Source: a virus
Virus record (IMG/VR): IMGVR_UViG_3300010885_025191
Span: 1-56,403 of that record
Direction: 5' to 3' (one strand)
Length of the DNA: 56,403 nucleotides
Part shown: positions 1 through 56,403 of the stretch, piece after piece
How the letters are laid out: each line of letters opens with the position of its first letter
Numbering within the stretch: position 1 is the stretch's first letter
Program-made: the position numbers and the translations under genes
Notes under the pieces: model-generated
Databases searched by the model: none
What the model was told of the DNA's origin: nothing
The model's input: only the letters and a program-made list of their open reading frames with translations

Positions 1-1269
1 GACACTCCAAGAGCGGTTAAATTTGATACTACAGATTTAGCTAATGGATTTTCCTTACAAACACAAACCGCTGTTTTTACAGGGACAATTAACAATGGCG
101 GTGCAGGTGCAGGGACTATATTGACTGTTACAGGTGTTACATCAGGAACACTGAAGGTTGGAATGGTGTTAACAGGTGGTAGTATAACTGCTGGAACATT
201 TATTTCCGCATTTACAAGCGGCACAGGAGGCGTAGGCACTTATGTAGTATCGGTTTCTCAAAATAGAACATCTGCTACATATACAGGAACAATGACATCT
301 CAGATTGTTGTTGCTAATACTGGCATATACAACATTCAGTTTTCATCACAAATGGATAAAACTGATTCAGGTGTTGATTATGTAAATTTTTGGCTAAGAA
401 GAAATGGGGTTGACGTAACTGCAAGTGCTGGCGTTATTTCATTACAAGGTAATGCTCCCGCCTACATGATGGCTGCCTGGAATTATTTAATAGAATTAAT
501 TGCAGGAGATATAGTAGAGTTGTATTGGGGAAGTGCTGATACAAATATGTCTATACAATCTGAGGTGGCCCAAATAAGTCCACTTGCTCATCCTGCTATA
601 CCATCTACAATACTTACAATTACTCAACAGGCAGGCATCTTAGCAGGGACAGGTATTACCGCGATTAATTCTTTGACGGGTGCAGCACAAACCCTTACTG
701 TAGGCACAACAGGTACTGATTTTGCCATTGTAGATTCTGGTTCAGATCACAAGTTTAATTTACCAGTTGCCTCATCTATTAATACAGGTAAACTCTCGTC
801 TACAGACTGGACTACATTTAATAACAAAGTTCCATCAACAAGAACATTAACTATCAATGGAACAGGATACGATTTATCAGCAGATAGATCTTGGACTATT
901 GCAGCAGGAGGTAGTTCAGCAACAATAGGCACTACAATAGATGGATCAGGGGGAACAATTACAGTTGGTCAGAAGGGATATGTTCAAGTTCCTTATGCCT
1001 GTACCATAACATCTTGGAGATTGATAGCTAATGCATCAGGGTCTATAGTTGTAGATATATGGAAAACAGCGGCACCAACAATCCCAACAGCTGCTAACGT
1101 AATTACTGCTTCAGCTAAACCTACTTTATCATCTCAACAAACAGCTACATCTAGTACTTTAACTGGATGGACAACTTCTATAGCAGCTAACGATATTATA
1201 GGTTTTAACGTAAACTCAGCTACTACTGTATCTTGGGTTATCCTTCAGATATTTGTAACCAAAATCTAA
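1..1269 (+). CDS. Tail fibre protein, 5' partial
   Basis: The frame is open from the first base, so the gene starts upstream of the window; 422 residues are visible. The sequence is rich in Gly, Thr, Ser and Ala. Around residues 105-200 (containing [10 protein letters not shown] and AAWNYLIEL) it resembles a C1q/TNF-like jelly-roll module that I recall as common in environmental phage fibres. The next part carries the typical fibre signature [11 protein letters not shown] followed by LSADRSWTI near residues 267-300. The C-terminal 110 residues look like a beta-rich receptor-binding tip. The likely role is host recognition at the virion surface. It heads a run of adhesin-like genes. Fibre identity is fairly sure; the receptor is unknown. 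Confidence 0.75.
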
Positions 1270-1274
1270 TAGCA

Positions 1275-1511
1275 ATGGCAATAACTCATACCTACACAAT
1301 TAACAATAAATATCTAGAGGGGGATGCTCTTGTAACAGACATCTCCATTCAATTTGCTGGTGACATTACGGATTTAGTCGATGTTGCAATTTATCACTTC
1401 CTACCACAAAGTGTGGAGGAGGTAGAGACTAATATAGAAAACAGAATAGTCACAGAGAAAGACAAAATCTTAGCCCGTCAGGTAACTGAACAGGTACTAA
1501 ATCAGTTGTAG
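1275..1511 (+). CDS. Small hypothetical protein in fibre cluster
   Basis: This 78-residue protein starts at the ATG five bases after the upstream stop. A longer reading from 1233 would overlap the fibre C-terminus and adds nothing convincing. The N-terminal half is beta-like and the C-terminal 35 residues are charged and helical, possibly a short coiled coil. No family was recognised. The position between a fibre and a beta-helix adhesin suggests a small virion or fibre-assembly protein, which is inference from context only. It ends in TAG, two bases before the next ATG. Confidence 0.6.
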   Translation: MAITHTYTINNKYLEGDALVTDISIQFAGDITDLVDVAIYHFLPQSVEEVETNIENRIVTEKDKILARQVTEQVLNQL

Positions 1512-1512
1512 T

Positions 1513-3327
1513 ATGCCGATTTGGAGGAATACATCTGGTAACTTTTTATGGGGGACTGCTGCCAATTGGGATACGGGGGCTCTACCCTCTGCTACAGGTG
1601 CAGGGTCAGATGCAATATTTGATGCATTATCTCCTAACTGCACGGTAAATGTGGCTGGTGTTTGTCGTAACCTAAACTTCACTGGTTATACTAACACTAT
1701 AACCATGACTAATAATATTTCAGTTGGATCTACAAATGCTGCAAATCCAGGTCATACCGTTACTCTTTCTCCTACTATGGGGATATCAGGGACTGGTGCA
1801 ATATTTACAAGAGCTAATGGAAACACGTCACTTAGAAGCAATGGAAGAGTCTGGCCAAATGCTTTTGGTATAGCCAACCTTGCAGTAGCTACAAACCCAA
1901 GTGTTACTCTATTAGATAACTGGACAATAAACGGGAATATATTTATTGGTCCTGGCGGTGTTACTGTTGTTACTTTTTCTGGGGCGTTTACAATAAATGC
2001 TGGAGCAAGTGTTACTTTACAAATATCTGGAACAAATGCTAGGATAGTTGCTACAGCTGGTTCTATATCAACCATAAGAATGACTGGCACTGGGACTTTC
2101 TCTAGCTCTGGTATCACTAATAACGGGGGATTAGGAATAAATTTAACAATAGATGCCCCAGGTCAAACTGTTACCCTTGCAGATAATTCAGGGTATGGTG
2201 GAATAGGAACAGTGGCAGGATCTACATTTTTATATGTTGCTGGAACCGTTGCAACCATTGGAACTTTTTACTTATATGGGGGTATTCAAACAGTACCAGC
2301 ATACACTTTAAACTTAAATGGAAGTAGTTCTACATCAGCCACAACAACTAATCCAACAGGAGTAAATTTTAACAACTTAGAAATTAGAACAGGTGGTGTA
2401 TCTGGCGCACAGACTATAAATATAGTAGGTAACATTTGTGTTGTTGGCAATTTATCCACAGCACCTACAGCTATTACTAAAGGCCCGCTTTACACATCAG
2501 GGGGTACAATATATTTAAACGGAAACTTTACTCATACTGCTGGAATGAGGGCGGGAAGTAGCACAGCTCTTGTGTTGCAGGGAACTTCCGTAACTTATTC
2601 AGAAGTAAATGCCAGCACAGCTTTTATTGCTTGGGGGATAGCTTGGCAGGTTCAAATAAATACAACTGGTTCAGTAACAATTTCAAGTATTATAGGATTT
2701 AGAGATGCTGGCTCATTAACATACACTGCTGGAACTGTAACCTTTAGTCCTGGAGCAAGTATATTAGCAGGTCAGTCTGCTGCATTTTATGGTTTAGGTT
2801 CTGGGGGAATTACAATACCTGCACTTGAGCATAATACAGGTGCTCCTGGTACTAGTTTTGGGACACTAATATTTTTTTATGATACTGTACCATTTAGGAT
2901 AATAACTTTTACCTTAACGGGAGCAGCTATAAACTATGCCTTTACTCACAAAGGAACTATAGGATGGGATTGTGATAGCTTATCATGTTCCCTTCAACCA
3001 TCATCTACTGGATCTGCCCTTAGATTGCTTCCATCAATAGAATATAAAATAAGGACAAGTTTAATAATGTTATCTTGGGCGGCCGTAGCTGGTAATGGAT
3101 TATCGTTAGGCTCAGATCCCGCTGCTGGAAGCACCATATTTACTCTTCTTCCAGGTGCATATCAAGACATGTACTACATTAGTGCAGGGATTGGCGGTGC
3201 AACTGATGTTAATAGTTCTAATGGACAGACTATCTACACAAGAGGAGGAGCTATATCTGCATTAACACAAAACTGGAAAAACTGGGATTACCCTAGAACA
3301 AGGCACTCAACATTTATATCTAACTAA
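1513..3327 (+). CDS. Beta-helix-like adhesin / tail appendage protein
   Basis: This 604-residue protein is rich in Thr, Gly, Asn, Ser and Ile, with short alternating hydrophobic strands over most of its length, as expected of a right-handed parallel beta-helix or beta-solenoid. The N-terminus has a Trp-rich pattern (W-x8-W-x4-NWDTGALPS, then DAIFDAL) that also opens the next gene, so the two look like tandem paralogs with different lengths. It has no signal peptide, consistent with a virion component rather than a secreted protein. Its stop overlaps the next start as TAATG. The likely role is surface adhesion or glycan binding; enzymatic residues were not identified. Confidence 0.6.
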   Translation: MPIWRNTSGNFLWGTAANWDTGALPSATGAGSDAIFDALSPNCTVNVAGVCRNLNFTGYTNTITMTNNISVGSTNAANPGHTVTLSPTMGISGTGAIFTRANGNTSLRSNGRVWPNAFGIANLAVATNPSVTLLDNWTINGNIFIGPGGVTVVTFSGAFTINAGASVTLQISGTNARIVATAGSISTIRMTGTGTFSSSGITNNGGLGINLTIDAPGQTVTLADNSGYGGIGTVAGSTFLYVAGTVATIGTFYLYGGIQTVPAYTLNLNGSSSTSATTTNPTGVNFNNLEIRTGGVSGAQTINIVGNICVVGNLSTAPTAITKGPLYTSGGTIYLNGNFTHTAGMRAGSSTALVLQGTSVTYSEVNASTAFIAWGIAWQVQINTTGSVTISSIIGFRDAGSLTYTAGTVTFSPGASILAGQSAAFYGLGSGGITIPALEHNTGAPGTSFGTLIFFYDTVPFRIITFTLTGAAINYAFTHKGTIGWDCDSLSCSLQPSSTGSALRLLPSIEYKIRTSLIMLSWAAVAGNGLSLGSDPAAGSTIFTLLPGAYQDMYYISAGIGGATDVNSSNGQTIYTRGGAISALTQNWKNWDYPRTRHSTFISN

Positions 3328-3953
3328 TGCCTACTAAAACCTGGACATCAAACGTGGCTTCAACATGGAACACTGCTGCAAGTTGGGCAGGTGGAGTTCC
3401 TGTTGCGGGGGATGATGTTGTATTTACTGGACTAAACAATGGTCAATGCACAATTACAATAGCAACAGCCACAATTCTATCACTTGTTACCACTGGATAT
3501 ACAGGAAACCTAATCGTCAACACTAGGCTTACGGTAGGGGGGAACGTAACCTTATCTGCTTCCAACAACATAAGCGGAACCTCTGATATAACGATAAGCA
3601 CAAATTCTTTAATAACATCGGCAGGAGCAACTATAGGATGTGGTCTAAGATTTTCTACTATAAACACTACAATACAGTTGGCTGACACGCTTACACTTAG
3701 TTCTACTTTTGTTGCATTAGGAACTCCAGCTGGTTTTATAGATTTAGTATCGTCTTCACCTGGAACACCAAGGATTTTTAACCTTTTGAATAACGGATCA
3801 ACTAGCCAATATGTTGATTATCTGAATGTTACAGATATAGATAGCTCTGCTGCCTGTACCTTATGGACATATAAAGGAACTGTAACTACCTCATCTAATT
3901 GGTACCTTATGGTTACTCAACCTCCAACAGTGAGCAGTATATCCTTTACTTAA
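3327..3953 (+). CDS. Short paralog of the upstream beta-rich adhesin
   Basis: This 208-residue protein begins with a pattern like that of the upstream gene (W...STWNTAASWAGGVPVAGDDVVF) followed by beta-solenoid-like Thr/Ser/Asn-rich sequence. It seems to be a truncated or minimal version of the 604-residue neighbour, sharing the N-terminal module but lacking the long repeat body. The start is fixed by the TAATG junction. It closes the adhesin group; a 56-base gap with a promoter-like box separates it from the protease genes. Function is inferred as a virion surface protein. Confidence 0.55.
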   Translation: MPTKTWTSNVASTWNTAASWAGGVPVAGDDVVFTGLNNGQCTITIATATILSLVTTGYTGNLIVNTRLTVGGNVTLSASNNISGTSDITISTNSLITSAGATIGCGLRFSTINTTIQLADTLTLSSTFVALGTPAGFIDLVSSSPGTPRIFNLLNNGSTSQYVDYLNVTDIDSSAACTLWTYKGTVTTSSNWYLMVTQPPTVSSISFT

Positions 3954-3958
3954 ATTTG

Positions 3959-3966
3959 TACCTTTG
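3959..3966 (+). promoter_or_regulatory. TAnnTTTG promoter-like box before the protease pair
   Basis: TACCTTTG matches the Bacteroidota -7 consensus TAnnTTTG and lies 43 bases before the ATG at 4010, in the only gap of this region. No TTG is seen at the expected -33 distance. A second AT-rich element, ATATTGTAATATAA at 3980-3993, recurs with one change at 23306-23319, also just ahead of a gene start. Confidence 0.4.
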
Positions 3967-4009
3967 TGTGTTAATTAGTATATTGTAATATAAATCCAAC
4001 TCCATAATT

Positions 4010-6061
4010 ATGAGCAAAATCAACGCAGTCAAATTCAAGGATAAGAAATCTTTTGAGAAAAACAAAAAGAAGTCTAATGTTGTAGCTGTCTATGAGCCTT
4101 TTGGAATCATAGTATTTAAGGATGACACTGCAGTTGTTCCTGATAATACTAAAGTATCTCAGGCAAATACTGTAGATGCATCTCTAGATAGCATACCAAC
4201 AGGTCAGGCAATTCTTATTGCCAAGGACTATAAAGAAGCTCTTGCCTATTTAAACTCAGCAAAAATTGTGGTTAAAGAATCTTTTGAGATTACTAAAACC
4301 TTTTTTGTGGAGGTTCCTGATTTTGTTGAGTTTGATTCTTTTTATGGTAGCCTAATGTCTACAGGTAAGTTTATCAGTGTAGAACCTGATAACATTGTAC
4401 CAATGAATATGGATGCAGAAGATGTTTATGCAGCACACTGGCATCTTGCTAATATGAGGGCTGCTGAAGCATGGGCAATCTTGCCAGCAGGAGTTGTAAA
4501 AGAAGTTGCTGTACTTGATATTGGTTGTGAAACTACACACGAAGATTTACAGGGTAGAATCAGTTCTACATCATGGAATTGTGTTTTTGATACCCCAGAT
4601 GTAACTCCAATTACCGATTTTGAAAAACACGGTACTCCTTGTTCAGGTGTAATTGCAGCAAATACTGGTAACAATATTGGATGTAAATCCATTGGTAATA
4701 ACCACCTAAAAGTACAGTTCCTGCATATTGGTATGGATAGTACAAGTGGTGGAAGTTTTAGGACTTCCGATACTATTCTAATGAGAGCTGTAAACAAGAT
4801 TCTTGCTAATCCTGATTGCGTTGCTGTATCAATGTCATGGGGTGGAACTGGCGGATATGCTACATTCCCTAATGGCTTAAATCAAATTAGAACAATGGCA
4901 AGAGGTGGCAAGGGTATTCCAATCTTTGCTAGTTCTGGTAACAGCTATCAGCCTGACTTTACTCAGCTTCCTGCCTCCTATCCATCAGTAATGGCTGTTG
5001 GTGCTATTTCATCAAATAACCAACGTGCTGCATTTAGTAATTATGGTCCTAAGTTATTTGCTGCGGCACCTGGGGTTGCAGTATGGACAGTAGATAGAAC
5101 TGGTACTGCAGGTTATAAGGCAGAAAGTTATATGGGATTTGGTGGTACTTCAGCTGCATGTCCAGCAATGGCAGCAGTAGCTGGTCTAGTACTAGTTAAA
5201 AATCCTGATCTTACAGAACCACAAGTAAGAGATGTTCTTAAGAACTCTTGCAATAAAGTTGGTGGTTATGTGTATGATCCAACAGGTAAAAGTCCTGAAT
5301 TAGGTTGGGGTGCTATTGATCTATTTGCAGCAGTAACTAATGCCGGTGGTATAACACCTGAACCTCCTGCACCTCCAGTTCTTTGGAATGCATTTGGTGT
5401 AATCAGCTCACAGACAACTGTTGAAGCAGGTGCTATTGTAAATGTCAGTTATACCGTAACTATTGATAAGGCACAGTTACTTGATACTGTAATTCCTGTA
5501 AGTATTGCATTTAAGAAATCAGATGGGTCACTAATGAACTTCTACTCAGGTAACATGACTATTGTTAAGGGTCAGACAAATGCTACATCAAGTATTCCAT
5601 ACACAGTTCCTAATAATATTAGCGGCCCATGTCAGTTTGTAATGACAATTGACCCTGCAAATACAATTAATGAGTCTAATGAAAATGATAATGTGGCTTA
5701 CACATCAATCAATATAACTTCTCCACCACCACCTGACATGAGCATTGATCTAGAAACTAAGATCTTGCGCTATGAATGGTTAGATGCTAGTAGAGTACGT
5801 ATTACACATACTACTACTAATAAAGGCACTACTGCTTGTACATCACGTAAGTTTACAATGGGTTTTGAGGGTATGCCACAGGTAACACAAAATCGTGCAG
5901 AAACTATTCTTCCAGGCAGATCTATAACTACTGGTAATGTTATGTACTCATCAAATTGGGGAACTCTACCTAATACCTTTAAAATTGAGATAGTATCTGT
6001 TAATGGTGCACCTGATGCTAATTCTGCAAATAATATTGCAACAATATTGGTAAATAAATGA
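4010..6061 (+). CDS. Subtilisin-like serine protease (S8) with C-terminal Ig-like domains, copy 1
   Basis: This 683-residue S8 peptidase has a complete catalytic set: Asp170 (VAVLDIGCE), His207 (EKHGTPCSG), oxyanion Asn311 (SSGNSY) and Ser381 (GGTSAACP). Residues 1-140 form a propeptide-like region with a basic start (KFKDKKSFEKNKKK) and an inhibitor-like segment near 65-130. The protease domain covers about 140-445. Residues 455-570 (with TINESNENDNVAY) resemble a CARDB-type Ig fold, and a second such domain fills the C-terminus. There is no signal peptide, so virion attachment or release on lysis is more likely than secretion. The next gene is a paralog of the same architecture overlapping by four bases. 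The substrate is unknown; capsid maturation, fibre processing and host-surface degradation are all possible. Confidence 0.88.
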   Translation: MSKINAVKFKDKKSFEKNKKKSNVVAVYEPFGIIVFKDDTAVVPDNTKVSQANTVDASLDSIPTGQAILIAKDYKEALAYLNSAKIVVKESFEITKTFFVEVPDFVEFDSFYGSLMSTGKFISVEPDNIVPMNMDAEDVYAAHWHLANMRAAEAWAILPAGVVKEVAVLDIGCETTHEDLQGRISSTSWNCVFDTPDVTPITDFEKHGTPCSGVIAANTGNNIGCKSIGNNHLKVQFLHIGMDSTSGGSFRTSDTILMRAVNKILANPDCVAVSMSWGGTGGYATFPNGLNQIRTMARGGKGIPIFASSGNSYQPDFTQLPASYPSVMAVGAISSNNQRAAFSNYGPKLFAAAPGVAVWTVDRTGTAGYKAESYMGFGGTSAACPAMAAVAGLVLVKNPDLTEPQVRDVLKNSCNKVGGYVYDPTGKSPELGWGAIDLFAAVTNAGGITPEPPAPPVLWNAFGVISSQTTVEAGAIVNVSYTVTIDKAQLLDTVIPVSIAFKKSDGSLMNFYSGNMTIVKGQTNATSSIPYTVPNNISGPCQFVMTIDPANTINESNENDNVAYTSINITSPPPPDMSIDLETKILRYEWLDASRVRITHTTTNKGTTACTSRKFTMGFEGMPQVTQNRAETILPGRSITTGNVMYSSNWGTLPNTFKIEIVSVNGAPDANSANNIATILVNK

Positions 6062-8211
6062 ACTATAGTTACAATGCTGTAAAGTTTACAGATCGTAGAA
6101 GCTACAACAAGAATAAACTAAAGAAAAATGTTAAGGCTTCTTATGATCAACCTGGGATAATTGTTTTTAAAGACAGACTACCAGTTACCCTAGATAAAAG
6201 TAAAGTATCCCATAGTTATAGAATGGGAGAAATAAAACATGGTGTGCCAATAGATAAAGCAATCCTAAGAGTAATATCTATGGATGATGCTTTAGCTTAT
6301 TGTACAAAAGAAAAAATAAAAATTCAAAAGCAATATGATAGCACGGGGATATTAATAGTATCTCTACCCCTATACATAGAGTTTAATGAGTTTCATACTA
6401 AAGCCATAGAATCAGGTGCTTTTTACTCTGTTCAGCAAGATCATATTATTAAAGTAGATCAACATGCCATAGATTATGATTATAATGAAATCTGGCAACT
6501 TCCCGCATTAAGATGTCAAGAGGCTTGGGATTTAATTGATACCGCACCACCTGCTCTAGATAATGTAGTTTGTGTTATGGATTGGGGTTGTGATACAACA
6601 CACCCTAATCTTATTGGCAAAACAGTTAATAATATAAATAATGTTATTGGTGGTACAGATGTAATGCCTCTTGTTGGAGGTGATATTCATGGGACACCTT
6701 GCACTGGGCAAATTTGTGCCTCAAATAATGGTATAAATGCAATGGGTGTATCACCCTATTATACAAAAGTTAGTTTTGTATATATCTTTTCTAATGGATA
6801 TCCTCAAGACGAAACTAGTTTTGTTATAGGTGTGCAGCACGCCATTGATCAGCCAGACTGTATAGCAGTTTCTTGTTCATTTGGTGGTGGTGGTTATAGA
6901 CAGAGTTGGCAAGATATAATCACAGATGCTCTTCTTTACGGAAGAGGTGGAAATAAGGCCACTAATACTTTAGGCTTAGGTACACTGATAATAGCATCTG
7001 CAGGTAATGGTCCTTGTCCTCCAGACTGTGATGCCCCTATTAATAGAAATCAGTATCCGGCATCATATGATGGGGTTATGTCTATTGCAGCAATAAAAGA
7101 TCCTAGTACTACAAACCCTCCTGGACAGTATTTAAAAACAAACTGGTCAGACTGGGGAAGTAAACTTTTTTGTGCTGCTCCTGGAAACAGAACACCTGGT
7201 GCAGATAGAGTTGGACAACCTGGTTATACAACCTGGGATACTACACTGTTTGGTGGAACATCATCAGCTTGCCCAATAACAGCTGGTGTTGCAGCCCTAG
7301 TACATGCCTCAAATCCTACTTTATCTGCAAATGGAATTAAAGAAGCTATTAAACTTACATGTAATAAAGTAGGTCCGTACAATTATGATGCTGTTGAGCC
7401 AGGTAAAAGCTTTGAAACAGGATGGGGAATGGTAGATGCCTATAAGGCTGTTCTTTATGCTACATCAGGTCAAATTGATCCTGGCCCAGGTGTAATACCA
7501 AATTTAAGAGTAGAAGTATCAGGAAATAGCATAGTAAATCAAGGAGATGTGTATAATCTCTCCTACAGTTTAACAACAAACATTGCACTTCCTGTAGCCG
7601 AGACAATAAATGTAACCATATTCTATTCTCAGGATATTTCATATGATCCTGGGGATATTATCATAAGATCATTTACAGTTACTATTCCTCAAAATGACTA
7701 TAGATATTTAGGTCAGGAAGCAATCACTATACCTAATACTATTAGCGGTAATTATTACATAGGGGTCAATGCATCAACTATTGGAGGTGAAACTTATCCC
7801 CTGGACAATACTGCTTTTCAAGGCGTCCTTATCCTAGCCCCACCAGCACCCCCAACAGGGTTAAATCTTGCGATTGAGATAGTAAGTTTATTCATTGATC
7901 CTACAACAGCATTACCCGTTGTAGAATATAGGTTTCAAAACATAGGCGCTGAAACTGTATATAACTTTAGGTATAGAAAAGGATTTGTAGGAAGAGATAA
8001 CTTTGAGTATGAAAAAAATCAGGTTATTAAATCTGAAGAATATTTAACGATACGAACATTTTGGAAAGATGTACCGCCACAACCAGAATGGCCTAATATT
8101 TTATACAGAATAGAAATTCTTAATGTAAATGGAGGAATACCTGATGATGTAAGTGGAGACAATATATCAGAAGCTACAATTGATCTAGGTCCTCCTTCTC
8201 CAACACCTTAA
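6058..8211 (+). CDS. Subtilisin-like serine protease (S8) with C-terminal Ig-like domains, copy 2
   Basis: This 717-residue paralog of the preceding gene is translationally coupled to it through an ATGA overlap. The catalytic residues are Asp175 (CVMDWGCD), His211 (DIHGTPCTG), Asn317 (SAGNGP) and Ser402 (GGTSSACP). The N-terminal 140 residues align by eye with copy 1 (NAVKF, then GIIVFKD, then KVS), so both share the same propeptide-like module. Two Ig/CARDB-like domains follow the protease domain, at about 480-600 and 605-715. The paralogs have diverged well beyond a recent duplication, which suggests separate substrates or a heteromeric assembly. No signal peptide is visible. Confidence 0.87.
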   Translation: MNYSYNAVKFTDRRSYNKNKLKKNVKASYDQPGIIVFKDRLPVTLDKSKVSHSYRMGEIKHGVPIDKAILRVISMDDALAYCTKEKIKIQKQYDSTGILIVSLPLYIEFNEFHTKAIESGAFYSVQQDHIIKVDQHAIDYDYNEIWQLPALRCQEAWDLIDTAPPALDNVVCVMDWGCDTTHPNLIGKTVNNINNVIGGTDVMPLVGGDIHGTPCTGQICASNNGINAMGVSPYYTKVSFVYIFSNGYPQDETSFVIGVQHAIDQPDCIAVSCSFGGGGYRQSWQDIITDALLYGRGGNKATNTLGLGTLIIASAGNGPCPPDCDAPINRNQYPASYDGVMSIAAIKDPSTTNPPGQYLKTNWSDWGSKLFCAAPGNRTPGADRVGQPGYTTWDTTLFGGTSSACPITAGVAALVHASNPTLSANGIKEAIKLTCNKVGPYNYDAVEPGKSFETGWGMVDAYKAVLYATSGQIDPGPGVIPNLRVEVSGNSIVNQGDVYNLSYSLTTNIALPVAETINVTIFYSQDISYDPGDIIIRSFTVTIPQNDYRYLGQEAITIPNTISGNYYIGVNASTIGGETYPLDNTAFQGVLILAPPAPPTGLNLAIEIVSLFIDPTTALPVVEYRFQNIGAETVYNFRYRKGFVGRDNFEYEKNQVIKSEEYLTIRTFWKDVPPQPEWPNILYRIEILNVNGGIPDDVSGDNISEATIDLGPPSPTP

Positions 8212-8215
8212 AACT

Positions 8216-8617
8216 ATGATAAAAAAAATAACAAGATACTTACAGATGTATGATGGAGTGTGGAGCATTCCACTAGCATTCCTAGGTTTTTTTCTTGCAG
8301 GAAGATACGGCTATGAATACTTTGGAGATGCTCTAATTTCTACAGAGTATATCCAGATAGTATTTATGGCTGCGCTAATCCTGATTTTTGCAAACTTTGT
8401 TGTATTCTTAGGAATCAACTTTAACTTCAGAAGTCTGCAGAGATACTTTTATTCTACTGAAATTAAAGAACATATTAAAAATGAACTAAGCGTATGGCAA
8501 AGAATAAAGTTATATCTATTTGTTTACTTCTTATTCTTAGTGTTATTCCTCTTTATAGTGTGGTTGCTAATGACGGTTACTGTGTCAGAGTTACTGCCAA
8601 CTCTTATGTCGGAGTAA
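8216..8617 (+). CDS. Holin-like small membrane protein
   Basis: This 133-residue protein has three predicted hydrophobic helices at about residues 14-33, 45-69 and 96-122, joined by basic segments. It begins four bases after the protease stop and lies directly before a CHAP endolysin, the usual place for a holin or other lysis-timing membrane protein. No named family was recognised. Its last 41 codons, including all of the third helix, overlap the start of the endolysin in another frame, so 124 bases encode two membrane-directed segments at once. A holin role is inferred from topology and position. Confidence 0.6.
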   Translation: MIKKITRYLQMYDGVWSIPLAFLGFFLAGRYGYEYFGDALISTEYIQIVFMAALILIFANFVVFLGINFNFRSLQRYFYSTEIKEHIKNELSVWQRIKLYLFVYFLFLVLFLFIVWLLMTVTVSELLPTLMSE

Positions 8618-9054
8618 GAGAGAAGGGAGGTAATAATAGGGGATTTACCGATAAGGAATTAAGAAATAAACTTGCTGCACAAGGTTGGATACCAGGCTAT
8701 GCCTGGTGCTCTTTCTTTGTCATGGCTATGCTCCATGAATGTGATGTACCCAACACAATCACAGGCTGGGCACCTACGGCCTATAATAAAAAAGATGTAA
8801 TTTTTACTAATGGTAAATTTTACAAAACATTTAAATCAGGGGATGTACTTGTCATGACTTTGAGTTATAACGACAAGAAGAAAAGGTTTAAGAATATAGG
8901 CCATACAGGAATAGTTGATGCTGTTGGTAAATATTCCGTTAGAACAATAGAGGGTAATACTAATACTGCGGGGGCTAGGGACTCTAGATCAGGGGATGGG
9001 GTGTATGTAAAAATCAGACCTTTAAATAAAAACTTACACATAACAAGATGGTAA
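8494..9054 (+). CDS. CHAP-domain peptidoglycan hydrolase with signal peptide (endolysin)
   Basis: This 186-residue protein starts with a signal peptide (basic MAKNK, hydrophobic core, likely cleavage after SVVA near residue 25). A CHAP-type amidase/endopeptidase domain follows, with Cys72 in GYAWCSFF, His137 in GHTGIV, and Glu153/Asn155 in IEGNTN. It would cleave peptidoglycan after export by the Sec pathway, so holin action may not be strictly required for its release. No separate cell-wall-binding domain is present. The start lies inside the upstream membrane gene, and the ATG at 8494 is the one that gives the signal peptide. It overlaps the next spanin-like gene by seven bases. Confidence 0.82.
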   Translation: MAKNKVISICLLLILSVIPLYSVVANDGYCVRVTANSYVGVREKGGNNRGFTDKELRNKLAAQGWIPGYAWCSFFVMAMLHECDVPNTITGWAPTAYNKKDVIFTNGKFYKTFKSGDVLVMTLSYNDKKKRFKNIGHTGIVDAVGKYSVRTIEGNTNTAGARDSRSGDGVYVKIRPLNKNLHITRW

Positions 9055-9452
9055 AAAGAGGAAAAAAAAATAGTATATTATGGGTAGTTGGAATAATTGC
9101 CCTGTCACTTGGATTACTATGGCTATACAGAATTAGTAATAAAACAGAAGTAGATCCAGCAAGAGGCAGACTTGAGCAAATGAATGATAGTTTATTTCAT
9201 CAAATTGAGGTCAACTCAAGTAAAATAGATGGGCTGTACATTAAAATAGATTCACTTAATATTCTTTCAGATACATTGTTAAATAAACAAACTATAGTCA
9301 ATGAATACCACCGCAATGAAGTTTATAATATTCTTAGCTCTGATGCTAAGAGTAATAACCGCAGACTGTCAGAAACCTTCAGGCTCTCGGATAGCTTACT
9401 CAAATCCGGATTTTACACCAGAACTATCAAGTTCCCAAGTACAACTGATTAA
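9048..9452 (+). CDS. Inner-membrane spanin-like protein (Rz-like)
   Basis: This 134-residue protein has a short basic N-terminus (MVKRGKKN), one membrane helix at about 9-27, and a periplasmic stretch of heptad-like helix (LNILSDTLLNKQ, ETFRLSDSLLK). That is the N-in, C-out layout of inner-membrane spanins, which act last in lysis by disrupting the outer membrane. It follows the endolysin, and its last 51 codons overlap the next gene in a different frame, echoing the nested Rz/Rz1 arrangement. No sequence family was recognised; the call rests on topology and neighbourhood. Confidence 0.55.
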   Translation: MVKRGKKNSILWVVGIIALSLGLLWLYRISNKTEVDPARGRLEQMNDSLFHQIEVNSSKIDGLYIKIDSLNILSDTLLNKQTIVNEYHRNEVYNILSSDAKSNNRRLSETFRLSDSLLKSGFYTRTIKFPSTTD

Positions 9453-9756
9453 CCTAAACTTTACTACTATGATGTATTGGTACAGAACTGCCATTGCATT
9501 AGATAGTTTGTATCTCTATGAGAGAGAGAAGGTAAAAGTTTATGGTGAGATAACCGGAATCCAATCATCTAGTCTTAGTACATTAAGAACCATCTATGAT
9601 AACAAGAAGGCAATACAGGCTGATATAGAGATGGAAAGAAAGCAAAACCTTGACAGACTTAAGAAAGATATTAAGATTCTTAAAGTAAAAAACGTGATAC
9701 TTACAACAAGTGTTGTAGGGCTAGTTTTTACTACATTTTATTTTGCAGCACTCTGA
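9316..9756 (+). CDS. Nested spanin-like protein with N-terminal signal and C-terminal membrane helix
   Basis: This 146-residue protein is counted from the ATG at 9316, which gives a typical signal start (MKFIIFLALM); an in-frame ATG at 9301 adds five residues. The signal ends near ITADC, with the Cys at residue 18. The middle is helical and charged (about 60-120), and a C-terminal membrane helix (VILTTSVVGLVFTTFYF) ends four residues before the stop. A signal or lipid anchor at one end and a membrane helix at the other is the unimolecular-spanin layout. The lipobox is poor because Asp precedes the Cys, so ordinary cleavage before the Cys is also possible. The first part overlaps the preceding gene out of frame. 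Confidence 0.5.
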   Translation: MKFIIFLALMLRVITADCQKPSGSRIAYSNPDFTPELSSSQVQLINLNFTTMMYWYRTAIALDSLYLYEREKVKVYGEITGIQSSSLSTLRTIYDNKKAIQADIEMERKQNLDRLKKDIKILKVKNVILTTSVVGLVFTTFYFAAL

Positions 9757-9794
9757 TATTTTACTATATTATAGTATATATATGTTTGTTATTT

Positions 9795-10160
9795 ATGGAA
9801 CCAAGTACTGTACTCTTTGAGACAAGGGATGTGATTACTATAGTTGTTGGAGTTGCCTCATTGTCTGGCCTGTATTACACTTTAAAAAGGTCAGTTGATA
9901 AGCTTAGTACCAATTTTACTAATATGCAAGAAAATCACTCTAGAGACATGGTTAATCTTAACCAGTCAATAAAAGAAACTAAAGATGACTTTAGTAAGAA
10001 AGAACAGAGCATATATGTCCGGATGGGTGAAATTAGAGAAGAACAGAAAAGTGCTAGTGAGAAACTAGATGTAAAAATAGATGCTATATCAGCCCATATT
10101 ACTGCAATGAATACGGCATTAGCTGAGCTTACAGGATACCTTAAAGCGAAAAAAGATTGA
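9795..10160 (+). CDS. Membrane-anchored coiled-coil protein in lysis region
   Basis: This 121-residue protein starts at ATG 9795; a TTG nine bases upstream is in frame but less likely. One hydrophobic segment lies at about 11-30 (VITIVVGVASLSGLYYTL). A long charged helix follows, with coiled-coil character to about residue 105 (NFTNMQENHSRDM through SEKLDVKID). I recall similar small proteins beside phage lysis genes in Bacteroidota phages, where they may act as holin-like or accessory factors. It ends the lysis cassette, and a GT-rich stretch and a strong terminator follow. Confidence 0.55.
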   Translation: MEPSTVLFETRDVITIVVGVASLSGLYYTLKRSVDKLSTNFTNMQENHSRDMVNLNQSIKETKDDFSKKEQSIYVRMGEIREEQKSASEKLDVKIDAISAHITAMNTALAELTGYLKAKKD

Positions 10161-10209
10161 GTTGTTGTACTCTGTTTTGTGTTGTGTTTTGTTATGTTGT
10201 TATAAGGAG

Positions 10210-10236
10210 AACCCGGAAAAGTCCGGGTTTTCTTTT
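10210..10236 (+). terminator. Intrinsic terminator after the lysis cassette
   Basis: A perfect 8-bp stem (AACCCGGA / TCCGGGTT) with a four-base loop AAAG is followed by a T-rich tail (TTCTTTT). It separates the lysis genes from the packaging-associated operon that begins at 10307. Confidence 0.85.
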
Positions 10237-10251
10237 GCCCTAGTTTAAATT

Positions 10252-10281
10252 TTGTAAGTTTAAACTTTTACGTTATATTTG
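10252..10281 (+). promoter_or_regulatory. Bacteroidota-type promoter for the packaging operon
   Basis: TTG at 10252-10254 and TATATTTG at 10274-10281 are separated by 19 bases, a good match to the Bacteroidota -33/-7 pattern (TTG, then TAnnTTTG). The gene start lies 25 bases downstream, and a terminator ends just upstream. It is the best complete promoter in the window and suggests that host RNA polymerase can read this operon. Confidence 0.65.
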
Positions 10282-10306
10282 TGATGTAAATTTAATAACT
10301 AACAAA

Positions 10307-10591
10307 ATGGAAAATGTATTCACAGAAGAAGAGATTGGTCAAGGCGTACAACTCACTGCTGAGGAGATTGTTGCTAGAAAACAAGAAATGTTGGAGTTCT
10401 ATAAAGAACAAATAGATTTCATGTCTGTCCAACACGAGTTTGAAAAACTATCAGCTGACATTGAGGAGCAGAGACTTCGTAGAATGGTTGCTATGGTAAG
10501 ACAAGCTCAACTCCAAACTCCTCCTCAAGAAGAGGATGATGATGAATCAGAATCGGAGGCTCCTGCTAAAAAAAGATCTCTCAAGAAGTAA
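10307..10591 (+). CDS. Small acidic helical protein, first gene of packaging operon
   Basis: This 94-residue protein is largely helical and charged: an acidic N-terminal half, a helix rich in Glu, Arg and Met at about 40-70, then an acidic patch (EEDDDESESE) and a basic tail (KKRSLKK). The start is preceded by an A-rich leader (TAACAAA) rather than a Shine-Dalgarno sequence. No family was recognised. As the first gene after the promoter it is probably expressed with the packaging and head genes; a scaffold-like or DNA-associated role is a guess. Confidence 0.6.
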   Translation: MENVFTEEEIGQGVQLTAEEIVARKQEMLEFYKEQIDFMSVQHEFEKLSADIEEQRLRRMVAMVRQAQLQTPPQEEDDDESESEAPAKKRSLKK

Positions 10592-10609
10592 TGCTAAGCT
10601 AAACCAACA

Positions 10610-10981
10610 ATGGCTATAGTAAATCAAGTACAGAAACGGATAAGAATGGAAATCTGGGACATTACAAAGTTCCAGATAGCCGTTCATTGTCACCTGAATG
10701 ATATTCAGGTTTCTACTCTTGATCTTAATTGCTTAACCCTTTTAGCATTATCAGGTGAGAGAGAACTTACAGAGTTTTGTGAGGCTGCTGCTAAGAAAGA
10801 AATTTTTAGCAGCAGCCAATCTGTAAGGAATGCTTTAACTAAAGCGGAGAAAAGAAATCTGATTATAAAGGAAGGAAAGAGTAAAAAGAAGATTAAGATC
10901 AATCCTACACTAAGACTTCAAACAGATGGCAATATTCTTCTAGACTATAAAATTGTAAGAGTTGAACCCAAAGAAGCCTAA
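10610..10981 (+). CDS. Winged-helix-like conserved phage protein
   Basis: In this 123-residue protein the central part (ELTEFCEAAAKKEIFSSS, SVRNALTKAEKR, then KKKIKINPTL) has the spacing of a helix-turn-helix followed by a beta wing, and ends with GNILLDYKIV. I recall this pattern as conserved in crAss-like and related Bacteroidota phages next to the IHF-like gene, where the function is unassigned. DNA binding is plausible but unproven. Its end overlaps the next gene by 20 bases. Confidence 0.6.
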   Translation: MAIVNQVQKRIRMEIWDITKFQIAVHCHLNDIQVSTLDLNCLTLLALSGERELTEFCEAAAKKEIFSSSQSVRNALTKAEKRNLIIKEGKSKKKIKINPTLRLQTDGNILLDYKIVRVEPKEA

Positions 10982-11363
10982 AACACTACTAGAAAACCTT
11001 CATCTAGATTTAGACTTAGATAAAAGTCTGGTGCTGGATATTGTAGACTTTTATTGGTTAAATGTCCGCAAATCTATAACACAGATTAGTTATCCCAGAA
11101 TAGGAATAGAAAATTTAGGCAGCTTTGAGTTAAAAATTAAGTCTTTACAGAATACCATAGATAAGTATCAGAATGCTCTAGATAAAACAGATACTTCTAA
11201 TTTTAGAAAGTACTCAAAGTATATGGCTATAAAAAATAGAATAGAGGTACTAGAAAATTCTAAGTCTGTTATACTAGAGGAAAAAAATAGAAAGCAACAA
11301 ATAAAAATTAATAGATATGGCAACACTCCTGGAAGTTTGGAAGAAGAAGGGAAAGATTCTTGA
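10962..11363 (+). CDS. IHF/HU-like DNA-binding protein
   Basis: This 133-residue protein contains FYWLNVRKSI, then YPRIGIENLGSFELK at about residues 30-55, which matches the start of the IHF/HU fold (helix pair followed by I-x-GLGxF strand). It then departs into a long charged helix. IHF-like proteins of this type are a recognised feature of crAss-like phage genomes and probably bend or organise phage DNA. The start is a TTG six bases after an in-frame stop; no in-frame ATG lies early enough to keep the domain. It overlaps both neighbours, by 20 and 47 bases, which suggests coupled translation. Confidence 0.6.
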   Translation: MNPKKPKTLLENLHLDLDLDKSLVLDIVDFYWLNVRKSITQISYPRIGIENLGSFELKIKSLQNTIDKYQNALDKTDTSNFRKYSKYMAIKNRIEVLENSKSVILEEKNRKQQIKINRYGNTPGSLEEEGKDS

Positions 11364-11634
11364 GGGAATCAAGAACTCTATTTTCAAAAATGAACATGTT
11401 GAAGAAATTGCAGCAACAAGGGATAAAATATGTCAAGGCTGCCCTAATATTGACAGAAGCGGTAACAAGTGTTTTGCTCCCGGAACTCAGCCCTGTTGTG
11501 GGTTATGTGGTTGTTCACTCCAGTTTTTACAGAGGTCTTTATCTTCGGAATGTGAGGCAGGCAAATGGAAGGCTGTACTTACTGAAGAGGAGGAAGAGGA
11601 ACTTAATAAAAAACTTGAAGAAGATGCCGGTTAA
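11317..11634 (+). CDS. Cys-cluster zinc-finger-like protein
   Basis: This 105-residue protein has eight Cys between about residues 39 and 79 (CQGC, KCF, PCCGLCGC, then SEC), ending in AGKW, followed by a Glu-rich tail. The spacing suggests one or two structural zinc sites. I recall the pattern C..C ... CCGLCGC ... C..GKW in many phage genomes without known function. It overlaps the upstream gene by 47 bases and the nuclease gene by 11 bases, so a role linked to DNA processing or packaging is possible. Confidence 0.6.
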   Translation: MATLLEVWKKKGKILEGIKNSIFKNEHVEEIAATRDKICQGCPNIDRSGNKCFAPGTQPCCGLCGCSLQFLQRSLSSECEAGKWKAVLTEEEEEELNKKLEEDAG

Positions 11635-12442
11635 ATTTTTACCTGATGAACATAAATACGTAAGTATTGATTCATCTGAAAATATAAAATGGACAAGTGT
11701 TACAAGTGTCATCTCTGACTATAAAGAACACTTTGATGCTGATGCCATTGCTGAAAGATCCTCAAAAAATAAAAAAAGTAAGTGGTATGGGATGTCTCCA
11801 GAAGACATTAAAAATGCCTGGAAGAATGAATCAGATAGAGCTATTACTCTAGGCACATGGTACCATAATCAAAGAGAATCAGATGTATTAGGCTGCAGTA
11901 CTATTAATAGGGATGGTCTTGATCTTAAAATTGTTAAATCAATAGAAATTGATGGAATCAAGACGGCACCTAATCAAAAACTTGAAAATGGTATTTATCC
12001 TGAACACTTTGTGTATCTCAAGTCTGCTGGTATATGTGGGCAATCTGATAGAGTAGAAGTGGTCAATGACAGAGTGGATATATATGACTATAAAACAAAC
12101 AAAGAGATTAAGAAGGAATCGTACAAAAACTGGGAAGGAATATCTAAAAAGATGTTTTATCCAGTATCTCATCTTGATGATTGTAACTATAATCATTATG
12201 CTCTTCAGCTTAGTCTATACATGTACATCATCTTAAAGCATAATCCCAGATTGAGATCGGGTAAGCTTTTGCTAGATCATGTAATATTTGAAGATGACGG
12301 TATTGATAATAAGGGTAACAAAATTCACAGACTTGATTTAGAAGGTCATCCTATTATTAAAAATATTGAGAGATATGAGTTACCTTATCTAAAAACAGAG
12401 GTCATATCTATAATACATCATCTAAATGATTCTTCAACTTAA
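11624..12442 (+). CDS. PD-(D/E)XK nuclease, Cas4/RecB-like
   Basis: In this 272-residue protein the catalytic signature is GQSD (Asp142), then DIYDYKTNK (Asp155, Lys157), and QLSLYMY (Gln195, Tyr199), the arrangement of RecB/Cas4-type exonucleases. The expected upstream His may be in TWYHNQRE. I chose ATG 11624 because the longer frame from 11360 runs back across the Cys-cluster gene and adds 88 residues of low-complexity shadow sequence. Likely work: trimming DNA ends during packaging, recombination or host DNA degradation. No Cys cluster for a 4Fe-4S centre is evident, unlike classical Cas4. Confidence 0.78.
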   Translation: MPVKFLPDEHKYVSIDSSENIKWTSVTSVISDYKEHFDADAIAERSSKNKKSKWYGMSPEDIKNAWKNESDRAITLGTWYHNQRESDVLGCSTINRDGLDLKIVKSIEIDGIKTAPNQKLENGIYPEHFVYLKSAGICGQSDRVEVVNDRVDIYDYKTNKEIKKESYKNWEGISKKMFYPVSHLDDCNYNHYALQLSLYMYIILKHNPRLRSGKLLLDHVIFEDDGIDNKGNKIHRLDLEGHPIIKNIERYELPYLKTEVISIIHHLNDSST

Positions 12443-12446
12443 TCCC

Positions 12447-12620
12447 ATGATCCCTATCAAAAGGGTATCTGATAACATGGAAGGCTATGCTTTCTTAGTG
12501 ATAGACTACAGCCAAGAGCACGATATATTATTTACTTGTGCTATGGACGATGGGGAGATATGGACACTAAGTAACAAAGAACTAAGATTTTGTAAAAATA
12601 TAAGCTTAGACAGAAAATGA
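12447..12620 (+). CDS. Small hypothetical protein
   Basis: This 57-residue protein starts at ATG 12447, four bases after the nuclease stop. An in-frame ATG at 12426 would overlap the nuclease gene and give 64 residues. It looks like a compact beta barrel (KRVSDNMEGYAFLVIDY, then DGEIWTLSNKELRF), similar in feel to small SH3-like or KOW-like folds. No family was assigned. It is coupled to the next gene by ATGA. Confidence 0.55.
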   Translation: MIPIKRVSDNMEGYAFLVIDYSQEHDILFTCAMDDGEIWTLSNKELRFCKNISLDRK

Positions 12621-13135
12621 TTGTAAGACTATTTGATATACAGAATAATGTAGTTGTTCCAACAGAGCACTGCTATACTCTAAGCACGTTAAAAAAGATA
12701 ATGGATGATCATCCTGATGACTATTTAAAGATCTACCAGTATATATTTTATATGACTTGTCCTAATCCAGATATTAATCCTTTTTTTAATATATCTGAGG
12801 TAGACAAAGAAGAAGTTATTCTAAAAGAGATAGAAGCAGATTTCTCAACTGATGATACAAATATTTCAGCAGCACTTAAGTTCTGTTCTGATATGTATGA
12901 GACCCCAACTATGAGGGCATATAACGGAATTAAGCAAATGCTTGACCGTTTAGCAAATTACATGGCTACAACAAATATAACAGATGGAAGAGATGGTAAC
13001 CTTACAGCACTCACCAATACAGCAGCAAAATTTCAACAAATCCGCGAAGCTTACAAAGGCGCCTACAAAGACCTCCAAGATGAACAGAAAAGTCAAGTCA
13101 GAGGAGGTCAAGGACTTGCCTACGACCAACTATAA
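12617..13135 (+). CDS. Conserved phage protein of unknown function
   Basis: This 172-residue, mostly helical protein has an N-terminal VRLFDIQNN strand, then YQYIFYMTCP-x-PDINPF, and a C-terminal region rich in Gln, Lys and Ala ending RGGQGLAYDQL. I recall similar proteins just upstream of terminase genes in Bacteroidota phages. That position and the helical content are compatible with a small-terminase-like or packaging-accessory protein, but no DNA-binding motif is visible. It overlaps the metallopeptidase gene by 56 bases. Confidence 0.6.
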   Translation: MIVRLFDIQNNVVVPTEHCYTLSTLKKIMDDHPDDYLKIYQYIFYMTCPNPDINPFFNISEVDKEEVILKEIEADFSTDDTNISAALKFCSDMYETPTMRAYNGIKQMLDRLANYMATTNITDGRDGNLTALTNTAAKFQQIREAYKGAYKDLQDEQKSQVRGGQGLAYDQL

Positions 13136-13532
13136 GGGTAAGTTTTTTGTAATTGATGTAGAACTGTATAACTGCCAGTTTCTAATCAGTGTAAATCAGG
13201 ATAACGAAGATCTTGTCATATCTCTCATTGAAGCCGGTGTTTTATATTCTGCGGAAGATCCTGAGTTAAAAGACTACATGGAACATTTTATAGGAATGGA
13301 AAAAAACCATCTTGCCAGAACAGTAAAACATGATAACGGAGTAATCAGTATTAAGATAAATAAGTTTGATGAGAATGACGCTAACCATATGGCAACACTA
13401 GTTCATGAGTTATCACATGCTGTAATGTTTACCTTTGACAGAATAGGTACGCCACATAATTCAGATACTGATGAACCCTATAGTTACCTGCTAGGATTTT
13501 TAATGAAGAAGTTTATTGAGAATATAAGATAA
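13080..13532 (+). CDS. Small HExxH zinc metallopeptidase
   Basis: In this 150-residue protein (from ATG 13080) the motif LVHELSHAVMF places His109, Glu110 and His113 as a classical HExxH zinc site. A further acidic residue downstream (DTDEPYSYLLG) may give the third ligand, as in gluzincin-like minimal proteases. An upstream in-frame ATG at 12984 would add 32 residues that only shadow the neighbouring gene. It resembles the short single-domain metallopeptidases found in many phage genomes. Possible roles are processing of a phage protein or of a host factor. It lies just ahead of the PhoH-like gene. Confidence 0.72.
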   Translation: MNRKVKSEEVKDLPTTNYKGKFFVIDVELYNCQFLISVNQDNEDLVISLIEAGVLYSAEDPELKDYMEHFIGMEKNHLARTVKHDNGVISIKINKFDENDANHMATLVHELSHAVMFTFDRIGTPHNSDTDEPYSYLLGFLMKKFIENIR

Positions 13533-13548
13533 CGACTATCTTTATAGT

Positions 13549-14211
13549 ATGGCCAAGACAAACATTGAAAAGAACCCACCAAAAGGGGAGATAAAGTTTT
13601 CAATAACTTTATCTGAGGAGCAAAAGAGAGCTAAAGAACTGATCATCAGTACGCCATATAACTTTCTGATAGGGTATGCTGGTAGTGGTAAGACTTTAGT
13701 TGCAGTACAAATTGCCCTAGACTTGTACTTTAAAAGGCAAGTTAACAAGATTATTATAACCAGACCTACTGTTTCTACTGAGGATAACGGGTTTCTTCCT
13801 GGCTCAGAAAAAGAAAAGATGGAACCCTGGCTAGTCCCAATTAAGTCTAACATGAGAAAGGTTTATGATAAGCCTGATATTCTCAATAAGATGGAAGAAG
13901 AAGGACATGTTGAGCTTGTATCTCTCAGTCACTTCAGAGGTAGAACATTTGAGAATGCTGTATGTATTGTAGATGAGTTTCAAAACCTAACTAAGGCTCA
14001 GCTCCAAATGTGTGTGGGAAGACTTGGTAAAAACTCTATTATGATTTTTACAGGTGATATGCAGCAGATTGACCTTAAGATTAAGAGTGAATCTGCTATT
14101 CATGACATACCTAAGATTGAAAAATCAAGTTGGGTAAATAAAATTGTCTTGACAGAGAATCATAGACATGAGGCTCTAAACGAGATACTTAAGCTGTTAA
14201 ATGAGTACTGA
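13549..14211 (+). CDS. phoH: PhoH-like P-loop ATPase
   Basis: This 220-residue protein has Walker A at GYAGSGKT (Lys48) and Walker B at IVDEFQN (Asp142, Glu143). The flanking EDNGFLPGSEKEKMEPW and GDMQQIDL segments are typical of the PhoH family. PhoH-like proteins are common in phages and are related to helicase-type ATPases; suggested roles include RNA metabolism. This version is the ATPase domain alone, without a PIN nuclease domain. It overlaps the terminase gene by 11 bases, so it is probably translated with it. Confidence 0.9.
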   Translation: MAKTNIEKNPPKGEIKFSITLSEEQKRAKELIISTPYNFLIGYAGSGKTLVAVQIALDLYFKRQVNKIIITRPTVSTEDNGFLPGSEKEKMEPWLVPIKSNMRKVYDKPDILNKMEEEGHVELVSLSHFRGRTFENAVCIVDEFQNLTKAQLQMCVGRLGKNSIMIFTGDMQQIDLKIKSESAIHDIPKIEKSSWVNKIVLTENHRHEALNEILKLLNEY

Positions 14212-16420
14212 AATCTACGAACATATACCTACCTATGAAAATGGTGAATGGAGCTACACAGACTTTGGGAGCCGATCAGAATTCTATGACTTCTGCTTAT
14301 CAATATTCAAAGAACCTGGGGAGTACGAATTTGATGAGGTATCTCAAATGTTTAACCAACAGGCACGACTGTTTAATAAAAACGGAATTTATTGTACAGC
14401 ACCATCTGGTACCAAAGACTTTATAAAGTACTGGGACACAGAGAAAGAAAAGTGTAAGAAGGGTGTAATCTATAAGTCGGATACCAAAAATTGGTACATC
14501 ACCCGGGATTATTACATGTGGTTAAACTTCCTACCGATCTTTAACAAAGAAATACAGAGATACGGATTTGCTGATATAAGGGATGCCCAGTATCATATGG
14601 CCTTATATGAGATACTTGCCGAGCTAGATTATAAGCATTGTGCTATTTTAAAGAAACGTCAGATTGCCAGCTCATACTTTCACTGTGGCAAAATGATAAA
14701 CCAGATATGGTTTGAGGAAGGAGTAACCCTAAAAATGGGCGCTAGTCTTAAGGATTATATCAATGAAAAAGGTAGTTGGAAATTCTTGAATGAATATGAA
14801 TCATTCTTGAATAAACACACTGCTTGGTACAGACCTATGAACCCTAATAAAACAATGTTCTGGCAGCAGAAGATTGAGATTGTAAACTTTGTAGGGGGAC
14901 AGAAGAGAAAGACTGAAATAGGTCTTAAAGGTGTAATCCAGGCAATGTCTTTTGAGAAAAGCCCAACTACAGGTGTGGGTGGTCCTACTAAATACTTCTT
15001 TCATGAAGAGGCAGGTATTGCCCCTAAGATGAATCAGACTTATGAGTACTTAAGACCTGCACTTAGATCAGGTATGATTACTACAGGTACTTTTATTGCG
15101 GCAGGTTCTGTCGGTGACTTGAGTCAGTGTGAGCCTCTCAAAAAACTGATAATGCACCCTGAGGCTAATGACATATATGCTGTTCCTTCTACGCTTATAG
15201 ATAATAAAGGTACAATTGGTACTACAGGATTATTTATTCCTGAGCAGTGGTCTATGCCGCCTTTTGTAGATAAATATGGTAACTCCCAGGTCAAGGAAGC
15301 TCTAGAGGCATTAGATGAGCAGTTTGCTACCTGGAAAAAACAACTGGACCCACAAGAGTATCAACTCCGTATATCTCAGCACCCTAGAAATATAAAAGAG
15401 GCATTTGACTTCAGGACTGTTTCTTTATTCCCAAGTCACTTGGTTACAGCTCAAATGCAAAGGATTGAAGAAAAAGAATATGCCTATGAGTTCCTGGATA
15501 TACACAGAGATGCTAAAGGTGAGGTGGAAGTAGAGGTAACTAGTAAGTTACCCATTACAGAATTTCCTATTACTAAGAATACAGAAGATAAAACAGGTGT
15601 TCTTGTAGTTTGGGAAAGGCCAGAAAAAGATGCTGAGTTTGGAACTTACTATGCTTCTGTTGACCCCGTGGGTGAAGGTAAAACAACTACCTCAGAATCA
15701 CTATGTTCTATATATGTCTATAAAAGACCTGTTGAGGTAACTAGAAATAATGGCTCAGAGATACAAACATTTATTGAGGCTGATAAAATTGTAGCGGCTT
15801 GGTGTGGCAGATTTGACGATATTAATAAAACTCACGAGAGACTAGAACTTATAATAGAGTGGTACAATGCCTGGACTATTGTAGAAAATAACATATCTCA
15901 GTTTATTAACTACATGATTTACAGGAAGAAACAGAAGTATTTAGTACCTAGATCACAGATTCTTTTCCTAAAAGATATAGGTGCTAATGCCAATGTTTAT
16001 CAGGATTATGGGTGGAGAAATACTGGTACTCTATTTAAAAGCCATATGCTTAGTTATGCTATTGAGTTTTTAAAAGAAGAACTTGATTCAAATGTTAAAG
16101 CAGATGGTACCATAGTTAAGACAACATACGGTATTGAAAGAATTCCAGATCCTATGCTATTAAAAGAAATGATGGCATATAGAGATGGTGTAAACGTGGA
16201 TAGATTAGTTAGCTTTGCTGCACTAGTTGCTTTTGCTAAAGTACAGCAAGCTAATAGGGGATATAAAAAGAGATACGAAGAAACCGGTGGAGCAAAAAAG
16301 TTGGATAACTCCAATAAATTCAGTAAATTAGTTAGGAGCCCGTTCCGTCATATAGGCGGGAAGGGTTCTGCTTTTGAGGGAATGAATGTTCCAAAACAAC
16401 CATTTAGAAATTTAAGATAA
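14201..16420 (+). CDS. terL: Terminase large subunit
   Basis: This 739-residue protein packages DNA into the prohead. The ATPase half has a divergent P-loop segment around residues 148-160 (ILKKRQIASSYF), a conserved GASLKDYINEKGSWKFL stretch, and Walker B with catalytic Glu at KYFFHEEAG (Glu269/270). The nuclease half begins at YYASVDPVGEGK (Asp488) and continues through VENN. The P-loop lacks the normal GxxGxGK(S/T), a feature I recall in terminases of crAss-like and related phages. The order PhoH, terminase, portal, scaffold, capsid is a standard head module. Confidence 0.9.
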   Translation: MSTEIYEHIPTYENGEWSYTDFGSRSEFYDFCLSIFKEPGEYEFDEVSQMFNQQARLFNKNGIYCTAPSGTKDFIKYWDTEKEKCKKGVIYKSDTKNWYITRDYYMWLNFLPIFNKEIQRYGFADIRDAQYHMALYEILAELDYKHCAILKKRQIASSYFHCGKMINQIWFEEGVTLKMGASLKDYINEKGSWKFLNEYESFLNKHTAWYRPMNPNKTMFWQQKIEIVNFVGGQKRKTEIGLKGVIQAMSFEKSPTTGVGGPTKYFFHEEAGIAPKMNQTYEYLRPALRSGMITTGTFIAAGSVGDLSQCEPLKKLIMHPEANDIYAVPSTLIDNKGTIGTTGLFIPEQWSMPPFVDKYGNSQVKEALEALDEQFATWKKQLDPQEYQLRISQHPRNIKEAFDFRTVSLFPSHLVTAQMQRIEEKEYAYEFLDIHRDAKGEVEVEVTSKLPITEFPITKNTEDKTGVLVVWERPEKDAEFGTYYASVDPVGEGKTTTSESLCSIYVYKRPVEVTRNNGSEIQTFIEADKIVAAWCGRFDDINKTHERLELIIEWYNAWTIVENNISQFINYMIYRKKQKYLVPRSQILFLKDIGANANVYQDYGWRNTGTLFKSHMLSYAIEFLKEELDSNVKADGTIVKTTYGIERIPDPMLLKEMMAYRDGVNVDRLVSFAALVAFAKVQQANRGYKKRYEETGGAKKLDNSNKFSKLVRSPFRHIGGKGSAFEGMNVPKQPFRNLR

Positions 16421-16421
16421 T

Positions 16422-19184
16422 ATGCAAGTATATAATGCAATGCAGATTAAGGCTGGTGCCAAAGTAGAGTACAATAAAATGGGTACTCTAAACCAGCCTA
16501 TCCAGTTTTTGCCTAGATCAAAAAAGGATAAAGACTGGGCTGCTTGGTGTTTAGATTGGTTGGAATGGCAGGGACTTAAAATGGTCCGTAGAAATGCCAG
16601 AAGGTTAATGAAGAACTATAAACTTGCAAAGGGTCTTATTGACAGAACTGACTATGTAATTGAAGAGGATAATGAGTATGCAGATCTAATTGATACTTTA
16701 ACAAAAGAGGATACTTCGGCATTAGAACTAAAGTTCTATCCTATTATCCCTAATGTAATTAATACTCTTACCGCTGAATTTGCTAAAAGATCAACTCGTG
16801 TAACGTATTCTGCCGTAGATGATTATTCATATAATGAAATGCTAGAGCAGAAAAGAACACAAGTAGAAGAATACTTGGTTAAAGAAGCTAAGCAAAAGAT
16901 TATTACCCGTCTCATGGACATGGGTATGGATGAACAATCTGAAGAATTTCAACAGGAAGTAAGCCCTGAAAAAATAAGAACTCTTCCTGAGATAGAGTCG
17001 TTTTTCCAAAAGGATTACCGCTCTATGGTAGAGCAATGGGCTGAGCATCAACATAGAGTTGATACTGAGAGATTCTACATGGATGAATTAGAAGAAAGAG
17101 GTTTTAGAGATTTGCTTATTACCGATAGAGAGTTCTGGCACTTTAAAATGATGGAGGATGACTATGAGGTAGAACTCTGGAATCCTGTAATGACCTTCTA
17201 TCAAAAGTCTCCTGAAAGAAGATATATTTCTGACTCAAACTGGGTTGGTAAATATGATATGATGACTGTAGCTGATGTCATTGACAAGTATGGCTGGTTG
17301 ATGACTGAGGAGCAGATGGCATCTATAGAACTTATCTATCCTGTAAGATCAGCTGGTTATCCTATCCAGGGTTATCAAAATGACGGTAGCTATTATGATG
17401 GTACTAAATCACATGAATGGAATACTGATATGCCATCACTTGGCTATAGACAGTTTACATCAATGTGGGACAGTGCACTTTATGGTGGTGACATTGTAAA
17501 CTGGATCATGATGGAGAACGAGGATTACCTAGATATGGGTATGTCCAATCTCCTCCGCGTTACTACTGTATATTGGAAGTCACAAAGAAAAGTAGGTCAC
17601 CTTACTAAAATCACTGAATCTGGCGAAGTCATTACAGATATAATAGATGAGGACTATAAGGTTACAGATAAACCTCAGTATAATACTGCACTAGTAGTTA
17701 ATAAAAATAAACACACTCTTGTATTTGGTGAGCACATCGACTGGATATGGATTAACCAAGTATGGGGTGGTGTAAAGGTTGGTCCTAACAGACCTACTTT
17801 CTGGGGTACAAATAACCCAGGCGGTATTACGCCGATATATCTGGGTATAAACCAGAACCATATTGGACCATTGAAATTTCAGTTTAAGGGTGACAACTCT
17901 TTATATGGTTGTAAGCTTCCTGTAGAAGGTTCTATATTTTCAGATAGAAATACTAGATCTACTTCACTTGTAGATCTTATGAAGCCATTCCAGATTGCCT
18001 ACAATATAGTAAATAACCAGATTGCAGATATCCTAGTAGATGAACTTGGTACTGTGATTATGCTTGACCAAAACTCTCTTCCTAGACACTCTCTAGGAGA
18101 AGATTGGGGAAAGGGTAACTTTGCTAAGGCATATGTAGCAATGAAGAACTTCCAGATGCTTCCTTTGGATACATCTATTACTAATACTGAGAATGCTCTA
18201 AACTTTAACCACTTCCAGAAACTGGATATGTCACAGACCGAGCGTCTGATGTCTAGGATTCAGTTGGCTCAGTATTTTAAACAACAAGCCTTTGAAGTAA
18301 TAGGTGTTACTCCACAGCGTCTTGGTCAAGAAATATCAAGACAGACAGCTACTGGAGTAGAGCAATCTGTTAATGCTAGTTACGCTCAGACTGAAACTTA
18401 TTTTATCCAGCACTGTGATTACTTGATGCCTAAGGTTCATCAGATGAGAACTGACCTAGCTCAGTACTATCATTCTACAAAACCATCTACTAGACTGCAG
18501 TATATAACCTCACTTGACGAAAAGAAAAATTTTGAGATAAATGGAACAGACCTTATGCTTAGGGATCTTAATATTTTTATTAATACTAAGGCCAACCAGA
18601 GAGCTATTCTTGAGCAGCTTAAGCAGCTTGCTCTCAGCAATAATACTAGTGGTGCTAGTATCTACGATCTTGGTAATATTCTTAAGTCTGATTCTATTGC
18701 AGAAGTTACACACATCCTCAAAAAGACAGAAGAGAAATCAGAAATGATTCGTCAAGAAGAAATGCAGCAACAACAGCAAATGCAGGAGCAAATGCTTCAG
18801 GCCAAAGCTCAGGAAGAACAAATGAAGAGAGACTTTGAAGCTGGAGAGAATGATAAAGATAGACAGAAAGATATTCTTGAAGCTCAAATTAGATCTGCTG
18901 GCTATGGCTCAATGCAAGATATTAATGAGAATAAACAATCTGACTACCTTGACGCTATGGATAGAATTAGACAGAGTGAAGAGTATAATAATACCATGTC
19001 ATTCAATAGAGAAAAGGAAGTCAATAAATCTATGGAGACTAGAGAAAAGGTAGCTGTTGAAAGAGAAAAGATTGCTGCTCAAAGAGAGATAGCAGCTAAT
19101 CAATTGGCTATAGCTAAGGAGAATAAAAACAAGTTTGATGCGCCACAGAAAAATAAATCTAATAGTAAAAAACCTAAGAAGTAG
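16422..19184 (+). CDS. Portal protein
   Basis: This 920-residue protein follows the terminase by one base. The N-terminal third contains WLEWQGLKMVRRNARRLMKN and LELKFYPIIPNVINTL, which I recognise from portal proteins of crAss-like phages. It would form the dodecameric ring at the capsid vertex through which DNA is packed. Residues from about 770 are Gln/Glu-rich and helical (MQQQQQMQEQM), a long barrel or coiled-coil extension ending in a Lys-rich tail (KNKSNSKKPKK). The length is at the large end for portals, matching that group. It ends with TAG. Confidence 0.87.
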   Translation: MQVYNAMQIKAGAKVEYNKMGTLNQPIQFLPRSKKDKDWAAWCLDWLEWQGLKMVRRNARRLMKNYKLAKGLIDRTDYVIEEDNEYADLIDTLTKEDTSALELKFYPIIPNVINTLTAEFAKRSTRVTYSAVDDYSYNEMLEQKRTQVEEYLVKEAKQKIITRLMDMGMDEQSEEFQQEVSPEKIRTLPEIESFFQKDYRSMVEQWAEHQHRVDTERFYMDELEERGFRDLLITDREFWHFKMMEDDYEVELWNPVMTFYQKSPERRYISDSNWVGKYDMMTVADVIDKYGWLMTEEQMASIELIYPVRSAGYPIQGYQNDGSYYDGTKSHEWNTDMPSLGYRQFTSMWDSALYGGDIVNWIMMENEDYLDMGMSNLLRVTTVYWKSQRKVGHLTKITESGEVITDIIDEDYKVTDKPQYNTALVVNKNKHTLVFGEHIDWIWINQVWGGVKVGPNRPTFWGTNNPGGITPIYLGINQNHIGPLKFQFKGDNSLYGCKLPVEGSIFSDRNTRSTSLVDLMKPFQIAYNIVNNQIADILVDELGTVIMLDQNSLPRHSLGEDWGKGNFAKAYVAMKNFQMLPLDTSITNTENALNFNHFQKLDMSQTERLMSRIQLAQYFKQQAFEVIGVTPQRLGQEISRQTATGVEQSVNASYAQTETYFIQHCDYLMPKVHQMRTDLAQYYHSTKPSTRLQYITSLDEKKNFEINGTDLMLRDLNIFINTKANQRAILEQLKQLALSNNTSGASIYDLGNILKSDSIAEVTHILKKTEEKSEMIRQEEMQQQQQMQEQMLQAKAQEEQMKRDFEAGENDKDRQKDILEAQIRSAGYGSMQDINENKQSDYLDAMDRIRQSEEYNNTMSFNREKEVNKSMETREKVAVEREKIAAQREIAANQLAIAKENKNKFDAPQKNKSNSKKPKK

Positions 19185-19238
19185 CTATAAGATGCGCTTT
19201 ATTTCCCAAAAGCAAAAAATTTTTAAAGTTTAAAATCA

Positions 19239-19246
19239 TACTTTTG
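19239..19246 (+). promoter_or_regulatory. TAnnTTTG promoter-like box before scaffold gene
   Basis: TACTTTTG fits the Bacteroidota -7 box and lies 41 bases before the ATG at 19288, inside the 103-base gap after the portal gene. No clear TTG is present at -33, so a relaxed or phage-modified promoter is assumed. Confidence 0.4.
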
Positions 19247-19267
19247 TATATATTACTAGTGTAGAAG

Positions 19268-19283
19268 TTAACAAAACCAACAA
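19268..19283 (+). promoter_or_regulatory. A-rich leader element, copy 1
   Basis: TTAACAAAACCAACAA sits four bases before the ATG at 19288. It is identical over 16 bases to 23320-23335, which precedes another start. It contains no Shine-Dalgarno sequence and is unlikely to fold, as expected of a translation-initiation leader in a Bacteroidota host. Confidence 0.5.
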
Positions 19284-19287
19284 TATA

Positions 19288-20508
19288 ATGAGCACAGAAA
19301 CAACACAAGAGACAACTACGGTTGAACAAGTTGATATAGACTTGGACAATATTCTAGGTACCCCGGGGGCGGATAGTATAATGCTCCCAGAGGATAAAAA
19401 ACCTAGTATGTTTTCTAAAGGAAATATTGACACAGCGTTCCTTGACAAGCCAGAAGGATCAGATAATGATCCACAAGGTACTGAAAAGCCAGGAGCTTTT
19501 GAAGATGTCCTAAAGGATGTAGATCCAGCAGATGCGTCATTAGGTTCAGAAGATGATGAGCCTAAGAAAACCCCAGGCAGAGCTAAGATTGCTAAAGATG
19601 GTACAGTAGAGTTAGTTAAAAAACTAATTGATGCTGGTAAAATTGTTCCATTTGATGATGACAAAGCCATTGAAGATTATACTCTTAATGATTTTGAAGA
19701 GCTTCTAGAAGCCAACTTTGAAGAGAGAGAGAATAATATTAGACAATCTACCCCTGCTGAATTCTTTGAATCACTTCCTGAAGAACTCCAAGTAGCTGCT
19801 AAATATGTAGCTGATGGAGGTCAGGATCTTAAAGGTCTGTTCAAAGTTCTTTCTCATGTAGAAGAAACATTTGAATTAGATCCAGCAGAACCTGTTCATC
19901 AGGAAAGAATAGTAAGAGAATATCTATCCGCAACCAATTTTGGAACTCCAGAAGAAATTCAAGAAGAGATTGAAAGTTGGAAGGATAGAGGTGATCTTGA
20001 AGCTAAAGCTAATAAGTTTAAGCCAAAGTTGGATGCTATGCAGGCCAGAGTTGTACAACAGAAGTTGGCACAACAAGAGGAAATGAAGCGTAGACAACAA
20101 TCCCAGGCTCAGGCTTACATGGAGAATGTATATAACACATTGTCTCCTGGTGATGTAAATGGTATTAAGCTAGACCGTAGAACACAAGAACTTTTGTATA
20201 CCGGTTTAGTACAACCTAATTACCCAAGTATTAGCGGAAGACCTACCAATTTGTTAGGACACCTTCTTGAGAAATATCAGTACATAGAACCAAACCACAG
20301 TTTAATAGCTGAGGCACTTTGGTTACTGGCAGACCCAAATTCTTATAAAACTAAGATCAGGGAACAAGGACAAAAAGAAACAGTAGAGAAGACGGCTAGA
20401 ATGCTAAAAACAGAAGAAGCAAGAAGGTCAGTAAGCTCACCAGTTGTAGAACAAGAAGAAGTAAAACAAAGAACTATAAAAAGAAGTAATAACTTTTTTA
20501 AGCGATAA
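19288..20508 (+). CDS. Scaffold-like head assembly protein
   Basis: This 406-residue acidic, mostly helical protein lies between portal and major capsid genes, the usual place for a scaffold. The first 100 residues are disordered and rich in Asp, Glu and Pro (DDEPKKTPGRAK). The centre (about 240-280) is a helix rich in Gln, Lys and Arg (QQKLAQQEEMKRRQQSQAQ), and the C-terminus is basic (KRSNNFFKR), a common capsid-binding feature of scaffolds. No enzymatic motif is seen and no fused protease was found. The call rests on position and composition. Confidence 0.65.
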   Translation: MSTETTQETTTVEQVDIDLDNILGTPGADSIMLPEDKKPSMFSKGNIDTAFLDKPEGSDNDPQGTEKPGAFEDVLKDVDPADASLGSEDDEPKKTPGRAKIAKDGTVELVKKLIDAGKIVPFDDDKAIEDYTLNDFEELLEANFEERENNIRQSTPAEFFESLPEELQVAAKYVADGGQDLKGLFKVLSHVEETFELDPAEPVHQERIVREYLSATNFGTPEEIQEEIESWKDRGDLEAKANKFKPKLDAMQARVVQQKLAQQEEMKRRQQSQAQAYMENVYNTLSPGDVNGIKLDRRTQELLYTGLVQPNYPSISGRPTNLLGHLLEKYQYIEPNHSLIAEALWLLADPNSYKTKIREQGQKETVEKTARMLKTEEARRSVSSPVVEQEEVKQRTIKRSNNFFKR

Positions 20509-20510
20509 AT

Positions 20511-20528
20511 TAACCCTTAATTTTTAAA
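20511..20528 (+). promoter_or_regulatory. Leader element shared with the 448-residue virion gene, copy 1
   Basis: TAACCCTTAATTTTTAAA ends ten bases before the major capsid start. The same 18-base element with one change is at 26892-26909, ahead of the other gene with high-expression features. It may raise translation or mRNA stability. Confidence 0.45.
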
Positions 20529-20538
20529 TTATAATTAA

Positions 20539-22167
20539 ATGTCAACTCCAGTTTTAAACAATGGTATATTTCTACGAGATACCAACTACGCAGCTAGTTC
20601 ACACGTAGATTCTTACCACTTGGTTAACATGCTGAAGAATGCAGAACCAATGGACATGGGTCCAGTGGATTTGTGGGCAATGGCTCAAAAGGTCGAAATG
20701 CCACTTTATCAGATGTCTAGCTTTGGTGGAAAGAATGTAATTAACGTAGATAATGCTAGAGGTGAGTACAAGTGGCAGACCCCAGTTGTACAAGATCTTC
20801 CTTACATTATCGAAGATATTGAACCAAACAATATCACTAAAGGTATTGATGGTACAACCTTCAAAATCAAAATTTCACGTCGTGAGTTCGGTCATGGTGA
20901 TATCATCACTTATGATAAGTACAACGGTGTGGAAATGTACATTTCTCCTGATCAAGATATTCTTCCATTGGGTGAGGGCTTTATTTACACCGTTCAGTTG
21001 GTGAATAATGACAGCACTAAGTTTTTGGAAAACAGATATCTTGAATCTGGTACTAAAGTATTCCGTAAGGGTTCTGCCCGTGGGGAGTATGGTGAAAGAT
21101 TCTCTGATATTCAGATTCAGTCTGGCTACCGCGAGTTCTACAACTTCGTAGGTGGTGCTGAAGCTCACGTACACTATTCTATTTCATCTCGCGCTGATCT
21201 TATGATCAAGGGTGGTATGAATGCAGATGGTACTGTACCTGTAACTGAAATCTGGAGAAACTTTGACCAGAACATGGATCCTTCTATCACTAACCTTGAG
21301 AACATGGTTAGCCGTATGGGTAAGGAGTATGTTAAAAAGGCAATGTCAAATGGTAACCTTTCTCGTACCTTCTTGACCACAATGGAAGCAGCTCACTTGA
21401 CCAAAGTTGCAAGTGACATCGAAACTTACTTGATGTGGGGACAAGGTGGTAGAGTTCGTCAGGATGGTCCAGATGATGTAAGATTGTCTGTGGGTCTTTG
21501 GAAGCAGCTTGATAACTCTTTCAAGAGAGTTTACAACAAGTCTGGTTTCAACTTGGACTTGTTCCGTTCTGAAATCTACAACTTCTATGCTGGTAAGGTT
21601 GAGTTCAAGGGTCCAGATCCTAAGCGTCAACTTATTGTACAAACCGGTATGGGTGGTATGAGAATGATCAACGAAGCTATTAAGAAAGAAGCTGTAAACT
21701 CTGGTCTTCAGATTATGGCTGCTGATAACAATGGTATCGGTGCTATCACTGGTAAGGGAATGGATTTGAATTTCGGATTCGCCTTCACCTCATATGTGAT
21801 CCCATTCTTGGCAAATGTTAAGTTCGTATTGAACCCAGCATTTGACAACGTACATACCAATGACATTGAAAACCCAATCATTGATGGTTTCCCATTGTCA
21901 TCTTACAACTTCATCATCTTTGATATTACTGATAATACCAACGATAACATCTTCTTGTTGAAGTTGTCTTGGGATAATCAATTGAAGTGGTGGTATCAAA
22001 ACGGTACTATGGACTACATGGGTCGTACCCAAGGCTTCCAGTCTTCTGGTCAGTTCAATGGTTACCGTGTATACATGACTCAAACAATGCCAGCTATTTG
22101 GGTAAAAGACCCAACCAAGGTGTTGAAGATTGTTATGAGAAACCCTGTTACAGGCGGCTCATTCTAA
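20539..22167 (+). CDS. Major capsid protein
   Basis: This 542-residue protein follows the scaffold-like gene and precedes a strong terminator. It lacks signal and membrane segments, is mixed alpha/beta, and its length fits a capsid protein of the HK97 fold with an added domain, as in crAss-like phages. Codon use differs visibly from neighbours: CGT/CGC for Arg and TTG for Leu are frequent where other genes use AGA and mixed Leu codons, and AAC and TTC are preferred. That is a high-expression signature. Assignment is by position, size and codon bias, not by a sequence motif. Confidence 0.82.
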   Translation: MSTPVLNNGIFLRDTNYAASSHVDSYHLVNMLKNAEPMDMGPVDLWAMAQKVEMPLYQMSSFGGKNVINVDNARGEYKWQTPVVQDLPYIIEDIEPNNITKGIDGTTFKIKISRREFGHGDIITYDKYNGVEMYISPDQDILPLGEGFIYTVQLVNNDSTKFLENRYLESGTKVFRKGSARGEYGERFSDIQIQSGYREFYNFVGGAEAHVHYSISSRADLMIKGGMNADGTVPVTEIWRNFDQNMDPSITNLENMVSRMGKEYVKKAMSNGNLSRTFLTTMEAAHLTKVASDIETYLMWGQGGRVRQDGPDDVRLSVGLWKQLDNSFKRVYNKSGFNLDLFRSEIYNFYAGKVEFKGPDPKRQLIVQTGMGGMRMINEAIKKEAVNSGLQIMAADNNGIGAITGKGMDLNFGFAFTSYVIPFLANVKFVLNPAFDNVHTNDIENPIIDGFPLSSYNFIIFDITDNTNDNIFLLKLSWDNQLKWWYQNGTMDYMGRTQGFQSSGQFNGYRVYMTQTMPAIWVKDPTKVLKIVMRNPVTGGSF

Positions 22168-22181
22168 TATTTAATAATAAT

Positions 22182-22208
22182 AAAAGGGGGAGGGCAACCT
22201 CCCCTTTT
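22182..22208 (+). terminator. Intrinsic terminator after the major capsid gene
   Basis: AAAAGGGGGAGG pairs with CCTCCCCTTTT around a GCAA loop (one G bulged), and the right arm ends in TTTT. It probably limits read-through from the capsid gene into the small fibre-like genes. Confidence 0.85.
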
Positions 22209-22228
22209 ATACTTTAAACTATAATACA

Positions 22229-22432
22229 ATGAACGAATTTAGACTTCCAATAAGAAAAATTTGGCAACTTGGTAGCAAAAGTGCCGAGTTGGTAAGACCT
22301 ATTGTAACAACAGGTGCTCCTACATCAGCCCCTACAGCTGTTGGCGTAACTTGGATTTGTACAGAAGGACCACTTATTTATATCTCAACTGGTACTGCGT
22401 CTGTTACAGACTGGAGACTTATTTGGGACTAA
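22229..22432 (+). CDS. Small fibre-module protein
   Basis: This 67-residue protein lies between two terminators. The C-terminal half (GVTWICTEGPLIYISTGTASVTDWRLIW) matches in spacing a module near the start of the next gene (LINPATKDIWVSAG, then VSDWVSI). Both look like the short beta module that begins many phage fibres. It may be a stand-alone fibre base or capsid decoration peptide. The start is preceded by an A/T-rich leader ending AATACAATG, also found before the gene at 28334. Confidence 0.55.
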   Translation: MNEFRLPIRKIWQLGSKSAELVRPIVTTGAPTSAPTAVGVTWICTEGPLIYISTGTASVTDWRLIWD

Positions 22433-22440
22433 TCTAATTA

Positions 22441-22472
22441 ATAAAGGGGGTAAAACATCCCCCTTTATTTTT
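22441..22472 (+). terminator. Intrinsic terminator after the 67-residue gene
   Basis: A perfect 10-bp stem (ATAAAGGGGG / CCCCCTTTAT) with an eight-base loop is followed by TTTT. It is the second hairpin within 300 bases after the capsid gene. Confidence 0.85.
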
Positions 22473-22483
22473 AATACAATAAT

Positions 22484-23287
22484 ATGAATAATCCTAATAT
22501 TAAAAAGTTTTATCAAAACGCCCCTCAGCCGGTTAATTATCTTCCAAATGTTTTGGTAGATAATCCTCCGCAATACGCTCCTTTAATGTCAGGGTTGATG
22601 CTAATTAATCCAGCAACAAAAGACATATGGGTATCAGCAGGTAATAAACTTGTATCTGATTGGGTTAGCATTGTTGGTGGTGGAGGCGGCACTTCTATTA
22701 CTTTACAAACTAATAGTACTGATAATGGTGACCAAACCCTTCTCAATCTTAGAGCTAATGGTGGCTCAGGTATTATTTTAGAAGATAATGGATCAGGAAC
22801 TGTCCTTATATCAAGTGACGCAGCAGCAGTAAAAAGAGTTAATTCTCTTCAGTCTTTACAAAATATTCCACTTCTTAATCTACTCACATATCAAAATATT
22901 GATAGTCTTTTTTTCAATGTTGTTGCTGGATTAACTTATTCATTTAGATTTATAATAAACTATGGTGTAAGTGGGACAGGTAATGGAGTAGCATTTTCAA
23001 TAAATGGTCCTGCAAACTCTTTTTTAAACTATTACATGCTGTCTAATCCAACTGGTGCTGGACCCGCAGCATTTGTTCAAACCTTGTATTTAACAACCTA
23101 TGATGCTCCTCCAACAGGAACCTATGGATCTTCATTTTCAGCAGATGCTAATTTTACAATAATTGAAGGTACACTAAGTCCCACTGTAAATGGAGCTGTT
23201 TTTGCAAGAATTACTAGTGATGGTCAAGCAGGAAACTGTTTTGTCCAAAGAGGATCTTATGTAGAGTATTTAGAAATCCCAGTGTAG
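22484..23287 (+). CDS. Fibre-like virion protein, possible head fibre
   Basis: This 267-residue protein has an N-terminal IWVSAG...DW module, a Gly hinge (GGGGGTS), then a fibre repeat at about residue 75 (QTNSTDNGDQTLLNL) that recurs three times in the 2362-residue fibre gene. A C-terminal beta-sandwich of about 150 residues ends in NCFVQRGSYVEYLEI, similar to the C1q-like heads found on phage fibres. Its place directly after the capsid gene rather than in the tail cluster suggests a capsid-attached fibre or decoration protein; a tail position is also possible. Confidence 0.6.
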   Translation: MNNPNIKKFYQNAPQPVNYLPNVLVDNPPQYAPLMSGLMLINPATKDIWVSAGNKLVSDWVSIVGGGGGTSITLQTNSTDNGDQTLLNLRANGGSGIILEDNGSGTVLISSDAAAVKRVNSLQSLQNIPLLNLLTYQNIDSLFFNVVAGLTYSFRFIINYGVSGTGNGVAFSINGPANSFLNYYMLSNPTGAGPAAFVQTLYLTTYDAPPTGTYGSSFSADANFTIIEGTLSPTVNGAVFARITSDGQAGNCFVQRGSYVEYLEIPV

Positions 23288-23319
23288 GGATTAGATTTTT
23301 TATTAATATTGTAGTATAA

Positions 23320-23335
23320 TTAACAAAACCAACAA
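23320..23335 (+). promoter_or_regulatory. A-rich leader element, copy 2
   Basis: TTAACAAAACCAACAA is identical to 19268-19283 and ends one base before the ATG at 23337. ATATTGTAGTATAA at 23306-23319 lies just upstream and resembles 3980-3993. Confidence 0.5.
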
Positions 23336-23336
23336 C

Positions 23337-24353
23337 ATGAGTACATTAACAATGGTAGAGACAACGGCTCCTAAGTCAGGTCCTATCGCAATTAAACCTT
23401 TTTTTAACGACAACGTATCAAATATGGGCCTTGAGAAATACGGGCTTTCATTATTTGAAGGAGTCTTTCACGAAGAACAACTGGCCTGTATTGAGAACAA
23501 CGGTATCAAAAGATACGTTACAGGTCTCAATGAATTTGCTCCAGATGTTAAACTAATACAAGATGTAGAGCTAAGAGAAGCTAAAATTAGAGAAATTAGA
23601 GTAGCTGTATCAGATCTTGAAAAAGATCTAGCCGCTAATGTTATTGAGATTGATGATCCACAATTCTGGAATAAGGTAAAACTTCTCCGTCCAGACAATG
23701 ATGAGTTCTGGAGCAGGATTACGGTAAGATGTGGTAACACACCTCTTCATTTAGATCCATTAAAAGATCCGTATGATAGAATTAAGCTCTATGCTATCCA
23801 AGCTGGAGGATTTTCTATTGTAGCCAAGAGCTATGAAGATGCTAGGAGCAGACCTACTCCCGTTAAGTTCTACTTAGATAAGTACGAGATTACTGCTACA
23901 ACCCGCACAGGAGCTAAGAAAATCAAGAATAAAGCTCTTGCTGAACTCCAGAAACTGTTTGATAAGAACATTACTAAGCTAATGTATGTAGCAAAAATTG
24001 TTGATTTAAATAGCATTCAATATAAGAAATCTACTCCAAATGATGTAATTTATGATAACATGGATATATTCATCAATGGAGAAGGTTCTGAGAAGAATGC
24101 CAATAGAGCAGCACAGACTTTCCTAGATGCGGTAGAACTTGATATGGAAACATTAAAAATCAAGTCTATTATCAGAGATGCTACGTATCTTAAGTTTATA
24201 GCTTTGAAGCCGGATGGATTTATTTACCACATGGGGTCTAACACAATGCTAGGTAGAAATCCATCAGATGTAGTAGAGTTTTTGAAGAACCCGCTTAATG
24301 AAGAAGTTCTTAAAGATCTGATCAAGAAAGTGGAAAAATACTGGAGTGAATAA
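23337..24353 (+). CDS. Conserved virion-module protein of unknown function
   Basis: This 338-residue soluble, mixed alpha/beta protein has no signal or membrane segment. Recognisable stretches are NKVKLLRPDNDEFWSRITV and PVKFYLDKYEITATT; the second I recall from related Bacteroidota phage genomes without assigned function. A helix around residues 75-105 is rich in Glu, Lys and Arg. Its position between the capsid-linked fibre and the small basic proteins suggests a head or connector component. The start is set by the leader element one base upstream. Confidence 0.6.
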   Translation: MSTLTMVETTAPKSGPIAIKPFFNDNVSNMGLEKYGLSLFEGVFHEEQLACIENNGIKRYVTGLNEFAPDVKLIQDVELREAKIREIRVAVSDLEKDLAANVIEIDDPQFWNKVKLLRPDNDEFWSRITVRCGNTPLHLDPLKDPYDRIKLYAIQAGGFSIVAKSYEDARSRPTPVKFYLDKYEITATTRTGAKKIKNKALAELQKLFDKNITKLMYVAKIVDLNSIQYKKSTPNDVIYDNMDIFINGEGSEKNANRAAQTFLDAVELDMETLKIKSIIRDATYLKFIALKPDGFIYHMGSNTMLGRNPSDVVEFLKNPLNEEVLKDLIKKVEKYWSE

Positions 24354-24364
24354 ACTATAGCATA

Positions 24365-24523
24365 ATGGGAAATACTTTATACAATAGCCAAGATAAAAAG
24401 AGCACTATCAAAGGAAACAAAACAACTGTTCCTAGTAACTCTTATATAACATCACCCCTTAGCAGTACTGGTGATACAACTAAAAACTTAACTAAGGATT
24501 CTGGCTCTAATAAAATATTTTAA
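24365..24523 (+). CDS. Small Ser/Thr/Lys-rich protein
   Basis: This 52-residue polar protein is probably disordered (SQDKKSTIKGNKTTVPSNS). It begins 11 bases after the previous stop and is the first of seven very small proteins in a row. No family was recognised. Its place in an unbroken series with four-base or overlapping junctions supports that it is real. Confidence 0.45.
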   Translation: MGNTLYNSQDKKSTIKGNKTTVPSNSYITSPLSSTGDTTKNLTKDSGSNKIF

Positions 24524-24527
24524 TAGT

Positions 24528-24677
24528 ATGGCAAAAGAAATGATAAAGCGTAAAGATGGATCCTACAGCCAAAGAGGGCTGTGGGATAACATCCGTGAGA
24601 ATAAAGGTTCTGGTAAGAAGCCTACTAAAGAGATGCTGAAACAAGAAAAAAAGATTAAAGCTAAAACTAAAAAGTAA
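24528..24677 (+). CDS. Small Lys-rich protein
   Basis: This 49-residue protein is strongly basic (MIKRKDGSYSQRGLWDNIR, then KKIKAKTKK). The first half resembles a short fold with conserved Trp, and the tail is nearly all Lys and Ala. The stop overlaps the next start as TAATG. It could bind DNA or RNA inside the virion; this is inference from charge. Confidence 0.55.
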   Translation: MAKEMIKRKDGSYSQRGLWDNIRENKGSGKKPTKEMLKQEKKIKAKTKK

Positions 24678-24922
24678 TGGCAAAGACACCGGCATGGCAA
24701 AGAAAAGAAGGTAAGTCACCAAGTGGTGGACTTAATGCTAAAGGCAGAGCTTCTGCTAAAAGAGAAGGTCATGACCTTAAACCCCCTCAACCAGAGGGTG
24801 GGCCTAGAAAGAAGTCATTCTGTGCTAGGATGTCTGGGATGAAGAAGAAATTGACTTCTAGTAAAACGGCTAATGATCCTGATAGCAGGATCAATAAAGC
24901 CTTGCGTAAATGGAAATGTTAA
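24677..24922 (+). CDS. DUF6321-like small basic protein
   Basis: In this 81-residue protein the pattern TPAWQRKEGKSPSGGLNAKG, then PEGGPRKKSFCARMSGM and NDPDSRINKALRKWKC, matches a small basic family I recall as DUF6321, found in many environmental phages. It has two Cys. Its function is unknown; basic charge and conservation suggest nucleic-acid binding, perhaps in the capsid or connector. It sits in a cluster of similar-sized Lys-rich proteins. Confidence 0.7.
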   Translation: MAKTPAWQRKEGKSPSGGLNAKGRASAKREGHDLKPPQPEGGPRKKSFCARMSGMKKKLTSSKTANDPDSRINKALRKWKC

Positions 24923-24939
24923 CGTAAATTAGTAATACT

Positions 24940-25101
24940 ATGGCAAAGAAATGTATGTCTTGTGGTGGTTCTATGAAGTACAAAAAAGGTGGATCCACTT
25001 TTCCTGATCTTACCGGTGATGGTAAGGTTACCAAAGCTGATATCCTTAAGGGTAGAGGTGTAATTAAAAAATCAGGTGGCTCTGTAAAAAAGAAAAAGTA
25101 A
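24940..25101 (+). CDS. 53-residue CxxC and EF-hand-like loop protein
   Basis: The protein starts MAKKCMSCGGSMKYKKGG, giving a CxxCGG pair, then has FPDLTGDGKVTKADIL, whose D-x-T-G-D-G-K-V-x-x-x-D spacing resembles a dockerin or EF-hand calcium loop. It ends in a Lys-rich tail. A single calcium-like loop of this kind is also seen in other small phage proteins. The stop overlaps the next start (TAATG). Binding of calcium or zinc has to be tested; the loop is visible in the sequence, the function is not. Confidence 0.6.
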   Translation: MAKKCMSCGGSMKYKKGGSTFPDLTGDGKVTKADILKGRGVIKKSGGSVKKKK

Positions 25102-25247
25102 TGGCTGAGAAAAAAGACAAAAAGTGGATTCAGAAAGCTATTAATCCTGCACATAAAGGATACTGTACGCCTATGACTAAAGCTACTTGTACTCCTAAGA
25201 GAAAGGCACTTGCTATGACTCTTAAGAAAATGGCTAAGAAACGATAA
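25101..25247 (+). CDS. Small basic WIQKAI-type protein
   Basis: This 48-residue protein contains KKWIQKAINPAHKGYCTPM and ends ALAMTLKKMAKKR. The WIQKAI...LAMTLKKM frame is one I recall from numerous phage genomes, often among virion genes. It is highly basic with two Cys. Its start overlaps the previous stop. A DNA-binding or structural role is likely but undefined. Confidence 0.6.
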   Translation: MAEKKDKKWIQKAINPAHKGYCTPMTKATCTPKRKALAMTLKKMAKKR

Positions 25248-25267
25248 TTTTTTAATTCTTATATAAA

Positions 25268-25465
25268 ATGAAAAAGTATATGACAGGTGGTGTGGCTAAC
25301 CCTAACACAAAAGCCACTGTTCAAAAGGTAGCAGGTTCTAAAGGTGTTGGCACTACTAAAAGTGTTAAGATCAATGATGCTCAAAAAAAGCCAGGTGGCC
25401 GTGTAGGTGGTGGTAACAAAGCTGCTACTGTAGAGCCTAAGAGCAAAAAGAAAAATGTTAAGTAA
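25268..25465 (+). CDS. Small Gly/Lys-rich protein
   Basis: This 65-residue disordered, basic protein (MKKYMTGGVANPNTKATVQK, GRVGGGNKAATVEPKSKKK) has repeated short Gly-Lys-Val segments. Similar peptides (MKxMxTGG...) occur among head genes of related phages by my recollection. The stop overlaps the next start as TAATG. No specific function is assigned. Confidence 0.55.
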   Translation: MKKYMTGGVANPNTKATVQKVAGSKGVGTTKSVKINDAQKKPGGRVGGGNKAATVEPKSKKKNVK

Positions 25466-25695
25466 TGAAAAGCAAAATGCCTAAGCTGGACATGGGTGGT
25501 CTCTATATGGGGGCCGCTATGTCTCGTGATGTAGAAAATCAACCAGTATCTGGTTATGGTACTTCTGATGCCGATAAGTGTCCCCCTAACTGTGGTCCTG
25601 GCTCTGGTGCTAAACACGCCAAGAATGTTCGTAAAACACAGCAGAAACGTACTCAGACGGCAAGAAAAAATGTTGGGAAATGCGGTAGAAAGTAA
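25465..25695 (+). CDS. Small basic Cys-containing protein
   Basis: This 76-residue protein has a neutral N-terminal part (MPKLDMGGLYMGAAMS), a Cys/Pro/Gly stretch (KCPPNCGPGSGAKHAKN), and a strongly basic tail (RKTQQKRTQTARKNVGKCGRK). The tail recalls the DNA-binding ends of capsid-internal proteins. It is the last of the seven small genes and is followed closely by the connector-like gene. Confidence 0.55.
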   Translation: MKSKMPKLDMGGLYMGAAMSRDVENQPVSGYGTSDADKCPPNCGPGSGAKHAKNVRKTQQKRTQTARKNVGKCGRK

Positions 25696-25700
25696 AATAC

Positions 25701-26405
25701 ATGTTAAACAGCACCCTTAGAATAAAGATTCAGCAGAGGCTTAATAAGCTAGCTAGTCAGGACTATGATAACATAGAATGCTGGCAGATAGTTGAAGCCT
25801 TTAATAAGGCCCAGATTGAATGGAGCCGTAGGCAGATCATGGGTCGTAATGTTGCTGAGGCAGGTGCTGAACAAACTGTAAGAAAAGTAGATGATTTACA
25901 GAACCTTCTTACAGTTATAAATCTAACTTCTATCCAAGCAGATGGGTTTTATCTAACCGCTCCTCTTCCTGATAACTACTTAGAGTATCACAAAATAGAT
26001 ATTACTGCTACTAAAGATTGCTGTACTGATCCTAAGGATATGATTGTATATCTAGTAGAAGAACAGAATAGCAGTATACTTCAAAGGGATGAGCTCCGTA
26101 AACCAAATTTTGAGTGGGCAGAAACCTTCTGCACTGTAATAGATAATTCAATAAGAGTTTACACTAACAATGATTTTGAAATCAGTGGAGTTAAACTTTT
26201 GTACTACAGACAGCCGGTTAAAATTCAAATCATAAACTGTGGTAATCCTTATACAGGAGGTATATCTGGCGTAGATATTCCATGTGAGTTTAGGGATGAT
26301 ATTGCTGAGATACTTGTAGATGCCGCTGCATCTATTATAGCTGGTGATATTGAATCTTTCAACCAGTATACAAGAACCTCTCAACAATCAGAAACCAATA
26401 CATAA
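25701..26405 (+). CDS. Connector-like virion protein
   Basis: This 234-residue protein has a helical N-terminus (IQQRLNKLASQDYDN, ECWQIVEAFNKAQIEW) followed by beta-rich sequence containing LPDNYLEYHKI and YYRQPVKI, and a final helix (RDDIAEILVDAAASIIAGD). This layout is seen in adaptor or head-completion proteins that sit under the portal, and I recall close relatives in Bacteroidota phage structural modules. No enzymatic motif is evident. Assignment as a head-tail adaptor is an inference; structure prediction would decide. Confidence 0.6.
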   Translation: MLNSTLRIKIQQRLNKLASQDYDNIECWQIVEAFNKAQIEWSRRQIMGRNVAEAGAEQTVRKVDDLQNLLTVINLTSIQADGFYLTAPLPDNYLEYHKIDITATKDCCTDPKDMIVYLVEEQNSSILQRDELRKPNFEWAETFCTVIDNSIRVYTNNDFEISGVKLLYYRQPVKIQIINCGNPYTGGISGVDIPCEFRDDIAEILVDAAASIIAGDIESFNQYTRTSQQSETNT

Positions 26406-26407
26406 TT

Positions 26408-26842
26408 ATGAATAACATGTTAAAAAGATCACTGAAGCCAACGGCATCATCAGAATCTAAATCAGGTAAGTCTGATATGGGTATGCTTGTCTCAGAATTT
26501 CTAGAGTCAGTAACTTCTGTACACAAGGCTCATCTTAAAATTACTGGCCCTGGCTCATATGCTGCTCATACAGCAATGGGTGCTTTCTATGATGAGATTG
26601 GTGATCTAGCTGATAGTATTGCTGAATCATACCAAGGAGTAACGGAGACACTGCTGAATATTCCAGCAACTCAACAGGCTTCTTTTACTAGTGCTGGTGA
26701 CTGTGTAAACTTCTTGAACAGTCTATACCAAAAGGTAAATGCTGCTCAAAGTGTTTGTCCATACTCAGAGATTATCAACGATCTAGATAATGTAAAGTCA
26801 TTGATTAACAGTACTAAGTATAAGCTTATATTCCTAAAATAA
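26408..26842 (+). CDS. Dps/DUF5856-like helical protein
   Basis: In this 144-residue protein, SEFLESVTSVHKAHLKI, SYAAHTAMGAFYDEIGDLAD and AESYQGVTE are in the order of the DUF5856-like phage family, which looks like a four-helix bundle related to Dps/ferritin. The Dps-type residues His and Glu/Asp are partly present (HKAH, DEIGD). It could protect DNA or act as a small virion protein. Family recognition is from memory. The start is two bases after the previous stop. Confidence 0.55.
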   Translation: MNNMLKRSLKPTASSESKSGKSDMGMLVSEFLESVTSVHKAHLKITGPGSYAAHTAMGAFYDEIGDLADSIAESYQGVTETLLNIPATQQASFTSAGDCVNFLNSLYQKVNAAQSVCPYSEIINDLDNVKSLINSTKYKLIFLK

Positions 26843-26879
26843 TTTGGAAGTGATCCATTCATTTCTTATATTAAGTATA

Positions 26880-26887
26880 TATTTTTG
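26880..26887 (+). promoter_or_regulatory. TAnnTTTG promoter-like box before abundant virion gene
   Basis: TATTTTTG fits the -7 box and lies 27 bases before the ATG at 26915 in a 72-base gap. The closest TTG (26844) is too far upstream, so the -33 element is not clear. Confidence 0.4.
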
Positions 26888-26891
26888 TTTG

Positions 26892-26909
26892 TAACCTTTA
26901 ATTTTTAAA
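26892..26909 (+). promoter_or_regulatory. Leader element shared with the capsid gene, copy 2
   Basis: TAACCTTTAATTTTTAAA matches 20511-20528 at 17 of 18 bases and ends five bases before the ATG. Confidence 0.45.
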
Positions 26910-26914
26910 AAACA

Positions 26915-28261
26915 ATGGCTTATTTTAACCATGCCTTTAACAAGGTATTCCTAGGCACAGGCGGTTTTGTGACTACGGCAATTGCTACTCAGAACTTGAC
27001 AGCAGGTCAGGTTGGATTTATAAATCCATACCCAGATCCTCTTGTTGCACCGGGTAGCAATAACTTTACATTGACTACTGCTCAACTTACTGCATCAAGA
27101 TGTCCGTTGGTACTTGTATCGGGATCAATTTATCAAAATGATAAAATTGGTCCATTCCACGGTGGATATCGTGAGACTACTAAGTCTAAGATCATCAATC
27201 CTAAGTACATCAGTAGGTTTTATTCAGTAATACCTTGTGATCTTCAGCAGGCTACTATCTCTGTAGGTGTTACTGATGATCCAGACACTGATCCAGTAGA
27301 AACTCCTACTTGCGCAAAAGATTTCATCTGCGGAAATAACTACTATCTCCGTGTTGATTTGAAGGGTTCACCTGCTCTCCGTTTCTTGAGCCGTAACTCT
27401 TACTTTACTGCAATGGCATACACTGGTTGCTGCCCTACTCTTGCTGAAGGTGAAACTGCTCCAGCAGTAGATCCAACTACAGTATACATTGCTTGGGCTA
27501 ACCAATTGATGCAGAGTCCTCTTATTGCTCCATTTATCCAAATTGCAGTTTTTGATACTGCTGGTGATGTAGTAGATACTGTAGCATATAATCAAGAAAC
27601 ATATAATGCAGCTATTGCTGCAGGTACTCCAGCTTGGAGCGGTTATACTCCAGGCGCTGGTCCATTTGAAGGTGAGACTGCTGGTATGATGATTACCGGT
27701 GCTTACATTGACACTCAGTTTGGTAACTGTACTTTCTATCCAAATGATGCCCTTCAGGCTTACTTGGAGCCAGTTAAAATCTACGCTTCTGAAGTAGATT
27801 ACAATGGTGATCCTTGTGCCTTCACAGGTCTTTGTGTTTTGAACAGCTGTCTTCCAATTCAAGGTTCGGGTTATGGTGAAGCTGTAGTTCGTGAATTGAT
27901 TCTCTCTGAGGCATATAATCAATCTCCTTTCTACACTGGACGTGACCTTCGTATCCGCGAGATTACTCAAGGTTATGATGTAACTAATGCAATTACCCGT
28001 ATTGCTCCTGGTGATAAGTACTACCGTTACTTCATTCAACACAGTGTTCCACGTTTCAACAACCCTTCTGGCACATTTGATAATGACCAGTACTTGTTGG
28101 AAATCGTAACATCTGTTGCAATTCCTGGAGCTACTATCACAGCTATTGAGAGCTGGATTGACAATGCTCAAGGTGCTGGTACTCCAGGCTGTGTTTCTTT
28201 GCAGACACTTCCTTGTCCAACAGCTTGTACTGTTCCTATTCCTCCAGTAGTAGCGCCTTAA
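26915..28261 (+). CDS. Probable abundant virion protein (second to capsid)
   Basis: This 448-residue, beta-rich protein opens AYFNHAFNKVFLGTGGFVTT and includes Cys-rich stretches (CAKDFICGNNYYLRVDLKG, TGCCP, QTLPCPTACTVP). It shares three high-expression marks with the capsid gene: a near-identical 18-base leader, frequent CGT/CGC and TTG codons, and a strong terminator right after. That suggests a protein made in many copies, such as a capsid auxiliary protein or a tail tube subunit. I recall similar proteins in related phages but no proven role. No signal or membrane segment is visible. Confidence 0.65.
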   Translation: MAYFNHAFNKVFLGTGGFVTTAIATQNLTAGQVGFINPYPDPLVAPGSNNFTLTTAQLTASRCPLVLVSGSIYQNDKIGPFHGGYRETTKSKIINPKYISRFYSVIPCDLQQATISVGVTDDPDTDPVETPTCAKDFICGNNYYLRVDLKGSPALRFLSRNSYFTAMAYTGCCPTLAEGETAPAVDPTTVYIAWANQLMQSPLIAPFIQIAVFDTAGDVVDTVAYNQETYNAAIAAGTPAWSGYTPGAGPFEGETAGMMITGAYIDTQFGNCTFYPNDALQAYLEPVKIYASEVDYNGDPCAFTGLCVLNSCLPIQGSGYGEAVVRELILSEAYNQSPFYTGRDLRIREITQGYDVTNAITRIAPGDKYYRYFIQHSVPRFNNPSGTFDNDQYLLEIVTSVAIPGATITAIESWIDNAQGAGTPGCVSLQTLPCPTACTVPIPPVVAP

Positions 28262-28277
28262 TCTTTAAAATAATAAT

Positions 28278-28325
28278 TAAAAATGGGAGAGGGAGCCTAA
28301 AACTCTCCTCTCCCATTTTATTTTT
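28278..28325 (+). terminator. Intrinsic terminator after the 448-residue gene
   Basis: TAAAAATGGGAGAGGGAG pairs, with one or two bulges, with CTCCTCTCCCATTTTA, and is followed by TTTTT. The U-tract partly overlaps a TATTTTTG box eight bases from the next start. Confidence 0.82.
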
Positions 28326-28333
28326 GTAATACA

Positions 28334-28894
28334 ATGGAAAAACATCAATTAGCCCTAGATATACCAGATACCCTGACAGCATGTATTTTCAGGGTTGTTG
28401 ATGCTAGTATTTATAGTAGCATAGCTCCAGTTGATTGTCCTAAGTTGTGGATTACACCTCCTGGCTTTACAACTACGTATGAGTACACGGAGTTAAATGA
28501 AGGATTTTTGGTAAACCTTAGTACCTGTGATATTGAGCTTCAGACAACAAATTGTGGAAATACCTACAATGCTTTTTCAGATGGAGTCTATATTGTAAAA
28601 TATGGTATCAAACCATACCAAACAGTATTTGTAGAATATAACCATCTTAGGGTTACTAATGCTCTTAATAAAATTAATGATCTTCTCTGCTGCATAGATG
28701 TTCAGGGATGTGAACCAACTGGCCCACTTAAGGAAAAACTTAAGGAAATTCAGTTACTTACAACTATGCTTAAGGCAGCAAAGGCTAAAGTAGAATATTG
28801 CCATAGCCCAAGACTGGGTATGGATATCTACAACTATGTACTTAGAAGATTAGATAAACTTGCTTGTGGCTGTGGATGTGGATCATGTAATTAA
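28334..28894 (+). CDS. Cys-containing virion-type protein
   Basis: This 186-residue protein has a beta-rich N-terminal 105 residues (LWITPPGFTTTYEY, GVYIVKYGIKPY) and helical remainder (LKEKLKEIQLLTTMLKAAKA). It ends in a Cys/Gly cluster (CGCGCGSCN). It carries 14 Cys, many near the C-terminus, which resembles a metal-binding or disulfide tail. It precedes a small protein with a similar Cys motif and the large surface proteins. A role in connecting appendages to the virion is possible. Confidence 0.55.
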   Translation: MEKHQLALDIPDTLTACIFRVVDASIYSSIAPVDCPKLWITPPGFTTTYEYTELNEGFLVNLSTCDIELQTTNCGNTYNAFSDGVYIVKYGIKPYQTVFVEYNHLRVTNALNKINDLLCCIDVQGCEPTGPLKEKLKEIQLLTTMLKAAKAKVEYCHSPRLGMDIYNYVLRRLDKLACGCGCGSCN

Positions 28895-28911
28895 TTTAAA
28901 ACCAACATATT

Positions 28912-29079
28912 ATGTCTAAATGTCCAAATTGCGGAAAAACAATGTCTTGTGGTTGTCAAAGAAGACAGCTAGCTAACGGTAAAATGGGTTGCAGTACTTG
29001 TGTACACAATACACAATCTTCATCAAATAAGACTGATGAAACTCCAACTATAAACAGTGCAGAACTAAAAGATAAATAG
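28912..29079 (+). CDS. Small CxxC zinc-ribbon-like protein
   Basis: This 55-residue protein begins MSKCPNCGKTMSCGCQRRQ, then MGCSTCVHN, giving seven Cys in pairs as in a zinc ribbon, followed by a polar tail. The opening CxxCGxxxSCGC is repeated at the N-terminus of the 2362-residue fibre (CSKCGSVNTSCGC), so this may be a free copy of that module. The start follows an ACCAACAT leader 17 bases after the previous stop. Confidence 0.55.
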   Translation: MSKCPNCGKTMSCGCQRRQLANGKMGCSTCVHNTQSSSNKTDETPTINSAELKDK

Positions 29080-29086
29080 TACACTT

Positions 29087-31969
29087 ATGCCTATTGTTAA
29101 AACATATGCCTTAACCACAGGAACAAGTCCCACAGGATTATATATTTCTAACGACTTAGGATTAACATGGACAATTGCGGCGGCAGGTGGTCTTAGTGCT
29201 AGTGGTTTAACATCCGTTGCTGCATCCCCGTATAATTCAGAAATAGTTCTCATAGGAGGTAGTTCAGGTATCAGTAAATCAACTGATGGAGGAGCAACAT
29301 TTACTAATGTTTATACTGGAAATAGTTGGAGACTTTTTTATAAAGATCAAGATAGCATTATATCTATTCCCTATGGTGGAGGAGGGTCAATTGCTATTTC
29401 TAACAACAATGGCAGTACTTTTACACCTACTTTAACTAATATAATAACTGAACTGTGCCTTGGTGCTGACCCAGCTCTTACTACAAATGTAACAGCAGTC
29501 TATTTTACCAATAATAGTTCTGGGTTTATCTCCGTATTTTTTACTGATTTAGCTACAGGATTTAGAAGAAATAGAATATGGAGAACTACAGATGGAGGAT
29601 ATACCTGGATAAACGGAATTGACTTATTTACAACTTCTCCTGTTACAGATATACATGCTGATTTAGACGCAGATAAAGTTATACTAGTTACAGAGACTGA
29701 TGGTATATGGGAAGTTGATTATGCTCTTTTAGGTATTATTACACAAAATTATACTAATGCTGAAATTCCCGCCGGCGTTGGTGCCACCCTTCATCAAGTT
29801 GGTGTAGATCCTTCAAAAGTTTATTTCATATCGTCACAAGGATATATATATTATTCCTCAAATAGCGGCAGTGTTTTCACAGTAAGAAATACTATACCAT
29901 TATCTGGAGGATCTTATCCAGGCATCTTTGCTTATAGCGAAGATACTATTGTAGCCTTCACCGGCACATCAGCAGAAATTTATAGATCAACTGATGGTGG
30001 TGTTACTTTAACATCTGTGTATACTGCTGATGGAAGAACTATTGGATTCGATTCTTCAGTAGCTTATGAATGTGGCACATGTCCTCCAGGATTTGAGGAG
30101 GTTTCTAGCGGTAGCCCAGCTAATCCTACTATAAGTTGTGAAAGGACTACACTAGGAGGACCACTTTGTGATCCACCTTCATTCTATGATACAGTAACAA
30201 ATCAGTGCGCTATACCAAGTTCTGCAATACCCTTCAATATTGTATTAAATGTAGATACATCAGGAAGTATATCTAATGCTCAAAATGATGAAAGAGATAA
30301 ACTAATCCTGTTCTTGAAACTGTTTATAGATGAAATGGCTGAGCGTCTTATAACAGGAAACACAAAGATTGCAGTTGTTTTATGGAATTCTACATCTTGT
30401 CTCCAGCAAGATTTTACAGGTGATGTTGATCTATTAAAAGAGGCAATGGATGGTATAATTTCTCCTACAACAGAAGATCAACCATATGTTAATCCAGCTT
30501 GTACGGCAGCAGGATATAAAGCATCTGGTGGAACTCAACATGCTGTAGGTTTTGCGGCATCTGTTAGAGCTCTTCATGCCCAAGCAAATTTGAGACCTAG
30601 TGGGCAAAATGTAATTATTACATGTACTGATGGTAATGGTATTGGAAATGCAAATCTTACTGACTTAGGTTATAATACAGTAGTTTCTGGTCTAGATGAC
30701 TACTGCGGTATGATTGCACTTACTGATGAGGTAAAAGCTAATCTAGCTGGAAAACCTTCTAAAGTGATGCTTCTTGTAGTAGGAGAACCTGGTGAAAGAC
30801 AAAGTGTGGAAAATGCATTTATTAATAGAAACTGCCCAGGAACATCTAGATATTATCCTAGTTTAAATGATGATGGACTACCTTATTATTATGATGCTGG
30901 AAACTTTAATACAGTAGCTGATTTTGCAAAACAACTTATTATAGGTTTAGAGGCACAGTTTACCCCAGCAGCTACTTGTCCTGAAGGCTGTATAGATGTT
31001 CCAGGTAGGGATAATTTGGGTTATTGCGAATGTACTGAGGAACTTCCTCTTACCCCCTGTAATTTTCTTTTAACAGATTGCCTGGAGCCTACAATTACAA
31101 TTATAACTGATACCGATCTATCTACTTATGATGGTCAAGTTATAACCATTCAAGGTCAGAGCAACTGCTTTAGTGTATCTCAAGCAGACTCTATTGATCC
31201 AAATGCTCAAACAGTTATTGTAGCTGAGTCTTTTGGAACATGCCCTGAGTGTGCCCTATCATTTGCTCTTATTAACTGTAGGGATAGAAATATAGTTTAC
31301 TACACAGTTCAAGAAGAGTTTTTACCATTTATTGATCCAAGTAGAATTGTTACACTAGAAGAGTTTCCCGGGGAATGCTGGACAGTAATTAGAAATACAG
31401 AAGCTTCATATACTCCTCAGGTATTTACACTAAACCCTAGGTCATATGCTACATGTCCTGAGTGTGTAGGTAATTATTTTTATCTAACAAGTTGTACAGA
31501 AGAGCAGTCTTTTATACTTACAGATACAGATCTTACTGAATACTTAGATCAAACCGTAAGTATAGCCGGATTCCCAGGAGCTTGTTTTCTTGTTCAAAGA
31601 CAGGCTTGTAATTGTATATCAGTAAGACTTTTTTCTAAAGTCTCAGGCATTAGAACTTATAAAGTAGAAAGAGCTCCTGTTCTTATTAATGATAGAAATC
31701 AGTATATCATTGTTACTGGAAAAGGAGAAAGAATCTTAATTGCTTTTGATATTGAAGAAAACCGCTGGGAAGTTTGGAACATTGACACAGATACACTACT
31801 TTCTTATAGTGTAGTTAATGAAGAGTGTCCTTACACAAGTTTGTGGGAAAATACTTCGGCAGATGATTTTGAAATGTTATCTATTACATCTTGTGATGCC
31901 TCTGTATATACTGTAGAAGTAGATGGTCAATACTTAGATTGTGAGTGTTGTTTATTTAAAAACTGCTAA
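29087..31969 (+). CDS. BNR beta-propeller + vWA domain + Cys-rich repeat surface protein
   Basis: This is a 960-residue protein. Residues 1-330 contain BNR/sortilin-like propeller motifs: STDGGATFTN (about 65), TTDGGYTWIN (about 167), SSNSGSVFTV (about 257) and STDGGVTLTS (about 301). A Cys-rich linker (CGTCPPGFEE) follows. Residues about 380-600 form a von Willebrand A domain with complete MIDAS residues: DTSGS (Asp390, Ser392, Ser394), Thr483 and Asp515. The C-terminal third holds repeats of a Cys motif (TDTDLSTYDGQVITI ... CFSV ... CPEC). Such a protein could bind glycans and proteins at the host surface in a metal-dependent way. It is probably a tail appendage; there is no signal peptide. 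Confidence 0.75.
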   Translation: MPIVKTYALTTGTSPTGLYISNDLGLTWTIAAAGGLSASGLTSVAASPYNSEIVLIGGSSGISKSTDGGATFTNVYTGNSWRLFYKDQDSIISIPYGGGGSIAISNNNGSTFTPTLTNIITELCLGADPALTTNVTAVYFTNNSSGFISVFFTDLATGFRRNRIWRTTDGGYTWINGIDLFTTSPVTDIHADLDADKVILVTETDGIWEVDYALLGIITQNYTNAEIPAGVGATLHQVGVDPSKVYFISSQGYIYYSSNSGSVFTVRNTIPLSGGSYPGIFAYSEDTIVAFTGTSAEIYRSTDGGVTLTSVYTADGRTIGFDSSVAYECGTCPPGFEEVSSGSPANPTISCERTTLGGPLCDPPSFYDTVTNQCAIPSSAIPFNIVLNVDTSGSISNAQNDERDKLILFLKLFIDEMAERLITGNTKIAVVLWNSTSCLQQDFTGDVDLLKEAMDGIISPTTEDQPYVNPACTAAGYKASGGTQHAVGFAASVRALHAQANLRPSGQNVIITCTDGNGIGNANLTDLGYNTVVSGLDDYCGMIALTDEVKANLAGKPSKVMLLVVGEPGERQSVENAFINRNCPGTSRYYPSLNDDGLPYYYDAGNFNTVADFAKQLIIGLEAQFTPAATCPEGCIDVPGRDNLGYCECTEELPLTPCNFLLTDCLEPTITIITDTDLSTYDGQVITIQGQSNCFSVSQADSIDPNAQTVIVAESFGTCPECALSFALINCRDRNIVYYTVQEEFLPFIDPSRIVTLEEFPGECWTVIRNTEASYTPQVFTLNPRSYATCPECVGNYFYLTSCTEEQSFILTDTDLTEYLDQTVSIAGFPGACFLVQRQACNCISVRLFSKVSGIRTYKVERAPVLINDRNQYIIVTGKGERILIAFDIEENRWEVWNIDTDTLLSYSVVNEECPYTSLWENTSADDFEMLSITSCDASVYTVEVDGQYLDCECCLFKNC

Positions 31970-31974
31970 GAAAA

Positions 31975-32850
31975 ATGATAGGAAATAAATGTTTTACGTT
32001 CAGAAGCTGTGTAAATCAGGATGAATTAGTTTACATCCAGGCTACTCGCGATTCTGATGTTGATGTTTTCCTATCGAGTCAGGGAGGTCTTGGTCTAGAG
32101 GTAAATGATCCAATACACTTTCCGGATACATATTATACGTTAATCAACATCTGTGGAGTTTATATAGACTGTCCAGAATGCTATGATGTAGAAGTAATAC
32201 TATATGACGACTACATCAGAAATTTAAATCCTACAGGATTATCTGAATGTCCGACTCCTGCTGAAGCTTACGTACTTTCTAATTGTAGATATACGGGAAC
32301 TTTTGAAAATCCTGAAAGTATTTTACAGAATCCAGACACTTTATTAGTAACATCCTCTAATCTACTTGTATACGTAGGTATGGTTGTTACTCTTGAAGAG
32401 CATCCTGATAATTGTTATACAGTATATGGACCCTATACAGAACTTACAGGCTGTCCCTGTGAATTTGTTACAGTTCAAAATGCTTCAGGGGACTGCACTT
32501 GTTGTTTAGGTGAAGAACTAAAACCACCTATAGAAAGAGTAATTCCTAAACCTGTAAGAATATTTTATCACATTACTGACACAGAATGTGAGATACGAGA
32601 TAATACAACTTTTGCTAATAACTACTACAGACTATTTACAGGAATCCGTTATGGAATCCAGAACTGTTGTGGAGATGTAGACTTTGAAAAACTGTGGATA
32701 AGAAAGGAGTTATCAGATTATTCAAGGATAAATCCTCCTACAACCTGTGCTCCACCTGTGATAGAGGACTGTCCTGATCCATGTCCAGCTCCAGAACCAA
32801 TTGGATGTTTACCGGTAGATGGAATTACCGCAACAGGAACCTTCTCATAA
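31975..32850 (+). CDS. Cys-rich repeat virion protein
   Basis: In this 291-residue protein the segment YVLSNCR ... LLVYVGMVVTLEEHPDNCYTV ... CPCEFVTV repeats the Cys module found three to four times at the end of the preceding protein. Also present are CGVYIDCPECYDV and CTCCLGEE. The C-terminal 90 residues differ and end in a Cys/Pro-rich tail (CPDPCPAPEPIGC). It probably assembles with the upstream protein. There is no enzymatic motif or signal peptide. Confidence 0.6.
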   Translation: MIGNKCFTFRSCVNQDELVYIQATRDSDVDVFLSSQGGLGLEVNDPIHFPDTYYTLINICGVYIDCPECYDVEVILYDDYIRNLNPTGLSECPTPAEAYVLSNCRYTGTFENPESILQNPDTLLVTSSNLLVYVGMVVTLEEHPDNCYTVYGPYTELTGCPCEFVTVQNASGDCTCCLGEELKPPIERVIPKPVRIFYHITDTECEIRDNTTFANNYYRLFTGIRYGIQNCCGDVDFEKLWIRKELSDYSRINPPTTCAPPVIEDCPDPCPAPEPIGCLPVDGITATGTFS

Positions 32851-32887
32851 TTTTTGAAATTAGATAAAAATTAAGTAAATTAAAGAT

Positions 32888-34480
32888 ATGGCACTTCCTA
32901 TAAAAGCTAACAATACCCAGGAGGGTTGCAATCCTATAGCTTCAAACTGTGTAATTTGGCAAGGTCCAGATATTCCCTGCATTAAACTTTGTAATGGAGA
33001 TACAGTTAGTGATGTTTCTGCAAAACTAGCAGAAAGGCTATGTGTTATTCTAGACTACTTGGATGTTGGTGGATACGACCTATCTTGTTTTAATCCGGTT
33101 TGTCCTAGTCCAAAAGATTTTCAAGATCTTGTACAATTTATTCTTACTAGAATTTGTGCTCTTGAAAATATAGAATTGGATCCAACTACTCCTGGAGGAG
33201 GTTGTCCAGATACATGTATTGTTTCAATAGCACCGTGTTTTCAAGAAAATGATTTCTTGGGTAATTTGATCACGACCTTACCCTTAAGAGATTACGTAAT
33301 TAAAGTAGGCAATGAACTTTGTAGTTTACTAGCCACTGTTAATTCACAGGGTACTGCTATTGCTGATTTAGAAACAAGAGTAACATTTATTGAAGATAAC
33401 TGTTGTGACGCAGGAGGAGGCATTACTGATATTACAACAACAGGTTGTGTAGGTAATGGAACAACTCAACCAATACAATTATTCCTATCTCAATTTGAGA
33501 CGGCTTTCTGTTCTCTTCAAGAAATTACAGCAGGTGAGGGTTTAAGTGATGCTCAAGAAACTCTGCAGAATCTTTGTCTTACTGGACGTGAAGATCAGCT
33601 TGTACCGCAGATATTAAATCCAGGAGTTTCTGTTGCACTAAGTTTAATATCAGGATGGTATGAACCTGTAAGTAATACATCACAAGCTCTTAATAATTTA
33701 TACCTAGCTTTTTGTGATTTGAGAACTTATGTAGAAACTGTTTTACCAGCTCTGGTAACTTCTGTAAATCAGTGTTGCGGTGTTACATGTGCTGATCTCA
33801 GTTTTACCCTAAGTGGAAATGGTGCCCAAGATAAATACATATTTGTAACTCCAGCAGGAGATAATATTCCATCTGGCTTTACATACTGTGCTACCCCTAC
33901 TAGTAAAATAATAGTTGAGCACATGGGTACAGGAGTCACAAAAACATTTAATGTTACTGCAGGTAGTAATGATGTAATAGAAGCAATTAATACATCATCA
34001 TTTGTAAATGCTCCAACTGGATTAGATATGTCATCTGGAACAGGAAGTGGAGAACAAAGTATATGGTTTAGGACATGTGTAGACATGTGTTTAACAGACG
34101 GTACTCTTACATGTAATTCATCTAAATGTGTGGAGTTTTATAATACAAACATATGTTCACTAATACAAGTTACTGCGACAGCTACTGCACTTACTACTAC
34201 TACTGGTAGCGTTACTGTTCAATGGACTCCACTGCTTCTTGCTAGTGGGTACACAATTCAGATATATAACACAGCAGGATTTCCTGTAGGAGCACCATCT
34301 CCAACTTTCAGCAGCAGTACTAGTTGGACATCACCTCCACTTCCTGGTGGTACTTCATATTACGCAACAATAAATGTTTGTCAAAACAGCGCTAGTTGGG
34401 GAACTAAGTGCCTACCTGTAGGATGCTCTAGTGGCTCTGTTACTGTTCCAGTATTACCACTTCCTCCTGATCTAGGTTAA
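32888..34480 (+). CDS. Cys-rich structural protein with C-terminal FN3-like domain
   Basis: In this 530-residue protein the first 400 residues mix helices and Cys-rich loops (NPIASNCVIWQGPDIPC, CFNPVCPSPKDF) with an internal coiled segment (ADLETRVTFIED). Residues about 425-515 look like a fibronectin type III domain (VTVQWTPLLLASGYTIQIY, TSYYATINVC). The start follows AAATTAAAGATATG, also found in front of the giant fibre. It is probably a baseplate or adhesin-connecting protein. Confidence 0.55.
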   Translation: MALPIKANNTQEGCNPIASNCVIWQGPDIPCIKLCNGDTVSDVSAKLAERLCVILDYLDVGGYDLSCFNPVCPSPKDFQDLVQFILTRICALENIELDPTTPGGGCPDTCIVSIAPCFQENDFLGNLITTLPLRDYVIKVGNELCSLLATVNSQGTAIADLETRVTFIEDNCCDAGGGITDITTTGCVGNGTTQPIQLFLSQFETAFCSLQEITAGEGLSDAQETLQNLCLTGREDQLVPQILNPGVSVALSLISGWYEPVSNTSQALNNLYLAFCDLRTYVETVLPALVTSVNQCCGVTCADLSFTLSGNGAQDKYIFVTPAGDNIPSGFTYCATPTSKIIVEHMGTGVTKTFNVTAGSNDVIEAINTSSFVNAPTGLDMSSGTGSGEQSIWFRTCVDMCLTDGTLTCNSSKCVEFYNTNICSLIQVTATATALTTTTGSVTVQWTPLLLASGYTIQIYNTAGFPVGAPSPTFSSSTSWTSPPLPGGTSYYATINVCQNSASWGTKCLPVGCSSGSVTVPVLPLPPDLG

Positions 34481-34523
34481 ATGTATTAAAGCAGTAAATA
34501 AAGAAATAAAATAAATTAAAGAT

Positions 34524-37500
34524 ATGAGTTGTTCAAAATGTGGGTCTGTAAATACTAGCTGTGGATGTAACGACACTGCTTATACCACACCAAAAGTTTA
34601 TACTTGTCCTCCTGATACATCTTGCCCTCAACCGGTAAGATGTTCAGAGTTTATGGATGCTGCTTGTATATTTCTTAATGACGGTATTGCTGATGCGGGT
34701 GTTCAGCCCGGCTCATCACTTGAAAGTATTGTTCAACAACTGATTCTATTAATAACTAATCCTGGTTGTGTAGATGCACCTGGTGGTGTACCTGGTGGAG
34801 GAACCGTTACGTTTATTGATGCTGTATGGCCGGGTAATGCAATTACAATTGTTGGTGGCCCAATATCTAATAGTGGGCAATTTGTTTTCAATGGTAATGG
34901 AACATCAAATCAATACATTGATGGTCAGGGTAATCTTCAAATTTTTCCTTCTATCAGTGTTCCTGTGGAATTCCAAACTAATGGAACACCTAACAGTACA
35001 CAAACTCTTTTAAATCTTGTATCTGGCACAGGAGTGACTCTCACTGAGTCAGGTGGTAGTGTTACTATTGATGTAGAGGCAAATGTCTATACTGTAGACA
35101 ATGGTCTAAGTGCTGATCCAACTGATGCTAATAATTTTCAGTTAGGTTCTGCAACAGCACCTGGGGCTCCTCTTATTCATGATACATATATAGCCGGTGC
35201 TCAGTTCAGATTTGAAGTAAACAATACTGGTTCTATGTTCCTCCAGGGAAATAGAGTAGATATTGAAGGTGGTGGATCAGGAGCAATGCTGTTGTCTACT
35301 GGTGGTGCAAGTGAAAACAGTGTCGAGGTAACAGGTACTCAAGTAGCAATTGATTCAACATCTCCTTCTGCCACTACTAAAATATTTCTTGATCCTCTTA
35401 GAATTAGAATTCAGACACCACTTTTTAATTTAAAAGATAATGGTGATGTTTTAACACTTATTGATAAGACAACCGGTGAAGTAGAATATATGCCTGCTGC
35501 TGGTATTTTACTACAGACAGATGGTACAGATAATACCGATCAGGAGTTACTTAATCTTGTTTCAGGTAATGGCATTACACTCACAAATGTTGGTGGTGAT
35601 GTAACCATTGATGGACCTTTGTTCCAAACTGATGGATCTGATAATGGGGATCAAACTCTTTTAAACCTTATTGCAGGAACAGGTATAACACTAACAGAAA
35701 TCAATGGTGAAGTAACTATAGATGCTGATGCTCCTGCTATCAATCTTACAACAAATGATATTGGTGGCGCGTCTACATATGATCCTGGTACAGGAGATTT
35801 AAATATTCCTATTTATCAAACTCAGCTTGATATTCAAGACGAAGGTGTTAGTACAGCAATTAATCCTGACTTCCTTAATTTTATTGGGGATGCTGTTACT
35901 GTTACTTTATCTGGAACCGGAGCAGATATTACAATTACAGGTGGTACTCCATATGTTGTTGCAAACGGTCTTCATGCTTTTGGAGATGCTCCTGGAGAAA
36001 GTCCTGCTGACCCATACTTGTTCCATCTTGGTGGAACCCTTGTTGAAAATACAGAGATCAATCTTGATACAACTTATACATTAGATGTACTTGCCACAAC
36101 TGGTAAGAAGATGCTGCATCTTGAATCTGGTCTTGTTAGAATCGGAGATATTGATGACGTTACATCATCGGGTTTAAACACCTATGTTGAGATTGGTCAG
36201 TCTTTTAAAGTGCTTTATGGTGGTAGGGGATTAGAAGTAAATGAAGGAACTGGATATTGGGCAATAGGTGATCTTGATGATATTGGTCTTGGGACTAAAA
36301 TAGAAATTAAGAATTCTGGGCAAAAGATTGAAATGCTTGGAGAAATTGGTGGGACATATAATAAAAGAGGTTTTTACCAAACTTATGGAAGTGAAGTTTT
36401 AACTATATTAGGAGATATAGATAGTGGAGTAAATGGAACTCAATATTCCTGTGATGATGTTAATGAATTACATAGTTTCAATAAAAGATTACAGTTTTCA
36501 AATTACAATAATTCAACTGCTTATCAATCATGGGTTGTTGACGGGACAACATATAATGCAGGTTCATCTGCAGGTGTTCTTAATGTAGATAATTTGGGTA
36601 ATGTATTTGTTTCATCAGGTACTGCTCTAAGTATACAAGTTGATGGTTCACCATTCTCTAGTTCATCATTACTAAACTTTACATCTAGTGCAGATATTGG
36701 TGTTACAGATTTAGGTGGAGGAGCTATTCAGTTTTCTCTTGTTACACCTATTGTTACATACACTAGTGATGAAGGTGTTTATAATGACTCTAATACATTT
36801 AAACTTGGAACTCCTGCTACAGATTTAAATGCTGCTGATTTCCAAGAAGACAGATATATTGTTACAAATGCTTTTGACTTATATATTTCAGGACCGGGTA
36901 ATACAACTACATCAGGTATTTTAAATGTAAGTGGTGGTAGTTATGCTATACAAGGTTCGGGAACTACTCGCGGTGTAACAGGTGTTTCTACAGGAGGGGT
37001 CACGGGTTCTCATGGTGGCTACTTTGAAGGATTTGAGGCAATAAATGCCCTATCATTAGATGAAGGTGGTAAGGGAATTATAGTTAATATATCAAATAAT
37101 GCGGGCTTAATAAACTCACAAATTCTTGAGGGTAGTGCTATTACGTTTAGTGGTGATAGCTCTACATACAAAGCTTTAAGTTTATCAAGAGGTCATCTAT
37201 CTACAACTCCTGCACAAAATTTTGGAATCAATGTTGATCTTAGTTTAGCTACAAACTTTAGTGGGCTTGCGGGAGCTGCAATTGTTTCTAATTCTATTAT
37301 AACTAAATGGTTTGACCCTGCTTCAACATCTGCTAAATCCCAGTTTGAAATTCACGGTTTAACTAATGGACCTGCAACTCTTTCTTCACAATTTACAATT
37401 CTTGGTGGAGGCACTTCTGGGGCCTGGTCTCTTATTGCTGGCCAGATTAAGTTTGATAAATATGCCGCGGGTGCTATTTATAAACCAGCTGATGATCTTG

Positions 37501-40500
37501 TAGCAGCTTCAGGGTTCAATCTTGGTATTGACGCTAATGGTAATATCTGGGCAACAGATTTTAGTACATCTACAGGTCCTGTAACAGGAGTGTCTAGTAT
37601 TTCAATTGGCACATTAACTAATGGTGCTGCAGCTACTGTAACCAATCCTTCTGGTCCAGCAGCATCAATTAATATTACAGGTCAGAATGCATATACTCAA
37701 ATTGCAGCTGACTCAGGTGCAGCATCAGCTAATACCTTTAACTCTTTATTTAGTGTAGTAGGTGCAGATGGTATTACTACAAGTGTTACAAATAGTACTT
37801 CTCCAGCTAGTGATATTATAACTGTTACAGGTCCGGACAAGTATTTGAACTTTGTAACTAAGAATATTTTAGGTGGTACGATTGCAACATATACCCCAAC
37901 AATTTGGAATGATACCTTAAATATTCAAGCAGGTACTGGAATTACCATTACTAATGGTGGTTCTGCAAATACAATTGTTATTTCTGGTGGTAGTGGAGGA
38001 CCAGGGGTTAGTAATGTAACGGGTGTAAATGGTAACGGGTTTACTGTAGGTGTTACTAATGGTACAACTACACCAGCTATTACTGTTGGGACAAGTATTA
38101 CTGGTGTCCTTGTAGGTAATGGTACTGCAGTAAGTGCTGTAACTGGCACAGGAGTGATGGTGTTCTCTGGAACCGGTTATACTTTCCAGGCTCTTCCTAC
38201 AGTAAACAATGGTGCCCTTAATGCAGCTATAGGTACTAATGCAGCAACAGGTATTGCTGTTCAGTGGGGTACAGCAACAGGATTTACGGCTAACATAGCA
38301 ACCACTGTTCAATATGATTTAAGAATAGGCCCAGCTTTAGTAAACCTTGCTACATACATGACTCAAACACTTCCTCTAAACCCTACACCGGGTCCAGGAG
38401 TGTTAGCTACAAGACCTGTATATATTAGAAAAACAGGTCAAGATATTTATACTGATGCCACACCTGTAACAACATTCTCTCCTGGAACTACAGGCTTTAC
38501 GGTTACTAGTGGATTCAGTACAGCAACTGCATTAGGTATAAATGAGAATGTAGTTCTTGGCGGTGTACTTAATGTTTCTAGTGGTGGTACTGGTTTAACA
38601 ACTGCTCCTGGAAATGGACAGATACTTATTGGTAATGGCACAGGCTATACTGTAGCCAACATTAGTGCAGGTAGTGGTATTAGCGTTACTAATACAGCTG
38701 GCGGTATTCAAATTGCAGCTACAGGTATTACTGGACCTAGTGCACTAAATGGTTTACATATCCATGCTCTAGATGGTTCAATAAGATTAGGTTCAGGTAC
38801 ACCTGCGGATGTTGATGTTATTACACCACTTATTGAAAGAACTGATATCAGAATGAATGGTCAGATCTATAGACTGAGTAATCTTAATCAGGGTTATATA
38901 TCTGATATTGGTTTTCAAATAGATGATGCAGCAGGTCAAAAGATTGGATATCTCGGATCAAGTACAAGTACTTCAGTTACTGCGGCAAATCCTCCTCAAT
39001 CTGGATTTGTTTTCTCTGGGGAAGGGGGTACTGCACTTACGTCATATAATGGTTTTTACATTGACCGTACTGTTTTAGCAGAACTAAAAGTTTACTCTGG
39101 TTTTTCATCAAGTGTAAGGCAAGTAATTGCTAGATCTGCTACTGCTGCTAGTAATAAACTTACCCAAGTTGGCACATGGGGTAGTCCTGGAACAATAGAT
39201 AGCACATTCTATGAAGCTATTCCATCAGCTAGAACAATTCAAATAGGTTCTACTGCTGGAAACAACAACTGGATAAAACTTGATGATGCTAACCAAAGAG
39301 TAGATTTTAATAAATCTACTATTTATGCTAGTGCTTATGGAGGTGGTGCAGTAACAGGAACACTTGCTTATCTGATTGGTACTGATGCGACTGGTAAGTT
39401 CTTTGAATTTACTGGTAGATCTATTAGCCAAATTACAGGTAATACAGGTTCATTCTCTGCTGGGTCAATGGCATCTTCCACATCAGCCGTTTCATTTAGC
39501 ATTCAAGGAAGTGGTACAATTAACACCACTATTGCTGGTAACGTCCTTACCATTAGTAACTCTGCAACAGCATTCCCATATTGGAGTAGCATTACTACAG
39601 CGGCCACAGCAGGTGGTACTGGTACTGTTACAGGTGCTTCACCAATTAATCCTCAAGTAGTTGGAGCAAATAACCTTCAGTTTAATGCGGGATCCGGAAT
39701 AACACTAAGAACGGTTGCTGCAGCACTTGGCTCAGCAACTGGATCACTTATTGAGATTACAAACAATGGTTTAGTAAGTCTTGTCACAGGAGCAGCAAAT
39801 GCTTTTAGCATAGTTGCTGCTGTTGGTAATCCTGGTGCACTTACTTTAAATATTCCATATCAATGGAGAAACATAGCTGTTAGCAATACTGGTGCTGCTA
39901 TTGGTGTAGGTACCACACCTGTAACACCAAATCTTGCTCTTAGTGCACTAACATTTAATGGTGGTCCTGGAATTACATTAAATACTGACACAGGAAGCAG
40001 AACAGTTACTATATCAGCTACCGGATCAGGAACCACTCTTCCTGCCACAAACGGTGTATGGGTAGATACTGCGCCTACTCCTGACGAATACAGACTTGGA
40101 TCTAATACAGATGGACCATCTACATTTACTCAAAATAGATTTATTGATGCCCAAGCTAGCTTTCTTCAAATTAAAGGAGCTCCCACAACAGGTGATGGCA
40201 ATGGTATTCTAAAACTTTTGAGTAGTGGAGCAGGTAGAGGACTAAGAGTAGAGAATACAAACGCTTCTCCTGATGGTGCTATCTACGCTACATCAGCACA
40301 GCTTACAAGTACTGATGCTGCTCCAACAGGTGCTATCTATGGTAATAGCTCAGGAGTAGGTTCGGCAATTGTGGGTGATGGTTCTGATACAGCTGGAACA
40401 ACCACAAGACCTGCTATATTCGGTAAGGGCTATATTGGTGTAAAAGGACATAATACAATAGCTCAGCTTGTGGCAGGAGGCTCTGTTGCTGGCGGTGTAG

Positions 40501-41612
40501 GTGTGTATGGTACTTCAATTCCTCCTGCGCAAGGAACAGGTTCATTTTGGGGTGTTGTTGGTTCAACTTTAAATGCAACATCTTTATTAATTCCTGAACT
40601 AGCTAACGTAGGTACTGGTGTATATGGAGAAGCACAAGGAAACACCAGGGGTGGAACTTATGGTACAGCTTCAGATCTTAAGACATTTGCAGCAAGATTT
40701 GTAATCAATACTCAAAGTGGTGGTCAGTTACCAACAACTGGTACAAGTGTGGGCATTCGCTCAATGAATAAAGTAGCTGATGTTCTTCAACTTGTTAGAT
40801 TAAATGATACTATTGCATCATCTATCGGTATAGGAAATGCTATAGTTTTTAATATAGAAGGAAATAATCCCTCCCCATTTGCAGATGGTTGGAAAGCAGG
40901 AAGAGTTGGATATAAATTAGAACAGGTTACTAATGTATTGGGTGACCCTTCTAGATTTTTTGTAACCACTACTTCTGCATCTAGAGGGGAAAGAGAAACA
41001 TTAGCTATTGAATCAACAGGGCAAGTAGCATTTGCAGAATATTCTACTATAAATGTTCCGCCATCAGATTCTGGACAATTTCCTCCAACAATAAATACCG
41101 TAACCGGATATACGAATTATTATGATTATAGTGTTTTAGGTACTAAATCTACAGTTGCACAAGCCGATCAAGTTATAGGAAGAATTGACACACTTAGAAG
41201 TCGTCATGGTCAGTATGATCCTGCAACAATAGTAATTAATGGCACAACAGGATATAACGCTAGCAATATGACTGTTGTTATTACTCGTGCTTATTTTACT
41301 TCACTAAATAATATTGCTACTGTTCATGTGAATGGCTCATTGACTTTTACAGCTGGCATAGCTGGTGTCAAAAGTTTTGATATGCCTCTTCCTATTCCTC
41401 TTGGAGCTTCTGCTAATTTTGTAACAGGTGATGTAGTGCAGACTGTTACCTTAGATAACTATTCATTACACCCGTCCATAAATTTAATTTCTGGATCAAC
41501 TACATCTACTCCTTCAGGTCAAAGATACAAAGTAAACTTTGACACTGATTCCCTTACCATATCAGGAAATAGTTCACCTTTCTCGGCAATATTTACATAT
41601 AAACTTATATAA
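34524..41612 (+). CDS. Giant tail fibre, 2362 residues
   Basis: The N-terminus has a Cys module (CSKCGSVNTSCGC, then CPPDTSCPQPVRC) that may anchor it. Fibre repeats follow: QTNGTPNSTQTLLNL at about 152, QTDGTDNTDQELLNL at about 331 and QTDGSDNGDQTLLNL at about 368, each continuing into SGTGVTLT-like strands. SGGTGLTTAPGNGQILIGNG near 1352 is a typical long-tail-fibre motif. Gly, Thr, Ser and Asn dominate throughout. The C-terminus is beta-rich without a recognisable peptidase S74 chaperone signature. It would project from the tail for receptor binding. It is the largest gene in the window. Confidence 0.82.
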   Translation: MSCSKCGSVNTSCGCNDTAYTTPKVYTCPPDTSCPQPVRCSEFMDAACIFLNDGIADAGVQPGSSLESIVQQLILLITNPGCVDAPGGVPGGGTVTFIDAVWPGNAITIVGGPISNSGQFVFNGNGTSNQYIDGQGNLQIFPSISVPVEFQTNGTPNSTQTLLNLVSGTGVTLTESGGSVTIDVEANVYTVDNGLSADPTDANNFQLGSATAPGAPLIHDTYIAGAQFRFEVNNTGSMFLQGNRVDIEGGGSGAMLLSTGGASENSVEVTGTQVAIDSTSPSATTKIFLDPLRIRIQTPLFNLKDNGDVLTLIDKTTGEVEYMPAAGILLQTDGTDNTDQELLNLVSGNGITLTNVGGDVTIDGPLFQTDGSDNGDQTLLNLIAGTGITLTEINGEVTIDADAPAINLTTNDIGGASTYDPGTGDLNIPIYQTQLDIQDEGVSTAINPDFLNFIGDAVTVTLSGTGADITITGGTPYVVANGLHAFGDAPGESPADPYLFHLGGTLVENTEINLDTTYTLDVLATTGKKMLHLESGLVRIGDIDDVTSSGLNTYVEIGQSFKVLYGGRGLEVNEGTGYWAIGDLDDIGLGTKIEIKNSGQKIEMLGEIGGTYNKRGFYQTYGSEVLTILGDIDSGVNGTQYSCDDVNELHSFNKRLQFSNYNNSTAYQSWVVDGTTYNAGSSAGVLNVDNLGNVFVSSGTALSIQVDGSPFSSSSLLNFTSSADIGVTDLGGGAIQFSLVTPIVTYTSDEGVYNDSNTFKLGTPATDLNAADFQEDRYIVTNAFDLYISGPGNTTTSGILNVSGGSYAIQGSGTTRGVTGVSTGGVTGSHGGYFEGFEAINALSLDEGGKGIIVNISNNAGLINSQILEGSAITFSGDSSTYKALSLSRGHLSTTPAQNFGINVDLSLATNFSGLAGAAIVSNSIITKWFDPASTSAKSQFEIHGLTNGPATLSSQFTILGGGTSGAWSLIAGQIKFDKYAAGAIYKPADDLVAASGFNLGIDANGNIWATDFSTSTGPVTGVSSISIGTLTNGAAATVTNPSGPAASINITGQNAYTQIAADSGAASANTFNSLFSVVGADGITTSVTNSTSPASDIITVTGPDKYLNFVTKNILGGTIATYTPTIWNDTLNIQAGTGITITNGGSANTIVISGGSGGPGVSNVTGVNGNGFTVGVTNGTTTPAITVGTSITGVLVGNGTAVSAVTGTGVMVFSGTGYTFQALPTVNNGALNAAIGTNAATGIAVQWGTATGFTANIATTVQYDLRIGPALVNLATYMTQTLPLNPTPGPGVLATRPVYIRKTGQDIYTDATPVTTFSPGTTGFTVTSGFSTATALGINENVVLGGVLNVSSGGTGLTTAPGNGQILIGNGTGYTVANISAGSGISVTNTAGGIQIAATGITGPSALNGLHIHALDGSIRLGSGTPADVDVITPLIERTDIRMNGQIYRLSNLNQGYISDIGFQIDDAAGQKIGYLGSSTSTSVTAANPPQSGFVFSGEGGTALTSYNGFYIDRTVLAELKVYSGFSSSVRQVIARSATAASNKLTQVGTWGSPGTIDSTFYEAIPSARTIQIGSTAGNNNWIKLDDANQRVDFNKSTIYASAYGGGAVTGTLAYLIGTDATGKFFEFTGRSISQITGNTGSFSAGSMASSTSAVSFSIQGSGTINTTIAGNVLTISNSATAFPYWSSITTAATAGGTGTVTGASPINPQVVGANNLQFNAGSGITLRTVAAALGSATGSLIEITNNGLVSLVTGAANAFSIVAAVGNPGALTLNIPYQWRNIAVSNTGAAIGVGTTPVTPNLALSALTFNGGPGITLNTDTGSRTVTISATGSGTTLPATNGVWVDTAPTPDEYRLGSNTDGPSTFTQNRFIDAQASFLQIKGAPTTGDGNGILKLLSSGAGRGLRVENTNASPDGAIYATSAQLTSTDAAPTGAIYGNSSGVGSAIVGDGSDTAGTTTRPAIFGKGYIGVKGHNTIAQLVAGGSVAGGVGVYGTSIPPAQGTGSFWGVVGSTLNATSLLIPELANVGTGVYGEAQGNTRGGTYGTASDLKTFAARFVINTQSGGQLPTTGTSVGIRSMNKVADVLQLVRLNDTIASSIGIGNAIVFNIEGNNPSPFADGWKAGRVGYKLEQVTNVLGDPSRFFVTTTSASRGERETLAIESTGQVAFAEYSTINVPPSDSGQFPPTINTVTGYTNYYDYSVLGTKSTVAQADQVIGRIDTLRSRHGQYDPATIVINGTTGYNASNMTVVITRAYFTSLNNIATVHVNGSLTFTAGIAGVKSFDMPLPIPLGASANFVTGDVVQTVTLDNYSLHPSINLISGSTTSTPSGQRYKVNFDTDSLTISGNSSPFSAIFTYKLI

Positions 41613-41614
41613 CA

Positions 41615-41914
41615 ATGTCCTGCTTATCATCCACACATTTATACGTAGTAAACAAAACGGATACTACAATTACAGTAGGCTGGGATCCTGTAGATCTTGC
41701 TCTAGGCTATATTGTTGAATATAGGTTAAATGATCCAAGCGTAAGTGTTTGGTCACAGCTTCCTACACAAACTACTAACCAGGCCATTATAGGATCACTT
41801 ACTCCTAGTACTCAATACAGAGTTAGAGTTACATCTTTATGTGCTACAAGATCCTGTACTTCAGTATCTTTGATTGTAGAAACATTAGAATTCTGTACAC
41901 CCTGCTGTATATAA
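41615..41914 (+). CDS. Stand-alone fibronectin type III protein
   Basis: In this 99-residue protein, TTITVGWDPVDLALGYIVEYR and GSLTPSTQYRVRVTSLC fit one FN3 domain almost end to end, with a Cys-rich tail (CTPCCI). It starts two bases after the giant fibre stop. FN3 domains are common as small add-ons on phage virions, but usually within larger proteins. It may decorate the fibre or act as a linker. Confidence 0.7.
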   Translation: MSCLSSTHLYVVNKTDTTITVGWDPVDLALGYIVEYRLNDPSVSVWSQLPTQTTNQAIIGSLTPSTQYRVRVTSLCATRSCTSVSLIVETLEFCTPCCI

Positions 41915-41925
41915 AACCAACTTAA

Positions 41926-43818
41926 ATGCCAGCATTACTTAACGTAACATATACACCTAACTATGTAGGTAATCACCGAATTTGTTTTAGGACAACACAA
42001 CCTAGTTATTGCTGCTATACAGATGATTCTTTTTCTGTTATAGGAACGCCGAAAACAATTGTGATTGACTTAGATGAATTTGAAACCTGTCTCCAAGATC
42101 TTCCTGCACAGGTAGGATGTGAGGGTAGTACAGTAGATGGCTATATTCAACCATTCTGTGTTGATCAAGGATCTGATCTAAACCGAGTTTTATTCACGGC
42201 TGCATTTCCATCTGAACCTTGTACTCCGTATGGAATTGAATGTGAGGAGTCAGGCATTGGTCAAATTGGAATAATTAATGCTGGATATGGATGGCCAATA
42301 GGTGTTGTACCGACAGTTACAGTAAATACTTCTGGATCTGGTTTTGGTTTTTTGGCTACCGTGACAATGGAATGTTTACCAGGAGATAATTTTTGTTCAA
42401 TTGATGACATACTTATTGATCAGCCCGGTGAAGAATATTTTTATATAGATCAGTTGTCCGTAGATGTTTCTCCTTTACCAAGTTGTGTAAGTGATGAGCT
42501 TTTGATAGACGGAACCTTTGATAATGGTCTTCTTGATTGGAATATAATTCCACCGGTGGATGGTTGGCTTCTAACACCTGGATTGATACCGTATTATAAT
42601 ATTCCAGTATACTCATCAACAGGAGGTACAATAGAACAATCTGTTCTAACTCCAGGTAGAACCTATCTAATTGATTTTGAAAAAGTTACAGTACAAGCTA
42701 GAAGTGGTGTTGTAAGATTTATAGTAACTGCTGGTTTATTTAGTGTTACAGGTACTGCTTCAAATCAATATATGATTACTATAAATTCTGGTGATCCTGA
42801 TTTTGATGGTCCTTTATCAATAACCCTTACTTGTTTTGGAAGCAATGTCTTTTCTATATATGCTGACTCTTTAACAACAGATCCTCTTAATCTAGCACGT
42901 CTTACAGCAGTATCTGTAGTTGAACTGTGTGAAGCTGTAAATCCTGAATTAGAGGTAGCTTCTCTTGATGGTTGTGGACCATTCATTGTTCCAAATTGTG
43001 ATGGCTCGGATAATCCAGTACAGTATGAAATTCGAGGTACCCCACAATATGCAATTAATGTATGCTCAGGAGGGGTTGGTCCATCAGCCACATTAGGTAA
43101 GTTGAATATTACACCTAATCCTACTTATGGAGGACTTGGTTCCGAGTTAGTTGTAAATGGTGACTTTACTACTGATCTTAATGGCTGGATACCAGATGGT
43201 TCGTCAAGTGTATTATGGTCAAGTAATTATGGAGGAAGTGCTAATTTTGGGGCATCCGATTCTCTTTCTATTATTAGTCAGGATATATTAACAGTAGGTC
43301 AAACATATACAGTAAATATTGATCTTAGTATAATTTTTAATTCTACACCAGGATGGTGTAGCCCTACCTCACAGGGATATACTCAGTTTAATGTTTATGC
43401 AGGAACAGCAGTGTATGGACCTTTAAATTTTAGTGGAAGTGAATCATTTACATTTGATATTACCTGCACAGATAATCCAACATTTAAAATAGAAGCATGG
43501 GATCCCGATGGTTGTACTTTTGATGAGACGGCCAACATAGCACAAATGTTTTGTAGTTATGTATCTGTAAAAGAATTGGGTACTCCAATTCCAGTATCAT
43601 GCTGTGACTGCGTAAAGTATGATGTTATAAATACAGATATTATAGAGACGCCGATTGATTTTTATTATACCAGCTGTGAAGATCAGTCTATTGTTTCTGG
43701 CTCAATCCCCTCACAAGAGACAATTCAAGTATGTGCTGTTAGATTAAGTATTTGGCCGGCAGCTACAAAAGACAATGAGTTTTTAGAGATCGTACTATCG
43801 GGTACACAAGATTGTTAA
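41926..43818 (+). CDS. Virion protein with two carbohydrate-binding-like modules
   Basis: In this 630-residue protein, residues about 190-330 (ELLIDGTFDNGLLDW ... LTAVSVVEL) and about 405-545 (ELVVNGDFTTDLNGW ... YVSVKEL) each show the NGDF...GW start and final V-x-V-x-E-L strand of the CBM_4_9/galactose-binding-like fold. The two copies are divergent repeats. The N-terminal region has Cys clusters (CCYTDDSF), and the C-terminus is beta-rich with CCDC. It may bind host surface glycans as the last of the appendage genes. A terminator follows. Confidence 0.65.
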   Translation: MPALLNVTYTPNYVGNHRICFRTTQPSYCCYTDDSFSVIGTPKTIVIDLDEFETCLQDLPAQVGCEGSTVDGYIQPFCVDQGSDLNRVLFTAAFPSEPCTPYGIECEESGIGQIGIINAGYGWPIGVVPTVTVNTSGSGFGFLATVTMECLPGDNFCSIDDILIDQPGEEYFYIDQLSVDVSPLPSCVSDELLIDGTFDNGLLDWNIIPPVDGWLLTPGLIPYYNIPVYSSTGGTIEQSVLTPGRTYLIDFEKVTVQARSGVVRFIVTAGLFSVTGTASNQYMITINSGDPDFDGPLSITLTCFGSNVFSIYADSLTTDPLNLARLTAVSVVELCEAVNPELEVASLDGCGPFIVPNCDGSDNPVQYEIRGTPQYAINVCSGGVGPSATLGKLNITPNPTYGGLGSELVVNGDFTTDLNGWIPDGSSSVLWSSNYGGSANFGASDSLSIISQDILTVGQTYTVNIDLSIIFNSTPGWCSPTSQGYTQFNVYAGTAVYGPLNFSGSESFTFDITCTDNPTFKIEAWDPDGCTFDETANIAQMFCSYVSVKELGTPIPVSCCDCVKYDVINTDIIETPIDFYYTSCEDQSIVSGSIPSQETIQVCAVRLSIWPAATKDNEFLEIVLSGTQDC

Positions 43819-43857
43819 GAAGTCTGGTTTGTTGGTTTAGCTGGACTACCTGCAGAT

Positions 43858-43883
43858 AGCCTCAGATCCTCTGGGGCTTTTTG
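43858..43883 (+). terminator. Intrinsic terminator after the appendage operon
   Basis: AGCCTCAGA pairs with TCTGGGGCT (one G-U pair) around a TCC loop, followed by TTTTT. It closes the surface-protein block. Confidence 0.8.
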
Positions 43884-43884
43884 C

Positions 43885-43892
43885 TATATTTG
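43885..43892 (+). promoter_or_regulatory. TAnnTTTG promoter-like box before tail genes
   Basis: TATATTTG is directly downstream of the terminator and 34 bases before the ATG at 43927. The -33 position falls inside the hairpin and has no TTG. Confidence 0.45.
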
Positions 43893-43926
43893 TTTTTATT
43901 ATCACTGAAAATTCACTAAATTATAT

Positions 43927-44517
43927 ATGATGAGGGAGTTTAAAAAACCAGATCTCAATGCCCCAAGATATAGACCAAAAGTTTATAATGTACTCAGCCC
44001 AGATCTCTTTAAACAGTTTAAAGAGAAATACCCTAAGTACAGTGATGTAAGTTATAAAACATTTAAGGATGTTATAAAGAAGGCTAATGAGATTATATGG
44101 AATAATGTGATTGAGAACCGAGATGGAGTAGAGCTACCAGAAAGTTTAGGTTATTTGTTTATTGGCACATGTAATCCCGCAGTAAAAAAAGATAACGTAA
44201 ACTACGGGAAATCAATTAAATACGGCGCAAAGGTGTCATATCAAAATTGGGAATCTGATGGCAAGTTAGGTAAGATATTTTATACGAACTATTCTGTAAA
44301 GTATAAAGTTCAGGATAGACAGATATGGAACTTTATACCATGCCGAAATTTTAAAAGGGCTGTTTCTAAAGAATACCCTGAGAACTGGACAAAGTATGTA
44401 AAGATAGAGAATAACATGAGGATATCAAAGATGTATAATCTCATTGCCTATGAGCATAGAAAAGCAGAGGCAATGATAAAAGATATCCAGAACTATAACG
44501 AATTTGATATAGACTAA
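43927..44517 (+). CDS. Conserved crAss-like phage protein of unknown function
   Basis: In this 196-residue protein the stretches NRDGVELPESLGYLFIGTC, YGAKVSYQNWESDGKLGKIFYTNY and NFKRAVSKEYPENW are ones I recall from a family widespread in crAss-like and other Bacteroidota phages, located before the tail connector genes. It is basic and mixed alpha/beta. Its function is unknown. TAATG overlap with the next gene suggests coupled expression with the connector proteins. Confidence 0.65.
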   Translation: MMREFKKPDLNAPRYRPKVYNVLSPDLFKQFKEKYPKYSDVSYKTFKDVIKKANEIIWNNVIENRDGVELPESLGYLFIGTCNPAVKKDNVNYGKSIKYGAKVSYQNWESDGKLGKIFYTNYSVKYKVQDRQIWNFIPCRNFKRAVSKEYPENWTKYVKIENNMRISKMYNLIAYEHRKAEAMIKDIQNYNEFDID

Positions 44518-45191
44518 TGACTACAATCGGAGAAAGTATATCTAGGATTAGAAACCTGGTTAAGGCAGCTAAGCAGGATGCCTTTATGACTGATAGATTT
44601 ATCTATAGTCTTATTGTGAAGTATGCTAAGCTGTATATTAAAAGACAGGATAATCTAAATATTAGATTAAAATTTGCTAGTCTTTTCCGAACTCTACCCT
44701 GTGTAGAACTTATAGAAACAAATAGAATAGAGGCTTGCTGTGGCTCATTGCCAACTTCATGTAGAATTATGAGAACCAGGGAAAAGATTCCTCTTCCTTT
44801 TGAGGGTTCTTATGGTCCGTTTATTAGAACAGTGGCATCTATAGATGGGTCTACTGAAGTGTATAGAACCCAACCATCAGCATTTGTATCTATGAGCAAG
44901 ACAACTGCTTTTAAATACAACAATCAAAAGTACTATTGGTATATGAATGGCTATCTCTATTTGCCAAATGTGGAGTGGGATGCTGTATTATTAGAAGGTA
45001 TATTTCAGGATGACATCTCAATTTTTACATGTAGTACTGAGGACACATGTAATGTTAGACAAAACGAGATCCTTCCTATTCCGGATGATCTTTTTGCTGA
45101 AGTAGAGAAGCAGGTTTTACAGGATCTGTCTATTGAGATACAAGTACCTGTAGATACAAATATTTCTGATAAACAAAACATTCTAAGATAA
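44517..45191 (+). CDS. Tail connector protein, crAss-like type
   Basis: This 224-residue protein opens MTTIGESISRIRNLVKAAKQ, then has TDRFIYSLIVKYAKLYIKRQ. I associate this start with a conserved structural protein of crAss-like phages. The middle is beta-rich with several Cys and ends in a short helical tail. Position between the preceding conserved gene and the tubular-type proteins supports a ring or collar role under the portal. It overlaps both neighbours by one base (TAATG). Confidence 0.65.
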   Translation: MTTIGESISRIRNLVKAAKQDAFMTDRFIYSLIVKYAKLYIKRQDNLNIRLKFASLFRTLPCVELIETNRIEACCGSLPTSCRIMRTREKIPLPFEGSYGPFIRTVASIDGSTEVYRTQPSAFVSMSKTTAFKYNNQKYYWYMNGYLYLPNVEWDAVLLEGIFQDDISIFTCSTEDTCNVRQNEILPIPDDLFAEVEKQVLQDLSIEIQVPVDTNISDKQNILR

Positions 45192-46105
45192 TGGATTATA
45201 ACTACACCCTGAAATACAGGACCTTTGATTCTCTTCTTGAGGATGTTAAAATGGATCTTAGAAACTTGTCAGCTGATACTAGCGTTGAGCCAGGTCAGCT
45301 GATTAAGATTGCCCGTAAGTGCAACTATGACTTAGGTCTTAGAATACAAAGAACTGGAGAAACTGTACTTGAGATATGTAAGGGTAAAGCTAGACTTCCT
45401 GAAGATTTTCAGGTGATGAACTTTGCTCTTATCTGTGGTAACTACACTGTAGTAGAAGTTCCCCCACAGGGAACTAATGTGCAGCAGATTGTTCCTGGAT
45501 ATAGACCTTGGATTGAAGGGAGCACATGTACAGATGCTAATGGTACATCACCAGAGACTACATGTATGACCCAGTGTGGCACAGATTATACTCTTGTGCA
45601 AATGGTTAATACAGTAAGAAGAGAGTTTAGAACCTTCTCCCCTATATCATTTAGAAGTTCACAGTTTATAGACGTAGACTGTCCTAATGCCTGTTCACCA
45701 AGATGGCAGAACAAAGATGAGGCTTATATTAGAGATGGCTGGGTATATACCAACTTTGAAGATGGTAATATATATATTAACTACCAAGCAGATATGGTAG
45801 ATTCTCACGGTAATTTAATTGTGCCGGATCATCCTATGCTAAATGAATACTATGAATATTCTTTGAAAAAGCGTATTATGGAAAACCTTGTGATGGATAA
45901 TGTGAATGTATCTTCTCAATATCAATTGATTGCGGGTGAACTAAGAGCTGCTAGAAATAATGCCTTGACAATTGTCAATACTCCAAACTTCTCAGAGATG
46001 ATGAGAATGTGGGCAGCCAATAGAAAAGCTATGTACGCTAAGTACTACAACATGTTTAAAAGTTACTACTATCCTATTACTCTTAGAGTAAATAACGCAT
46101 TGTAA
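45191..46105 (+). CDS. Tail tubular / ring protein, crAss-like type
   Basis: This 304-residue protein has a helical N-terminus (FDSLLEDVKMDLRNL, PGQLIKIARKCNYDLGLRI), central beta-rich region with Cys, and a helical C-terminus (YEYSLKKRIMENLVMDN, MMRMWAANRKAMYAKYYNMF). This layout resembles gp4/gp11-type tail adaptor proteins of podoviruses. I infer a part of the short tail or its connector. It follows the previous gene by TAATG and precedes the 1708-residue protein by one base. Confidence 0.62.
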   Translation: MDYNYTLKYRTFDSLLEDVKMDLRNLSADTSVEPGQLIKIARKCNYDLGLRIQRTGETVLEICKGKARLPEDFQVMNFALICGNYTVVEVPPQGTNVQQIVPGYRPWIEGSTCTDANGTSPETTCMTQCGTDYTLVQMVNTVRREFRTFSPISFRSSQFIDVDCPNACSPRWQNKDEAYIRDGWVYTNFEDGNIYINYQADMVDSHGNLIVPDHPMLNEYYEYSLKKRIMENLVMDNVNVSSQYQLIAGELRAARNNALTIVNTPNFSEMMRMWAANRKAMYAKYYNMFKSYYYPITLRVNNAL

Positions 46106-46106
46106 T

Positions 46107-49100
46107 ATGGCTAAGAAAAAAGGTCAATCAGAAGCAAGTAATTTTCAGAGTGGTGTAGATGCTGGTACAAGTTCTTTTACCAAAGGTCTTGTTACTGACT
46201 ATGATGAAAACTTTGTTCCCGAGAGTACATGGGTCTACGCCCGTAATGCTATAAATAACTCTTTGGAAGGTGACGTTGGCTTATTAGGTAATGAGTCCTC
46301 TAATTACTTATGTGCATCAGCTCCTTATACTATTATAGGTAGAATCCATTTATTTGAACAGTACTGGGCTATTTTTTCTACGGATGGTATAAATTCTGAA
46401 ATTGGACTTTATGATGAAGATCAGTGTAATTACAGGACTGTAGTAAATGACAGGTGTCTACAGTTTTCTTTAAATAATCTTATTACAGGAGCAGCTAAAG
46501 AAAACTTTGACTGTAGCTTTAATGTATATTTTGCTGATGCCAAAAATCCAGATAGATTTATAAATCTAGGTAATCCGGATCTCTGGCCTAAAGGAACATA
46601 TACAGGAAATAATTTCTACGATAGAAATATACTTTGGCCTGGAGTCCAATGGAACAAAGAATGCAGGGATGAAAATAATATTATTCTTCCTGGGCCAGTT
46701 GGATATTCTCCGATAGGTTGTACAATATGTACTGAAGTTAATACTTTAAATTGTGATTTACTGAGGATCAATGCTTTAGTAAAAACTCCCTGCATTAAAT
46801 TAACAGCTGGTCAAAACGGAGGCAATCTTTATAACGGGTCTTATATGGTCGTTATAGGGTATACAATAAATGGACAGAAATATGGTGACTATACAGCCCC
46901 CTCTAATGTTCAGTATATTTTTAATCACGATAACATTGCTGGGGCACTTGATATAGAGATCTCTAATTTAGAAACTGAGAGTTTTACAGAATTTGAATTA
47001 GTTCTTATCAGTGTAATTGACCAGGCTACCATTGCTAGAAAAATTGGTACCTACGCTGTTTCAGATAAAGTATATCTATCCATAGATACAATAGACGAGA
47101 CTAGACCTGTCATTCCTATAGAAAACATTCCTATCAGGACCCCTTTATATGAAACATCTGAGTCGATGTTTACTACAAGTAATTATCTTCTTAGAGTTGC
47201 TCCTAGAACAACTTTTGATTTTAATTACCAACCATTAGCTAATCAGATTGAAGCTGAATGGGTTGCCGTAAGATATCCTTCGGATTACTATAGAAGAGGT
47301 GGATATGTTACGGGATACATGAGAGATGAAATCTATGCCTTTTGGATTAGATGGGTATATAACACTGGTGAAAAATCTAACTCATATCATATTCCTGGTA
47401 GAGTTTCGGTAGCTCCAGAAAGAAATACTCTTTTTGGAGGAGCTGGTGTTATTTACGATGGGCCAGAAGGAGAAAGATATTTTGAGTCAGTTAACACTGC
47501 TAGTATAACATCTACAGTATTTGCTTCTCCTGCTGCTGAGGACGGAGGTACAGCTGTGGCTAGAGGTAGAATGGCTTATTGGGAATCTACGGAATTGTAC
47601 CCAGATAGAAATCCAGAGGTTTGGAATGCTACATATGATAGCGAATTTTCTGGAGGATACAATACCGATTATGACCTGTGTAATAAACCAATTAGGCATC
47701 ATAAGTTTCCTGAAGATATTATAGGAACTAATGCATCTTTTACTAGAGCTACAGCATCTGGCAGTGATCCTGCTAGCCACATAAACATAATGGGTGTTCA
47801 GTTCTCTAATATCAAACCTCCCGTTTATAGAGATGAGAATGGAGCAATAAGAGTAATTCCTGGAATAGTTGGATATGAGATTTTAAGAAGTTCTCGCCAA
47901 GGTAACAAGTCAGTAATAGCTAAGGGTATCATAAATAATATGAGATCCTATCCATCACCATTAAGCGGTCAACGTGTACTATATCAAAACTACCCGTATA
48001 ATCCAGTAGCTCCTCGTTTTGGATCAACAGTAGATCCTACTTTGTCAACAACAGCTGTAGCTGGAAATGGATCTAACTATACGGCTGTTACAAACAGTGA
48101 CGTAACCGTAAACTTTTTTACTTTCCATTCTCCGGATACTAGTTTTTATAGACCATATCTTTTAACAAAAGAACTTAGGCTGTATACAGAATTGGGTGCC
48201 ACCAACAATGTATCTGGTCAATTTGAAGAAGTTCCTGGACACCCTAAGCATAAACTGTTAACAGATTTTTCTTTTATAGTCTCTAGCATTATAGGTATAG
48301 CTGAAGCTGCTTTTGCTATGGCCGGTAAAAAAACAATGACTGTAGACGGACCTAGAGTTTTAAGTATAGGTGAATTATTGGGAGCAGGAACTGGTGGAGC
48401 ACCTCTACCACAAGCACCGGCCTTATCTGCACCACTTCTTGCAGCAGCATATACCGCCCAAACAGTAAGTGGTTTTTTATCGAATCTATTGGGTGGCCAG
48501 ATGATAAATGCCATTACAGGTGCTGTTGATCCAACAACAAGTACATATCTTGCAAATATTGCACTGGACTATACAAGTGGTGTAATAGGTGGTGCTAGAA
48601 ATCTTTCTCATGAAAGAGGTAAATTTGATAACATGCCCTTACCTATTAAAGTTGCTGGGGGTGTAATATCTTTTCTAAGTCTTACTGGTACTGCTACACA
48701 AAATAATATAGATCTTATATACAGTCTTGTTAAGTTTAGACAGTATGCTGTAAGATATATATCACATGGCATACTTCATAAAGATAATGTTGGAAATGTA
48801 AATTCAGCCAATAAACGTAGATATGTTAATAACGCTGCTTACTTAAGCAATGGCTTTGACACATTTGAAAATAGTAGAATTAACAACATATATAGATCAA
48901 GCACTGTAGTTTTAAATATAGCCAATAGCTCTACATCAGGAGTTGGAGCAATTCTAAATCCAAGTATTACAGATACTACAGTAAATAGTTTATCTCAAAA
49001 TGTTTCCGGAGGACCTAGTTATACTAATCCTTTTAAACAGTTTAGAACAACAGCAAGTTGTTATTATACAGGATTAAAAGTTAGATTTAGAAATCAGTAT

Positions 49101-51233
49101 GGTCAATTAGATTCTATTATACAACAGCCAACAGGATGTGCCGTAATAGTAAACAATAATGAAGCTATACCACAAACTGCCATAGTATATGATTCGGCTA
49201 ACTCTGTAACAACTTTTGTAACTATTTATAATACTCCAGTTTTATTTGGAGGAGATACTTACATAGGACGTTATACAGAAAAGAATACATTCTTTTATTT
49301 TAATGAGTGGCTTTACAATCAACCTGATGGAACTGAGTTTGATTATAAGGAACATTTTTTAGGACTATATCCAAGATATTGGGCTGACTTTACTAAATAT
49401 GAAGTCCAAGGAATACTTGGCTCCATTGTAGGTAACTTGACAAATCCTGGAGCATGGAACGTCCCATCTAATTATAACAATTTAGATCAGGGCTCTACAT
49501 CTAATCCAAGCGGTCTTGGTTTTGGTTTTGGTGCTTTAGGTTCACTAAGTTTTGGAAAAAAGAATTCCTACTTTTATTTATTTCAATCAGGGGTAAGAGA
49601 TTTTTATGTAGAGTCAGAAATAAACGTGGATCAAAGAGACTGGGGAGAGCTAGATGAGGAAAAGTATTATCCTATATTGAGTAATCTAACGGAACTATTT
49701 GATCCTAGAATTATTAGATCAGGTAATTACTTTAAGATAAATCCTTCTGTATCCATATCTAGATTGTTCAGTAATGTAACAACTTTTGGAACAATGCAAA
49801 GTAGATACTACAGTCCTCTAGTATCTAGTCTTTGTTACCAGTATTTGAGCAATAGAGTTATTTATTCTTTGCCTTCAAATACCGATCAAATAAAAGATTA
49901 CTGGAGAGTGTTCTTACCTAATAACTATAGAGACTTTATATCACCTGTTACAGCAATAAGACCTATTGGTAAAAACGGGGCACTGATATTATTCCAACAT
50001 GATAGTCCTGTAATGTTCCAAGGTACTGAGACACTTGAAACAGATATAGGAACAAAACTTACTATTGGAGATGGCGAGTTATTTAGTCAACCGTTTCAAT
50101 CAGTAGTAAACTCAGATGAGTCTTATGAGTATGGATCCTGCCAAGATAAGTTTTCGGTGATAAATACCCCTGCAGGTATATACTACATCTCACAGAATCA
50201 AAGTAAAATATTTTTACTAGGAGGCAGCCTAGAAGAAATATCAGGATTAGGAAAACGCTGGTGGTTCTCTAAGTTTTTACCAATGAGACTATTAGTAGAC
50301 TTTCCTGACTTTGAGCTTACCGATAATCCTGTAGTAGGCGTTGGATGCCAGTCTATTTATGATAATGATTTTCAGATGCTGTACTTCTGTAAGAAAGACT
50401 ATGAGCTACGTAAAGATTTACCATCTTCTATTAAAGTTACTTACAGTGGTGCGGGTAGAGTATTTTTAGTAAACGGCGGTCAAAAAATATTCTTAGGAGA
50501 TCCTAATTATTTTAATGACGTATCCTGGACTATTTCCTTTGACCCTAAACAAAAAGCTTGGATGTCATATCACGACTGGCATCCTGATATGACCATCCCC
50601 AGTAAGCTAAACTTCATTAGTACTAAGGGGTCTACTATGTGGAGGCACAATGACAGTACATCGAGCTATTGTAATTTCTATGGTGTTAATTATCCTTTTG
50701 AGTTTGAGTATGTTCAAAATACAGGTCAGACCGTAACTACTCTAAAAAATATAGAGTATATCATGGAAGCCTATGTATATGATATAGATGGTATTGATAG
50801 ATTCCAAGTTCTTGATTACAACTTTGATAACCTAGTTATTTATAATACTGAACAAGTATCTGGATTACTTAGAATGAATTCAGCTCCCAAGGTGGATCCT
50901 TTTGCTAGACTAAATTATCCTCAGATAAATCCTGATAGTATAGATATTCTTTACGAAAAGCAAGAACAGAAAATTAGAGTAAATCAGTTCTGGGATGTAA
51001 CAGATGACAGGGGAGAGTTTAATCCTTCGGTACAGAGACCGATTTGGTTAACATCTTGGGATGGTTATACAAGAGAGCTAAATCCAGCTAACCTAGATTA
51101 TAATAAATCAGTCTTTGAACGTAAGAAATTTAGACATTACTTTGCTAATGTGCTGCTTATTAAGAATGTATCTAATAATGTAAAGATGTTAATGAAGATT
51201 GCTAATAATAAAACTCTTAACTCTCCAAGATAA
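46107..51233 (+). CDS. Large tail stabilization / tubular-type protein
   Basis: This is a 1708-residue protein. The N-terminal 300 residues (FTKGLVTDYDENFVPESTWVY, ARNAINNSLEGDVGLLGNE, YWAIFSTDGINSEIG) recall the conserved start of very long tail proteins of Bacteroidota phages, similar in concept to P22 gp10-like stabilization proteins. Much of the rest is beta-rich with scattered Tyr. A hydrophobic helical region near residues 720-850 could be membrane-active. It is probably the main component of the short tail or a tail-tip protein. It ends in TAATG overlap with the next gene. Confidence 0.65.
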   Translation: MAKKKGQSEASNFQSGVDAGTSSFTKGLVTDYDENFVPESTWVYARNAINNSLEGDVGLLGNESSNYLCASAPYTIIGRIHLFEQYWAIFSTDGINSEIGLYDEDQCNYRTVVNDRCLQFSLNNLITGAAKENFDCSFNVYFADAKNPDRFINLGNPDLWPKGTYTGNNFYDRNILWPGVQWNKECRDENNIILPGPVGYSPIGCTICTEVNTLNCDLLRINALVKTPCIKLTAGQNGGNLYNGSYMVVIGYTINGQKYGDYTAPSNVQYIFNHDNIAGALDIEISNLETESFTEFELVLISVIDQATIARKIGTYAVSDKVYLSIDTIDETRPVIPIENIPIRTPLYETSESMFTTSNYLLRVAPRTTFDFNYQPLANQIEAEWVAVRYPSDYYRRGGYVTGYMRDEIYAFWIRWVYNTGEKSNSYHIPGRVSVAPERNTLFGGAGVIYDGPEGERYFESVNTASITSTVFASPAAEDGGTAVARGRMAYWESTELYPDRNPEVWNATYDSEFSGGYNTDYDLCNKPIRHHKFPEDIIGTNASFTRATASGSDPASHINIMGVQFSNIKPPVYRDENGAIRVIPGIVGYEILRSSRQGNKSVIAKGIINNMRSYPSPLSGQRVLYQNYPYNPVAPRFGSTVDPTLSTTAVAGNGSNYTAVTNSDVTVNFFTFHSPDTSFYRPYLLTKELRLYTELGATNNVSGQFEEVPGHPKHKLLTDFSFIVSSIIGIAEAAFAMAGKKTMTVDGPRVLSIGELLGAGTGGAPLPQAPALSAPLLAAAYTAQTVSGFLSNLLGGQMINAITGAVDPTTSTYLANIALDYTSGVIGGARNLSHERGKFDNMPLPIKVAGGVISFLSLTGTATQNNIDLIYSLVKFRQYAVRYISHGILHKDNVGNVNSANKRRYVNNAAYLSNGFDTFENSRINNIYRSSTVVLNIANSSTSGVGAILNPSITDTTVNSLSQNVSGGPSYTNPFKQFRTTASCYYTGLKVRFRNQYGQLDSIIQQPTGCAVIVNNNEAIPQTAIVYDSANSVTTFVTIYNTPVLFGGDTYIGRYTEKNTFFYFNEWLYNQPDGTEFDYKEHFLGLYPRYWADFTKYEVQGILGSIVGNLTNPGAWNVPSNYNNLDQGSTSNPSGLGFGFGALGSLSFGKKNSYFYLFQSGVRDFYVESEINVDQRDWGELDEEKYYPILSNLTELFDPRIIRSGNYFKINPSVSISRLFSNVTTFGTMQSRYYSPLVSSLCYQYLSNRVIYSLPSNTDQIKDYWRVFLPNNYRDFISPVTAIRPIGKNGALILFQHDSPVMFQGTETLETDIGTKLTIGDGELFSQPFQSVVNSDESYEYGSCQDKFSVINTPAGIYYISQNQSKIFLLGGSLEEISGLGKRWWFSKFLPMRLLVDFPDFELTDNPVVGVGCQSIYDNDFQMLYFCKKDYELRKDLPSSIKVTYSGAGRVFLVNGGQKIFLGDPNYFNDVSWTISFDPKQKAWMSYHDWHPDMTIPSKLNFISTKGSTMWRHNDSTSSYCNFYGVNYPFEFEYVQNTGQTVTTLKNIEYIMEAYVYDIDGIDRFQVLDYNFDNLVIYNTEQVSGLLRMNSAPKVDPFARLNYPQINPDSIDILYEKQEQKIRVNQFWDVTDDRGEFNPSVQRPIWLTSWDGYTRELNPANLDYNKSVFERKKFRHYFANVLLIKNVSNNVKMLMKIANNKTLNSPR

Positions 51234-53719
51234 TGACGGGTAAGTCACTCAAGTTTATAGTATCCGAAAGAGGACAGTGGGATCATCCGGGAAAACCTAC
51301 AGCAGTTCCAACTAAAGATGGTAGAATAACAATGGAGGGTGTACCATATCCTGTAATGGGATATGTGCCAGGGCAACCTCCAATCATAATGCAACCTGGA
51401 GGTGATTACCAGTTTCCTGGAAACATGGTATATGAAATACCAATGGGTTATGGAGGAGATATATCTATACCAGATTTAACCAGAGCTCAGATTGGTTTAA
51501 GTGTTCCGTCAAATAAAGATGCTTTTGGTAAGTCTACTGCCGAGTTCGCTGAAAAGTGGAAGAAGCCAACAAACTTTGTATACGATAAAAGAGCTGAACC
51601 TACAGTAGAAAAAGAAGAAGCTCTCCCGGTTTCCTATAGAAGAAGTATGGGAGAAGTAACTACAAAAGGAATACAGGAGAAACTAAAAAGATATGATCCA
51701 TCAATTGAGGCAGATGGTGTATGGGGACCAGTTACGGAAACAGCATATAGAAAATACTGGAATAAACATTTAGAAGATAGGGGTGCTGAAGCAAAGGCTA
51801 CAATAGATTTTGAAAGAGCAAGAGCCGCAGAACAAGAGTTAATGTATAGACCAGAGGCTATGCCTACATCTACCGTTAGGCAGCCTTTATTTTCTGATCC
51901 AAAGAGTACTGTTGAAAAATGGAGAGTAAACTCTCAGGGTGACAGAACTCCAACCAAGTCTGGTCTTTTAGAGATTGCCTCACAGCTAGCAGATGAAAAT
52001 AGAATGCCGGGTCAGTCCTGGGATTTTTATAATGATGAAAACCCCCTTACAGGAAAGCCCCTAAAAAACTATACTGAAGCAGAGCTACTTGAGTTTGTAA
52101 ATAAAAGTGGAGCTCCTATGACGTCTACTAATCAAGGTAGTTTATCCCCGGCAGCAGATAGATCTTTTTCAGATTATGTTGGACACTACTATGATATTCT
52201 AAGCAATCCTACTAAGGCTGCTAGAATGTCAACGACTGAGGAATACAATCCTTTTGGTAATCTAAAGATCAATGTTCCAAATGTTCCTTTTGGATTTGCT
52301 GATCAGGAATACTCAGATCCAGCTGGTGATGCCTTGGCAATGTTTAATCCCCTTACATATGCCAATGCCGCCGGTAGATTGACTAAAGCATCTGTTAATG
52401 CAGATACTTATTTTGATTTAGGTAACATGGCAGCAGCAGGATCTAAATCCTTGTTAAACTATGTTTCAGGTGATAATATACCAATTAGTGATGAACAAGA
52501 GCAATCTGCGTTTAGGGGACTAAACACTATGGTGGATGCTCTTACAGTTCTTCCTGTAGCTCAAGAGGTATCTCCTTTTGTAAAAGGATTTGCTAAAGGA
52601 TCTGTCCCAAGTGCGCTAGAAAAATTTAGCAGTTGGGCAGTCACTCCTAGTAAATCTCTTACTCAAATTGAAAGAGGATCATTAGAATCTCTTAGAAAGG
52701 CAAGTAATATATTAAACAAAAATAAAATTGGAAATGGTCAGGGTGTTAGTAAATCAACCATGAAAATGATTACTAGTGATCCTAAACTTCTAATGGATTT
52801 TGAAGAATCTGTTAAGGGCCTTCATCCTGATGTAGTAAGGAACCTTATCGGAAAAAACAACTTTGATGAGTTTAGTAAATTTTTTAAGACGGATGCAGGA
52901 GGTCTTGGTCCACAAGAATTATCTCGTCTTGAAGATTTAGGACTTAAAGCAAATAGCCTTGCTTCAAAAATTAGAGGAAAGTTGTTACCTGAACAGGCTG
53001 CTGATCCTCGGTTTATGAAGGGATATAATTTAATAGAGCAACCAAAGTTTATTCAGAACAGTGACCTTGATAAAACAGCTACAACTCTCGTACCCCAGCT
53101 ACATGCCAGTGATAAGGATGTAATGGGTAAGTTGAGAGAAGCATTTAATAAAATAGATGCTGCTGAGCCGGGTGAGTTATTTGTAGGATCAAGTAATATG
53201 TCTGTTGATAGTTACGCTATAACAAATAGCAGAATAGCTTCATCTGTTAAAGATGGATCTGTAGCAGTTCACAGTATTCAAATGGCTCCCCTTAATAATC
53301 AAGGAATAGCGACAGCAACAAAAAATCCTAACCTTGTTAAAGCGGCTGTAAAAAAATTAAATGAGGAAATAAAAGCTGTTTCTGAAAAGATTAATGTAAA
53401 ACTACCGGAGGCATACTTTGATCCTACTAGTAAAAATATTGTAGCTCCATATGTAGTTGTAGAAAAAACAACTCCAGCAAAATTGGTAAGAGCTAAAGTA
53501 AAAGTAAAAACTTCTTCAGGCACAGAGACTGAGATTAAATATGTTAGACCTGACGGATCAGACTTGAAGTCTAATGAAACTATATTAAAAATAATGGGTC
53601 CGGATTATACACCCGTGTATAAACCAAAGCCTTCCCCACCTATTCAATTTGCTAGAGGCGGACAGTCAGGTAGATCAATTGGTTCATATAATGATTTTGT
53701 AACAGCTTGGAATTCTTAA
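51233..53719 (+). CDS. Internal/ejected virion protein with peptidoglycan-binding domain
   Basis: In this 828-residue protein, residues about 144-180 (GIQEKLKRYDPSIEADGVWG, then VTETAYRKYW) fit a PG_binding_1 domain, suggesting contact with the cell wall. Long helical polar regions surround it. Near residue 647, GELFVGSSNMSVDS resembles GELLIGSTNTSYNS in the next protein, so the two share a C-terminal module. It is Lys-rich and ends with an ARGGQSGRSIGSYNDF tail. It probably is packaged in the head or tail and delivered with the DNA. No lytic catalytic site was found. Confidence 0.62.
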   Translation: MTGKSLKFIVSERGQWDHPGKPTAVPTKDGRITMEGVPYPVMGYVPGQPPIIMQPGGDYQFPGNMVYEIPMGYGGDISIPDLTRAQIGLSVPSNKDAFGKSTAEFAEKWKKPTNFVYDKRAEPTVEKEEALPVSYRRSMGEVTTKGIQEKLKRYDPSIEADGVWGPVTETAYRKYWNKHLEDRGAEAKATIDFERARAAEQELMYRPEAMPTSTVRQPLFSDPKSTVEKWRVNSQGDRTPTKSGLLEIASQLADENRMPGQSWDFYNDENPLTGKPLKNYTEAELLEFVNKSGAPMTSTNQGSLSPAADRSFSDYVGHYYDILSNPTKAARMSTTEEYNPFGNLKINVPNVPFGFADQEYSDPAGDALAMFNPLTYANAAGRLTKASVNADTYFDLGNMAAAGSKSLLNYVSGDNIPISDEQEQSAFRGLNTMVDALTVLPVAQEVSPFVKGFAKGSVPSALEKFSSWAVTPSKSLTQIERGSLESLRKASNILNKNKIGNGQGVSKSTMKMITSDPKLLMDFEESVKGLHPDVVRNLIGKNNFDEFSKFFKTDAGGLGPQELSRLEDLGLKANSLASKIRGKLLPEQAADPRFMKGYNLIEQPKFIQNSDLDKTATTLVPQLHASDKDVMGKLREAFNKIDAAEPGELFVGSSNMSVDSYAITNSRIASSVKDGSVAVHSIQMAPLNNQGIATATKNPNLVKAAVKKLNEEIKAVSEKINVKLPEAYFDPTSKNIVAPYVVVEKTTPAKLVRAKVKVKTSSGTETEIKYVRPDGSDLKSNETILKIMGPDYTPVYKPKPSPPIQFARGGQSGRSIGSYNDFVTAWNS

Positions 53720-53723
53720 TATT

Positions 53724-56403
53724 ATGAAAAACTGGTTAGATAAATATCAAAATGCTGGTCAAGTAAAAACCTATGCTAGTGATCCTAGCTACTTTGACAA
53801 TAGAGCCGTGTTTGTGGATAACCCACAGTCTAATGATTTAATTAGATCTAAAGTGTATGCTGGAACACATGGGTGGGACCCAAGTAGTAATTCATTGGTT
53901 AAACTAGATAAACCCGTTGCAGTGCCAAAAGCTGTACAAGAAATGTCTACAGAGGATTGGGGGAAGAAAAGCAGCCAAGAAAGATTTGAATCAAAAACTC
54001 CTGCGGGTAAGGCTACGAGAAAGGCTATAGCAGCAAGGGAGATGGAACAAGCCGTTACTAATCCGTACTTTAGAGGAGCTATCCCTACTATGCTTTTACC
54101 TGGTTTACCAGCTTTAGGTGAAGCCGCCTATGCGGGTATAATGGCATCTCCTATAGGAGCTGCTACAGCAGGTGCTTTGGGTTCATCTGTAGCTCCAGGT
54201 CTTACATATGGAACTTTAGGTCAAGGACTATTTGATTCTTATTGGGCGGGTAAGGCAATGACTGAAAATGTACCAACAGCATTTGAGAATTTTAGATCTG
54301 GTGATACTAAAGAGGGTTTGATTAATACAGGTATGGCAGCAATGAATCTTGCGCCATTTGCTAGAATACCATTAAGTAAAGCTGCTGAAGCAGCTGCTCC
54401 ATATCTTAGTGCAGCTAAAACTAAAGTCAAAGATTATTTTACTCCTAGAAAAATGCAAATGGACTGGGATACTGGTGAGTATTTTCAGACCGGTAAAAAA
54501 AATGCGGGAGATGTTCTAGGTGAGCTTAGTGATAGAGTTAGACAAGCCGCTTACGCAAAACAAGGTAGTAAATATCAATTTGGTAAAGAAGATTTACCTA
54601 TGAGGGTAGCTTCTGATGCAGATTTAAAAAGACTAAATGAAATTGAGGAAGCCGTTTCACTAACATCCTATGGCATGGATGACACTGTCAGAAATCAATC
54701 AATACAAAATTTAGTTTCCAAAAGCTCACTTACTGATGATGAGTTAATGTTGATTTATGGAAAAAATCGAGATGAAATTCTCAGTCATCCAATAGACCAA
54801 CCTTTGGTTCGGAGTAAGTATGATTCCTACGGAAATTCAATTTATGGTGACACTAACCCACTTTTGCAGAACAGTAGTAGCTCAATGGGTTGGCAACAGA
54901 CTCCGCAAAAATTAACAACGTCAGAATTAAAAAACTATTATAAAGGAATAAATTCTAAACCGGAAGCTAGTATTTATGATGCTCAAGAAATTGTTCCTCA
55001 CTTAGCCGCCTACCAGTTTAAAAATAAAAGGCATATGCTAACTTCTTTGAAAGAGGCATTAGATACAAAAATAAAAAACGCTAAGGTTGGAGAGTTGTTA
55101 ATCGGATCTACAAATACTAGTTATAACTCATGGTTACCTCAGATGGATTTTATTTTTAAAAATGCTGGAAAAAATGGACTATCTAAGCCAGTATTTCTAG
55201 GTTATCAGAATATGAATCAGATGGGGTTTATAACAGATGCCGCTAACAAGGGTGTAAAAGTTAGACCTACGGTATTCATGGATTACTTGACTAAAGGTTT
55301 AAATACAATTCAAAAAAGAAGTCCAATAGGTTTAGACTTACAGAAACACGCTCCTTTTATAGATCCTAAGAACGGCAGTGTAATGCTTCCTATGTATGGT
55401 GTAAGAAAGATTGATAATAAGTTTACCAATATTAAAAAAAGAGATGGTGGCTCATTAGAATCATATGATGCCATGACTCCAAACTGGTCAAGAAATCCAG
55501 AAGGTAACTGGGTGCTTAAAGCTCAAAAAGGGATGGCTACCAAAGCTGATAGTTTAGAGGTATTAAACAATACTAAACAATTAGAGGATTATTTTAAATC
55601 GTACATATTTCGTCAAAGTCTTCCAGTAGAAAAAAATAATGATTGGATAAACGGATTAGATAATTCACTTAGTAATTTTAATTCAATTGCAGTCAGAAAT
55701 ACTCCGCAAGGAACCCGTCGTGTTGCACTTGATGAATATTATAAACCAATTGATAAAAATAAATTTTATCAAATGGAGATGGCAGATGTTACTCTTGATA
55801 CAAGAGCACCCATGTCACTTTTTGACAGAAGGATTAGACCACAAGAAAAACTATCAATGGCATATAATAATCCTAAAGATCGTATGCATGGTAATTATAC
55901 AACAATATATAAATATGATCCGCTAGCTATAACACCTTTTGATATGTTGAGTGATGCTGATAAAAAACTTAGAATACAAAAATATGGTATACCAAGTCCC
56001 CCTGCACCAGCAGTACCACATAGACCCTCAGTACCTAAGAATCTTCCTTCTAAAGATATACAACTACTTCAGGGACCGGAGGATAGACTTGTTCGTCAGT
56101 ATAATGCAATTGAGCTTAATCCTGAATATAGAAGAGTATATGACCAGTCCCCTTATAGTTTAAAAGAATACGGGTCAAAGGGTAAACCTACACACTGGGC
56201 AAAAGAAGATGAAAAGATTTCTGGGGTGTGGAGACCTATTAAAGGAACTCCATCTGACGTATTTGTAACTAATAGAAAAAACTTTAAAGAAGGTGGCTGG
56301 CTAGAGCAATACCAAGATGGTAAACAGGTAGCTGCTAATATTCCAGGATATAATCCAGAAGTTGGACCAACAGTAAAAAATGCTCAACTACTTCAAGAAC
56401 AAA
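53724..56403 (+). CDS. Internal/ejected virion protein, 3' partial
   Basis: The frame is open from ATG 53724 through the window end (893 codons, no stop), so the gene continues beyond. It begins MKNWLDKYQNAGQV, and near residue 860 has FKEGGWLEQYQDGKQV, two copies of a WLxxYQ motif. A hydrophobic, Ala/Gly-rich stretch at about 115-180 (IMASPIGAATAGALGSSVAP) may insert into membranes. Around 456, GELLIGSTNTSYNSW is shared with the preceding protein. Likely an ejected or internal virion protein; no catalytic motif is visible in the available part. Confidence 0.6.
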   Translation, partial: MKNWLDKYQNAGQVKTYASDPSYFDNRAVFVDNPQSNDLIRSKVYAGTHGWDPSSNSLVKLDKPVAVPKAVQEMSTEDWGKKSSQERFESKTPAGKATRKAIAAREMEQAVTNPYFRGAIPTMLLPGLPALGEAAYAGIMASPIGAATAGALGSSVAPGLTYGTLGQGLFDSYWAGKAMTENVPTAFENFRSGDTKEGLINTGMAAMNLAPFARIPLSKAAEAAAPYLSAAKTKVKDYFTPRKMQMDWDTGEYFQTGKKNAGDVLGELSDRVRQAAYAKQGSKYQFGKEDLPMRVASDADLKRLNEIEEAVSLTSYGMDDTVRNQSIQNLVSKSSLTDDELMLIYGKNRDEILSHPIDQPLVRSKYDSYGNSIYGDTNPLLQNSSSSMGWQQTPQKLTTSELKNYYKGINSKPEASIYDAQEIVPHLAAYQFKNKRHMLTSLKEALDTKIKNAKVGELLIGSTNTSYNSWLPQMDFIFKNAGKNGLSKPVFLGYQNMNQMGFITDAANKGVKVRPTVFMDYLTKGLNTIQKRSPIGLDLQKHAPFIDPKNGSVMLPMYGVRKIDNKFTNIKKRDGGSLESYDAMTPNWSRNPEGNWVLKAQKGMATKADSLEVLNNTKQLEDYFKSYIFRQSLPVEKNNDWINGLDNSLSNFNSIAVRNTPQGTRRVALDEYYKPIDKNKFYQMEMADVTLDTRAPMSLFDRRIRPQEKLSMAYNNPKDRMHGNYTTIYKYDPLAITPFDMLSDADKKLRIQKYGIPSPPAPAVPHRPSVPKNLPSKDIQLLQGPEDRLVRQYNAIELNPEYRRVYDQSPYSLKEYGSKGKPTHWAKEDEKISGVWRPIKGTPSDVFVTNRKNFKEGGWLEQYQDGKQVAANIPGYNPEVGPTVKNAQLLQEQ

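Follow-up and report, generated by a model that had tools for sequence, protein, structure and literature searches.

A putative exchangeable tail adhesin joining a propeller, a vWA domain and Cys repeats in a crAss-like phage

MIDAS-bearing vWA domains within modular surface adhesins are found in SpaC (L. rhamnosus GG), Mfa5 (P. gingivalis) and PilB (S. sanguinis), the last being described as a bimodular adhesive pilin (PMC8179133). The protein analysed here, named the slot protein below, shares this design, whereas SpaC, PilB and Mfa5 are bacterial pilus proteins and the slot protein is encoded by a phage. To our knowledge, none of the three has a propeller or a Cys-repeat scaffold like that of the slot protein. 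In the phage-tail-derived fibres of eCIS, the receptor-binding domains are exchangeable and include VWA and beta-propeller modules (PMC12923769); eCIS are different particles, and a fusion of propeller, vWA and Cys repeats is unreported in the passages covered. In crAss001, the tail is disulfide-stabilised and the tail-fibre/fibre-hub genes lie between ring-protein genes, a placement resembling that of the slot region (PMC10172136). The slot protein, S186 and S448 had no sequence match to gp22, gp36, gp38 or gp39 of crAss001.

The slot propeller has Asp-box repeats and propeller fold in common with YCF48, GH74, sortilin and F510_1955, and differs from these families in falling below their curated cut-offs and in its single, predicted seven-bladed propeller: sortilin has ten blades, and GH74 enzymes have two propellers with the catalytic cleft between them. 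The kind of function proposed below is a known one; the architecture, the scaffold repeat and the exchange site appear to be new, this architecture being undescribed on any phage in the literature covered (most subscription papers lie outside that coverage).

The phage and the neighbourhood of the slot gene

The window, i.e. the whole 56,403-nt stretch of DNA analysed, corresponds to a linear virus record of 56.4 kb (IMGVR_UViG_3300010885_025191). Its gene content assigns it to a crAss-like phage (Crassvirales or a sister group): a crass-type capsid, TerL and portal genes matched by PHROG profiles, and ring proteins; family HMMs of the window's portal and ring genes matched the crAss001 portal, R2 and R1. 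Judged by the capsid, the nearest named record was Leptolyngbya phage Lbo-JY46 (27.5% identity), and the slot protein, S448 and CYS2 had zero relatives among 50,697 GenBank phages, indicating that the lineage is uncultured except for distant cousins. A host call from MAG bins was dropped, the seven bins being mixed (Bacteroidota in 2/7, the others in different phyla).

Single-sequence searches of IMG/VR and of the same GenBank phages with the slot protein found zero relatives, and a phmmer search of the PDB gave chance matches alone, e.g. nanobodies. Relatives were reached via synteny with a structural neighbour: a scan with S234, a conserved structural protein, returned at least 80 loci. The order recurring in these loci was S234 - G144 - S448 - S186 - slot - (CYS2) - FIB, single contigs often being incomplete; the slot is the varying gene in this otherwise recurring order, seen in dozens of related uncultured contigs. 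In the window, the slot gene shares its direction with the structural block around it and occupies a conserved position between S234 and R2/R1 (Table 1). Part of FIB weakly resembled the N-terminus of a Leptolyngbya phage tail fibre (hhalign probability 65). S448 and S186 were also considered as crAss001 tail-hub genes, and profile comparison gave no match.

Table 1 Features of the window and of the slot gene.
Feature	Coordinates	Strand	Basis
Major capsid protein, crass type	20539..22167	+	Pfam Crass_capsid 5e-31
S234, conserved virion structural protein, synteny anchor	25701..26405	+	phrog_29507 3.1e-10
S448, conserved 448-aa gene upstream of slot	26915..28261	+	synteny
S186, conserved 186-aa gene, upstream border of slot	28334..28894	+	synteny
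Slot gene: propeller, vWA and Cys-repeat protein, putative tail adhesin	29087..31969	+	ORF, profiles, model
Predicted seven-bladed Asp-box (BNR) propeller, residues 1-326	29087..30064	+	model, VIA, Asp boxes
Cys-rich linker, residues 327-382 (C329, C332, C351, C361, C374)	30065..30232	+	
vWA domain with MIDAS, residues 383-621	30233..30949	+	profiles, alignment, model
Cys repeat 1, residues 655-722	31049..31252	+	repeat HMM 3.5e-18
Cys repeat 2, residues 723-793	31253..31465	+	repeat HMM 1.6e-14
Cys repeat 3, partial, residues 793-855	31463..31651	+	repeat HMM 3.3e-13
Subgroup C-terminal domain, residues 856-960, six Cys	31652..31966	+	alignment
CYS2, second Cys-rich slot protein, one repeat (residues 92-177)	31975..32850	+	synteny, repeat HMM
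FIB, fibre-like protein	32888..34480	+	synteny, hhalign
2362-aa fibre-like protein, Cys-rich N-terminus, without family match	34524..41612	+	sequence
Ring protein R2 homologue (crAss001 gp40)	44517..45191	+	HMM 5e-12, hhalign 96%
Ring protein R1 homologue (crAss001 gp43)	45191..46105	+	HMM 7.1e-7, hhalign 92%

Other genes of the window include: an unlisted 55-aa Cys-rich ORF directly before the slot gene (28912-29079, +; MSKCPNCGKTMSCGCQ...CSTC), L004-L007 and L088 having similar DNA ahead of their slot genes; a 144-aa gene within the structural block (26408-26842, +) that matched phrog_858, "starvation-inducible transcriptional regulator" (1.5e-21); two neighbouring subtilase genes (4010-8211, +; Pfam Peptidase_S8 1.2e-38 and 4.9e-24); and, after this pair, a CHAP-domain gene (8494-9054).

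Domains of the slot protein

The ORF boundaries given in the initial annotation were exact, the product being a 960-aa protein with an ATG start. AlphaFold2 run on the single sequence gave an unusable model (pLDDT 36), and the 16-sequence alignment A3 was used instead, yielding a mean pLDDT of 80.2 and a pTM of 0.56, a value at which the arrangement of the domains in the model is unreliable. Both folds anticipated by the initial annotation were present in this prediction, one as a propeller and the other as a succession of strands and helices of the vWA type.

Residues 1-326 are modelled as a seven-bladed Asp-box propeller, made of 27 strands. The VIA structure comparison, which covered residues 1-327 only, matched seven-bladed propellers at Z ~24-25, one of them with Z 25.1 across 291 residues. 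The BNR motifs noticed at the outset were indeed visible, their number by regular expression being five (residues 21, 65, 105, 167 and 301) and not four; five Asp boxes occurred in 0/10,000 shuffles of residues 1-330 (mean 0.04). Two independent profiles concurred in pointing to a propeller, each scoring below its curated cut-off: NCBIfam F510_1955, 5.5e-19 with 68.4 bits vs a curated cut-off of 175, leaving membership in this glycosylhydrolase family unsupported; and Pfam Sortilin-Vps10, 1.2e-6 with 28.1 bits vs 33. The description of the propeller as sortilin-like was consequently abandoned, as was Sortilin/Vps10 domain identity, because the model has seven blades, not ten, and the Pfam score is below cut-off.

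For residues 383-621, the succession of strands and helices in the AlphaFold2 model, together with the Pfam VWA matches of relatives (41.9, 44.5 and 40.8 bits vs a gathering score of 23.8, far above it), indicates the alternating strand-helix (Rossmann-like) vWA fold; on the window protein itself, TIGR03436 (vWA) matched at 3.6e-7, below its cut-off. The MIDAS set was complete and every residue stood where the initial annotation had placed it (D390-T-S392-G-S394, T483, D515), all being invariant in the first six-member alignment. Compared with the PDB, a vWA profile of five relatives gave weak to moderate matches (1.6e-6 to 0.009) to collagen VI, CaV alpha2-delta, complement C2, integrin alpha-L and the Mfa5 fimbrial subunit; SpaC was among the Foldseek matches. 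Since vWA domains are common in bacteria and archaea too, the label "eukaryote-like" attached to this domain is unnecessary. Across 14 vWA members, the MIDAS was intact in 11 and degenerate (D-x-G-x-S) in L099, L101 and L102, which form one clade, indicating that metal-dependent binding is not general in the family; for the window protein, its residues make such binding plausible. A vWA-like annotation also exists for crAss001 gp52 (20502-21269 in L116), which lies outside the virion block, a different context.

The Cys-rich repeats resolved into three copies of a 68-residue repeat (consensus CEPTCYKLTDCDDEEEIIYTSTDLSAYVGQVVKIEGYPGTCWTVEETEECEPAIIVTVTESYEDCEEC) followed by a C-terminal region, which aligned across L005-L007, L014, L025, L084 and L088. 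The repeat occurred 182 times at E < 1e-3, spread over 66/111 deduplicated slot ORFs (short and partial ORFs counted in). No Pfam family matched it above chance level and no PDB sequence matched it. It appears to be a previously undescribed scaffold, and no other element of the slot is shared so widely.

Slot architectures and module exchange

Relatives were called propeller-bearing by at least three Asp boxes, plus profile matches where scanned. A propeller and/or a vWA domain was present in 24 of the 111 slot ORFs (both modules 11, propeller only 10, vWA only 3), all 24 carrying the Cys repeat; 45 slot ORFs had none of the tested modules. Two further architectures were observed: in L084 (7992-14939, a contig shared with L019), a single slot holds two tandem paralogues with propeller, vWA and Cys repeats; and in L057 (13863-17003), the slot protein has 1046 aa, FG-GAP repeats (Pfam 3.2e-10) and few Cys, and is without the usual modules.

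Module swapping was found among L005, L006, L007 and L088, whose mutual identity was 92-98% in S234, 95-99% in S186 and 87-92% in CYS2. Their slots encode different modules: PA14-like only in L005, a weak label (Pfam E 0.0084 in L004, below cut-off; the middle regions of L004 and L005 are ~40% identical); vWA only in L007; and propeller plus vWA in both L006 and L088, which share 96% identity in the propeller vs 55% in the vWA domain. The slot is not the sole variable gene of these four phages, since S448 (58-94%) and FIB (54-64%) differ among them too. The window is more remote: compared with these four its flanking genes showed ~59-88% identity, and its propeller, vWA and repeats near 30-35%. 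A window-L007 vWA identity of 50% was disregarded, as that alignment had free ends. Exchange of binding modules beside near-identical structural genes is a usual mark of receptor-binding genes. Near-identical phages with different front domains in one slot therefore most likely differ in an exchangeable host-attachment protein, and at the level of sequence this locus combines a tail-block position with exchanged binding modules, as would be expected of a receptor-binding protein.

Candidate function of the slot protein

We consider it probable that this crAss-like phage uses the slot protein as a tail adhesin, an exchangeable protein located on the virion and binding the receptor. The host-binding device proposed in the initial annotation stands as to its role, which tail-block synteny and module swapping between near-identical phages make well supported as a prediction; its sortilin-like and eukaryote-like wording is corrected above. 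The Cys repeats and the C-terminal domain would form a stalk or docking scaffold, probably disulfide-stabilised given that crAss001 tails are so stabilised (PMC10172136), anchoring the slot protein, alongside CYS2 and the fibre proteins, in the tail appendages. The propeller at the N-terminus and the vWA domain would project outward and attach to the host, the propeller through a glycan or protein and the MIDAS metal through an acidic ligand group of its surface, by analogy with pilus-tip adhesins. A change of receptor would then consist in exchanging the front modules on the conserved repeat scaffold. Several observations count against this adhesin model: the degenerate MIDAS in 3/14 members; the lack of a match of S448/S186 to crAss001 tail-hub genes; the pTM of 0.56; and the C-terminal position of the shared part, docking in most phage fibres being N-terminal.

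An enzymatic role, in which the propeller would break down host capsule or slime as a glycoside hydrolase or depolymerase and the vWA domain would only hold substrate or position, is suggested by the GH74 xyloglucanases among the closest Foldseek matches, by the glycosylhydrolase name of the NCBIfam match and by the enzymatic tail spikes proposed for Crassvirales (PMC10136315). We regard this as unlikely: the F510_1955 score is far below cut-off (68 vs 175 bits), GH74 uses two propellers and a cleft where the slot protein has one propeller, and the propeller is often missing from the slot. The presence of the Cys repeat in CYS2 as well, and the many slot proteins in which repeats and unassigned sequence make up the chain and no binding module was detected, would fit a mainly structural or decorative virion protein (e.g. 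collar or capsid decoration) with weak and general adhesion; exchange of front modules among near-identical phages is unexpected of a purely structural part, which makes this reading rather improbable too. Secreted bacterial proteins also have vWA and BNR domains, as would a non-virion host-cell or secreted protein serving, e.g., superinfection exclusion or host-host adhesion, yet the N-terminus lacks signal-peptide-like features and the gene keeps a conserved place in a co-directional structural block, and we give this last explanation very little credence.

Returning to the exchangeable tail adhesin, host recognition by environmental crAss-like phages is largely unexplained, and in dozens of genomes from uncultured phages this locus names a probable adhesin and the site of its exchange, marked by the Cys repeat. 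With near-identical flanks and different binding modules, L005, L006, L007 and L088 make host recognition directly testable. More speculatively, a large uncultured crAss-like lineage might attach by integrin-like metal-dependent vWA adhesion, through a cassette site that exchanges propeller, vWA, PA14-like and FG-GAP modules, mostly on an undescribed disulfide repeat scaffold; the locus points to a possible use of MIDAS chemistry by a phage.
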